Shown: in pieces, positions 1-64,000 of the stretch
Layout: each line of letters opens with the position of its first letter
How positions within the stretch are numbered: the stretch's first letter is position 1
Source: Rhyzopertha dominica
Lineage: Eukaryota > Arthropoda > Insecta > Coleoptera > Bostrichidae
Assembly (NCBI GenBank): GCA_025024175.1
Contig: QCXZ01000041.1
Span: forward strand, 17,789,786 to 17,853,785
Direction of reading: 5' to 3'
Length of the DNA stretch: 64,000 bases
Translations under genes and position numbers: made by a program
The notes under the pieces: model-generated
The model's input: the letters and a program-made list of their open reading frames with translations, nothing else
Told to the model about the DNA's origin: nothing
Databases searched by the model: none

Positions 1-3000
1 CATATATCTCCTACAACACCCAAGTTTGAGACATCAGCAACCAGCACTATCACTATTTTGATCACCATTTGCTGTTGGCAGACCATTACCAAGTGCAAGT
101 TTGAAATCATGGTAGAGAATTTTTGGTTTGTGTACAGATTTGGGATGGTTAAGATAAGTTTTGTTGTCCGTAGCATCGCTAATCGAAATTATAGGACTAT
201 TTCCAATAAATAATTTTACGTGTGGTCCATACGTTTGGTGTAGGCTATGTATCCTTGATATAAAATCTGTAAATGATACGAATTGTAAGTAGCTGCTTTT
301 AGCTAGTATAAGATGTAAATATATACGCTATAGATACTTAAAAGATAACTTAGTAAGTACTCTTATATCTCTACTCCTTACTTGTGTTCCTTGTAAATTT
401 CAGAAAAAAGACGCTTCCGAAAAATGGTATTATAAATGGTCCTGGAATATCCTTCAACTGCTTTGATATTCTGCTATGGTTCCACTTGTACCAAACAGAG
501 AAAATTATTAAAGGAAGTGCAAGCAGTATTGCAGTGATTGCCATGTTCTTACAAAAATAACCTAAAATATTAATTATTACACGGACGTTGCCACAAGATT
601 AATGAAATATATATAATGTTTATTACCTGACTTAGCTGCCTGCACTCCTACCGTGTACAGGCTTTTTGCAGTTGTCAGCGCATTATATTTAAATCTGTTT
701 CCTGAATGGGACACTGTTTATAAGCACACATGAATAAGATGCTGTAAATTCTGGTATAAAAAGTACATTAACTATTTAGTTTATTAAGGCTGCGATCCTG
801 GAGTGAGAGAAAGATATATTCGAGCTAACGATAGAAAGAATACAACCTATTTTTACAAAACAGCACCACTTAAAAACTACTGAATATTTACGGATAAATG
901 AAGGCTATCTGAAAGATAAAAGATTTAGCTAGTGCGTAATGTATTTCCCAAACAAAAATACTTAATATTTTTGCTAAAATAGTTGCTAATTGCGAAGTCT
1001 ACATTTCGGATTATTTTTAGCCTGCACTTTTACGAATTTTGGATAGCTTTCATGAAAATGTCGATCAACGAGTTTTTGAATAAGGCAATTTTCAAGAATA
1101 TCGGTGCAGTAATTATGAAGTGATCCTGTTTTATAAAATAATTGTGGTTCTCTTTATATCGTTAATATCGGATGGATCTTTATCCTCCCTCTTTTAGCAA
1201 ATCAGTATCACGCAAGTTATATGTATAGACTTCTTCCTTGCCTACTGCTAAATTAGCATGAGCTGTAGTTTACATTTGTAAGAAAATTACTCTTGGTACC
1301 AGCAGCAATAAGGGTTCAGAGACTGATTAGTATTATAAGGAAAGAGTTTCTACGGACACAATAATTAACAATTAAATACAGTCATGCATTGGCTTCAAAT
1401 GCAGTGCAGAAAAATTTTCCCGAGTAACGACGAAAAGAAATATAGTTGCCTCATGCTTATCTCGATCTACCATAAAACTATTTAGGCAAACTTCAATCTA
1501 CAACGTACATACAGCTTCGTCGGCTCCGTCCCAGTTTCACATTGGGCAGATCAGCGAACTCGCAGACAAGAATAAAACAATACTTATTTATTTATACGCA
1601 TAAAAATGCCACTTTGAGAGTTGTCAGTTCACATTATTTTTGAAATTCTGAAATTACGTATGCGCCAATTCTGGGCCGCGCGGTTTAACGATAATAGGGA
1701 TGACTTTCTTCAGAAAAGAATATTTTATAAATATACGTTATGCTACAGCCATTAAAAGACGCTGCAAATTGAATTAAAACTTCCACATCCAATTGTCAAA
1801 ATAACATTTATGTTTTTATTTCATATACTATACGATTAGTAATCAGGTTTTGAGCATTTTTTCTCTCTACACAGACAAACGGTCCTCGTGATCTTAGCAA
1901 AAATATATAAATTTTTAAAATCTGTTTTTTTCCAAATAACTCGAAAAGTATTAACTTAACAAAACAATTACAAGAGGGCTTTCCGATCAGAAATCGTACG
2001 AACAGGGACCAAAATAGGTTTTTTGGAAATATTTAGAAAATGTGAAAATTATGGATAAATTTAAGACACTTTTTGTGAGAAATTTTATTTCCTATCTGAT
2101 GGTTTTTTCATTTTTTGAATATATTAAATGTATTCGGAGATATTTAGAAAAAACCGTTTTCTTTAAGTGACGATTTTTGCTAATATCTTCTAGACAATTT
2201 GCTGCACCGAAAATTTATAAGGGCGAATAATACTCAGTTATACTACTAATTACATACTAAAACGAAAAAAAAATTGCGTAAAGGGTAGTTACTCCCCCTT
2301 CCCGATACCCCACTTATCCCAAAAGCAATAGGTCGCTTTGGATAGTTGAGATCTATACGTTTACTATATATTAAGTCTTTCGAAAGTTATCGTGTCCACA
2401 AACAAAACCACAGACTTGCAGACACACAGACAAGAATTTTTTTGCTCATATTTTGTTTTTTACGTTTTCGACCATTTTAAAGCGAACGAGAAAAAAAATT
2501 GAAAGTAATATACCAAAGATAATACACTTCTGTTCTGCATTTCCATCTCGATAAAATGATCTGTACTTTGTGGACAAAATAAAAAAAGGTTAGTCTCTAC
2601 GACTCATAAAGATTATTCTTTTCCAGATATTTAGATGCTTCTTTACCTAAGGGACAGTTGAAGGGTTAAATAAAGCTTATTGGGTATGGATGATTTATTA
2701 TTTAGTTGTGGCCGCAACGTTAGCTTCGTAGTTCGTTTGTTTCTTTTATGTTTCGCTGCAAAAGAAAAATGGTCGATTGAAGAGTCTACAAAAAATAATA
2801 AATTGCATACCAAAAAGCCAATTATAGAATGGCCTACAAACACAGCTGGTATGCTACAGGCTGCACCTCGAAGAGCTTATTTAAGGACACGGTTAGCAAC
2901 CATTGAGACTGAAAAACTGAATTCTAAATATCCGAAGCATTACTCAAGTTTCAAATTAACTGTTGATTTTGATTAGTTCGATGTGCCGATGGATTCTGGA

Positions 3001-3065
3001 CTTTAGCCATCTGGAGCTTTGGTGAATCGGTTTTTTCACAGGATCGCGAAAGTAAACTCGAAGAC
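1..3065. other. Intergenic AT-rich DNA, no gene recognised
   Basis: No open reading frame here resembles a known protein. The longest, 98 codons at 2680-2976 on the plus strand, has no recognisable domain; it lies just upstream of a LINE-like scrap and could be degraded retroelement sequence, but nothing in it shows this. The stretch 1860-2450 has the look of an old repeat (TTCGAAAAGT-like words, then a run of CAGAC/CACAC words near 2410), but I could not find its ends. Confidence 0.4.
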
Positions 3066-3242
3066 TTAAATGATACTTCAGTGCTTTGTTTACTTATTAT
3101 CAATATCCAGTCATTGAGATCTAAAATAAATGGACTAGAAGCTTATCTAGCAGATAATGATTACTACGTTCGGGGATTTGGCTTGCTACTACTGAAGCCG
3201 AACTTAAACAATCACATAGATTACCTCATTTTAAGGTTTTGA
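3066..3242 (+). pseudogene. LINE endonuclease N-terminal relic
   Basis: A 58-codon open stretch ending in TGA reads as the first part of an apurinic-type endonuclease of a non-LTR retrotransposon. It has the hydrophobic beta strand followed by N-I-Q-S-L-R-S-K-I-N and then a helix ending in A-D-N-D, the usual opening of LINE endonucleases (N-x-Q-S-L-R-x-K). The residues expected next (the catalytic Glu region) are replaced by low-quality sequence, and no reverse transcriptase follows. This is a dead fragment. The family (Jockey, CR1 or other) cannot be decided. The similarity is judged from the motif only. Confidence 0.42.
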
Positions 3243-4751
3243 CATGGTTATCGAGTTAATTTTAGCTAAAATCAATTTTAACAAAGAGAAGAGAAACTGG
3301 CCTATAGTCTTTTGCGGGTGACTTTGTGATCGCAGATGGGAGTTATGAAGCATTTCAAAGGTGGGTGTTGCGATCGCAGTTGAGCGTTATGGTCAACTGA
3401 TAAGTGGCCGTTATGAACATACGTGAGCGTTCCAATTAAATACATAGTTTTTTTATTGGTGGACGATGTGATCGGGTCCCGTTAAGGGTGTAGGGTAGCC
3501 CGTTTCTGCCCATGCTATTACATGTAAAACGATTTTACGTCCAGAGAAGCCAATTTTAAAGCCACTGCTCCAATTTTTTGATATGTTGTTCTGTATACAA
3601 ATCTCTAGGGCACTGCATTGCGTATTTTTAATTTTTCCGTAAAATTTTTGCTAAAAAGTGACTTTTGTTTTAGCATTTGCGTAATATGCGTATATTTCGG
3701 CTCATCAATAAAATATTGAAAAAAATTAAACGCAGTGCTCTTGGAATTGAACACAAGAATGTGTAGACGTAAAATCAATTTTGTATGTAAAGTATTGTAG
3801 GAGTTGAATCCAAAAAACATAAGAAAATGCATAATTTCACGCCCCACAAAGGTAACCGCCCTTAGTAATACCTAATTGCCTGTCGTAAAGTAGATTTTGT
3901 CCTATCCTGAGAGGTCTGCAAAGAACTTGACCCGAGGCGTTCTCTCATTGGTGAATGATAAGATTTATTGTAATTCACCCTAAATACATTGCAACATTTG
4001 GGCGCTATACGAAGAATAAGGCGCTTTAAATTGTTGTGAACCCAATTTCATATTGTGTACCTACATACAGCAATTGGACCGTTATTGATACGAGAGTAGT
4101 TTGGGGTAAATATAATATTGCAGTAGTTCTAGCTATTCCATAAAAATANCTAATTGACTTATTATACTATTTGTAAAAACGTAAAAACCATTGACTGTAT
4201 TGTACGGATTTTTTGAGATAACTACACCGTTGTCTTTCCTACATATTAATACATATTTTCTGTTTGTCCTATTTTTAAAGACATAGCTAAGAACCCTTGT
4301 ATAACATGTTTTCAGGGTAGGTACCAAGCCGTCCTAATTTCATGTCTTCAGAAGAATACAAAATATTAATTTGAACTGTTAGCATTTGGCAACAGTTCTC
4401 ACAGTTCTGTCGAATTATTTTCAATTTATTCTCACTCTCTTGTGATATTATAAACACATGTACAAGAAAACAATAGATTCTTGCCTACAACCCTTTTCTA
4501 ACTGAAATAATTATTGTCTTCCTAGAAACTTCTAATACATTGCCGATGATTTTCCCAGAAAGGATGAAATTCTACAAATCTTTTGAGCAGCATCAAATAT
4601 TTGTATACTTTGAATATTATGAATATGTCCCGGTATGCCACTTTATTTGACCCAAGGATTAGTGTAATAAAAGCCAGGTAGCCCCAGCCCGAATAGTATT
4701 TGTAAATGTTACATTACTGTTACCATTACTTCTTGCAATTCTATATGCTCT
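3243..4751. other. Intergenic DNA, nothing recognised
   Basis: AT-rich sequence with only short, unconvincing open frames on either strand. One ambiguous base lies near 4149. I see no RNA gene, domain or transposon end. Confidence 0.4.
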
Positions 4752-4752
4752 G

Positions 4753-4785
4753 CAGCACCAGCACCAGCACCAGCACCAGCACCAC
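4753..4785. repeat. (CAGCAC)n microsatellite
   Basis: About five and a half near-perfect copies of the hexamer CAGCAC in otherwise AT-rich DNA. It is not inside an open frame that looks coding. Confidence 0.85.
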
Positions 4786-7700
4786 TTTTGTAGTAATTTT
4801 GTAATGAGTTAAAATTACACTTGTCAGTCTCATATTCGTTGTTCGTTACAACTCCGCCATTACTGTCTTACTTTTTAATGCGAATTGTATTGCGCCGTTA
4901 CCATTTTATACCCTCTTTTGTTTTGAAGCTCTACCTAACTTTATAATAATATTTATTACCTGAATTAAATTTTAGAATACATTGTCGATCTTTTGATCAG
5001 AGACGTTACCGAATTGACAGGATCTTTTTGTCTCTGACATTTTCATTTATTTGGCATACTAGTGTACTTGATCTGAGATACTTATTAAAATAGTCGATTC
5101 TGACATTCGATTTGTAATAGTCGCTGTTATCGGCTTCGGATTGGTTATTATAAACTATAACTACGAATATGATTTGCCAAAACTTAAATCTGACAGATGG
5201 AGGAAATAATCTGAAATATGTAATAATTTTAAATCTATTAAAAAGAATATGTCCCTATTTGTATAATTAAGACCCGTAAAGGGGCGGAAGCAGTTCTTTC
5301 GTCAGTAGTCAAGGATGCCATGTAGTTAATGAAAATTATTTTTTGGAAACATTATTTTGCATCCATTTTAACGAAAAACAAGATTTTATTAAAGCAATTA
5401 AAAAAATTGTGTTAATAGCTGATATATTGAAAATAAACCTAACAATGTGTATTTGCTTATTTAGGAAAATATTATTCCCCAAAAATCCAAGTTTGAGACA
5501 TATCTCAAAATACTTGGCCCCTTTAAAAGTTCTGGATGCAAAACAATAATTACTGACAAAAATATCTACATTTTCTTGTATCTACATACCTTAGCGTGGT
5601 ATTGAGAACTGAAGGAATTTAGGTTATTTAAAAGTTCACCACAGCTTTAAAATATAAGACATTATAAAATCGGCAAATTACGGTTTAACTAACAAAAAAA
5701 AGTGAGAGTAATGTGCACACAACAATTCTCCAGTATTAATATTATCGAGATACCCTGTAATTACAACGAAAATTGGACACCTTGTACCATAGATGAATTA
5801 GTTCATCTATGCCTGTACACAGATAAGCAATACTTGCAAGTATAAGTAAATCCGACTAGGAATGGGGGTTTTTTAAAAGAATTTCACTGAACCTTGGAGT
5901 ATTTAAACCAAAATAAAATCAGATATGTTATAATTTCTATAATTGTCGTACTTTATTTCTGTGCAAGAACTTTGGATAATTATAGTTGATATCAATTCCA
6001 CACTGCCTCATCTTTGAGCATATTAGATATCAATTTTTAGTTTTTAATAGTAACATTTCATATACTTACAAGTTGACTCTTTCAGGCCTTTTAGTTTCTA
6101 AGATCGCCATCTCAATATGACCTTTAACCTTACGTCCCCACAGAAACAGTTTTATTAGAAAATAGTAAGGACTTCACAGTTATACTGGTATTTTACAGAC
6201 AAACTCAGTCTGCCTGCTCTTTGAACGGCAGGATATAGATCGTACCCAAATAAGAAATTCTCCGTTATAGAACATCCACCCTGGTACGGAAATTTATTGC
6301 CCCAAACTAAGTGAGCGCAATAAATGCAGGTAGTCTTGGTGGGTGGACCCTAATATCTGAGGGTTTGTCTAAACCACTATTAGACCGAAATACGATGAAA
6401 ATAACCGGTGGCGCTCCCTAGCGGAATTTGAGTTTCGGCTCTACCTACCCTACCCTCTTAAAGCTTTCATCGGGCCTAGTCTCTTAGGCTCAGCCTGACT
6501 GATTTTCACTTTTCAAAATTTTGGCCCTGTCGAGCCCGACCCATTTTATAGACCCGTGCAGTTCAATTCACAACCTCGCTAGTATAACCGTGTTTTTCAT
6601 ATTATGCATTTAACTATACAAAACTTGCGAATTATAAACGTTTGTGTTTGTAATTGTTTTTATTGTCAGCCTGGTTACCCTTGTACAGGACGGCACGGAC
6701 CCGACCCACTAAATGAGACCTAGGCCCGTCCGAAATTGGCCCGTGGATCGGGCCCAAGGTATATTCGACTACTACAGGTTGCAGCATTCGAACTCCAGCC
6801 AATAGGTACCAGTTACGTCACGGGGCGCCTCACTCCCTCTCGCTTAGATTTACAGTTCTTATGTACGCGTGTATCACACACTAACACAATACATGGCATG
6901 TAGAAGTACCTACGAAACATAATCCACGATATTTCGGATAATTTTGNTTGTGGATTCGATTTATAAGTTTCCTTGGGAGTACAATGAGTGATAATTATAT
7001 AAAACCAAACAGTACGGACGTATAAACGTCAGATATGGCCGTATATTCATATAATATAAAGCAGAATTGCCAGCGCTAGTTGTTACAATTATTGTAGTAG
7101 ATGTATTTTACGTTCAAATTCGTCCCGTGCGCTATGGCACTTTTCACAATCCTATTACATTTTTGTAATTTATTTTGCAAAACATTTTGGTTTCCTATTT
7201 TATTCAATATTATTATAACCAATTCGTTATTTAGAATATTTTTTTTATTTTCGTACATATGCCTACCTACTATAGGCACTGCATGTGTGATTCTCAATGG
7301 TAATTATTAACAGTTGGGTTTTTATGTAACTAAAAGTTAAATAAAAGTTGCATACCTACTATATTTTATAATATAAGATCAAAGATTGTATCGCCTGAAT
7401 GTATTTTACTATAATTATAATTGTAACGTATGTAAATTTATAATTTGTTTTGGACTATGCTTTATATATCCGTTTTTATTACAAATAGTTAAAATAAGTT
7501 TAAAACGGAAAGTCTTATGTTACAGTAGGTACATTATGGTATCTTTGATTAAAACATTCTATATTATCGGTACCCCGATATATTATATTACTATAAACTC
7601 AGTGTTGATAGAAAACTCAAATTAAGTAGGCAGTTCACAAAGCTTAGCGACAAAGCAACAATGAAATCAAAATACCTAAGTAGGCAACATGTTTTACTTA

Positions 7701-10458
7701 CAAGTGCATTTTTGGCTGTAACTAATGCAACTGAACAAAAAAAAGTTCATTTTTTTGTATTTTATATATAAATATAATTTACACTCTTATATACCAACAA
7801 AACAATTAAAAGCTAACAAAATGCTACGTTTATTTGTACCGTAATTACTAGCGTTTAAAGAACAAAACAGATGCATATTGATTAACTGGTTAATCAGTTT
7901 GTCAGTTTACGGTATTTATGGGATAGTTTCTACGATTCAGATAAATCAAGTGTGCGTTTGTTGGATGACTCAGCACTTGCAATTATTTGTTGAGAATTTA
8001 AAAATTTAATACAAATGCATACATATTTGCTTTAGCGGTTTGTCTTTAGATCTAAGGCGGGATATTCGTAGTCCCGCGCGATTAGTCTTCTTTGCCGTCA
8101 TTACACACAGCAACTTTACATCAGCACTCGGCCATGATAAATAAAATTAATTACTTATTTCTACTAACAAAATAATCTTAATCTGGAGCTCAAAAAACCG
8201 CTTAACTTTTATAGGTATTCACTTGCGCCTTTTTCAGATGGAGTTCATAGGGCTACAAAAAGCTCGTAAGCATCTGTAAGTGCAACAGAGTAGGTTTACG
8301 AGCAATAGACGGCTGCGACAGAGATGCCCTGAGCCGCTCGCATACGTCATTTCTTACGTCCTTCCTGTAGAGTAAAGTAGACCTTGGATCGGGCCGGATC
8401 CGACGAAAGCTCCAAGATACGTCATAAAACGTAGTGAAGAAACAAACTACAAAGAAAATGTTATTTATTCCCACAAGCAAGGATCTAAATTCATCTCAAG
8501 AAATCTAAGTCCTAAATGTTTTATATGAAATGCGAAGAAAAAAAGGTACGCAACATAGGAGTCACTGCTGACTAATTTGAAGGGGATATCTTTCTGAGTT
8601 CAGCAGGTCTAACTTGTGGCGACAGACACAGGTTTTCGTTAAGAAATAAGACAACATCCGAAGAGATTTCTACGAAAACTGTTTTTTTTTCAAAGGACAC
8701 AATTTTTGAGATATTGTGTTCGATTGGCGAAGGATGATAATTTTAAGCAATTTGTATTCTTATTTTTCTACGCTAATAAAAGATCATGGCATCATAGACA
8801 TAAGATCAGTCAAAAATGAAAAGGGTGAAGGTAAGCGGATTATCGTTTTACATGCTGGGTGTAAAGGTGATATTTTTGACGGTAAGGATTTACTTAAAAA
8901 ATGAAAGCGCTGATTACCACTACTTATGAAAGCAGTGGTCAACAATAAAATTTCTTCCAGGATTAATATTTTGATCAAACCGATCAAATAATTAGAGAAC
9001 ATGGTCACGACCCATTGTGAATTTAAACCTAAAGAGGCGGTATTGGAGAACATCTGAAAATTATTATGACAACCATGTTGGTCTGTACCTACTGAATCTT
9101 AGGTACTCACTGTGTGGAGAAAATTCAACATGTCGAACAAGAAATTTTGTAGTTTCACGAAAAAGCAGTGCGCATTGACGGGGTCTAAATTTCCCTAATG
9201 GGCTACATGCCTGGGAAAAAAATCCTCATAAATTAGTACTTATGTTTTCGCTAGTATATGTTCAAGATATAATCGAACACTTTTTTCCCAATATAATTGA
9301 TTAGATTTTGTGAGATTTCAAGTGACCGCAAAACGCGCTCTGAGGTCTCCATACGTTACTACTATATATCCAGGGCCGGGCCCATAGAGGGGGTAGGGGG
9401 GTAGCCTACCCCTTCCCCCCAATGCCCTGACAGTTGGTTAAAAACTGCCGCAGTTGGCTCCAAAATGGGTTCGTCAAATTTGTTAAATAAACAATAAATA
9501 ATTAAAGTTAAATCAAGAAAGTGGTATAAAAATAATGTTAGTTTCCCCACGGCATCCGCAAATATGCAATAATTCCTCGTTGGCAATGACGAGTAGTAGC
9601 AGTCGTTACTCGTTAATCGCAGCTTTCAGAACCTCGCGTCTTCTCATCAGATGACGATGATCGACAGTGATTCGGCAGGCACCAGTGTTGCTAGTCACTA
9701 CACTAGTGCATTATTAAAAAATCTAGCACATTTCTTAAAATAATTTTTATGGGTATCTAAAAAAATTTGCAACAATTTTCAACAACGAATATAACTCATA
9801 ATGTATTTAAAAATATTGCCAATGTTAATAACATGACAATATGCAAAACATCTGTTGATAGCCCAATATACGTTCTTGTCTACGTTGCACCGTTTGTGGT
9901 TGCACCTTGCAGAAAGTTGTATTCTACTCAAGGAGCATAATAAAGTTGTTTTTTATTTGTTTGTATTTATTGTGTTTGATTTCATATAAAAATAAGCTTT
10001 AAAAATGCATGTTTTTTACGATATTAGCGTCAGATAGGAGTCCACAATCTAGTACATATATCACAGTACATTTTTTTACAACCACCCTGTACATCGAGAA
10101 AGATATGAAAAAATTGTAAAAAATATGTTGCGAACTACTACGGGAAATAATCCATTTGATTCTCTCATATGCAAGTATTAAAAGTGTACAGGATCTAACA
10201 GATCAAATAGATTTTTTCCTTTTAATTAGCTCTTGGGCTAAAGTTAAAATACAGAAGACTGGCTGTAATAATTAATAATTGATTTATTTTGTTAGATTTA
10301 GAGATTTTTTTAACTTCATTTGTTAATTTTATATTAATGTTTATTCATATTATTTTGACACTCACAAGCTTAGCCACACTCTGTGGCAATTAGCAATTAC
10401 CAAAGTAGAAGTATAAAGTATTTTAGTTTTATTTTTAAGTAGGTGTTGTTAATACATG
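4786..10458. other. Intergenic DNA with unresolved repeat fragments
   Basis: No gene is recognisable. The stretch 6340-6770 is unusually GC-rich and contains two related blocks about 160 bp apart (CCCGACCCATTTTATAGACC and CCCGACCCACTAAATGAGAC), suggesting an old repeat. A transposon-like edge, CCAGGGCCGGGCCCATAG, starts near 9371, but no matching end or target duplication was found. The short open frames at 7076-7625 and 8716-9053 overlap each other on opposite strands and have no domain signal. Confidence 0.35.
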
Positions 10459-10460
10459 TA

Positions 10461-11200
10461 TAGAGTGTGTCACGACGAGTTCCTATTAGACGTTTATGGG
10501 GAAGCGGCCAGAAGGGAATTATTAAATTCTGCAGTATTAGGTTTTCGATTGTTATCTTTTTAATGAAAATAAAGGCAACTTAAAATTACGTTGTTATTTT
10601 TAATAGAACCATATAATTTTTTGCGGTTTTGGATTCTACGTAAAATTCTAGTGAGGCTTTGTGTAAGAAACGATATACTTAAATGTTATAATTTTCGAAA
10701 TATAAGAGTTTAAATAAATTGAAAGCTACAGAATCCCGTTCGACGCCTACCACACAAACAAATATGAATCGAATGTCGATAGTATGAATGACAAAGGTCC
10801 AAAATATACCTTGGTCCAATCAAATTTTGAAAATGGTGTATACAGCAGTTACAGGATGGCGTCATAGTTAAGCATCTAAAAATAGGTCCAATACAAAAAA
10901 ATTATATGGAACTTCCACTTTTTCATACCGGTTTTGGATTCTAGGGAAATTTTAGTTGGGGTTTGTGTAAAACACTATGAGGCTACAAGTAACAGAAACT
11001 AAGCTGCCAAATTTTTTTATAAACTCTTATATCTCGAAAATTTTAACATTTAAGTATGTGTGTAAGTGTGCTACATAAAGCCGCACTTGAATTATTTTCA
11101 TTAATAAGATCACATTCGAAAACTTGATACTGCAGAATTTCATAATTCTACTCTGGCCGCTTCCCCATCGTCTAATAGGAACTTGTTGTGACACACCCTG
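10461..11200. mobile_element. TA-flanked inverted-repeat element, 740 bp, non-autonomous
   Basis: The left end (TAGAGTGTGTCAC at 10461) and the right end, read as reverse complement (CAGGGTGTGTCAC from 11200), begin inverted repeats of about 110 bp. These share blocks such as GTTCCTATTAGACG, GGGGAAGCGGCCAGA and AAATTCTGCAGTAT. TA lies directly outside both ends (10459-10460 and 11201-11202), as expected for a TA target duplication. There is no transposase frame inside. Internally a block is repeated in direct orientation (TTTTGGATTCTA near 10627 and 10930), and a second inverted pair lies at about 10679-10715 and 11024-11060, so the element is itself composite. The TA target fits a Tc1/mariner-type or other TA-specific transposase, but the family is not assigned. 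Confidence 0.8.
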
Positions 11201-11202
11201 TA

Positions 11203-12466
11203 TGTATTCTACAAAATAAATTTGTTTTGAGCCACTTAATACATAATATTTTCAGTATTTTCCCTTTTTAGAATATCTGTGCGCTATTCGGTATTCTAGT
11301 GGTCTAAAGTAACTATTTTTTTTTGTTTTTCAGTTGGCTTTTTCCCACTTCCTACCCCCCCCCCCCCAAAGTGATATTTTCAATGCCATCTATTACCTCA
11401 TTAATCTATTATTTACATCTTGTTGCCAAATGAAAAAAGTTTGTAAATAGCACACATTTTGTTATAACTGCAATCATGTACCTATCTAAATTTAGTTTTT
11501 TTAGTATTATAGTAATGTAGAGGGTGATTTTATATTAGTGCTTGGAATACAAGCTAGGTATAACTTACAAGAAGTATTTGATATTGAGAGTCCAGTCAAA
11601 TGGCGAATGAAAGATAATAAGCTATAGTTAAATTTGCATAAATCTCTATTTTTACATTCTAGAAATTAGTTCAAAAGTTAAAATTTCTTGTTCGCGAGTC
11701 ACAAAATTCACTGTCAAAGGTAGCAAAATCGTTTCTTTTTTTGTAAATATATTGTTTCTGTTGTTTTAAATGACACTTTGAGTTACTAGAAAAGTTGTAG
11801 TGTATAAAATTCTCTCCAAATTTAATCTGGGCAATATTTAATAAAGGTAATGATTTTTAAGATAAATCGCCAAGAGCGGCAAGCGCAAGCGCACAGACAT
11901 GGGGTAATGAACGGAAGTATGGTAAATATCACAGCTAAATAAGTTTTATAGATTGTTGCAGAATTTGATTTGAGACACAAAGACCATTCTTGCCAGGGAT
12001 ATAGGTTTTCAAACCTACACAACATTATATTTGCATGTAGGTCACTGAAAATCCAAGCTAAAACAGTTTGCTACTAGAAACACTGCAATGAATATATCTC
12101 AAAAATAAAAAACCACAATACTTGAATATTATAACATCTTGTTAAAAAAAGGTTATATAACTGCACAGATAAGTTGTGTCTGGATGTGCTTTCAAAATTT
12201 GGGGACCGTGGGACGAACGGTTCTCCAGTTATTGCTGAAATCAGAATTACTTTTTTTTGACTTCATTGCGTTCTACATACTTTCCTACGCAAGTTAGATT
12301 TTTTCTACAATTTTTCTCGACTTCTTCCTATTATGCTTAATTACCAGATTCAACTTATATTTGAAAATAACTATATTTCAATGTTGCCCAAAAAGTAGTC
12401 TACACCTTTAAGAATGAAAACAAAACACAACACACACAACAGTTACAGTAGCTTGCAGGTACATTA
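11203..12466. other. Intergenic DNA with a 13-base C run
   Basis: No gene recognised. A homopolymer of 13 C lies at 11355-11367. Open frames at 11822-12025 and 12408-12655 on the minus strand are short and without domain signal; the latter runs into the hAT-like element end. Confidence 0.4.
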
Positions 12467-12474
12467 TAAATAAG

Positions 12475-13886
12475 CATGGGCGTACCGAAGGGGGGGCAAG
12501 GAGGGCAGCTGCTCCCCCCTGGACCTGGATTGCCAACTCTGGGTCCTTCCAATTTCCCATACATTTAGCTGGGTAATTATTTGTGTACATCTAAAAATCG
12601 TCTTATTTACAAAATTGTAAATACAGTAAAATTTATGGGCAAGTGTATTACACAATTTTCATCCAGAACTCATATTTGACTCCTGCAAATGGCCTTCTCT
12701 AATAAGTCGTTGTCAAATGGTTTCCAAGCTTAATCGATGCCATGTGCGTTTTGAAGCTGTAATTGCAACATTCTTGATGTTACGAATCGTTGTCTTAGGG
12801 TGGATATAGCTTTAAAAGACTATCTTGGTCAGGATGAGTCATAACACGATTTCTGCTTAGTTTAGCTCTTCTACCTTTTCCTATAAAGATTGTTCAGCTA
12901 CCTACTGTTAATGGAATCACATCAGAATCTGTCATATATTCGGTGATAACTTCAACTTTTGTACCAAATTTCTAAATTCACATTACATTTTAACAATTAA
13001 TCCAAAAAACAAAAAAAATAAAAATCCATCAGAACTCACGTTTATGAAAGTCAATTTATTTAATATAAGTTTTAGGAATCCAGTAAAAGCAATAACAGCA
13101 CGAATTAAAACCCGGTGTGTTGTTAAAAATGCAATTAAACATATTTCAGTTTATATAAATGAAGCTTAATTTGGTTAAAATATTAAGTAGTCGACTAATT
13201 TTTGAGAGCAATGCACTGGCGATCTAAGAAGGTTAGCTTGACGCATAATGCTGAGGCATTTGTCATTCTGAGTTTTAATATTGTTAGTTATCCATCGAGT
13301 CTCTTTTACTGGGGAGTAAAAATTGCTACAATTGTATCTTTAGCTCCTATACATATGAACTCCCAGCTTAACTTTCTAAAGCTTCCGGTGTCAGAAGTTG
13401 AAACTGTACTAAAAGCGCATCGGTTAATGCATTAGTCTTTGATATGTGTTAATTCTGAATCAGAAATCGTGCTCCTATCAGTAGAACTTTTAAGGTGAAA
13501 TTTATTTTCCTTTGGTTCTTCGTATGATATCATTATACATTATGTGGATCACGGATCTTTATTCTCCCAAATAAAATGTATCAACTCATTTTTTGTTAAA
13601 CGCGAGAGCGATGCAACTGAATGCGCCTCACCTAACTGAGTTCATCAATAACGGAATTAGTAATAAAGGGGCTTTGTATGATCAGTGAACATAGAAAACA
13701 TATAAATAATTTGGGTCTTTATTTCACAGAAGAAGTTTTAAGTCGCCTTGCAGAAAATCCACGAAGATTACTCATTGAATAAATACTTCATTTAGAAACA
13801 TTTATTATTTGCATTTATGTTGAATTATCCTCTACAGGACGTTCCTGCTTTGCCCTCCCCTTGAACAAAAGCTGGTTACACCCATG
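12475..13886. mobile_element. Non-autonomous hAT-like element, 1.4 kb, perfect 8-bp TSD
   Basis: The octamer TAAATAAG occurs immediately outside both ends (12467-12474 and 13887-13894), a perfect 8-bp target-site duplication, which is the length made by hAT transposases. The ends are short inverted repeats: CATGGGCGTA on the left and CATGGGTGTA as the reverse complement on the right, each followed by a purine/G-rich tract (GGGGGGGCAAGGAGGGCA on the left; a similar GGGGAGGGCA on the right). The interior has no frame longer than 77 codons and no transposase motif, so it depends on a transposase from elsewhere. The exact TSD suggests a fairly recent insertion. Confidence 0.85.
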
Positions 13887-13894
13887 TAAATAAG

Positions 13895-14811
13895 TGATTC
13901 ATTTAAAAGGAACTTCTTAAGCTTTAGAAATGATATTCAAACTTCTGTGTAGGTATTTGTGCTGAGGTACACATTTTCCCAGAAAGATTTAGGCAATTAT
14001 TAAATACGTCGACAAACGCAAACCTTTACCTGGATTATTGACTGCAGCAATAATTGCACTTTAACTGTTTGTATTTTAGGATATTCAAGATCAATAATTT
14101 ATGATTAATGTAGATAGCAATGATTTATACAACATATCCAATAGTGGATAAGTTAGTACTTATTTATAGTTTTTTCTTGTNGCCTAACNAATGANATTGT
14201 TTTATATTATATTTTAATGTTTTACTTTCGTTTGAAAATTCTTGGTTTCTGGTCGTAAATCCTAACCTTCGCTTCATCTGATTTATCACAACTTTAATAT
14301 CCATCGTACTCATTCTTTTGTGTGCGAAATGAGTGAGAACGAATATTGTAGGGACATGTTTAGTGCGGTTACATCTTGGATAGCATAAAATATTTTCCCT
14401 ATAGTAGCAAACAGCATGGGTCCCCATATCATCCAGGCCCCGGTACAGATGCACCCGTAGCTCCCCTCCCTGTTACAAAACGTAACTGCAATCTGACCGC
14501 AATTAGAACACCTTCAAGCAACGATGGCAACAGCAACGATTTATAAAAAGATTTACCTATAACAAAAAATGTTTAATTGGTAAACAGCGCTGTGTCTGAA
14601 CGAAAATCTGATATATCGTTAAAAGTAGACCTTGAACAATTTCTTTTGAATACTGCTATTTGACTATTGCTAATGTACTTTAAAAGTATATTTTTAATTG
14701 CTACGATTTTTTTTTAATTTTTGTTGGTTAATAATGATGGTTAATAATGAAACTAATACCTGACAAATCCAACATGATATTAATCATGGACACTACACTA
14801 TAAGAACAAAA
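13895..14811. other. Intergenic DNA, nothing firm
   Basis: A 96-codon minus-strand frame at 14164-14454 has a Cys/His-rich first half but contains ambiguous bases and matches no family I know. A transposon-like edge (CAGGCCCCGGTACAGATG near 14427) has no partner end that I could find. Confidence 0.3.
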
Positions 14812-15376
14812 ATGTGTGAACTATTAAATGACAACACAATATATGAAAAAATTAATAACTACATTACAAACACTACACAACGTAAAAATAATACCATGGT
14901 ACAACACTGGAAAAGACAACACTACATATCTAATGAAACCGCATATAAACTTACAATATATAACGCATTACCACCCAAAATATATGGACAAGCTAAACTA
15001 CATAAACCTAACCACAAAAACACAACATCCTAAAACCATATAATATCCAAACTACCTATAAACCCATCAACATAATTAAACAATTTTACACACTCTTAAA
15101 ATCAAAAAAAACTCACGGAAAAAACACACATAATACAGTATATCATGTAAACAATGTAACAAATGATATATACGACAAACGGCAAAATAATTAAAAAATA
15201 GAATACAGCAACATAAAAATCGTAATAGTAACTACACTGCACTAAAGAAATATCAAGAACAAACAGATTACATTTTTTACTTTAATAACACCAAAATTAT
15301 TGCTACAGAACAACATAAACGAAAAAGAGAAATCCTCGAAATGATATGTATACAAAAAACAAAAATAATTGTGTAA
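14812..15376 (+). pseudogene. Penelope-like element relic (RT and endonuclease pieces)
   Basis: Two separated coding scraps are in the order expected for a Penelope-like retroelement. The first, 14812-15033 (73 codons), resembles the N-terminal reverse transcriptase region: a helix with L-L-N-D...Y-x-K-I, then W-K-R-x-x-Y-I-S, then L-P-P-K-I-Y-G-x-x-K-L-H-K-P, matching the family's Y-G-L-P-K-I-H-K block. The second, 15212-15376 (54 codons then TAA), resembles the C-terminal end of the GIY-YIG endonuclease, with F-N-N-T-K-I-I-A-T-E followed by K-R-E-I-L-E-M-I-C-I. The middle of the protein, including the RT catalytic motif, is missing and stops are frequent. This is a dead, internally deleted copy. 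The assignment rests on motif memory, not a search. Confidence 0.6.
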
Positions 15377-15740
15377 ATGATTGAAGAGATATACAAGGCA
15401 TGTTACTTAGGCCTTGTATACCTACAACATTCTTAATTAAACCATACACACTCACAACCCAACACATACACCTCATCAATTACATACAACACATACACAT
15501 CATCACAATACACAATTACATGTAACACAACTCAACAACTACATTTCCTTAACACTTATTAATTGTTTATTACTTATTATTTATTAATTGTTTAGTTGCG
15601 ATGGAAAAAATTATAAGGTGCGTTGAAACAAAATGTAATTTTTAATTATTGTCGTATTTTCACAATATCAAATTGAATATAATAAAGATTGAAAAAGACC
15701 AAAAAACAGGTCGAAACTTTTCAATATAAGTATTTTCATT
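15377..15740 (+). repeat. 3' region of the Penelope-like relic
   Basis: This follows the endonuclease scrap and contains a long CA/ACAC-rich stretch (15420-15550) and AT-rich DNA. Near its end lies a small stem, GACC-loop-GGTC, followed by GAAAC (about 15696-15715), preceded by an A-rich ATTGAAAAA. This layout, a purine-rich CTGANGA-like word, a stem and then GAAAC, recurs in the hairpin at 40867-41053 and is common at Penelope-like element termini. The exact end of the element is unclear. Confidence 0.4.
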
Positions 15741-16820
15741 AATTAATTAATCCAGGAACAAGAACAACAAAAATAAAAAGCCCTAGCTGATTACAGAAGA
15801 GTTCCACAAATTATACCAAACCATATATTTTTATTTATCCTTCTCTCTCTAGTTGACCATCCTTCTATATACTTTGGAAAGCATCTCATTTTACTGGTTT
15901 ATGGGTTATTTTGTATAACCAGGGCAGTGGTACGGGCTCTTGTTTTCTATAAAATTAACAAAGATTAATTCCAATTCGATAAAAGTTTTATGTCGAATAC
16001 ATTTTTTCCATTTTATGCATAAAAGTTCCTGGTCCATTGCCAACCGGGCCCCTCCCAAATTCATTGACCTGGAGAGAAATACCCCGTCATCCCCCTCTCT
16101 CTACGACCCTGTGTGCATATTGGTCGCATATGCATCGAAAGTAAAATTGTGGGGCCTTGTACACAGAAGCGGGCCAGAAACTTATAAGTCTACAACTACG
16201 GATAAATCCATTTAAAAGGATAACGAAGTTTGAGATCTGTCATGCTACAAATTGGCCCTATTTTAGAAAGAGGGCGATAGAGGTGTCAAATGACACCGAT
16301 AGATGGCAGCAACTTACAAGTGTAAGATTTTTACATTTACATTTTTTGTATAATGCGGCATGTTTACTGGATTTGGGTCGCCCTGTAATGCTATCAGACT
16401 ACACTCTCTCAATCTCTTGAAAAACATCCATCAATGCAAGCGAAACTTATTAGAATGTTTACAATGAAATATTTAATAAATGCGATTTATATTTGTCTGG
16501 GTGGGCATTGCAATCATTGGGGTGGTATTAGAGTCAAAAACAATAATTCCAAGATGTGATTTCATTAGACATAATGGAAAACCGAATATTGTTAAGGAAT
16601 TAGAACCTATTTAATATGTGCAGGTATGTACCTACTTGTATATTGTGTATAAACTTTAGTTATCATATAGACCATTGTAGATACATTAGAATTCGATTTT
16701 ATTATTTTTGAGAGAAGGTCTAATGTATGTTTTCATTCTAGCACTTCCGTTTACCTTGTACCTATTTGTACAAAAAAGTGAAGTTGTTGGATGGCAATTA
16801 AAAACATTTTAATGTTTTAC
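15741..16820. other. Intergenic DNA, possible small repeats
   Basis: No gene recognised. The stretch 15920-16109 begins CAGGGCAGTGG and ends CGACCCTG, like a short transposon, but the presumed target duplications match at only 4 of 8 bases. At 16289-16306 there is a small palindrome, GTGTCAAATGACAC, within a GC-rich patch (16270-16320) typical of insect repeat ends. Confidence 0.3.
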
Positions 16821-17263
16821 TGTTACGGAATTCGGGTTCGAAAATTCTGGATTTCTGATTTAAAACACTTTATTTAACAGTTCTAAAACACTAACAAGCA
16901 CTATTCACAATTACTTTAACAATTAACAAACTTTACTCAACTATACACTACTTTTAAAAACACTACAGTTGTACTTATATCACTTTACAATACTTAAATC
17001 TCACTTTCCGTCACTTTCAAAACTCGCGCTCGTTCATAGACTGTCTAACTCCCTCCCTCACTTCCGTCTCTGGCCGCTTATATATCCGCAGACTCCCCAC
17101 TTACTTGGCGTGTCTGGCACATTCGCGAAGGCTCTCGATTTCGAACCTTCCTAGACTTTACTAGAGCCTTTCGCATCGATTAATCTCGAACACTCTAGCA
17201 CGTCGGGTTGCCTGCCCACAGGCGTTGAGCGGGCCGTGATACCACTGACTCTCCGTTGCACTA
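16821..17263 (-). repeat. 3' LTR of the Ty3/Gypsy element
   Basis: Read on the minus strand, a polypurine tract (AAGGAGGGGG, 17264-17273) directly precedes this segment, as it should at the 5' edge of a 3' LTR. The segment contains a TATA box (ATATATAA, complement of 17078-17085), a downstream AATAAA (complement of 16869-16874), and ends in CGTAACA at 16821. The length is about 443 bp. The upstream LTR is not in the window, so boundaries and target duplication cannot be confirmed by comparison; the start may be a few bases off. Confidence 0.7.
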
Positions 17264-17291
17264 CCCCCTCCTTAAAGACTGATCGTCCCGA

Positions 17292-19453
17292 TCAGTTCCA
17301 GTCCTCAACATTTCCGTGGTACTCACTTAAACGATTCAAGTGTACCACCTTCATCTTCGATCTTGGGCTGCGCTGGATTCTATAAACTACATCGTTAATC
17401 CTTTTCACTATACGGTAGGGTCCTTCCCAGGATGGCGATAACTTAGGTGAAAGCCCCTTCTTCCTTTGTGGATTGTAGAGCCACACTAAGTCTCCTTCGT
17501 TGAACTGTCTGGGATTGGCTCTGACATCGTACCGAGCTTTCATGCGATCGCTCGCAATGTTCATTCTCTGTCTCACCAGCTGGTGTGTTATCAATAGCGA
17601 CTCCCGAAGATTTTCGACGTAACTAGTTGCTCCCTCTTCATTGGATGTTCCCGCAGAGCCAAACACCAAATCGCAAGGCAACCTTAGTTCTCTTCCTAGA
17701 ACTACTTTCGCCGGTGTCTGCCCCGTAGTCTCGTGGATGGCCGCTCTATATGCCATCAAAAACAGAGGAAGATGCTTATCCCAGTCCGTCTGGTGTCGCT
17801 CCACAACCTTGGAGAGAAACTGTTCCATTGTCCGGTTAAATCGCTCGACCATTCCATCTGATTGCGGGTGAAGCGGTGTTGTTCTGGTTTTAGTAATACC
17901 CAGCAAGTGACAGAGTTCTTGAAACACCCTGGACTCGAAGTTTCTTCCTTGGTCAGAATGCAGTTCCAGTGGCACTCCAAATCTGCATACCAAATTATCG
18001 ACGAGAACTTGAGCCACTGTTGAAGCCTCCTGGTTGGGTATAGCATAGGCTTCTGGCCACTTGCTGAAGTAGTCCATAGCAACGAGGATGTACTTGTTGT
18101 TGCTGGTGGTCGTAGGAAATGGTCCGGCGACATCAATCGCAATCCTTTCGAATGGTGCTCCAACATTGTACTGCTTCATCCTTCCCTTCAGGCGTGTTGT
18201 CGGTCCTTTGGTAGCAGCGCAGGTTGAGCATTTCCTGCACCACTTTTCCACATCTTCTCGGCAGTGTACCCAGTAGAAACGCTCACGAACTTTGCCCAAG
18301 GTTTTGTTCACTCCCAGGTGGGCGCCCGATGATCCTCCATGTACCTCTTCCAAAACCTTAGGTACATACTCCTTGGGTACTACCAACTGCATGGTAACAT
18401 TCCTCCCATCGGCGCTCTCCCACGCTCTCTTCAACAGGCCATTTTCTACTCGCAGGGATTCCCACTGAACCCACATCGCTTTTAGGGTCGGACTTTCTGG
18501 AGACACCTCTTCCCATCCAGGTCGTTGTCTGTTTTCTTCTTTCCATTTCAGGAGGGGACCCACGTCGCTGTCTTCCTGCTGAGCCGTTCTGACTTTCTCG
18601 GCAGTCCACTCCTCGCTTTGTGTGATGGTGACTGCTCTTATATCCACCGTGCCTTCTCGTTCATCCACCTTCCTGCAGTGTTTGCATTCTCCACACGGTC
18701 TTCTCGACAAGGCATCAGCGTTGTTATGATGCCTGCCTGGACGATGCTGGATTTTGAAGTCGTACTGCTGCAGTCTCTCCATCCACCTCGCGACTTGTCC
18801 CTCCGGGTTCTTCAATCGTAGTAGCCAGGATAATGCTGCATGGTCCGTCCTTATGAGTAATTCCCGTCCGTACAGGTACTTATGGAAGTGGTCTACGGAC
18901 TTCACGATAGCCAAAAGTTCTTTTCTCGTGACGCACTAGTTCCTCTCAGGCTTAGTTAGGACCTTGCTGTAATACTCTATTACTTTTTCTTCGCCGTCCT
19001 GTACCTGAGATAGTACAGCTCCAATCCCAACCTTGCTGGCATCTGTATCCAGAATAAACTTTCCGTGTCTTCGGGGGTATGCCAAAATTGGACTACTGCA
19101 CAAGGCTGACTTCAACTTCCTGAAGGCTTCCTCATGAACGTGGCTCCATGCAAAAGTCGTCNTCGGTTCCGTAAGTTGGTGTAATGGTGCCGCGATTTTA
19201 GCGAACCCTTCCACAAATCTTCTGTAATACGTACAAATTCCCAGAAAACTCCTCACTTCATGCTTATCCCGAGGACGTGGCCAATCGCGGATTGCCTTGA
19301 TCTTGTCATCACTGGTCTGAATCCCATCCGCAGAAACCGTATGGCCAAGGAATTCCACTTTCTTCTGGAAAAGTGCACACTTCTTCGGGTTCAGCTTCAG
19401 GTTGGCTGCTCTAAACCGGTCGAATACTTCTTGTAGGTTCTTTAAATGCTCTT
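17292..19453 (-). pseudogene. pol: Ty3/Gypsy retrotransposon pol, 5'-truncated, one in-frame stop
   Basis: The fragment reads, in order, reverse transcriptase thumb (with F-L-G-H-x-V near 19310), RNase H (D-T-D-A-S near 19045; A-D-A-L-S-R near 18712), integrase zinc finger and integrase core, ending in a GPY/F module (G-P-Y about 17427-17435). Numbered from the Met at 18914, the zinc ligands are H192, H199, C229 and C232 and the catalytic triad is D261, D321 and E357, which gives the classic DD35E spacing. A single TAG codon at 18936-18938, in the same frame, splits RNase H, at a place where the family normally has an uninterrupted frame. The upstream RT catalytic core, protease, gag and 5' LTR are lost at the N gap (19454-19553). 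No envelope or chromodomain is seen. The integrase part is otherwise intact, so the copy is young but dead. Confidence 0.93.
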
Positions 19454-19553
19454 NNNNNNNNNNNNNNNNNNNNNNNNNNNNNNNNNNNNNNNNNNNNNNN
19501 NNNNNNNNNNNNNNNNNNNNNNNNNNNNNNNNNNNNNNNNNNNNNNNNNNNNN
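19454..19553. other. Assembly gap (100 N)
   Basis: Exactly 100 N separates the Gypsy pol fragment from Sat1 in reverse orientation. The round number marks a gap of unknown true length. The missing half of the Gypsy element and probably the left arm of the first satellite-bearing element are hidden here. Confidence 0.98.
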
Positions 19554-20090
19554 CATATCTCGGTTAGCCCCATAGTAACTCTTTCATATTCGCACATAAT
19601 GTTGCTTATACGATAGGCAAACAGCGCCCGTACCAACGATTCATTGCAAACATCCCAAGGGGTAGAAAACCGCCCTCTCGAACTCAACACTAAAAAATCA
19701 TATCTCGTTAGCCCCCATAGTAACTCTTGATATTTGCACACATGTTGCCCATACAGCCAGGCAAACGCGCCGTACAACGATTCATTGCAAACCATCCCAA
19801 GGGGTAGAAACCGCCCTCTCGAACACTAAAAAAATTCATATCTCGGTTAGCCCCATAGTAACTCTTTCATATTCGAACATAATGTTGCTTATACGATAGG
19901 CAACAGCGCCCGTACAACGATTCATTGCAAACCATCCCAAGGGGTAGAAACCGCCCTCTCGAACACTAAAAAAATTCATATCTCGGTTAGCCCCATAGTA
20001 ACTCTTTGATATTTGCACACGATGTTACCCATACCGCCAGCCAAACAGCGCCCGTACAACGATTCATTGCAAACCATCCCAAGGGTAGAA
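19554..20090 (-). repeat. Sat1 142-bp satellite, reverse-oriented block
   Basis: About 3.8 monomers of Sat1 in the orientation opposite to the main array. They contain the reverse complements of the array blocks (for example CATATCTCGGTTAGCCCC and CGATTCATTGCAAACCATCC). Single-base insertions and deletions are frequent close to the gap, which suggests unpolished sequence there. Confidence 0.95.
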
Positions 20091-23000
20091 ACATCGTGTG
20101 CAAATATCAAAGAGTTACTATGGGGGCTAACCGAGATATGATTTTTTTAGTGTTCGAGAGGGCGGTTTCTACCCCTTGGGATGGTTTGCAATGAATCGTT
20201 GTACGGGCGCTGTTTGCTGGCGGTATGGGTAACATCGTGTGCAATATCAAAGAGTTACTATGGGGGCTAACCGAGATATGATTTTTTTAGTGTTCGAGAG
20301 GGCGGTTTCTACCCTTGGGATGGTTTGCAATGAATCGTTGTACGGGCGCTGTTTGCCTGGGTATGGGCAACATCGTGTGCAAATATCAAAGAGTTACTAT
20401 GGGGGCTAACCGAGATATGATTTTTTTAGTGTTCGAGAGGGCGGTTTCTACCCCTTGGGATGGTTTGCAATGAATCGTTGTACGGGCGCTGTTTGCCTGG
20501 CGGTATGGGCAACATCGTGTGCAAATATCAAAGAGTTACTATGGGGGCTAACCGAGATATGATTTTTTTAGTGTTCGAGAGGGCGGTTTCTACCCCTTGG
20601 GATGGTTTGCAATGAATCGTTGTACGGGCGCTGTTTGGCTGCCGTTATGGGTAACATCGTGTGCAAATATCAAAGAGTTACTATGGGGGCTAACCGAGAT
20701 ATGAATTTTTTAGTGTTCGAGAGGGCGGTTTCTACCCCTTGGGATGGTTTGCAATGAATCGTTGTACGGGCGCTGTTTGCCTGGTGGTATGAGCAACATC
20801 GTGTGCAAATATCAAAGAGTTACTATGGGGGCTAACCGAGATATGANTTTTTTAGTGTTCGAGAGGGCGGTTTCTACCCCTTGGGATGGTTTGCAATGAA
20901 TCGTTGTACGGGCGCTGTTTGCCTATCGATATAAGCAACATTATGTGCGAATATGAAAGAGTTACTATGGGGGCTAACCGAGATATGATTTTTTTAGTGT
21001 TCGAGAGGGCGGTTTCTACCCCTTGGGATGGTTTGCAATGAATCGTTGTACGGGCGCTGTTTGGCTGGCGGTATGGGTAACATCGTGTGCAAATATCAAA
21101 GAGTTACTATGGGGGCTAACCGAGATATGAATTTTTTTAGTGTTCGAGAGGGCGGTTTCTACCCCTTGGGATGGTTTGCAATGAATCGTTGTACGGGCGC
21201 TGTTTGCCTATCGATATAAGCAACATTATGTGCGAATATGAAAGAGTTACTATGGGGGCTAACCGAGATATGATTTTTTTAGTGTTCGAGAGGGCGGTTT
21301 CTACCCCTTGGGATGTTTTGCAATGAATCGTTGTACGGGCGCTGTTTGGCTGGCGGTATGGGTAACATCGTGTGCAAATATCAAAGAGTTACTATGGGGG
21401 CTAACCGAGATATGATTTTTTTAGTGTTCGAGAGGGCGGTTTCTACCCCTTGGGATGGTTTGCAATGAATCGTTGTACGGGCGCTGTTTGGCTGGCGGTA
21501 TGGGTAACATCGTGTGCAAATATCAAAGAGTTACTATGGGGGCTAACCGAGATATGAATTTTTTTAGTGTTCGAGAGGGCGGTTTCTACCCCTTGGGATT
21601 GTTTGCAATGAATCGTTGTCCAGGCGCTGTTTGGCTGGCGGTATGGGTAACATCGTGTGCAAATATCAAAGAGTTACTATGGGGGCTAACTGAGATATGA
21701 TTTTTTTAGTGNTCGAGAGGGCGGTTNCTACCCCTTGGGATGGTTTGCAATGAATCGTTGTACGGGCGCTGTTTGCCTGGTGGTGTGGGCAACATCGTGT
21801 GCAAATATCAGAGAGTTACTATGGGGGCTAACCGAGATATGATTTTTTTAGTGTTCGAGAGGGCGGTTTCTACCCCTTGGGATGGTTTGCAATGAATCGT
21901 TGTCCAGGGCGCTGTTTGGCTGGCGGTATGGGTAACATCGTGTGCAAATATCAAAGAGTTACTATGGGGGCTAACCGAGATATGATTTTTTAGTGTTCGA
22001 GAGGGCGGTTTCTACCCCTTGGGATGGTTTGCAATGAATCGTTGTACGGGCGCTGTTTGCCTGGTGGTATGGGCAACATCGTGTGCAAATATCAAAGAGT
22101 TACTATGGGGGCTAACCGAGATATGATTTTTTTTAGTGTTCGAGAGGGCGGTTTCTACCCCTTGGGATGGTTTGCAATGAATCGTTGTACGGGCGCTGTT
22201 TGCCTGGTGGTATGGGCAACATCGTGTGCAAATATCAAAGAGTTACTATGGGGGCTAACCGAGATATGATTTTTTTAGTGTTCGAGAGGGCGGTTTCTAC
22301 CCCTTGGGATGGTTTGCAATGAATCGTTGTACGGGCGCTGTTTGCCTGGTGGTATGGGCAACATCGTGTGCAAATATCAAAGAGTTACTATGGGGGCTAA
22401 CCGAGATATGATTTTTTTAGTGTTCGAGAGGGCGGTTTCTACCCCTTGGGATGGTTTGCAATGAATCGTTGTACGGGCGCTGTTTGGCTGCCGTTATGGG
22501 TAACATCGTGTGCAAATATCAAAGAGTTACTATGGGGGCTAACCGAGATATGAATTTTTTAGTGTTCGAGAGGGCGGTTTCTACCCCTTGGGATGGTTTG
22601 CAATGAATCGTTGTACGGGCGCTGTTTGCCTGGTGGTATGGGCAACATCGTGTGCAAATATCAAGAGTTACTATGGGGGCTAACCGAGATATGATTTTTT
22701 AGTGTTCGAGAGGGCGGTTTCTACCCCTTGGGATGGTTTGCAATGAATCGTTGTACGGGCGCTGTTTGCCTGGTGGTATGGGCAACATCGTGTGCAAATA
22801 TCAAAGAGTTACTATGGGGGCTAACCGAGATATGATTTTTTTAGTGTTCGAGAGGGCGGTTTCTACCCCTTGGGATGGTTTGCAATGAATCGTTGTACGG
22901 GCGCTGTTTGCCTGGTGGTATGGGCAACATCGTGTGCAAATATCAAAGAGTTACTATGGGGGCTAACCGAGATATGATTTTTTTAGTGTTCGAGAGGGCG

Positions 23001-26000
23001 GTTTCTACCCCTTGGGATGGTTTGCAATGAATCGTTGTCCAGGGCGCTGTTTGGCTGGCGGTATGGGTAACATCGCGTGCAAATATCAAAGAGTTACTAT
23101 GGGGGCTAACCGAGATATGATTTTTTTAGTGTTCGAGAGGGCGGTTTCTACCCCATGGGATGGTTTGCAATGAATCGTTGTCCAGGCGCTGTTTGGCTGG
23201 CGGTATGGGTAACATCGTGTGCAAATATCAAAGAGTTACTATGGGGGCTAACCGAGATATGATTTTTTTAGTGTTCGAGAGGGCGGTTTCTACCCCTTGG
23301 GAAGGTTTGCAATGAATCGTTGTACGGGCGCTGTTTGCCTGGTGGTATGGGCAACATCGTGTGCAAATATCAGAGAGTTACTATGGGGGCTAACCGAGAT
23401 ATGATTTTTTAGTGTTCGAGAGGGCGGTTTCTACCCCTTGGGATTGTTTGCAATGAATCGTTGTCCAGGCGCTGTTTGGCTGGCGGTATGGGTAACATCG
23501 TGTGCAAATATCAAAGAGTTACTATGGGGGCTAACCGAGATATGATTTTTTTAGTGTTCGAGAGGGCGGTTTCTACCCCTTGGGATGGTTTGCAATGAAT
23601 CGTTGTACGGGCGCTGTTTGCCTGGTGGTATGGGCAACATCGTGTGCAAATATCAAAGAGTTACTATGGGGGCTAACCGAGATATGATTTTTTTAGTGTT
23701 CGAGAGGGCGGTTTCTACCCCATGGGATGGTTTGCAATGAATCGTTGTCCAGGCGCTGTTTGGCTGGCGGTATGGGTAACATCGTGTGCAAATATCAAAG
23801 AGTTACTATGGGGGCTAACCGAGATATGATTTTTTTAGTGTTCGAGAGGGCGGTTTCTACCCCTTGGGATGGTTTGCAATGAATCGTTGTAAGGGCGCTG
23901 TTTGCCTGGTGGTATGGGCAACATCGTGTGCAAATATCAGAGAGTTACTATGGGGGCTAACCGAGATATGATTTTTTTAGTGTTCGAGAGGGCGGTTTCT
24001 ACCCCTTGGGATGGTTTGCAATGAATCGTTGTCCAGGCGCTGTTTGGCTGGCGGTATGGGTAACATCGTGTGCAAATATCAAAGAGTTACTATGGGGGCT
24101 AACCGAGATATGATTTTTTTAGTGTTCGAGAGGGCGGTTTCTACCCCTTGGGATGGTTTGCAATGAATCGTTGTACGGGCGCTGTTTGCCTGGTGGTATG
24201 GGCAACATCGTGTGCAAATATCAAAGAGTTACTATGGGGGCTAACCGAGATATGATTTTTTTAGTGTTCGAGAGGGCGGTTTCTACCCCTTGGGATGGTT
24301 TGCAATGAATCGTTGTACGGGCGCTGTTTGGCTGCCGTTATGGGTAACATCGTGTGCAAATATCAAAGAGTTACTATGGGGGCTAACCGAGATATGAATT
24401 TTTTAGTGTTCGAGAGGGCGGTTTCTACCCCTTCGGATGGTTTGCAATGAATCGTTGTACGGGCGCTGTTTGCCTGGTGGTATGGGCAACCTCGTGTGCA
24501 AATATCAAAGAGTTACTATGGGGGCTAACCGAGATATGATTTTTTTAGTGTTCGAGAGGGCGGTTTCTACCCCTTGGGATGGTTTGCAATGAATCGTTGT
24601 ACGGGCGCTGTTTGCCTGGTGGTATGGGCAACATCGTGTGCAAATATCAAAGAGTTACTATGGGGGCTAACCGAGATATGATTTTTTTAGTGTTCGAGAG
24701 GGCGGTTTCTACCCCTTGGGATGGTTTGCAATGAATCGTTGTACGGGCGCTGTTTGCCTGGTGGTATGGGCAACATCGTGTGCAAATATCAAAGAGTTAC
24801 TATGGGGGCTAACCGAGATATGATTTTTTTAGTGTTCGAGAGGGCGGTTTCTACCCCTTGGGATGGTTTGCAATGAATCGTTGTCCAGGCGCTGTTTGGC
24901 TGGCGGTATGGGTAACATCGCGTGCAAATATCAAAGAGTTACTATGGGGGCTAACCGAGATATGATTTTTTTAGTGTTCGAGAGGGCGGTTTCTACCCCA
25001 TGGGATGGTTTGCAATGAATCGTTGTCCAGGCGCTGTTTGGCTGGCGGTATGGGTAACATCGTGTGCAAATATCAAAGAGTTACTATGGGGGCTAACCGA
25101 GATATGATTTTTTTAGTGTTCGAGAGGGCGGTTTCTACCCCTTGGGATGGTTTGCAATGAATCGTTGTACGGGCGCTGTTTGCCTGGTGGTGTGGGCAAC
25201 ATCGTGTGCAAATATCAGAGAGTTACTATGGGGGCTAACCGAGATATGATTTTTTTAGTGTTCGAGAGGGCGGTTTCTACCCCTTGGGATGGTTTGCAAT
25301 GAATCGTTGTCCAGGCGCTGTTTGGCTGGCGGTATGGGTAACATCGTGTGCAAATATCAAAGAGTTACNATGGGGGCTAACCGAGATATGATTTTTTTAG
25401 TGTTCGAGAGGGCGGTTTCTACCCCTTGGGATGGTTTGCAATGAATCGTTGTACGGGCGCTGTTTGCCTGGTGGTATGGGCAACATCGTGTGCAAATATC
25501 AAAGAGTTACTATGGGGGCTAACCGAGATATGATTTTTTTAGTGTTCGAGAGGGCGGTTTCTACCCCTTGGGATGGTTTGCAATGAATCGTTGTACGGGC
25601 GCTGTTTGCCTGGTGGTATGGGCAACATCGTGTGCAAATATCAAAGAGTTACTATGGGGGCTAACCGAGATATGATTTTTTTAGTGTTCGAGAGGGCGGT
25701 TTCTACCCCTTGGGATGGTTTGCAATGAATCGTTGTACGGGCGCTGTTTGCCTGGTGGTATGGGCAACATCGTGTGCAAATATCAAAGAGTTACTATGGG
25801 GGCTAACCGAGATATGATTTTTTTAGTGTTCGAGAGGGCGGTTTCTACCCCTTGGGATGGTTTGCAATGAATCGTTGTACGGGCGCTGTTTGACTGGCGG
25901 TATGGGTAACATCGTGTGCAAATATCAAAGAGTTACTATGGGGGCTAACCGAGATATGATTTTTTTAGTGTTCGAGAGGGCGGTTTCTACCCCTTGGGAT

Positions 26001-27882
26001 GGTTTGCAATGAATCGTTGTACGGGCGCTGTTTGCCTATCGATATAAGCAACATTATGTGCGAATATGAAAGAGTTACTATGGGGGCTAACCGAGATATG
26101 ATTTTTTTAGTGTTCGAGAGGGCGGTTTCTACCCCTTGGGATGGTTTGCAATGAATCGTTGTACGTGCGCTGTTTGACTGGCGGTATGGGTAACATCGTG
26201 TGCAAATATCAAAGAGTTACTATGGGGGCTAACCGAGATATGATTTTTTTAGTGTTCGAGAGGGCGGTTTCTACCCCTTGGGATGGTTTGCAATGAATCG
26301 TTGTACGGGCGCTGTTTGCCTATCGATATAAGCAACATTATGTGCGAATATGAAAGAGTTACTATGGGGGCTAACCGAGATATGATTTTTTTAGTGTTCG
26401 AGAGGGCGGTTTCTACCCCTTGGGATGGTTTGCAATGAATCGTTGTACGGGCGCTGTTTGGCTGGCGGTATGGGTAACATCGTGTGCAAATATCAAAGAG
26501 TTACTATGGGGGCTAACCGAGATATGAATTTTTTTAGTGTTCGAGAGGGCGGTTTCTACCCCTTGGGATGGTTTGCAATGAATCGTTGTACGGGCGCTGT
26601 TTGCCTATCGATATAAGCAACATTATGTGCGAATATGAAAGAGTTACTATGGGGGCTAACCGAGATATGATTTTTTTAGTGTTCGAGAGGGCGGTTTCTA
26701 CCCCTTGGGATGTTTTGCAATGAATCGTTGTACGGGCGCTGTTTGGCTGGCGGTATGGGTAACATCGTGTGCAAATATCAAAGAGTTACTATGGGGGCTA
26801 ACCGAGATATGATTTTTTTAGTGTTCGAGAGGGCGGTTTCTACCCCTTGGGATGGTTTGCAATGAATCGTTGTACGGGCGCTGTTTGGCTGGCGGTATGG
26901 GTAACATCGTGTGCAAATATCAAAGAGTTACTATGGGGGCTAACCGAGATATGAATTTTTTTAGTGTTCGAGAGGGCGGTTTCTACCCCTTGGGATGGTT
27001 TGCAATGAATCGTTGTATGGGCGCTGTTTGCCTATCGATATAAGCAACATTATGTGCGAATATGAAAGAGTTACTATGGGGGCTAACCGAGATATGATTT
27101 TTTTAGTGTTCGAGAGGGCGGTTTCTACCCCTTGGGATGGTTTGCAATGAATCGTTGTACGGGCGCTGTTTGGCTGGCGGTATGGGTAACATCGTGTGCA
27201 AATATCAAAGAGTTACTATGGGGGCTAACCGAGATATGAATTTTTTTAGTGTTCGAGAGGGCGGTTTCTACCCCTTGGGATGGTTTGCAATGAATCGTTG
27301 TACGGGCGCTGTTTGCCTATCGATATAAGCAACATTATGTGCGAATATGAAAGAGTTACTATGGGGGCTAACCGAGATATGATTTTTTTAGTGTTCGAGA
27401 GGGCGGTTTCTACCCCTTGGGATGTTTTGCAATGAATCGTTGTACGGGCGCTGTTTGGCTGGCGGTATGGGTAACATCGTGTGCAAATATCAAAGAGTTA
27501 CTATGGGGGCTAACCGAGATATGATTTTTTTAGTGTTCGAGAGGGCGGTTTCTACCCCTTGGGATGGTTTGCAATGAATCGTTGTACGGGCGCTGTTTGG
27601 CTGGCGGTATGGGTAACATCGTGTGCAAATATCAAAGAGTTACTATGGGGGCTAACCGAGATATGAATTTTTTTAGTGTTCGAGAGGGCGGTTTCTACCC
27701 CTTGGGATGGTTTGCAATGAATCGTTGTACGGGCGCTGTTTGCCTATCGATATAAGCAACATTATGTGCGAATATGAAAGAGTTACTATGGGGGCTAACC
27801 GAGATATGAATTTTTTAGTGCTCGAGAGGGCGGGTTTTACCCCTTGGGGTGGTTCGCAATGTATCGTTGTACGGGCGCTGTT
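20091..27882 (+). repeat. Sat1 142-bp satellite array, about 55 monomers
   Basis: Head-to-tail monomers of 142 bp (141-143). Landmarks in each are GTTCGAGAGGGCGGTTTC, GATGGTTTGCAATGAATCG, GGGCGCTGTTTG and GAGTTACTATGGGGGCTAAC. A variable window after GCTGTTTG defines monomer types: A (CCTGGTGGTATGGGC), B (GCTGGCGGTATGGGT), C (CCTATCGATATAAGC with ATTATGTGCGAATATGAAAG) and D (GCTGCCGTTATGGGT). Types follow each other in higher-order patterns. Since 142 is not a multiple of 3, the repeated 63-codon frames inside are by-products, not genes. The last monomer (27800-27882) is diverged (GTGCTCGAGAGGGCGGG, GTGGTTCGCAATGTATCG) and runs into the element's terminal region. Confidence 0.98.
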
Positions 27883-28039
27883 ATAAAAATTTGTTTTAGA
27901 ATGTGCTATTTCCTGGTGACTAGGTAGAAGCTAATTACCTATATGAATGAACGGCCATCTACAAAGTTTGTTAGCTCTATAGTATTCGGGTGTTTCCGTA
28001 AAAATTGGCTGCTGGAACTGGCCGCTGTTTTCACACGGG
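27883..28039 (+). mobile_element. Right terminal region of satellite-bearing element, copy 1
   Basis: Non-satellite end that follows Sat1 and stops at CACACGGG, with TA at 28040-28041. It is identical, base for base, to 53850-54006; including the adjoining satellite, the two copies agree over 265 bp (27777-28041 and 53744-54008) and then diverge completely in the flank. Its last 56 bp are the right terminal inverted repeat described for copy 2. The matching left end of this copy is not visible and is probably in or beyond the gap at 19454. Confidence 0.85.
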
Positions 28040-28041
28040 TA

Positions 28042-31000
28042 GTTTTTGTTGTGTCGGGCTTTGTGTAAGTCGATACGGTCTTTAATCCCTGTTATTATTT
28101 GTCAGATTAAATATCATAGCTAACTGAATTTGCCGTGGAGAACTAACGATAACCGGGTATCCCTTCCATTGTGGAATTGTACTCACAAATATGTAGGTAT
28201 AGACTTTGAATAGTAAGTACCTAATTTCCTAGCTGTGCAAAATAATAAATAGGTACCTACTTATAAACATTACGCTACTCATGCTCTAAAGAACAGATAA
28301 TATGAAAATTTTGCTAATGGGCGACAGAACTCAAATTTTTTCGGAATCGGACCCTGCTTCGTCAGTTGCACACGTAATGTAATACAGGGTCAGGCGAAGA
28401 AATATAGGTTCTGCACTTGAAGCAGCTCAACACGCGTTGAGTATTTAAAGCACGTGAAATATTAATAAGCAAACGTAAATCCTGGTTATATAAAATGAAT
28501 GTAATATATTACAGGTACTTATAGAAACATTAATACGTTTGGTTATACTTTATAAAAGGTATGAGAGCTAGACCATTCCCTAAACGACAGTTTAATAAGC
28601 TGCAAACCAATACATTATTGATGTAAACATGGCACTGTTTTGTTTTCCGTGTTGATCATTCAAAAGTTATACAAAATCTGGATTTGTTTTACACAGAATT
28701 GACCCACTCAAGTTAAATAGAAAAAACAGGCAAAAACACATTTGTAAAATGGTCAGTTTGATATCCACGAAATTAAGTAAACAATTGAATGTAGTCTGAA
28801 AATCGATAAAAATTCTTATAGGATAGAATCATGGACTACATAACATTTTGTATAGCAAGTTCGACTATGTTTTCACTAATTACGAATTTTTGCGTGTAAA
28901 TGAGTGACATGTTTTGAGTGTTGCATATTGTAACCTCACAAACAAAAGTTACTCGTATGTTAAATAACAATGTGATTGGCAAATTAGTCCAAACTATAGC
29001 AGTTTCAGAAACGAAAACTGAACGCACGCTACCAAATTTTGTTGTGATTAAAAACCTATATAAATAGATAATAATATATGACCAGATATTTGAATTTTCT
29101 GCAAGGATTATAAGACTGAGTGTCTATAAAGCGCTGAGAACATATGTTTCATAACACGATATTTTAAGGTTTATTTTAGTGTTCAGTAATTACCTATATT
29201 GTTAATAACTTATTAATCGATCAGCAGTTGCATTTCAAGGTTATAGTTAAAATAAATTTACTTGAACGATTACGGATTAAAGGTTCATCTATAGTAGCGT
29301 CACTGTGGTCATCTGTTGAACGATTTGGAGTAGCACAGTGCGTTTTAGCCTGTTTTTTGTATAAAATTGCTAGCTGTATGTACCTATACCGTAGGGTACA
29401 AAAGAATAAGCAAAGAAGTAATTTACTTTTGAGGCATTGCATGTTTTACTAAGGTGATGGCTTAAGTAAGATGTGTACTTTTCCCTAAGCACTTCTTATA
29501 TTTCTTGTACAGTCAGGAGCTTGTAATTTTGAGGTTCAAACTTTTGATCTCTACACAATATATTGTAAAGCTGCTGTTTGGCATATTTTCGTATAAATTT
29601 TTGACTCAGAGTAAATGATTGGATATGTTCGTTTTTTTTTAACACGGATCATATTTATCAAGCGGCAATTAGACCCAAAAGATATGATTCCTGTCCAATT
29701 TGATAAACATCAAAGTCGTTCGTTTGTTAGAGTATTTCGAAAACGTTTGGTATTTGATAGGTAGTGTTTTAATTTTCTCATCCATACCTTTTGTGCCAGC
29801 CTTTTTAAAAAAAGCCCATATCACACCGTTGTGAAATAATAATAATAATAGCGTAGTACATTATAGGTGTGCAACACTGTTTTGAATGGCACGTAAGGAA
29901 ATTATATTTCATATCATTCATATAGGTATCGCAACAAACTCTATTATCACAGGAACTCTTTCGGGGATCGGGGTGTCACTCTGAACTTAAAAGATACCTA
30001 TATATCCAGCATGCTGTTGGCCTGTTTTCAAACTTATTTTTATTTTTAAATACTGTTTGCTTCTGTTGATACCTACTCAATGAGTTGAATTGTCCTATAA
30101 TTAAAATCTAGTTTATATCATTTTTATTTCTTAGTTCCGCTTGTTATTTGTGAATTGCAAATATACTTATCATTGATGCTTTTCAAAGATATATGTCCTT
30201 GCATTCACAATTGACTTTGTGAATATAAAAAAACCTGAGTGGCTTCTATTAAGAGGTGTAAAAAGTAAATCCAAGAGCGTCAATTGGCGTCATTAAGTCT
30301 TCGTCTTAATGCTATATTAAAGCAATTCATTAACAGATTGTCGGTCTTCTTTTCCCGAGAGGCGTTTAGGACCATTTGGACCAAAGTGGATAATAAATTT
30401 AGCGATGATCACAAAGGCCGCATGTGTTTGGTGTAGCGCCTTTTAAGTGAGTGGTATGTTCGTAAGTCCATAAAACTGTCCAGCAATAATACGTTCTGTT
30501 CTAGTAGAGTTTCAGGAAATGTAATACTTAACAGATAGTTTCCTTGAGGTTCGCTCTATTTATTTTAGAATATATATTTTTTCTATTCAGTATACGTTAT
30601 TCATACAAATTACGTATAAATGACGTGTTTTAGAAGTATATAATATGTATCTTTCTGAAATAATAGTCATTTGATTATTTTCCATTCGCTTTCATCAGCG
30701 AAAATAGTTTATATTAATAATGTAGACGTCCAGTGGTACTGGTACTTATTTATCCTCTAATTTGAGAGACGTTCAATGTTAACAAAAAATGTTAAAAGCT
30801 GAAGAATACAATTTTCTATTATTGACCGCTCATATTTTCCTGTTTGGCCAACAGAAATATGTAATCACAGAACATTTGACAGAAACAAAAATATATATTT
30901 CGTAAAGGCTTTCTGTGTAAGTATCCTACAACGCTCACATACTTTATACGTTCTTGAGATTGCATCATATCGTTTCTGGCTCTATGCATATTTTGGAAAA

Positions 31001-31585
31001 TCGTTTCTCTTCCACTCCGTCAACTTTTTGCATTTTCCTGTGTAGTAGCTTTCTTTAACTTTATTATTTTGTCTGTTTTATATTTTATCTTTAACCCAAA
31101 TTTTAAATCCATATCTTTCTATGCCCTTGTATACTTTTATTTACATATTGCTTGTAGGAGCTGCCTAAATGACCGCAAGCAGTGAGGTTTGATCAAACAA
31201 TACCATGAACGATACACATTTACAAATACATAAAAATTTGTTAAGTTTATTATAAATATGGTTCAATCCCTGTTGCATGCGTGTCATATTTGTTCCAACG
31301 CCTGCGCCCTTCTCAAAAAATTGCTTGAAATAATCTTTGTTGCGTGTTTTTAGTTGTGTTTGTATGGTGTCTGAATCTGTTCTAGTGTACCATTTATATA
31401 GCAATGTTAAGACGATTTTCGGATCTGAAACTACACTGTCATACTACTTTAATAGAAACGAACACATATACTTCTGTTTTTAAGAGTTGATCGAAAGAAG
31501 TTGGTCACTATGCCGTAGAAATTGTATAGGTATATACTGATGATGTAATCAGTTTTTAACTTGTCACTTTGGCTACATAACATTA
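28042..31585. other. Intergenic DNA, nothing recognised
   Basis: AT-rich sequence after the satellite. Short open frames at 28836-29027, 29221-29452 and 31165-31404 have no domain signal, and two of them overlap on opposite strands. A short AAT run lies near 29838. A lone transposon-like edge (ATACAGGGTCAGGCGAAG, about 28382) has no partner. Confidence 0.4.
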
Positions 31586-31945
31586 CGAAGTCGCAGAAGG
31601 GCCACATGCATTTTTATTTTTTAATTCCTCCGTAAACCTCGAAACTCTGAGATTAATCTTGGAATTTCATCTTTAATGTTGGAATCTGAGTTTAATCTCT
31701 GAATTCCGACTTTAGTCTCAGAATTCTGACCTTGAATTAGGAAATTCGACTATACGTCAAAGTAAGAATTCCGAGATGAATGTCGGAATTCCGACTTTAT
31801 TTTCGGAATTACATGCAACTTTGTTTCCAAAATTAACCTTGCAATTTCGACTTTAATTTCGGAATTCTGATTTTAATCTCAGAATTCCGATACTAAAGTA
31901 GGAATTTAAAAGAAAAAAAATATACGTGGCCGTTCTACGCCTTCT
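31586..31945. mobile_element. Inverted-repeat element with internal GAATTC minisatellite, 360 bp
   Basis: The ends are inverted repeats of about 40 bp: CGAAGTCGCAGAAGGGCCAC on the left and AGAAGGCGTAGAACGGCCAC as the reverse complement on the right, each followed by a T-rich tract and AATTCC. TA lies outside both ends (31584-31585, 31946-31947). The whole interior (about 31630-31908) is a degenerate tandem array of roughly 20-22 bp built on TCGGAATTCCGACTTTAATC, rich in the palindrome GAATTC. There is no coding capacity. It is a second, much smaller example in this window of an inverted-repeat element filled with tandem repeats. Confidence 0.75.
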
Positions 31946-31947
31946 TA

Positions 31948-34900
31948 TAATACCACATCGTAAGATAAAAAATATCGAAGATTATTTGGATATGCATAGG
32001 TATATAGCTATAGCTGCAGTCAGCTAAATGTTTATTGATCTGATCTAGTGAATAATGGGAGCACCAATCTGCACGTGGTCGTCGTTGAAATAGGCAACAT
32101 AATTTATTTTAATTTTTCAGCATTCTGTATTGTGCATTGCATGTATACATCCGAAATAAAGTACATCAGTTATATAGTTATATAGGGAGCATAATGCACT
32201 GTTAATATAATTTTCTAACCTATTTTAAATTTTTAGGAGCTTCAACAATCGAGAATGAACAATAAATTTTTCATTTTTCATCGACGTTTCGGTGCCTTAA
32301 TTGCGCATTCCTTGGGATTAAATTGTGATAAAACGAAAATCGACTGAACAACGGAAATGTATTTGAGTTGAAAAGTGGCAAAATAATCTCATGGCGATAG
32401 ACATTGGACCATACAGGAACAAGTCAGGGAAACCAAAGGACTAATCAACTAAGGAATCTAGCAATCCAGAAAACCCTAGCGCACGCTTCCTGTTTGTTTA
32501 TTGCTATTGTCCATCTAAAATACGGATTTTATGATTACACAGATATTGAATACTGATGTAGGTAGTATACTGCAGAAGCAGATATATATTATGATAGAAC
32601 ACTATAAACATTGTATGAGAAAATTTGTAAAATTTCAAGCTTTTAAAACTATAAAAATACAGTGAACCATAGCAAATTTGCTATTTTTGTCATTCCTAAT
32701 AAACATTTTATCGTTATCTAATATATGATTCTAAAGTATCTAAACTGTTTTTGAAATATCTGTATATAAAATGTCATTAAATGGTGAGACTTGATTTCAG
32801 AATTGAAACTTCTTGGTATATAGTTTATATTACGATCTGGTTAGAATAGTGCATTACTTAGTTGTATGAGATCCAGCACACGCTGGAAATTATATTGTGC
32901 TTTGTGGTTTAATATTATGATAAACTGGTTGACATCTGCCCACATCTTTTTTAATCAAGAGTGCAGGTTTTCTTTTTACGTTACAATATGTTTATTGTAC
33001 CTCTTCGATCATATACCTATCATGACGCAGTTGTGCCCGTTCTACCGAGATGAAGACATCCAGAGCCAGATCATCCGTCAATACCCTCTTCAGATGACAA
33101 AGCCTTTTATATCTTTGTTCAGGTAGATGCGAACGGGAGGGCACAGTTTCCCGCTGCGATTTCAGCTTAGTACCTTAAAAGGCACCGTTTACATTCTGTT
33201 TTGCTTTTGTCCACGGTGATCTGTACAAACATTTTGGTCGCAGTGCCCCATTGTGCTCGAGTACTTTGCGTTTGTTGCTCTTTTTGCGGCGTGCGCTGTG
33301 CTATTGTTGGGGCGAATGGTTGCGACATATTTGGAGCGTGGGTCGAATTAGTATTTGACGCAAGCGGTCACCAAAATGAAAGCTTTGTCAGTTTTTCGGC
33401 TTTTCGAAAGTATGCATTAGAAACTTACGAGTAGCTGCTTTTTGCATGGGCACTTGTTTGTTTCACCTTTGCTGCAGTTTCCATTAAGTTACCAATTGCT
33501 GGAAGAATGCATTCTAAATTTAGTTGTAAAACTTTTGTTCGTAGAGTAAAAATCGCTAACCTCTTTTATCAGTGCAGGATTTTCAATTCCTTCGCTAGAT
33601 TGGGATTTTTGCAGACTTTAAAAAGTTTTTCATATACCAATATACCATTCAGAGAAATAAAGATTTATTTTTTTGTAATTTTTCAGTTTATAGTCCAAAA
33701 CTTGAAATTTTATTTTTTTGTTGCAGTTTAAATATAACGTTTGAATTTCATTTTATCAAAAACATTATTACGATAATCCATTTTTTTAACAGAAGTACAG
33801 TGACGTGTTCGGCCTCTTGATACTGGAAAAGAGTGTTCATTTTTTAGTATTACTGGTACTGACGATCTTTTTTCTTTCATTATTTCTTCATTAAAGTTTC
33901 TTTCAATAAAAAAACATTACATTAATTATTATGCCTTGATATTGAACCTACAATATTATGTACTTATATAACTATGTGAGGGAAACAATAATATATTCAG
34001 TTTTTAATTTTAATCTATGTGTAGCTACTTGTGGTACTGAATTCAAATTAGGTAATTTATAAATGCGCATGTTTTACAGTTCGTAAACGCATTGTATTGA
34101 GCAGAGGAAAATAATTTCAGGAATATTTAATATAATATTTGTACAATAAAAGGAAGATATAAGTATATCTTTTTAGCTTTAAGTGGTTGTTACCCCATTC
34201 CAGTGTCACTTACTGTATAGTATGCTAATATAAAATATGCAAAACCTACTAAAATGTATGTGTGTATCACAGTAAAGTTTTACGCACTTACAGTAACGAT
34301 GTTAAACCTTTTGGGTTACCCTAATGTTTCTGATAAAATCAAAATCGTAGCTGCTGCCAAACTGTAAAAGAACTAAGTATATTTTAAGTTTTGGCCTATA
34401 AAAAATCCAGCTTGATAGTACCAACCATAAATGTGACACCCTACACTTAAGTCAAGTACACATTTCTACTTCGGTCATTTGAAGGGCGGAATCATATAAC
34501 GTCCCAGCTCTTGGCATTTTGGTTAACTATTTAAGGGTGAGGCATAGCCTCTTAAAATTGCTAGGAAACTGAAAGAGAATTAAACTTTAATAAAAAACCG
34601 AACATAAGAAGGATTGGAAGAATATATCAGCTCCAACAAACCTGAAATTGAAGTGATTCCTGACATGTTGAACGAATTGTACAGAAAAAATAAGATATTA
34701 ATATTTCTTTCAATTATTATATTACAAAACACATACAACTTCTCACGACTGCTTAAATTAAACGCGAAACACCTNCCTTTTCTCAAAANGCTGCATTTTT
34801 TTTAAAGCTCAGTGGCTGCGTGGTATAATTTCTTACAGTACAAATTACAAATTCAGTACCGGAATATTTTATGTTAAGGAGTTACTGCTAGTTCCATTAT

Positions 34901-36573
34901 GTATTTGATCTAATTTCATTTATCATATCAGAAGAATAATACATTTTTTAATAAAAAAGACGAATAACTTAGCTTATTTTTATACAATACCGTAGTTGCA
35001 TGCGTTTCACATTATTCTTCTTTATACTTAAAACAAATACTTGTTTGTTTTACAGTAAATTACATACTAAAGTTTTAGTTACGTACTTATTTGTTTTTAA
35101 TTGTTTCGTATAAGCCTTTTATTGTTATTTTTTTTTATCTTTATACTTCTTAATTTCGTACTGCTGCGTAAGTGCTTTGTCACTTTGTCAACAACCATAG
35201 TATGGGAGTATAAATCAATCACTCGTATGTGATGGGCAGAAATATGAAATGTGATGGCAATAATTATTATAAATTCTACTTGCGGGTCACTTTTAATTTT
35301 GAGAAATAAGTCGCACACTCCGTAAGCTCATTTCAAGGTTAACTGCATTCCAAACTCTTAACATGTTTAATGTTGCTAATAATGTTCGACTGAACTTGCT
35401 TGTGCACTTATCGATAAAATGAGACAGGTGGTTTCAAATCCATGAACGCATTAATATATATCAAGGACAGCCTTCGATAATGGATCTCCCATTTTCGGGG
35501 TTATCAATCTTCCCGCCAGGCAACATTGTCAGGTGAGAAACATAATAACTACACAGAAACCCTCTTAATTCAAAAAACAACGGCCGATGTACTCTGTCAA
35601 AGTCAGGCTATCTATTTTAAATAAATAGCGAAACTGCTTGCCTTTCCATCTGAAGATGATTATCTTTACGGCTGTTCAACTGTTTTATTGGTATTAAAAT
35701 AAAAAAGGAAAAGAAATAAATTGTAATATGAGTGACCCTTGTCGTGTGCTGTCACTTGACCTGGCGCCAGAGTGTGGTGTGTCCGTTCCTCCAGACTGTG
35801 CCATGAGAACAGTGCCCTGTACGGAAGCTTTATTTACGAGTGCGTCACCCTGATGCGTATAATAACTTAGATCTATCTGGAGACACTAAACCAATAGCGA
35901 ATACAGTGTTTTCGTAAAGTAATTAATAAACTTCCCATACATTAAATAAATATTTTTTCGAAAAATTCTAAAATCCCTCTAGTTTAATTTATATTTGTGT
36001 ATTTTGTCGATTGAATTTAGTACACACAGATAAGATATAAAGTCATCGATGTTTATGATTTAGGAGCAAGCATTTTTTAGATAACTCATCTATAAGTTAA
36101 ATTAACGATAAAGATAAGGTTTACTGTTTTACCACATTAAAAATAATCACTCATCGACAATAAAGGTTAAAAATATGTCGAATAAGATGCATGATACCGA
36201 CTTTTAAAATCTAAAAGCAGGATGGTCCAAAAAAGACATTTGACAGCCGTGTCTGTAGATGACACCATGTGTAAATGTAACAGGCTTACTAATATATTTG
36301 TATTCCTTGACCAAAAAAGCCCCAAATACAAAAATTCTATCAAATATTTTAATACTTACAAGAAATATTACAATATATGTAAGACAAAATCTGAAATTTA
36401 ACATGATCCTTCCATAAATTTTGAACAAGCCGATTTTAATTTTTGAGAGTATTTTTATTCCGTTTATTAATTGTTTTTGACATAATATCGAGATTTTTTA
36501 ATAGCAAGCCCTACTTTTTTCAGCAGAAATCGATGTATCTCGTTTTTTTAAATATATTTCACAAGTAGATAAG
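31948..36573. other. Intergenic DNA, nothing firm
   Basis: No gene recognised; frames at 32866-33126, 33201-33434 and 33507-33731 have no domain I know. Near 32279-32305 the minus strand reads GGCACCGAAACGTCGATG, a word common in retroelement 3' ends. Ambiguous bases lie near 34775-34790. A GC-richer patch at 35740-35860 has no coding signal. Confidence 0.35.
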
Positions 36574-36945
36574 TGTTCAGAAGTTATGACAAGAAATCAA
36601 CAAAACGGTTTATAAGAAAAATGGGACACCTCATAATAAGTGCAAATTGTTTCAGATTACACCAAGGTTCGTTACACACATCTTTTATTTGAAGCATAGT
36701 TCAGAAGTTATGGTACAAAAATTGTCAGTGTATCGTTAATGAATTTTATGATAAAATGCTTTGCAGCTCTAGTGCATAGTATTAAAAATTTTGGTGAATT
36801 CTTCTAGTCAAAGTTGTGGAAAATGAATTTTCGCTTAGTCTGAAACGAATTTCAGTTATTGTAGGATATACAATTTCACTTGAGCTAAGTCAAACTATAT
36901 TTTTACATTATGCGTTGATGATGATCTTGTCATGACTTCTGAACA
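36574..36945. repeat. Imperfect inverted-repeat pair, possible MITE
   Basis: TGTTCAGAAGTTATGACAAGA at 36574-36594 is matched by its reverse complement at 36925-36945 with one mismatch in 21. A partial third copy (GTTCAGAAGTTATGG) lies near 36699. The spacing (372 bp) and lack of coding fit a small non-autonomous element, but no target duplication was found and the true ends may lie further out. Confidence 0.4.
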
Positions 36946-39900
36946 GTAGGTACTTGGTAGTCCCCACTTGCGGTTTAAAGACGGTAACGATGACATCATA
37001 TCTCAAAAACAAATACCCTCTTAAAAAGACAGGAAGCAAGGCGTAAGAGCAGTTTTGTGCGTATCTCCTCAGTACCTATTTGAATTGTTTCTATATTTTT
37101 TGGTACCTGCTGGTAATTTGTGTATAGTATTTTCCTCACATGGAGTTGAAATTAGTAACCAACATATGAATACATTACAGAAATATAATCTGTACTGTTA
37201 ACACGCTACCAAAGGCATAAACGCTGAAAGGATATTTAAGGATTTCAGATTTGTAATAAATTGCCTACTGATTTTTTTGCGTCAGTTTGAAAGCAATTTC
37301 AGCTATACCGTGGTATTCTATTGAAATTGTTATGCTTTCCCATTTTCATTGTAATATTTTTCCATGTTCTCTCAGTTTCTTGGGATTGTAGAAAAGATCC
37401 CTTGAATTCTTCAACATTTTTGTAAGATCTACATACATACAAGCAAATTTGAAAATCTAACCCGTAAAGGGTTGTATAAATATGACTATTTTTGGTATTA
37501 TATAACCGACGATTTTTGTTTAAAATACATAAAACATAAATTCCGGAAATTTATTAATAACGGAAGGATCAGTAGAAAATTAGATAGCAATGCCATCTCT
37601 CTGCATTACACTGACACTATGACAAAGCCACCTAGCTGTCATTACGGAAACTGCTTCCTGAAGGAAGTAACCTGTAGTCTGACAAGTTGGCATGCTCCTG
37701 TATACTTCAACTTGACAACAGGCCTCCACAGTAAGCCTTTGGTATATAGGCAAAACGAGTTCCAAGCCATGCTGTCTGCACTAGACCTAGACTGCACTAA
37801 TGAGCTATTATAATAGCGAATTGAGAGAAAGAGGCTATTTGTAAAATGGTTTACACTTCTAACAGGCTGCACGGTAATACAAAGTCTGTGTACTAAATTA
37901 TAAATAATTAATTACCGTTATGTGATTCTACTCGAGTCCGTTTCTCTTTGTACGCGCAACCTTGATTGTTCCTTTGTACAAGACCTACTCTATGGTAATA
38001 CATAGGAATACCTTTTCGTTCAGTGAATATAAATTTTGGGATTCTGTAACTCTCCCTGATTAATACGTCTCTAAGCAATTTTTGGCTTTCGTCGCCACTG
38101 TTTTGACATTCATTACACGACCCAAATGATGTGGAACGACCAAATGGGAACCCTCTGTGTGGTTTGTACGGCAGTAAAAATCTATCCCCGGCAATTAAAA
38201 GTGGCCAAGTTTTTAGAGCATGCGGAACCCATAAATTTGGGTTAGTTAAAGGAAGTGAGGTAGCCGATGAGTTCTATAAAGGGATTTATGGCGCCGAAGA
38301 GCAAAAAGCCGAGTGTGTGCGATGATCGGTCTCGTTGTTTGAACATAGTTTATTAGGATGTTCCAGTTTTGTAGATGTTTGCACAAAAACTTTTCTTGTA
38401 TATCTGGCGCGTTCGATTTTTGGGTCTACGTCATACCTAATTATTGTTACTTATGGTGACTTCCACAGCCACTTTGACAATCTATGTTCTGCCTAATACC
38501 GATTATGTAACGCATTAATTATATCACCTGTCTGTTTTTTTTAAATCTCGATTTCTATTTATCCTTATCAATCGATATGTTTGTATTTGTGGCATAGATT
38601 ATTGATGAACGCCCAAAGATCGATCGCGACATGAATAAAAACGCACGTAAATCCTTTGTTTTATTATATTCACCTAATCATTAAAAATCGGGCAATAACA
38701 GGAGAAATAGCTTATTAGTAAACACAAAGTAATGAGGAAATATACATATTACTATGTATACAGACATAATTAACATCTCTGGATACAGGAAAATTCTCAT
38801 TATGTTGAACAGCGAAAACCCTATTGAAATTCGGGTTTAATGTATGGTGCGTGACATCATAGGGTTGGGCAACAGTTCTTAGTTCGCATATTTTTTATGT
38901 TTTTACTGGTTCAGGTTATCTCAGTTTCCTTCTAATTCCATCAAGATAATGTTGAATAAACCGCATTGAGAGATTCGCGCAATTCTTCAATTGTTTCAAC
39001 AAGGCGGAACGCATCTTCATGACGTGAGGGAAGTGCGGAATTATTTAAATGAAGTTTATCGGAACTCCTGGATTGGAATAAACGGACCAGTTCTATGTCC
39101 ACTCGATCTCCCGATCTCTCAGTTTAAATTTTTTTATGGGGAACAAATAAGTTTACTCCTGAAATTATAGAGTGGAAGACCTTAGAGAAGCCGTTGAAGC
39201 AGCATTTATGGGAATCGATAGGTCTTCTATTAGAAAAGCGTCACTCTCTGTTTTGAAACGGTGCAATACACGAATTGTGTCTTTTTTGAACATTATTTGC
39301 AATTATTATCTATTTGTACCCTGCTTTAGTTTTTGAACATGTATTTATATTTATACCTATTTAGGTATTTAACAGTACTTTGACTTTATTACAGAAGTAA
39401 AAATCAATCGATTCATCAAAAGTTATTGAAATAGTTTGTTTTACATTTTAGACTAAAATATTTCATTTCTCCATGGCTAACTACATTAAAATCAGAATAA
39501 ATAAAAAATAGCCATGACTACCAACTACAGCTTACTTGTGAATCTGTACGACTTTGTACTTTATCGGATTAGGGGCATATATTTTTGTGTTTAGATTTTT
39601 ATAAACAAAAATAAAAATAGTCATGTTAGAGGAATAAATAGGTATTGCCTTATCAAAAAAAAGGTGCATTAAAAACTAGGCTCACTAAACATAAAAAAGC
39701 TTACCTGCATATAAATAGAAACAACAGACAAAACCACTAATTCTAACACTCACATTAATCTATTATATTCTGTGATAATTACCTCCACAAAAATGGACTA
39801 TATACCTTACTTTGTATATGAACGCATTGTCCTCAAATCAACTACCTGTCTAGTGAAATGGTTATAAACATCTCTTACATACACAAGCTGTTGCTGAAAA

Positions 39901-40693
39901 ATTGAACCTTTGCGTTTATACAACATATTTAATTTAACTGAAAAATGTTTTCTACGTAAACGTATGGAATGTAATGGTTTTGCTAGTAGATAATAAATAA
40001 AGCTTGATCAAGCAGAGATGATACAATAATGGGGTTGCGTTTACGTTTGTTCCTACAAAATGAGATCACACTAAGTTCAATTCCCGATGTGCATAACTGC
40101 ATATTGTGCTCATGTCACATCACGAAAATATGCAGACCCTCCAAGAACCGAACCCCACGTCACTCAAAAGCCGTAATACGAAACCGGGCGCCCTCCGCCT
40201 AGCAGATACAGGATACGGATATTATACACTAAGCGCCAGCCAATTCCTAATTGAAGAGTTATGTTTTAATTTCGTAGGAGGAAACGACCAATTATCGCTC
40301 TGTTAAGTTCGGGGCGAGAGCGTGTCTGGTTATTTTTAGCAAGTTGGATGTTGGTGAATGAGTAGGAACGTCTTGCTTTGTTTGTATATCTTGTTTTGTA
40401 TTTACAAAAATTAACTTTAAAAACAAAATATGATAATCTGCAAAAAAAAAATTTGGACACCCACTAAGCTATCTTCAAAGAGTTAAAAAATATCTACAAT
40501 TTGACATATAACTTGGGGAGTTTTATGTGCCGGACCCTGTATAGGGTAGGCATTTCTACCTCTCCTGGATATACCCCCGGGCAGGCGATATTTGCGCCAG
40601 GTTGGAGAGGTGACATGCTTTGCTAGCAGGCTCCCACTAAGCGTGTACCTCCTTTTGTTGTTCTTTTTTTTTGTCTTTTGCAATACCTGACCA
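36946..40693. other. Intergenic DNA, nothing recognised
   Basis: Frames at 37472-37813 (113 codons) and 38131-38325 (64 codons) on the plus strand are the longest. Neither shows a domain, signal peptide or codon pattern that I can call a gene, and the former has an overlapping antisense frame. A short patch at 40500-40650 is GC-richer without a recognisable product. Confidence 0.35.
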
Positions 40694-40840
40694 CTATGCT
40701 TCGATTTTATTTGATTTAGCTATAATTCTCTCCACGGTTGTTCTCCACGTATAGCTCGGTCTTCCCACTTTGAACTCGCCGTTCATTTCCCATGCTTGTT
40801 GCAGTATATTATGATCCACGTCTCTCCTTAGAATATGTCT
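40694..40840 (-). pseudogene. LINE reverse-transcriptase C-terminal tail relic
   Basis: Read on the minus strand, 48 codons ending in TAG match the tail found after the reverse transcriptase of many non-LTR retrotransposons. They begin R-H-I-L-R-R-D, followed by a helix with Q-Q-A-W-E and then V-G-R-P-x-Y-T-W-R-x-T-V-E-R. The G-R-P-x-x-T-W block is the diagnostic part. Nothing of the catalytic domain is left upstream. The neighbouring hairpin at 40867 may belong to the same or another retroelement. Confidence 0.5.
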
Positions 40841-40866
40841 TCAGTATTACATTACATAATAGTTTC

Positions 40867-41053
40867 TGACATGTTGTTTTCCGGGCTGGTTCCCACGTTG
40901 GTTATTAGACCTTGACGTTTCGACACTCATGTCGGTGTCTTCCTCAGAAGTAGCTCTGAAACTCTGAAACTTCTGAGGAAGACACCGACATGAGTGTCGA
41001 AACGTCAAGGTCTAATAACCAACGTGGGAACCAGCCCGGAAAACAACATGTCA
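40867..41053. repeat. Perfect hairpin, 84-bp arms, 19-nt loop
   Basis: Left arm 40867-40950 and right arm 40970-41053 are exact reverse complements over 84 bp, separated by 19 nt containing a doubled CTCTGAAA word. Each arm holds, in opposite orientation, CTGAGGA, then a stem GACAC/GTGTC round CGACATGA, then GAAACGTC. That is the order of the conserved core parts of a hammerhead ribozyme (CTGANGA, stem II, GAAA) and is typical of Penelope-like element ends. Further downstream AACCAGCCCGG resembles retroelement 3' sequence. The perfect arm identity implies a recent inverted duplication, or an assembly artefact. Confidence 0.8.
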
Positions 41054-41528
41054 TCGACAACAACCACGGAAGCCTTCAAACCAAAATAATAGTTTTTTTT
41101 TGTTATGGTCCTTCTATCTCTCTTTTCATTTGCTTTTTTCTTTGACAGCTTTGGTGAACGTTTGTACGATATTCCTTTTCAGTTTCTCAGGATTGTTCTG
41201 TTAGCTTTGATAGTAGTGGCACTCTTAACCCGTGTATTATTATAGGTAGGATTTCTAATGTGTCCTTAATTTTTTTAATATTCCAGTTCTGTTTATGTTT
41301 TTCAATATTTGCCAGTATAGCTCGTGTCACTCTATATGCAGTTTTTGTTTACCCTTACGGACTCCTACCATCACCACCACTGCTTGATTTTTACGCATTC
41401 CATACTTATTGCATTTCATTTACCACCTTTTGTGTTTTGAGAAATTCTTGATGTGCTCGCGATTGTAACTCTAATTTGCTAAAACTCTGACGGCAGTTTG
41501 TTAAATCGCACGCAATGACATAAAAATG
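41054..41528. other. Spacer before the satellite-bearing element
   Basis: AT-rich DNA with one 63-codon frame (41260-41451) lacking any domain signal. It ends in TA at 41529-41530, the presumed target duplication of the large element. Confidence 0.45.
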
Positions 41529-41530
41529 TA

Positions 41531-41586
41531 CCGGTGTGAAAGCAGCAGCCAAAGATAGCAGCCAATTTTTCCGAAGTTACACGAAT
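41531..41586 (+). repeat. Left terminal inverted repeat (56 bp)
   Basis: Ungapped match at 42 of 56 positions to the reverse complement of 53951-54006. Best-conserved parts are GTGTGAAA near the tip and AGCAGCCAATTTTT further in. Beyond it lies about 110 bp without satellite similarity, much as on the right side. Confidence 0.75.
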
Positions 41587-41697
41587 GGACATAGGCGTGC
41601 GTTACATACAACGTATGTATTAATATTAAACGCGCCTGCAACGCTAATAATTAGAATCATCACATTTATTTCAACGTCGTATTTGTTACGAAGATTA

Positions 41698-44600
41698 TAA
41701 GTGACATCCCCTTCCGATGGGACCCAGGGAGCAAAACAACCCCGAAAATATTGTAAAAATTCATATCGCGGAAATCGCGCATACGAAATTATTCAAACTT
41801 ACACATTTATTTTAGAACACCATATTCTACATAGTCTATGAGTGGCATCCCCTTCCAAATGGATCCAGGGGGTAAAACAACCCCGAAAACACTGAAAAAA
41901 ATTATATCACGGAAACCGCGCATAGGAAATCATTTAAACCTATAAATTTATTTTAGAACAACATATTCTACATAGTGTATGAGTGGCATCCCCTTCCGAT
42001 GGGATCCAGGGGGTTAAACAACCCCGAAAACACAGAAAAAATACATATCACGGAAACCGCGCATAGGAACTCATTTAAACTTAGATATTTATTTTAGAAC
42101 ATCATATTCTACATAGTGTATAAGTGACATCCCCTTCCGATGGGATCCAGGGGGTTAAACAACCCCGAAAACACTGAAAAAATACATATCACGGAAACCG
42201 CGCATAGGAAATCATTTAAACTTAGAAATTTATTTTAGAACATCATATTCTACATAGTGTATAAGTGACATCCCCTTCCGATGGGATCCAGGGGGTTAAA
42301 CAACCCCGAAAACACTGAAAAAATACATATCACGGAAACCGCGCATAGGAAATCATTTAAACTTAGATATTTATTTTAGAACACCATATTCTACATAGTG
42401 TATGAGTGGCATCCCCTTCTGATGGGATCCAGGGGGTTAAACAACCCCGAAAACACAGAAAAAATACATATCACGGAAACCGCGCATAGGAAATCATTTA
42501 AACTTAGATAATTATTTTAGAACACCATATTCTACATAGTGTATAAGTGACATCCCCTTCCGATGGGATCCAGGGGCTTAAACAACCCCGAAAACACTGA
42601 AAAAATACATATCACGGAAACCGCGCATAGGAAATCATTTAAACTTAGATATTTATTTTAGAATATCATATTCTACATAGTGTATAAGTGACATCCCCTT
42701 CCGATGGGATCCAGGGGGTTAAACAACCCCGAAAACACTGAAAAAATACATATCACGGAAACCGCGCATAGGAAATCATTTAAACTTAGATATTTATTTT
42801 AGAACATCATATTCTACATAGTGTATGAGTGGCATCCCCTTCCCATGGGATCCATGGGGTTAAATAACCCCGAAAACACCAAAAAAATACATATCACGGA
42901 AACCGCGCATAGGAAATCATTTAAACTTAGATAATTATTTTAGAACACCATATTCTACATAGTGTATAAGTGACATCCCCTTCCGATGGGATCCAGGGGG
43001 TTAAACAACCCCGAAAACACTGAAAAAATTCACATCACGGAAGCAGCGCATAGGAAATCATTTAAACTTATAAATTTATTTTAGAACACCATATTCTACA
43101 TAGTGTATGAGTGGCATCCCCTTCCGATGGGATCCAGGGAGTTAAACAACCCCGAAAACACTGAAAAAATACATATCACGGAAACCGCGCATAGGAAATC
43201 ATTTAAACTTAGATATTTATTTTAGAACATCATATTCTACATAGTGTATAAGTGACATCCCCTTCCGATGGGATCCAGGGGGTTAAACAACCCCGAAAAC
43301 ACTGAAAAAATACATATCACGGAAACCGCGCATAGGAAATCATTTAAACTTAGATATTTATTTTAGAACACCATATTCTACATAGTGTATGAGTGGCATC
43401 CCCTTCCGACGGGATCCAGGGGGTTAAACAACCCCGAAAACACAGAACAAATACATATCACGGAAACCGCGCATAGGAAATCATTTAAACTTAGATATTT
43501 ATTTTAGAACATCATATTCTACATAGTGTATAAGTGACATCCCCTTCCGATGGGATCCAGGGGGTTAAACAACCCCGAAAACACTGAAAAAATACATATC
43601 ACGGAAACCGCGCATAGGAAATCATTTAAACTTAGATATTTATTTTAGAACATCATATTCTACATAGTGTAAGAGTGGCATCCCCTTCCGATGGGATCCA
43701 GGGGGTTAAACAACCCCGAAAACACAGAAAAAATACATATCACGGAAACCGCGCATAGGAAATCATTTAAACTTAGATAATTATTTTAGAACACCATATT
43801 CTACATAGTGTATAAGTGATATCCCCTTCCGATGGGATCCAGGGGGTTAAACAACCCCGAAAACACTGAAAAAATTCACATCACGGAAGCAGCGCATAGG
43901 AAATCATTTAAACTTATAAATTTATTTTAGAACACCATATTCTACATAGTGTATGAGTGGCATCCCCTTCCGATGGGATCCAGGGGGTTAAACAACCCCG
44001 AAAACACAGAAAAAATACATATCACGGAAACCGCGCATAGGAAATCATTTAAACTTAGATATTTATTTTAGAACACCATATTCTACATAGTGTATAAGTG
44101 ACATCCCCTTCCGATGGGATCCAGGGGCTTAAACAACCCCGAAAACACTGAAAAAATACATATCACGGAAACCGCGCATAGGAAATCATTTAAACTTAGA
44201 TATTTATTTTAGAACACCATATTCTACATAGTGTATGAGTGGCATCCCCTTCCGATGGGATCCAGGGGGTTAAACAACCCCGAAAACACAGAACAAATAC
44301 ATATCACGGAAACCGCGCATAGGAAATCATTTAAACTTAGATATTTATTTTAGAACATCATATTCTACATAGTGTATGAGTGGCATCCCCTTCCGATGGG
44401 ATCCAGGGGGTTAAACAACCCCGAAAACACAGAAAAAATACATATCACGGAAACCGCGCATAGGAAATCATTTAAACTTAGATATTTATTTTAGAACCTC
44501 ATATTCTACATAGTGTATAAGAGACATCCCCTTCCGATGGGATCCAGGGGGTTAAACAACCCCGAAAACACTGAAAAAATACATATCACGGAAACCGCGC

Positions 44601-47600
44601 ATAGGAAATCATTTAAACTTAGATATTTATTTTAGAACACAATATTCTACATAGTGTATGAGTGGCATCCCCTTCCGATGGGATCCAGGGGGTTAAACAA
44701 CCCCGAAAACACAGAAAAAATACATATCACGGAAACCGCGCATAGGAAATCATTTAAACTTAGATAATTATTTTAGAATACCATATTCTACATAGTGTAT
44801 AAGTGACATCCCCTTCCGATGGGATCTAGGGGTTAAACAACCCCGAAAACAATGAAAAAATTCACATCACGGAAGCAGCGCATAGGAAATCATTTAAACT
44901 TATAAATTTATTTTAGAACACCATATTCTACATAGTGTATGAGTGGCATCCCCTTCCGATGGGATCCAGGGGGTTAAACAACCCCGAAAACACTGAAAAA
45001 ATACATATCACGGAAACCGCGCATAGGAAATCATTTAAACTTAGATATTTATTTTAGAACACCATATTCTACATAGTGTATGAGTGGTATCCCCTTCCGA
45101 TGGGATCCAGGGGGTTAAACAACCCCGAAAACACAGAAAAAATACATATCACGGAAACCGCGCATAGGAAATCATTTAAACTTAGATATTTATTTTAGAA
45201 CACCATATTCTACATAGTGTATGAGTGGCATCCCCTTCCGATGGGATCCAGGGGGTTAAACAACCCCGAAAACACAGAACAAATACATATCACGGAAACC
45301 GCGCATAGGAAATCATTTAAACTTAGATATTTATTTTAGAACATCATATTCTACATAGTGTATGAGTGGCATCCCCTTCCGATGGGATCCAGGGGGTTAA
45401 ACAACCCCGAAAACACAGAAAAAATACATATCACGGAAACCGCGCATAGGAAATCATTTAAACTTAGATATTTATTTTAGAACCTCATATTCTACATAGT
45501 GTATAAGAGACATCCCCTTCCGATGGGATCCAGGGGGTTAAACAACCCCGAAAACACTGAAAAAATACATATCACGGAAACCGCGCATAGGAAATCATTT
45601 AAACTTAGATATTTATTTTAGAACACAATATTCTACATAGTGTATGAGTGGCATCCCCTTCCGATGGGATCCAGGGGGTTAAACAACCCCGAAAACACAG
45701 AAAAAATACATATCACGGAAACCGCGCATAGGAAATCATTTAAACTTAGATAATTATTTTAGAATACCATATTCTACATAGTGTATAAGTGACATCCCCT
45801 TCCGATGGGATCTAGGGGTTAAACAACCCCGAAAACAATGAAAAAATTCACATCACGGAAGCAGCGCATAGGAAATCATTTAAGCTTATAAATTTATTTT
45901 AGAACACCATATTCTACATAGTGTATGAGTGGCATCCCCTTCCGATGGGATCCAGGGGGTTAAACAACCCCGAAAACACTGAAAAATACATATCACGGAA
46001 ACCGCGCATAGGAAATCATTTAAACTTAGATATTTATTTTAGAACATCATATTCTACATAGTGTATAAGTGACATCCCCTTCCGATGGGATCCAGGGGGT
46101 TAAACAACCCCGAAAACAATGAAAAAATACATATCACGGAAACCGCGCATAGGAAATCATTTAAACTTAGATATTTATTTTAGAACATCATATTCTACAT
46201 AGTGTATGAGTGGCATCCCCTTCCGATGGGATCCAGGGGGTTAAACAACCCCGAAAACACAGAAAAAATACATATCACGGAAACCGCGCATAGGAAATCA
46301 TTTAAACTTAGATAATTATTTTAGAACACCATATTCTACATAGTGTATAAGTGACATCCCCTTCCGATGGGATCCAGGGGGTTAAACAACCCCGAAAACA
46401 CTGAAAAAATTCACATCACGGAAGCAGCGCATAGGAAATCATTTAAACTTATAAATTTATTTTAGAACACCATATTCTACATAGTGTATGAGTGGCATCC
46501 CCTTCCGATGGGATCCAGGGGGTTAAACAACCCCGAAAACACTGAAAAAATACATATCACGGAAACCGCGCATAGGAAATCATTTAAACTTAGATATTTA
46601 TTTTAGAACATCATATTCTACATAGTGTATAAGTGACATCCCCTTCCGATGGGATCCAGGGGGTTAAACAACCCCGAAAACACTGAAAAAATTCACATCA
46701 CGGAAGCAGCGCATAGGAAATCATTTAAACTTATAAATTTATTTTAGAACACCATATTCTACATAGTGTATGAGTGGCATCCCCTTCCGATGGGATCCAG
46801 GGGGTTAAACAACCCCGAAAACACAGAAAAAATACATATCACGGAAACCGCGCATAGGAAATCATTTAAACTTAGATATTTATTTTAGAACACCATATTC
46901 TACATAGTGTATAAGTGACATCCCCTTCCGATGGGATCCAGGGGCTTAAACAACCCCGAAAACACTGAAAAAATACATATCACGGAAACCGCGCATAGGA
47001 AATCATTTAAACTTAGATATTTATTTTAGAACACCATATTCTACATAGTGTATGAGTGGCATCCCCTTCCGATGGGATCCAGGGGGTTAAACAACCCCGA
47101 AAACACAGAACAAATACATATCACGGAAACCGCGCATAGGAAATCATTTAAACTTAGATATTTATTTTAGAACATCATATTCTACATAGTGTATGAGTGG
47201 CATCCCCTTCCGATGGGATCCAGGGGGTTAAACAACCCCGAAAACACAGAAAAAATACATATCACGGAAACCGCGCATTAGGAAATCAATTTAAACTTAG
47301 AATATTTATTTTAGAACTCATATTCTACATAGTGTATAAGAGACATCCCCTTCCGATGGGATCCAGGGGGTTAAACAAACCCGAAAACACTGAAAAAATA
47401 CATATCACGGAAACCNCGCATAGGAAATCATTTAAACTTAGATATTTATTTTAGAACATCATATTCTACATAGTGTATAAGTGACATCCCCTTCCGATGG
47501 GATCCAGGGGGTTAAACAACCCCGAAAACACTGAAAAAATACATATCACGGAAACCGCGCATAGGAAATCATTTAAACTTAGATATTTATTTTAGAACAC

Positions 47601-50516
47601 CATATTCTACATAGTGTATAAGTGACATCCCCTTCCGATGGGATCCAGGGGGTTAAACAACCCCGAAAACAATGAAAAAATTCACATCACGGAAGCAGCG
47701 CATAGGAAATCATTTAAACTTATAAATTTATTTTAGAACACCATATTCTACATAGTGTATGAGTGGCATCCCCTTCCGATGGGATCCAGGGGGTTAAACA
47801 ACCCCGAAAACACTGAAAAAAATACATATCACGGAAACCGCGCATAGGAAATCATTTAAACTTAGATATTTATTTTAGAACACCATATTCTACATAGTGT
47901 ATGAGTGACATCCCCTTCCGATGGGATCCAGGGGGTTTAAACAACCCCGAAAACACAGAAAAAATACATATCACGGAAACCGCGCATAGGAAATCATTTA
48001 AACTTAGATATTTATTTTAGAACACCATATTCTACATAGTGTATGAGTGGCATCCCCTTCCGATGGGATCCAGGGGGTTAAACAACCCCGAAAACACAGA
48101 ACAAATACATATCACGGAAACCGCGCATAGGAAATCATTTAAACTTAGATATTTATTTTAGAACATCATATTCTACATAGTGTATGAGTGGCATCCCCTT
48201 CCGATGGGATCCAGGGGGTTAAACAACCCCGAAAACACAGAAAAAATAACATATCACGGAAACCGCGCATAGGAAATCATTTAAACTTAGATATTTATTT
48301 TAGAACCTCATATTCTACATAGTGTATAAGAGACATCCCCTTCCGATGGGATCCAGGGGGTTAAACAACCCCGAAAACACTGAAAAAATACATATCACGG
48401 AAACCGCGCATAGGAAATCATTTAAACTTAGATATTTTATTTTAGAACACAATATTCTACATAGTGTATGAGTGGCATCCCCTTCCGATGGGATCCAGGG
48501 GGTTAAACAACCCCGAAAACACAGAAAAAATACATATCACGGAAAACCGCGCATAGGAAATCATTTAAACTTAGATAATTATTTTAGAATACCATATTCT
48601 ACATAGTGTATAAGTGACATCCCCTTCCGATGGGATCTAGGGGTTAAACAACCCCGAAAACAATGAAAAAATTCACATCACGGAAGCAGCGCATAGGAAA
48701 TCATTTAAGCTTATAAATTTATTTTAGAACACCATATTCTACATAGTGTATGAGTGGCATCCCCTTCCGATGGGATCCANNGGNTTAAACAACCCCGAAA
48801 ACACTGAAAAAATACATATCACGGAAACCGCGCATAAGGAAATCATTTAAACTTAGATATTTATTTTAGAACATCATATTCTACATAGTGTATAAGTGNC
48901 ATCCCCTTCCCGATGGGATCCAGGGGGTTAAACAACCCCGAAAACACTGAAAAAATACATATCACGGAAACCGCGCATAGGAAATCATTTAAACTTAGAT
49001 ATTTATTTTAGAACACCATATTCTACATAGTGTATGAGTGGCATCCCTTCCGATGGGATCCAGGGGGTTAAACAACCCCGAAAACACAGAAAAAATACAT
49101 ATCACGGAACCGGCGCAATAGGAAATCATTTAAACTTAGATAATTATTTTAGAACACCATATTCTACATAGTGTATAGTGACATCCCCTTCCGATGGGAT
49201 CCAGGGGGTTAAACAACCCCGAAAACACTGAAAAAATACATCACGGAAACCGCGCATAGGAAATCATTTAAACTTAGATATTTATTTTAGAACACCATAT
49301 TCTACATAGTGTATGAGTGGCATCCCCTTCCGATGGGATCCAGGGGGTTAAACAACCCCGAAAACACTGAAAAAATACATATCACGGAAACCGCGCATAG
49401 GAAATCATTTAAACTTAGATATTTATTTTAGAACACCATATTCTACATAGTGTATAGTGACATCCCCTTCCGATGGGATCCAGGGGGTTAAACAACCCCG
49501 AAAACACTGAAAAAATACATATCACGGAAACCGCGCATAGGAAATCATTTAAACTTAGATATTTATTTTAGAACACCATATTCTACATAGTGTATAAGTG
49601 ATCCCCTTCCGATGGGATCCAGGGGGTTAAACAACCCCGAAAACACTGAAAAAATACATATCACGGAAACCGCGCATAGGAAATCATTTAAACTTAGATA
49701 TTTATTTTAGAACACCATATTCTACATAGTGTATAAGTGACATCCCCTTCCGATGGGATCCAGGGGGTTAAACAACCCCGAAAACACAGAAAAAATACAT
49801 ATCACGGAAACCGCGCATAGGAAATCATTTAAACTTAGATATTTATTTTAGAACATCATATTCTACATAGTGTATAGTGACATCCCCTTCCGATGGGATC
49901 CAGGGGGTTAAACAACCCCGAAAACACTGAAAAAATACATCACGGAAACCGCGCATAGGAAATCATTTAAACTTAGATATTTATTTTAGAACACCATATT
50001 CTACATAGTGTATGAGTGCATCCCCTTCCGATGGGATCCAGGGGTTAAACAACCCCGAAAACACTGAAAAAATACATATCACGGAAACGCGCATAGGAAA
50101 TCATTTAAACTTAGATATTTATTTTAGAACACCATATTCTACATAGTGTATAAGTGACATCCCCTTCCGATGGGATCCAGGGGGTTAAACAACCCCGAAA
50201 ACACTGAAAAAATACATATCACGGAAACCGCGCATAGGAAATCATTTAAACTTAGATAATTTATTTTAGAACACCATATTCTACATAGTGTATGAGTGGC
50301 ATCCCCTTCCGATGGGATCAGGGGGTTAAACAACCCCGAAAACACAGAAAAAATACATATCACGGAAACCGCGCATAGGAAATCATTAAACTTAGATAAT
50401 TTATTTTAGAAACCATATCTACATAGTGTAAAGTGCATCCCTTCCGATGGGATCCAGGGGGTTAAACAACCCCGAAAACACTAAAAAAATTCACATCACG
50501 GAAACCGCGCATAGGA
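41698..50516 (+). repeat. Sat2 141-bp satellite array, about 62 monomers
   Basis: Head-to-tail 141-bp monomers with landmarks CATCCCCTTCCGATGGGATC, CAGGGGGTTAAACAACCCC, CATATCACGGAAACCGCGC, GGAAATCATTTAAACTTAG and CATATTCTACATAGTGTAT. Variant monomers with TTCACATCACGGAAGCAGCG, or with AACCTCATATTC plus GTATAAGAGACATC, recur at fixed distances, giving a 7-monomer higher-order unit of about 986 bp. The first monomer (41698-41838) is diverged (GGGACCCAGGGAGCAAAAC, CATATCGCGGAAATCGCGC). From about 47270 and especially after 49000, one-base insertions and deletions become frequent up to the gap. Open frames here follow no reading constraint. Confidence 0.98.
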
Positions 50517-50616
50517 NNNNNNNNNNNNNNNNNNNNNNNNNNNNNNNNNNNNNNNNNNNNNNNNNNNNNNNNNNNNNNNNNNNNNNNNNNNNNNNNNNNN
50601 NNNNNNNNNNNNNNNN
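50517..50616. other. Assembly gap (100 N) between Sat2 and Sat1
   Basis: Exactly 100 N, so the true distance is unknown. Any central, non-satellite part of the element, such as a transposase gene, would lie here. Confidence 0.98.
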
Positions 50617-53600
50617 TGTATGGGCAACATCGTGTGCAATATCAAAGAGTTACTATGGGGCTAACCGAGATATGAATTTTTTAGTGTTCGAGAGGGCGGT
50701 TTCTACCCTTGGGATGGTTTGCAATGAATCGTTGTACGGGCGCTGTTTGCTGGCGGTATGGGCAACATCGTGTGCAAATATCAAAGAGTTACTATGGGGC
50801 TAACCGAGATATGAATTTTTAGTGTTCGAGAGGGCGGTTTCTACCCCTTGGGATGGTTTGCAATGAATCGTTGTACGGGCGCTGTTTGGCTGGCGGTATG
50901 GGCAACATCGTGTGCAAATATCAAAGAGTTACTATGGGGGCTAACCGAGATATGAATTTTTTAGTGTTCGAGAGGGCGGTTTCTACCCCTTGGGATGGTT
51001 TGCAATGAATCGTTGTACGGGCGCTGTTTGCTGGCGGTTGGGCAACATCGTGTGCAAATATCAAAGAGTTACTATGGGGGCTAACCGAGATATGAATTTT
51101 TTAGTGTTCGAGAGGGCGGTTTCTACCCCTTGGGATGGTTTGCAATGAATCGTTGTACGGGCGCTGTTTGCTGGCGGTATGGGCAACATCGTGTGCAAAT
51201 ATCAAAGAGTTACTATGGGGGCTAACCGAGATATGATTTTTTAGTGTTCGAGAGGGCGGTTTCTACCCCTTGGGATGGTTTGCAATGAATCGTTGTACGG
51301 GCGCTGTTTGCTGGCGGTATGGGTAACATCGTGTGCAAATATCAAAGAGTTACTATGGGGCTAACCGAGATAATTTTTTAGTGTTCGAGAGGGCGGTTTC
51401 TACCCCTTGGGATGGTTTGCAATGAATCGTTGTACGGGCGCTGTTTGCCTATGGTATGCAACATCGTGTGCAAATATAAAGAGTTACTATGGGGGCTAAC
51501 CGAGATATGATTTTTTAGTGTTCGAGAGGGCGGTTTCTACCCCTTGGGATGGTTTGCAATGAATCGTTGTACGGGCGCTGTTTGGCTGGGTATGGGTAAC
51601 ATCGTGTGCAAATATCAAAGAGTTACTATGGGGGCTAACCGAGATATGATTTTTTAGTGTTCGAGAGGGCGGTTTCTACCCCTTGGGATGGTTTGCAATG
51701 AATCGTTGTACGGGCGCTGTTTGCCTGGTATGGGCAACATCGTGTGCAAATATCAAAGAGTTACTATGGGGGCTAACCGAGATATGATTTTTTAGTGTTC
51801 GAGAGGGCGGTTTCTACCCCTTGGGATGGTTTGCAATGAATCGTTGTACGGGCGCTGTTTGGCTGGCGGTATGGGTAACATCGTGTGCAAATATCAAAGA
51901 GTTACTATGGGGCTAACCGAGATATGAATTTTTTTGTGTTCGAGAGGGCGGTTTCTACCCCTTGGAATGGTTTGCAATGAATCGTTGTACGGGCGCTGTT
52001 TGACTGGCGGTATGGGTAACATCGTGTGCAAATATCAAAGAGTTACTATGGGGGCTAACCGAGATATGATTTTTTAGTGTTCGAGAGGGCGGTTTCTACC
52101 CCTTGGGATGGTTTGCAATGAATCGTTGTACGGGCGCTGTTTGGCTGGCGGTATGGGGTAACATCGTGTGCAAATATCAAAGAGTTACTATGGGGGCTAA
52201 CGAGATATGAATTTTTTTAGTGTTCGAGAGGGCGGTTTCAACCCCTTGGGATGGTTTGCAATGAATCGTTGTACGGGCGCTGTTTGGCTGGCGGTATGGG
52301 TAACATCGTGTGCAAATATCAAAGAGTTACTATGGGGGCTAACCGAGATATGAATTTTTTAGTGTTCGAGAGGGCGGGTTTCTACCCCTTGGGATGGTTT
52401 GCAATGAATCGTTGTACGGGCGCTGGTTTGCCTATCGATATAAGCAACATTATGTGCGAATATGAAGAGTTACTATTGGGGGCTAACCGAGATATGATTT
52501 TTTTAGTGTTCGAGAGGGCGGTTCTACCCCTTGGGATGGTTTGCAATGAATCGTTGTACGGGCGCTGTTTGGCTGGCGGGTATGGGTAACATCGTGTGCA
52601 AATATCAAAGAGTTACTATGGGGGCTAACCGAGATATGATTTTTTTAGTGTTCGAGAGGGCGGTTTCTACCCCTTGGATGGTTTGCAATGAATCGTTGTA
52701 CGGGCGCTGTTTGGCTGGCGGTATGGGTAACATCGTGTGCAAATATCAAAGAGTTACTATGGGGGCTAACCGAGATATGAATTTTTTTAGTGTTCGAGAG
52801 GGCGGTTTCTACCCCTTGGGATGGTTTGCAATGAATCGTTGTAGGGCCGCTGTTTGCCTATCGATATAAGCAACAAGATGTGCGAATATGAAAGAGTTAC
52901 TATGGGGGCTAACCGAGATATGATTTTTTTAGTGTTCGAGAGGGCGGTTTCTACCCCTTGGGATGGTTTGCAATGAATCGTTGTACGGGGCGCTGTTTGG
53001 CTGGCGGTATGGGTAACATCGTGTGCAAATATCAAAGAGTTACTATGGGGGCTAACCGAGATATGAATTTTTTTAGTGTTCGAGAGGGCGGTTTCTACCC
53101 CTTGGGATGGTTTGCAATGAATCGTTGTACGGGCGCTGTTTGCCTATCGATATAAGCAACATTATGTGCGAATATGAAAGAGTTACTATGGGGGCTAACC
53201 GAGATATGATTTTTTAGTGTTCGAGAGGGCGGTTTCTACCCCTTGGGATGGTTTGCAATGAATCGTTGTACGGGCGCTGTTTGGCTGGCGGTATGGGTAA
53301 CATCGTGTGCAAATATCAAAGAGTTACTATGGGGGCTAACCGAGATATGATTTTTTTAGTGTTCGAGAGGGCGGTTTCTACCCCTTGGAATAGTTTGCAA
53401 TGAATCGTTGTACGGGCGCTGTTTGGCTGGCGGTATGGGTAACATCGTGTGCAAATATCAAAGAGTTACTATGGGGGCTAACCGAGATATGAATTTTTTT
53501 AGTGTTCGAGAGGGCGGTTTCTACCCTTGGGATGGTTTGCAATGAATCGTTGTACGGGCGCTGTTTGCCTATCGATATAAGCAACATTATGTGCGAATAT

Positions 53601-53849
53601 GAAAGAGTTACTATGGGGGCTAACCGAGATATGATTTTTTTAGTGTTCGAGAGGGCGGTTTCTACCCCTTGGGATGGTTTGCAATGAATCGTTGTACGGG
53701 CGCTGTTTGGCTGGCGGTATGGGTAACATCGTGTGCAAATATCAAAGAGTTACTATGGGGGCTAACCGAGATATGAATTTTTTAGTGCTCGAGAGGGCGG
53801 GTTTTACCCCTTGGGGTGGTTCGCAATGTATCGTTGTACGGGCGCTGTT
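50617..53849 (+). repeat. Sat1 142-bp satellite array, right arm of copy 2, about 23 monomers
   Basis: Same monomer family as 20091-27882, in the same orientation. Types B and C dominate near the right end, as in copy 1, but the last ordinary monomer is type B here and type C in copy 1. The closing monomer (53765-53849) carries the same diverged bases as in copy 1. Monomers near the gap (50617-51500) have many one-base deletions (for example TGCTGGCGGT for TGGCTGGCGGT), probably sequence error. Confidence 0.97.
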
Positions 53850-54006
53850 ATAAAAATTTGTTTTAGAATGTGCTATTTCCTGGTGACTAGGTAGAAGCTA
53901 ATTACCTATATGAATGAACGGCCATCTACAAAGTTTGTTAGCTCTATAGTATTCGGGTGTTTCCGTAAAAATTGGCTGCTGGAACTGGCCGCTGTTTTCA
54001 CACGGG
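53850..54006 (+). repeat. Right terminal region and TIR of copy 2
   Basis: Non-satellite end of the element; the last 56 bp (53951-54006) are the terminal inverted repeat matching 41531-41586. It is identical to 27883-28039 of copy 1, while the outside flanks (CAAAAACTGCATTTG here, GTTTTTGTTGTGTCG in copy 1) are unrelated as direct sequence. Confidence 0.82.
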
Positions 54007-54008
54007 TA

Positions 54009-54812
54009 CAAAAACTGCATTTGAGAAGGGCGCACAGAGCTATAATAACTAGATTTTAGATACTACGATATTCTAAAGACTCGGGTGCACAATAATAATA
54101 ACCTTCATCGTTACTGCAGATGTTCCGAAGATTACAGCCTAGTCCATATATAGTGTATTTGCAAATGAAAGAAAAGGTACCTAGAAGATTATTAATTGCA
54201 AAGTGAAAGTCCTTACCTCTTTAATATTTCTTTACCAAAGCGTATCTATGCAACAATAAATGAATTTCAAATGTGGAGACTAAGGACTAATCCAATTATA
54301 AAGAAGTATTGGACAGATAACCCAATAAGTAAATTACTACATTATTAAGTAATGCAACAAACACGAGCGCTGCACGCCTTTTTTGCTATAGAGACATGAT
54401 GTTTCTAAAACATCGACATTGTTTTATTCTCCACGGCATATTTTGTTTCAGAAAGACCCAGTCACCAAAAAAAAGTTAAAACGAGAGAAGATCGAAAATA
54501 CCTCAAAACATTGGTGAAGCTGCCAAAAGCAATTCTAATAGGTAGGTAATAGCCGTATTGTCACCATTGGCAGGCTTGCATTCACCTGTCTTCCTAAAAA
54601 TATATCTCGCCTGCTTGTTTAAAAATCCAGGCTTGAAGTTTAAATCCAAATCCAGTAAGCTCATCTCCTCATTAGTAAACAAAGGCCTGGCAATGTGAAT
54701 AGCCAATAAAATTTAAAATAGAAAACAATACATACTCAAAGATAGGTGTATAAGTATACATAATAAAGTATTATGAGCAAATTTGGTGCTTTTTTACTAC
54801 ATGATTATATTA
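54009..54812. other. Intergenic DNA, nothing recognised
   Basis: AT-rich spacer between the satellite-bearing element and a hAT-like element. The 67-codon minus-strand frame at 54503-54706 has no domain that I know. Confidence 0.4.
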
Positions 54813-54820
54813 ACTAAGAG

Positions 54821-55724
54821 TAAGATGACCAACCGTCCGGATTTACCCCGGACAGGTTTGTATTTTTGTTTATGAGTCCGTATTTAACATGGTATACGGA
54901 TATGTCCGGCTTTTCAAAATTTTGTTTGGATTTGTCCGGTTTTTTATAGTTTTTCCTAAAAATGTTCACATGGTATTTACTTCTTCATTGTTGCCAATAG
55001 TCTNTTCATGCAGTCAGGCGTAGATGACTTCATAGTTTCATCTATCACATTAATATCAGCCACAGACATCTTATCTATTATGTAGACGGCTAGGTATTAT
55101 GGTTATGCGTGAGAAAATATTCTAACGACCTGTAAGTCGCCATATTGCTGGTTCGTAGGGCAGCGAGTATGCGCGGTGTGACAAAGTGAATGGCGATAGG
55201 CGAGATGTGCGGCAGGTCCTATTGTTTGTTGTAACATTGCCATGACGTTTCTATATTATAATTACAATCAGTAAATGGAATATAGTACCGCACCGTCCGT
55301 CATATTTGGAGTAAAAGTTATGGCGGAAACATTCAAATTTCCTAATGTAAATTTTACTTAGATTCGAATTGGAATAAGACCAAGATCAATAATGAAAACC
55401 CATTATTGATCAAGGTAGAGAAAAACAAACATTGGGAAGTTTTAATGTTACCACCAAAACTTTTACTCCAAATATTGCGGTACTGTATTCCATTTAGTGA
55501 CCGTAATTATAATATATACTGTGCATACGCCTGGCCCTACCTGCCTGAGGATCATTTATCTCAAAATCTAATTACATTAAACTTCTAGGTATTTAGTTCT
55601 GTGGTTTCAGGACGCAAATGCGTAGCCGGCATAACCTAATGCCTGGCCATCGTTCTTTATCCTATATTAGAAATAGCACCATGAAGGCGTCCGGATTTTC
55701 TGGTTTGGGAAGTTGGTCACCTTA
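54821..55724. mobile_element. Non-autonomous hAT-like element with nested hairpin
   Basis: The ends are inverted: TAAGATGACCAAC at 54821 and TAAGGTGACCAAC as the reverse complement from 55724 (12 of 13 bases). Outside lie ACTAAGAG (54813-54820) and TCTAAGAG (55725-55732), an 8-bp target duplication with one mismatch, the length made by hAT transposases; the RGGTGACCAAC-type terminus is also typical of that superfamily. There is no transposase inside. A long imperfect inverted repeat at 55252-55516 (TATATTATAATTAC and its complement at the outer edges, GATCAATAATG/CATTATTGATC at the centre) looks like a nested fold-back element. The one base mismatch suggests an older insertion than the element at 12475. 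Confidence 0.75.
55252..55516. repeat. Nested inverted repeat (hairpin) inside the hAT-like element
   Basis: The outer edges TATATTATAATTAC (left) and its complement (right) are followed inward by matching blocks AAATGGAATA(T/C)AGTACCGCA and ATTTGGAGTAAAAGTT. An 8-9 bp insertion (CCGTCCGT) is present in the left arm only. The centre is GATCAATAATG, then a few bases, then CATTATTGATC. Arms of about 120 bp would make a long RNA hairpin if transcribed. The 60-codon frame at 55406-55588 falls in the right arm and is incidental. Confidence 0.65.
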
Positions 55725-55732
55725 TCTAAGAG

Positions 55733-57231
55733 CTAAGAGCATACATACATAGTAATTTTAAGTATCAGGACTACGCCGTGCCTTTGGATTAGATGAAGAC
55801 ACGATATTTAACTCTATGTAGTTATTATACTCATCCCGTCACGCAAATGCTTGATGACAATGTCCAGGGACATTCGATTGAATGCCCAGTAAAGTATCCA
55901 GTTCTTATACCACAAGATTTTTTCCTCTGAAAACACTTAAAGTCGACCGGCATCCATGGTAAAAGAATTATGCGCATTTGAGTATCAGATATCTTCAGAA
56001 AGGTCAGACAAGCATTCGGGCCGCAGGAGTAATTTTAAAAATGTAATCAGTTGAAACTTGAGGTAATTTCTCTTGTTAAAAATTAAAGTTTTAATTAGAA
56101 AGACTTTTGATCGTTTTTTTCTCTTACGACTTTTGAAAGACCTGCCAGGAGTAAAGGGTTCTTCTAAAAACCTCGAATGTTACATCACAAAATGTTCCAT
56201 TGATTAAAAAAAAATTCATCAAAACTATCGGTACTTCGATAACAAACTTTAAAAATGATACATCATATTCTATAGCTACGATATTTAAATCAAACTAACG
56301 CTGTTGTTCAGTTACAAGAGCCGAGAGAAACGACTTCGGCGGTGATATATTGTAAAAAGGAGATGCTTATTTCATCTTGGCATGCACGTGTATTCAAAAG
56401 CCGCGAGCGACTATGATGCAATAAACGGACCCAATATCCTTAAGATAGTTACAGGTTAATAAAACCGACAAAACTTTCTAGCAATGCGAGTTCTGGGACT
56501 ACTAGATGTGTTGCCAAATGTACGACAGTAATCTACTAACGCTAACCTTGGTGGAATTTGCAGGTTTTCGCGTACCGAAAACAGACCTTAATCTCAGTTG
56601 TCCAGTTGAGTTGCGCTAATGACCTCATAATTACATTTCTTGAAACGTCAGTGTTGTTTAATGTAATGTATGAAATTGTATCAATTCATTAATGTAGGTA
56701 TTAAATCAGTAGGTAACGGTAAAACTGATACCTATGTAGGTATTTTATAGAATATTAGGTACTTTAATATATTTTCTGTATTAAACCGTTTGTGGATTTA
56801 TAAGCGGATATAGTCTGGCGCATTAACTTGTCTTAAAAAATAAACACTTAGCAATTTCAGCAACGCCAATTTTACAAAACATATTTCTTTCGGCCGATAA
56901 AACATCAAGAAAACACTTTTTCTGTAAAAATTCAAATATGATCAGATAGGAAGAAGCCTATTGTTCAATTTAACACTGTAAAATAATAGTTCCACACGTT
57001 GTGCATTGAAGCATAATACTTTAGCAAAAGGCCTCTGAACGAGACATATTTCTCATGGATAAAATTTAGTATTCCTACCTACTAACATAGATTAATTAGT
57101 AATAATTAATCTATGCTACTAATCAATTCATGTTCTAAAGCCATTTCAATTACTTAGTCATCAATATATTCAAACTATTTTTGTGAAGAAATTAAAGTCA
57201 AGACCATGTAATCTAACGCGGAAAAGCAACA
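55733..57231. other. Upstream region of mab-21 copy A
   Basis: No gene recognised. A perfect 13-bp-arm palindrome rich in TAATTA lies at 57086-57115. The DNA becomes markedly GC-richer from about 57255, which I read as the start of the leader or promoter-proximal region of the downstream gene. No TATA or initiator can be called with confidence. Confidence 0.35.
57086..57115. promoter_or_regulatory. TAATTA-rich palindrome upstream of mab-21 copy A
   Basis: CATAGATTAATTA, a 4-base spacer GTAA, then the exact complement TAATTAATCTATG. TAATTA is a core recognised by many homeodomain proteins, and the site lies about 340 bp before the start codon of a developmental gene. Regulatory function is inference only; AT-rich palindromes also arise by chance. 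Confidence 0.25.
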
Positions 57232-57432
57232 ATGACAATTCATCAAGTCGAACATAATCAAGTAGGCGCGCCGCGCTCCGCCTCCGAAGGGGTGGCCAAC
57301 ATCGCGCAAAGCCGCCGACAAACACGCATGTTCGAGCCAATCCTGATTCGTTCGCTACAACCAGTCCTACCAACCACACCCTCCATGCCTTGCCGCATCC
57401 AGCCATGTCTACCTGTACAGGCTTCAGTGTAA
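57232..57432 (+). other. Upstream open frame in the leader of mab-21 copy A
   Basis: A 66-codon frame that stops 19 bp before the mab-21 start, in GC-rich DNA likely to be the 5' leader. It has no domain. The mab-21 frame itself stays open for about 30 codons upstream of its Met, back to a TGA near 57343, but without another Met. The frame could act as an uORF if transcribed; copy B has a similar arrangement. It might equally be chance in GC-rich sequence. Confidence 0.25.
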
Positions 57433-57451
57433 ACTAGACGGCCTCGGCGAG

Positions 57452-58549
57452 ATGTTGGTTCCAGCGGATATGCTGGCAGCCCAATCGAAGATGCTATACC
57501 AGATAAACAAATATTATGGAGAGAGGGTGCAGACGAGGATGGGAACGATCGCCAAGACCATCAGGGAAGTGTGCAAAGTAGTACAAGACGTGCTCAAGGA
57601 GGTGGAAGTTCAAGAACCCAGGTTCATCTCTTCCTTGACGGAATGCAATGGAAGGTACGAGGGATNGGAAGTGATATCACCGTGTGAATTCGANGTTGTG
57701 CTGTACCTGAACCAAATGGGGGTTTTCAATTTCGTGGACGACGGTACGTTGCCCGGTTGCGCCGTTTTGAAACTAAGCGACGGCCGTAAGCGCTCGATGT
57801 CCTTGTGGGTAGAGTTCATCACCGCCTCGGGCTACCTATCGGCGAGGAAGATCCGTTCCAGGTTTCAAACTCTGGTCGCGCAAGCATGTGATAAATGTTC
57901 GTACAGAGACTCGGTGAAAATGATTGCGGACACTACCGAAGTGAAACTGAGGATACGAGAGCGATACGTGGTGCAAATTACGCCTGCTTTCAAGTGTTCG
58001 GGAGTTTGGCCGAGATCTGCAGCTCACTGGCCCATTCCACACATTCCCTGGCCTCACCCGAACCTGGTAGCCGAGGTAAAAACGGAAGGATTCGATTTAC
58101 TATCAAAAGAAAGCGTTGCTATTCAAGGAAAGCAGTCTGCGATGGAAGGAGACGCTTGGGTTCTGTCGTTTCTGGAAGCAGAAAACCGTCTTCTTCAAGG
58201 AGGATGCAGAAGAAGGTGTCTCAGTATTCTGAAAACCTTGCGGGATCGACACTTAGACCTTCCCGGCAACCCCGTGACAAGTTACCACCTAAAAAGTCTG
58301 CTTCTTTATGAATGTGAAAAACATCCCAGGGAATCCGAGTGGGACGAGTCTTGTATAGCCGATAGAATCAACGGAATATTTCTCCAGCTAATATCGTGCT
58401 TGCAGTGTAGGAGATGTCCGCATTACTTCTTACCTAACTTGGACCTGTTCAAGGGCAAGTCACCTAGTGCTTTGGAAAATGCCGCTAAACAAGTGTGGAG
58501 ACTAACCCGGGAGATGTTGACAAATACGCGGTGTTTAGAGAAATTGTAA
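57452..58549 (+). CDS. mab-21: Mab-21 family protein, copy A
   Basis: Intact single-exon gene of 365 codons encoding a MAB21 family protein, the usual length for MAB21L1/L2-type members (vertebrate proteins 359 aa). The family is a conserved regulator of eye, neural and sensory development and shares the nucleotidyltransferase fold of cGAS. The N-terminal helices (1-60) lead into the nucleotidyltransferase lobe, with E-P-R-F-I-S-S-L (55-62) and S-P-C-E-F (76-80), then L-K-L-S-D-G-R-K-R-S-M-S-L-W (about 106-119). The C-terminal helical lobe holds C-L-S-I-L-K-T-L-R-D-R-H-L and the Cys-rich C-L-Q-C-R-R-C-P-H-Y-F. The start is the Met of M-L-V-P-A-D-M, matching copy B. Two ambiguous bases fall in codons 72 and 81; codon 81 is GAN, so an acidic residue (Asp or Glu) is kept at a position aligned with a metal-binding acid of cGAS-type enzymes. 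Whether it is catalytic is unknown; MAB21L1 itself has no demonstrated activity. About 91% identical to copy B. Confidence 0.96.
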   Translation: MLVPADMLAAQSKMLYQINKYYGERVQTRMGTIAKTIREVCKVVQDVLKEVEVQEPRFISSLTECNGRYEGXEVISPCEFXVVLYLNQMGVFNFVDDGTLPGCAVLKLSDGRKRSMSLWVEFITASGYLSARKIRSRFQTLVAQACDKCSYRDSVKMIADTTEVKLRIRERYVVQITPAFKCSGVWPRSAAHWPIPHIPWPHPNLVAEVKTEGFDLLSKESVAIQGKQSAMEGDAWVLSFLEAENRLLQGGCRRRCLSILKTLRDRHLDLPGNPVTSYHLKSLLLYECEKHPRESEWDESCIADRINGIFLQLISCLQCRRCPHYFLPNLDLFKGKSPSALENAAKQVWRLTREMLTNTRCLEKL

Positions 58550-58928
58550 TCGCGCTTTCGTACTGATCATTCCTCACTGTGAAAATTACTGGACGTACTA
58601 ATTAGGCCAAATTTGTTTTAGTCATTCGATGAACATAAGACTGGTTGTGCTGTACGGAAACCCGTTTTTCAGTATGAGTGCCATACGTATTTAGTATGAA
58701 TCCCTTCATCTAAGTATACTGCTGCTGTATCGTTTGAACACGATTAATTTATTTTTGTTGTCTTTGGTGTTGTACAAAACGTGCAAAATGTAAATATGTC
58801 AGCGAATGCTTTGATTAATTCTTAAGTATATTTATTATTTTTGTACATTTTTCTGTAATTACGGCGTTTTGAAGAGTGACTGTTATTTGAATTGTTGCGT
58901 GATATATACAAGCTATTTATGTTTGACG

Positions 58929-58934
58929 AATAAA
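58929..58934 (+). terminator. Poly(A) signal of mab-21 copy A
   Basis: AATAAA about 380 bp after the stop codon, followed by a GT-rich stretch (TGTTGTTTACAG). It is the first good signal downstream and gives a 3' UTR of roughly 400 nt. Confidence 0.55.
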
Positions 58935-58959
58935 TGTTGTTTACAGCAATGTTCGCGTT

Positions 58960-61900
58960 TCATTGAAGGGGTGGAGGAGGCAAACTTTGTTAGAACAAAA
59001 GGTAAGTTATAGATTATGTGGCGAAGAAATAATTTTTGTCGGAAAAGAAACTATTTCATAAACATTAGTTTACTATTCAGAATGTCTTAGATACACCTAT
59101 GTTTTTGTAGAACATTTAGCATGTATGATAAATTTTCGGCTCAGTTCTTCTGCTCTTAACCAACGAAGCGCTATATGAAGGGTTTCGCTATAATTGAGTC
59201 TCGGTGTATAGAGGTGCTACCTAAATAATTGTTGATGGTCATATTAGATATACTTACCGCTTTTAAAGCACACTGAAGATAATATAGTAGGTATACTGTC
59301 AAAATTTTCAAAACCATAAACAGCACACTTATTTTTGCNAAATAACATGTTTCCTATATAATGAGCTGGTAGTTCATGAAAGCCACACACATTTTCATTT
59401 TGCAAATATTTGTGGGATTTCAAATCAAGAGCAAGTTAGGGTTATAAATAGGTTAAGTAGATAAGTACACGTGAACCAATACGTTACCATTATCAAATTT
59501 ATCCGCATACTTATTCATATTAAGCACAAAATATGCAGTTAGTGCCACGTAAATAGTGAGTACAAAATTTTGTGGAAACTGTATCGCATTGAAATAGGTA
59601 CTACGAGTAAAAGACTATTATACCTCCATAGTTAGTCACTTAACAATTGGCCTATTAAGTATAGCAGTATAGCTTTTTAGGCCAGCCATGAAATTACCTA
59701 CAAATATTTACCTAACTTTGCTTGTTTGCTGTATACTTCACTTAAGCAAAAGCATAATGTATTTTCGAGTAAGACAAACTTTCGTGCACTATACCTATGG
59801 GTATTTACTTTTAAGGTTCCTAATAGAATGCTCGCCTAAATAATAAAGCATTTGGCTTTAAATAAGCTTTATAGATACCGGGAATCACTCCCCATCAAAA
59901 TATTTCCTCCGCAAATCCTTAACCGTAAAAAATGAAAATGTTACCTATATCTATAAAATTTATTTTATGCTGGATTTTTTTAACTTTACTCTTTTAGATA
60001 GAGCATATTGTTGATTATTACCAACGGTATTATTATTAACTATACACTTTTAGCGTGACCCACAATGTCGGAAACAAGGTGCTTTTAGGGTTGGCAAAAT
60101 TGCAAAGTTAGAAAACACTGTAGGATACTGCAATTTGCTTCATTTGATACACAAATGATTAGTGAATTGGGTAACTTGGAAACATGTTGACTGTACTGAA
60201 AGTACTTCCTTTCGAGAGAAATATCAAATACGTAGCTCTGACAATCGTTTCGACCATAAACGGTGATTTTCAAAAAGCGTCTACACTATACTGAAGTCTG
60301 ATGTGAACAACATTGTCCACATTCCCTTTTTACAGAGGTTGTAAAATTTAATTGCAAAAATCTCTAGCCTGGGTATGAAGGTCGATTGCATAATTTCGAA
60401 AATATTAATGGCTTAATGTAGGTATTTAGAATTTCTTTTTGCATATTTGCTAAAAATTTTTTCATATGCGCTTTTTTTAATTTCCATTTTTTAAATTTCC
60501 AAATAATTAGTGTTTTAGGGTGTACGCAGCTTCATTATTTTCTATTCAATTATTGCTAAAATGAGAGGGTAGGGATACTAATTTTGACAATTTTGAGTCT
60601 TCTTTCAGTCTTTATAAACGCTTTGTTACTATTATTTATTTACGAAATATTTACATAAATCAATCAAGTTCAATTTGGTATGGTTCAAATTAAAAATTTG
60701 CTGCTTGTGTGAATTACTATTATCGTAACAAGCTAGTTTTGCGCTTTGTGCTATTTCCTTACTAATTTAATGAAATGTGGAGAAATTTTCTGCTAACAAT
60801 AAAATATCTTCTTATTTCTTCCGGTGTGTATTTTCTCCTTGCAGATAAAATATTTAGAAACTTAGTAGCTAGATAATATCTATACTTTATACCATGTAAC
60901 GCTTATTTTTAGACATCATCCTTGTTTCAAGCTATGTTATGTACATACTATACAAATTTTTGCATAAAATTTATAAAATAGTACAAAGAGATTAATCGAA
61001 ACGAAACTAACAATTGCACTTGGCCCCGATATATCGCTTATAAATTGGACTCCCAACATACGAGTTAGTCAAAAGTATGGAATTACAAGCTATTTCCGTA
61101 AAAATGAACAGAAAAATGTCTTCCATTGCATTTTCCATTAACGAGTATATTTTTGTTTTTTTCTATTCGGGGTTAATGGCAACCGACCGATTTTTGTGGA
61201 CATGCATTGCTCTTCTTAGGATTGAAAGGACCTGATTTTGTGTTACAGACCGTGTTTTTTAATAAATGACAAAAATTGTAATCAAATCTGATTCTGCCGG
61301 TGTCATAGTACCTAATGGTTTTATTCATTTAATGATAATTTTAAATTGCCTAACAAATTTTGCAGTCAAGTTAAACGATATTTTTTTTGGGTTGTATGAA
61401 TCTGGCTTAATTGCAAATTTGTTTTTTTGCAGACCTCATTTTTAAATGACACCAGTGACAAAATCCGATGGACTTAAATCAAGCGATCCATCACATTATT
61501 CAATAGTTCCCAACGTTATATAAACCAACCTGAGAAGACGTTACTAGATACATGCGAACTCTAAAATGTGGCCAATCGCCGTCGTCTTGATTTCAGACAT
61601 CGCGGTTTAACATTCTCGGAAAATACGGCACAAAAATGCATTCTTCTGTCAGGATCGTCTTCATTTAGCTCATGGAGGACGTCCGGACCCGGGGACATTT
61701 TATTAAATAAATCATGCATATACATCTTGGTGTTAACGTTTTGTAAATTAAAATGAAACAGCAATTATTAAATTAACCTTTTAACTTATATTGAAAGGAC
61801 TTCAAATTCATTGGTACTTAGCTGTTAAAAATTTAAACAAAAAAAAACGCGGCCGTGGAGATGCGTTGCCATATACAAACAAAAAGTTAATTAAGAAATT

Positions 61901-62230
61901 TAAAATAATTAACAAAATACAAACTTTTGCTATAAAGTTCATATTTACAGAAATAAGCCGGTTATTCCCATGGAGAAGTTATTCCATACTTTTGAAAAAT
62001 CCTGTATAATATGGTATTACCTACCTCAAATTAGACGCGTCCAATCAGTAGTTAAAAAACAAAGGGTGCTAAACACAAATTCCTGTGATCACCTATTCCA
62101 AGTGGACATTGTGGCAAGATTTTGTACGATCATCTATAGCACAGTTCGTACTAAGTACATCGCATTTATAAGGAAAGGCGTTTCGCGTCGTACAAATCGA
62201 TACAACTAATCCGAACGACCATCCGAGGAT
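58960..62230. other. Intergenic spacer between the two mab-21 copies
   Basis: About 3.2 kb of AT-rich DNA with only short overlapping frames and no recognisable gene. One frame at 61791-62009 and others near 61560-61760 lack domain signal. Regulatory elements shared by the two genes would be expected here, but none can be named. Confidence 0.4.
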
Positions 62231-62236
62231 TGGCTC

Positions 62237-62470
62237 ATGACAGGGGCGGTAGATACGACGTTAAAGCCAGCCTCCGAGGGTGGGGTATTCTCACCTGCAT
62301 CAAGCCCACCGCTCCTGCCTCTAAAATCGCAGTGTCTATCCCGGTCTCGGCGGCGATCCATCACCGTCAGCATACGCGAGCGCGGGTCGCCGGATAACAT
62401 ATCAAAAAATCGACCCCCCCGACCCCACCCCACCAAAGAACACGCAGAAGAAGACATCATCTCCGGATGA
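62237..62470 (+). other. Upstream open frame in the leader of mab-21 copy B
   Basis: A 77-codon, Ser/Pro/Arg-rich frame whose TGA (62468-62470) overlaps an ATG at 62467 in the mab-21 frame (ATGA) and lies 26 bp before the preferred start at 62497. It sits in GC-rich leader-like DNA. There is no known domain; it may be a uORF or simply an open frame in untranslated sequence. Confidence 0.25.
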
Positions 62471-62496
62471 CCCTCAGTAGTCAGCAAACCATCACC

Positions 62497-63594
62497 ATGC
62501 TGGTGCCACCGGATATGCTGGCAGCCCAATCGAAGATGGTGTACCAGATCAACAAATATTACACGGAAAAGGTGCAGGCGAGGAAGCTGCAGATCAACAA
62601 GACTATCCAGGAGGTGTGCAGGGTCGTTCAGGATGTGCTGAAGGAAGTTGAAGTGCAAGAACCTAGATTTATTTCCTCGCTGACTGACTATAATGGTCGC
62701 TATGACGGTTTGGAGGTCGTATCCCCTGTGGAGTTTGAGGTGGTGATTTACCTGAATCAAATGGGTGTACTGAATTTCGTGGATGACGGCACCCTTCCCG
62801 GTTGTGCTGTTCTCAAACTTAGTGATGGACGCAAGCGCTCCATGTCCCTATGGGTTGAATTCATTACAGCATCCGGATATTTATCAGCGAGGAAGATGCG
62901 CTCGCGCTTCCAAACGTTAGTTGCTCAAGCTTGCGACAAGTGTTCCTACAGAGATTCGGTGAAAATGATAGCAGACACTACAGAAGTAAAGTTGAGGATA
63001 CGGGAGAGATACGTGGTTCAAATTACACCAGCTTTTAAGTGCGCTGGACTGTGGCCACGCTCTGCGGCGCACTGGCCACTACCCCAAATCCCATGGCCTC
63101 ATCCCAACCTCGTCGTCGAAGTAAAAACAGAAGGGTTTGATCTTTTATCGAAAGAGTGCATTGCATTGCAAGGAAAACAATCCGCAANGGAAGGAGACGC
63201 TTGGGTTCTGTCGTTCCTCGAAGCGGAAAATCGACTCCNGCAAGGCGGCTGCAGAAGAAGATGCCTGAGCATCCTGAAAACCCTGAGAGATCGTCACCTA
63301 GACCTGCCGGGCAATCCGGTAACCGGCTACCATATGAAAACACTCCTCCTCTACGAATGCGAGAAACATCCCCGAGAAACTGAGTGGGACGAATCGTGCA
63401 TAGCCGACAGGATCAACGGAATCTTCCTGCAGCTCATCTCCTGCCTGCAGTGCAGGAGGTGTCCACACTACTTCCTGCCGAATTTAGACCTTTTCAAGGG
63501 TAAGTCGCCGAGTGCACTGGAAAACGCGGCGAAGCAAGTGTGGAGACTGACGCGGGAGATGTTGACGAATACACGGTGTTTTGAGAAATTATAG
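62497..63594 (+). CDS. mab-21: Mab-21 family protein, copy B
   Basis: Intact single-exon gene, 365 codons from the Met of M-L-V-P-P-D-M, exactly the length of copy A. An in-frame Met ten codons upstream (62467) would add a non-conserved leader; the inner ATG has a better context (ATCACCATG) and aligns with copy A, so it is preferred. Domain order is as in copy A: helical N-terminus, nucleotidyltransferase lobe with S-P-V-E-F-E-V (76-82, both acidic residues readable here), and C-terminal helical lobe with C-L-Q-C-R-R-C-P. I count 32 differences plus 4 positions unreadable in one copy against copy A. They are concentrated in the first 92 residues, while residues 93-133 are identical. Ambiguous bases at 63187 and 63239 each affect one codon. 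The same-strand tandem arrangement, 3.9 kb from the stop of A to the start of B, indicates gene duplication. My recollection of insect Mab-21 proteins places B slightly nearer the canonical form than A. Confidence 0.96.
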   Translation: MLVPPDMLAAQSKMVYQINKYYTEKVQARKLQINKTIQEVCRVVQDVLKEVEVQEPRFISSLTDYNGRYDGLEVVSPVEFEVVIYLNQMGVLNFVDDGTLPGCAVLKLSDGRKRSMSLWVEFITASGYLSARKMRSRFQTLVAQACDKCSYRDSVKMIADTTEVKLRIRERYVVQITPAFKCAGLWPRSAAHWPLPQIPWPHPNLVVEVKTEGFDLLSKECIALQGKQSAXEGDAWVLSFLEAENRLXQGGCRRRCLSILKTLRDRHLDLPGNPVTGYHMKTLLLYECEKHPRETEWDESCIADRINGIFLQLISCLQCRRCPHYFLPNLDLFKGKSPSALENAAKQVWRLTREMLTNTRCFEKL

Positions 63595-63862
63595 CTTGAT
63601 CAGCGGGTGGTGCGAACACGCGCTCAGTGGTATGTGTGTTTTGTGCGTTTGTTTTCGCGACGTGAAGGATGCACTCAAGTGCGCTAAGGAATCGCGTCGT
63701 CGACAAGAAGTACTAGATGTTGGAACGTGGAGTAATGGTCCTACATGTTAAATAATTGATTATCCAGACTGTGATTTATTGCTAACTTGAGACTGTTCAT
63801 GTATTNATACAGTAATAATGGGAAGACCGATTGGTTTTATACGTTTTGAGTTGAAGGAATCC

Positions 63863-63868
63863 AATAAA
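63863..63868 (+). terminator. Poly(A) signal of mab-21 copy B
   Basis: AATAAA about 270 bp after the stop codon, in CCAATAAAGG. It is the first match downstream in an AT-rich trailer. The remaining 130 bp of the window hold nothing recognisable. Confidence 0.5.
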
Positions 63869-64000
63869 GGTACCTAATTTATGCATTAGTTTCTGCAGTA
63901 GTTTCATTTACCAAATTAAGGTTTACTTGAACTTCTCATAAAAATAAAACATGTAAAGCTAAATGTAAAGAAAATCTACATCTTCGGTTGAACTGGCAAT

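Follow-up and report, generated by a model that had tools for sequence, protein, structure and literature searches.

The window analyzed here is a 64,000-nucleotide stretch of the Rhyzopertha dominica genome (C41:17789786-17853785; the genome searched comprises 479 Mb in 138 contigs). Two of its satellite arrays, with adjoining terminal repeats, make up a block at positions 41531-54006 (Table 1). Satellite A has a period of 141 bp and 62.6 copies, and satellite B a period of 142 bp and 22.9 copies. An earlier note on this DNA had described the block as one 12.5-kb mobile element with the arrays as its arms. Its comparison of the two ends was reproduced: 42 of 56 positions in 41531-41586 are identical, in an ungapped alignment, to the reverse complement of 53951-54006, and the gapped local score of end against end is 46, compared with at most 26 for shuffled sequences (n = 500). 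Both arrays were likewise recovered, but the block is not continuous, being divided between them by a run of exactly 100 N that the note did not mention. A second run of 100 N lies further left in the window, and the 31-kb contig between the two runs begins on the left with the greater part of a B half and finishes on the right with an A half. Elsewhere in the window, two adjacent frames of the Mab-21 family (Pfam Mab-21 and Mab-21_C) occupy 57347-58549 and 62398-63594 on the + strand, with 78% DNA likeness over 1.1 kb, and fragments of a Gypsy-like retrotransposon, namely, integrase, RNase H, and the end of the reverse transcriptase, reach the gap at 19454 on the - strand (17292-19583).

Table 1. 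Features of the window associated with the A and B terminal repeats (window positions)
Feature	Position	Strand	Remarks
100-N run, probably a scaffold gap, at the far end of the 31-kb contig	19454..19553	.	
Oppositely directed satellite B, opening the second B arm immediately beyond the centre of the B palindrome	19554..20092	-	
Satellite B array, arm of a B insertion	20090..27882	+	
Family B terminal inverted repeat	27883..28040	-	27883-28041 is 100% identical to 53850-54008
9-mer AGTTTTTGT, partner of 54008-54016	28041..28049	.	
9-mer TAAAAATGT adjoining the A end	41521..41529	.	Exact reverse complement of the 9-mer at the A end C41:17772550
Family A terminal inverted repeat, starting with ACCGGTGTGAAAGCAGC	41530..41695	+	24 of 40 scored genome matches, its own included, are 100% identical
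Arm of an A element, made of satellite A (141-bp unit)	41696..50516	+	Like layout in other A elements
100-N run, probably a scaffold gap, separating the A and B halves	50517..50616	.	
Arm of a B element, made of satellite B (142-bp unit)	50618..53849	+	
Family B terminal inverted repeat, ending with CTGTTTTCACACGGGT	53850..54007	-	
9-mer ACAAAAACT adjoining the B end	54008..54016	.	Exact reverse complement of 28041-28049

Genome-wide searches separated the two ends into distinct families, A and B. Among the 40 scored of 70 candidate matches to the A end, there are 15 inward-facing A-A pairs no more than 30 kb apart, with spans of 1.3-16.8 kb, and 10 matches are unpaired; among the 40 scored of 81 candidates for the B end, 12 B-B pairs were found, with 16 matches unpaired. 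Among the 12 B pairs, C136:7506790 and C53:8225514 are doubtful: the former may be two elements, since a further B left end follows straight after a 100-N gap (L036, 4260-4396), and the latter has no satellite B in the part of its middle that was read. When both kinds of end were searched for with one pattern, 107 forward and 109 reverse matches were obtained, with 0 and 0 for a control pattern. Among the first 100 of these 216 matches, 80 ends form 40 inward pairs within 30 kb, 39 of which carry a like motif at both ends, and 20 ends are unpaired; of the neighbouring ends, three face outward and two point in one direction. The 40 pairs listed comprise 12 B-B, 6 A-A, 21 with a third end type, ACCGGTGTGAAAACAGC (on C1, C3, and C41; spans of 0.5-21.9 kb; the pair at C1:15.6 Mb was read in part), and a single mixed pair, which is that of the window. 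The left end is thus mostly partnered by another left end rather than by the right one, and paired copies are A-A or B-B, contrary to the view that both arms belong to one element; a predominance of such pairs was an outcome that the earlier note itself had named as speaking against it. Ends of many copies are near-identical (24 of the 40 scored A-end matches, the window's own counted, are 100% identical), which suggests recent activity.

The TA found at both ends of the block, previously taken for a target-site duplication, was ruled out as such, because the left-hand A and the right-hand T belong to the elements themselves as their outermost bases, present in all 12 A and all 3 B elements examined. 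Duplications were scored with these bases counted inside the element and the 9-mers beyond compared. The 12 A elements scored in this way (three of the 15 pairs were omitted, one being degenerate, one flanked by N, and one represented by its left half only) match at 9/9 positions in eight cases, at 8/9 and 7/9 in one case each, and at 1/9 and 3/9 in the remaining two, so that a duplication of at least 7/9 is present in 10 of 12; the B elements match at 9/9 in 3 of 3. Ends that are not partners agree at no more than 6/9 positions in 132 comparisons, and two 9-mers taken at random from the window have a chance of 0.00027 of matching at 9/9. By eye, the degenerate A pair C1:10887289 is flanked on both sides by ATGTTTCAG, and the element C1:15609829-15631729 has an 8/9 duplication. 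The A-B pair of the window matches at 5/9 positions only and is bridged solely by the 100-N gap; the block itself does not combine matching ends with a common target duplication, a further argument against a single element.

Partners for the flanks of the block are found elsewhere. Exact reverse complementarity links the 9-mer at 28041-28049 to that at 54008-54016, so the ends at 28039 and 54006 look like the two ends of one B insertion. The 9-mer at 41521-41529 stands in the same relation to the flank at C41:17772550, which makes the A ends at 41531 and C41:17772550 look like a single A insertion. The two A elements with mismatched duplications, C41_17772 and C136_37886, both lack a 100-N gap. 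Their flanks have partners as well: the right flanks of the two are reverse complements of each other, and the left flank of C136_37886 matches the right flank of C136_37956. The A elements L018 and L019 (C136:37.89 and 37.96 Mb), 70 kb apart, have centres that are 99.8% identical, and a 9-mer that adjoins one of them on the left recurs to the right of its counterpart, so that they look like one element assembled twice.

Both families have the long inverted ends with tandem repeats that define fold-back elements, and here the earlier note was borne out: each half of the block is an arm of a mobile element of this type, and the elements are large, with near-palindromes of 3.7 to >29 kb, loci of other families included. 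The fold-back label is therefore right for the class of elements and wrong for the block. From the outside inward, the common layout consists of the 9-bp duplication, a terminal repeat starting with ACC(G/C)GTGTGAAA(G/A)CAGC, a satellite arm with 141-142-bp units, a centre in some copies, and the mirror-image arm; in A copies, the order is accordingly terminal inverted repeat (TIR), satellite A, the centre where present, inverted satellite A, and inverted TIR. The arrays abut directly in L010, L012, and L015 and abut at a gap in L014 and C3_56829, and the degenerate C1:10887289 pair has satellite A in a single direction only. A 100-N gap inside 9 of the 15 A pairs leaves the arm lengths uncertain. 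Eight A centres that were compared measure 1.4, 1.9, 3.2, 3.5, 3.5, 3.9, 8.8, and 9.6 kb, any gaps counted, and six of them contain inverted self-copies (C41_46084 and C1_29870 do not); this range of centres would arise from a ladder of internal deletions. The three B copies read whole (L033, which is gapped, L034, and L035) consist of two opposed satellite B arms with no other centre.

Satellites A and B have a core of ~70 bp in common, oriented alike with respect to the end (score of 40, with shuffles at most 25, n = 500; the opposite orientation scores 17). Satellite A might derive from the inner part of TIR A, but this is only a suggestion from the alignment, whose score of 56 included 25 bp of the array itself; satellite B showed no match to TIR B (score of 17). 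No autonomous B copy was found, with 7 of the 12 B pairs lying outside the sequence read and the C136:7506790 pair (L036) read by half. The middle 4.7 kb of C75:5799827-5814865 is satellite B throughout except for a gap, and the middle 7.5 kb of the 27-kb pair C53:8225514-8252966 contains no satellite B and an unrelated DDE_Tnp_4 frame.

Mis-joining at near-identical palindromes is the simplest reading of the duplication partners. With a probability of about 0.9, we conclude that the block at 41531-54006 is an assembly join of a type-A half and a type-B half, with 28039 and 54006 bounding one B insertion and 41531 belonging with C41:17772550, and that A and B are two families within one group of large fold-back DNA transposons; the segment 19554-50516 is most likely misoriented. 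The original proposal of a single giant element with unequal ends and a TA duplication could appeal to the 42 of 56 matching end positions and to the TA at both ends, and it was rejected on the strength of the end pairing, in which this is the sole mixed pair among the 40 listed, the missing 9-bp duplication, and the central 100-N run, the TA being terminal bases; it now seems exceedingly improbable. A real rearrangement, in which fold-back copies recombined, inverting the 31-kb segment and swapping the duplications so that a hybrid A-B block exists in the genome, is also unlikely, albeit the least so of the alternatives. Fold-back elements in flies have been reported to cause such inversions, the duplications here are swapped rather than lost, satellites A and B have their core in common, and, with two unduplicated A elements free of 100-N gaps (C41_17772 and C136_37886), recombination between copies retains some plausibility. 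Against it, the segment is bounded by 100-N runs on both sides, L018 and L019 resemble a doubly assembled element, and the A end C41:17772550 is assembled onto a flank whose duplication partner is on another scaffold, C136, so that a single inversion would be insufficient as an explanation.

The palindromes themselves might have arisen artefactually during sequencing or assembly, from elements that really possess a single satellite arm and no more than one gene, and the 100-N gap inside 9 of 15 A pairs could be taken to point this way. This is very unlikely, given that the two flanks of an element differ and still carry one common 9-bp duplication, which is not expected from a hairpin-read artefact. 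Six copies (L010, L012, L015, L018, L034, and L035) and the 29.3-kb locus of family C described below are, moreover, free of 100-N gaps, and matching sequence occupies the palindrome centre in C136_19314 and C136_45944.

The A copy C136_45944 (C136:45945257-45962083) contains, in its right arm, an uninterrupted frame of 1,500 codons that encodes 1,487 amino acids from the first ATG (C136:45953820-45958280) and is 100% identical over residues 1-1487 to P0096, a protein present on four contigs of another source. The gene sits in the centre of the element, reads outward, and has a mirror-image counterpart in the opposite arm. Two intact genes were not seen together in any copy: the left mirror gene of C136_45944 is cut by a gap, and both genes of C136_19314 are frame-broken. 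From the remaining copies, the genes have been lost in part or entirely. The order of domains in the protein is DDE-type transposase, PHD, YqaJ nuclease, Ulp1 protease, and PHD. YqaJ, Ulp1/C48, and PHD (two stretches) pass the Pfam cut-offs in a 667-aa part, and the DDE centre gave no significant Pfam match of its own. The D, D, CxxH, and E residues are invariant in alignments of 26-27 relatives, and the whole-transposase relatives with species names come from the beetles Phaedon, Ceutorhynchus, and Pyrocoelia. A DDE triad with CxxH before the E marks Mutator-like elements (MULEs), the pattern being found in hAT elements as well. The MULE transposase profile PF10551 matches 1 of 26 relatives (E = 0.0013), with no match listed for the protein itself.

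The predicted fold of one relative, P0115 (mean pLDDT of 70.5, pTM of 0.51), obtained its highest VIA-align Z score with ISCth4 (12.0 over 239 residues, 5.6 Å), a member of the IS256 family, the prokaryotic kin of Mutator; the P element (11.0), retroviral integrases (up to 10.6), and Hermes (10.4) came next, and Foldseek ranked the P element first and ISCth4 seventh. No THAP domain was detected in the 1,500-codon frame at E values up to 5 or for the 26 relatives (among 25 of 27 families listed). A profile search with A2, in which only the candidates sharing the most words were scored, retrieved P0115 and one distant YqaJ protein alone and no named NOF protein. The duplication of ~9 bp, the DDE triad with CxxH before E, and, more ambiguously, the fold suggest that A and B are Mutator-like fold-back elements. 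Two distant relatives of the DDE region, P0121 and P0122, show 27-30% identity, and P0121, from a JGI source, has an Ulp1 domain; the transposase fusion perhaps reaches beyond beetles.

The same genome encodes transposase relatives at 33-42% identity. At three such loci (L041, L042, and L043), satellite arrays adjoin the 3′ end of the gene, and the inverted repeat takes in the gene (L041 and L043) or the stretch directly before the matched gene (L042); both satellite arms are seen in L043 only, a single arm having been fetched for L041 and L042. Together with its neighbours, L043 (family C) forms a gap-free near-palindrome of 29,301 bp with 8 single N, the ends lying beyond the stretch read. 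Its satellite arms, no shorter than 11.85 and 10.2 kb, are 98.98% alike over 10 kb, and the satellite contains the A/B core (scores of 44 and 42, with shuffle maxima of 26 and 25, n = 200). The 142-bp satellite of L042 is a weak case (29 against B, with a shuffle maximum of 24, and 28 against C, with a maximum of 29; 200 shuffles), and the 156-bp satellite of L041 showed no match to the A/B/C core. L041 lies within a 21.9-kb pair of third-type ends (C1:15609829-15631729) with a 1,390-codon open frame and a 100-N gap inside; none of the three loci proved to be B. A unit length divisible by three gives the 156-bp array of L041 (7007-9544) open frames of 440 and 404 codons, probably by chance. 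Further transposase lineages, at 33-39% identity, were noted at C86:18380156, C41:14238118, C3:28299706, and C64:38068755.

Among known elements, FB and FB-NOF of Drosophila melanogaster resemble A and B in their fold-back structure, tandemly repetitive arms, 9-bp duplication, and gene between the arms, but have much shorter repeat units and arms. Fold-back elements with tandem-repeat ends and their link to Mutator are already known (PMC4079207, PMC3169594). Tetris of Drosophila virilis is likewise a fold-back element, with ~220-bp tandem repeats inside its ends, 8-10-bp duplications, and arms that feed a satellite; unlike the families described here, in which one copy has an intact gene and the satellite core is common to three families, it yielded no autonomous copy and no conserved ORFs (PMC4079207). 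Tm1 of root-knot nematodes shares the fold-back-like tandem-repeat ends, mostly 9-bp duplications, and, in some copies, a Mutator-type transposase, but the corresponding text describes repeats of 13-15 bp, elements of 1.1 and 2.6 kb, and a Phantom-type protein of 496 aa with a FLYWCH finger (PMC3169594), compared with 141-156-bp units, 3.7 to >29 kb, and 1,487 aa with PHD, YqaJ, and Ulp1 here. Galileo, of the P superfamily, also has long inverted ends, in which tandem repeats contain additional transposase-binding sites, and differs in its P-type transposase with THAP (PMC4079207, PMC3169594); no THAP match is listed here. In one survey, no Pack-MULE exceeded 7 kb, according to a review of giant transposons. 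The size, gene content, mirrored genes, and satellite core common to three families are unusual, and an open-access literature search found no published description of an A or B family among the matches listed.

Transposition presumably proceeds by cut and paste, driven by the encoded DDE protein, and copies without a gene would be mobilized in trans. The satellite arms may serve to multiply putative transposase-binding sites, the satellite core repeating such a site; multiplication of binding sites by arms has been proposed for Galileo and Tetris (PMC4079207, PMC3169594), and the identification of an intact gene makes it a testable idea. More broadly, and as a tentative model that may well prove wrong, these elements could represent a giant self-palindromic Mutator-like lineage, in which working satellite arms with ~140-156-bp units would multiply a putative transposase-binding core, diverge along with the transposase of each lineage, and enclose a head-to-head pair of transposase-PHD-YqaJ-Ulp1 genes, while the nuclease would process palindrome hairpins.

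For genome assembly, the implication is that such palindromes can break chromosome assemblies, and matching 9-bp duplications offer a simple test to find and correct mis-joins. Satellites are tied here to a fold-back transposon in which, unlike Tetris, an intact gene was identified. If the model of a self-palindromic lineage is true, giant palindromic elements would steadily seed satellites and inversions.
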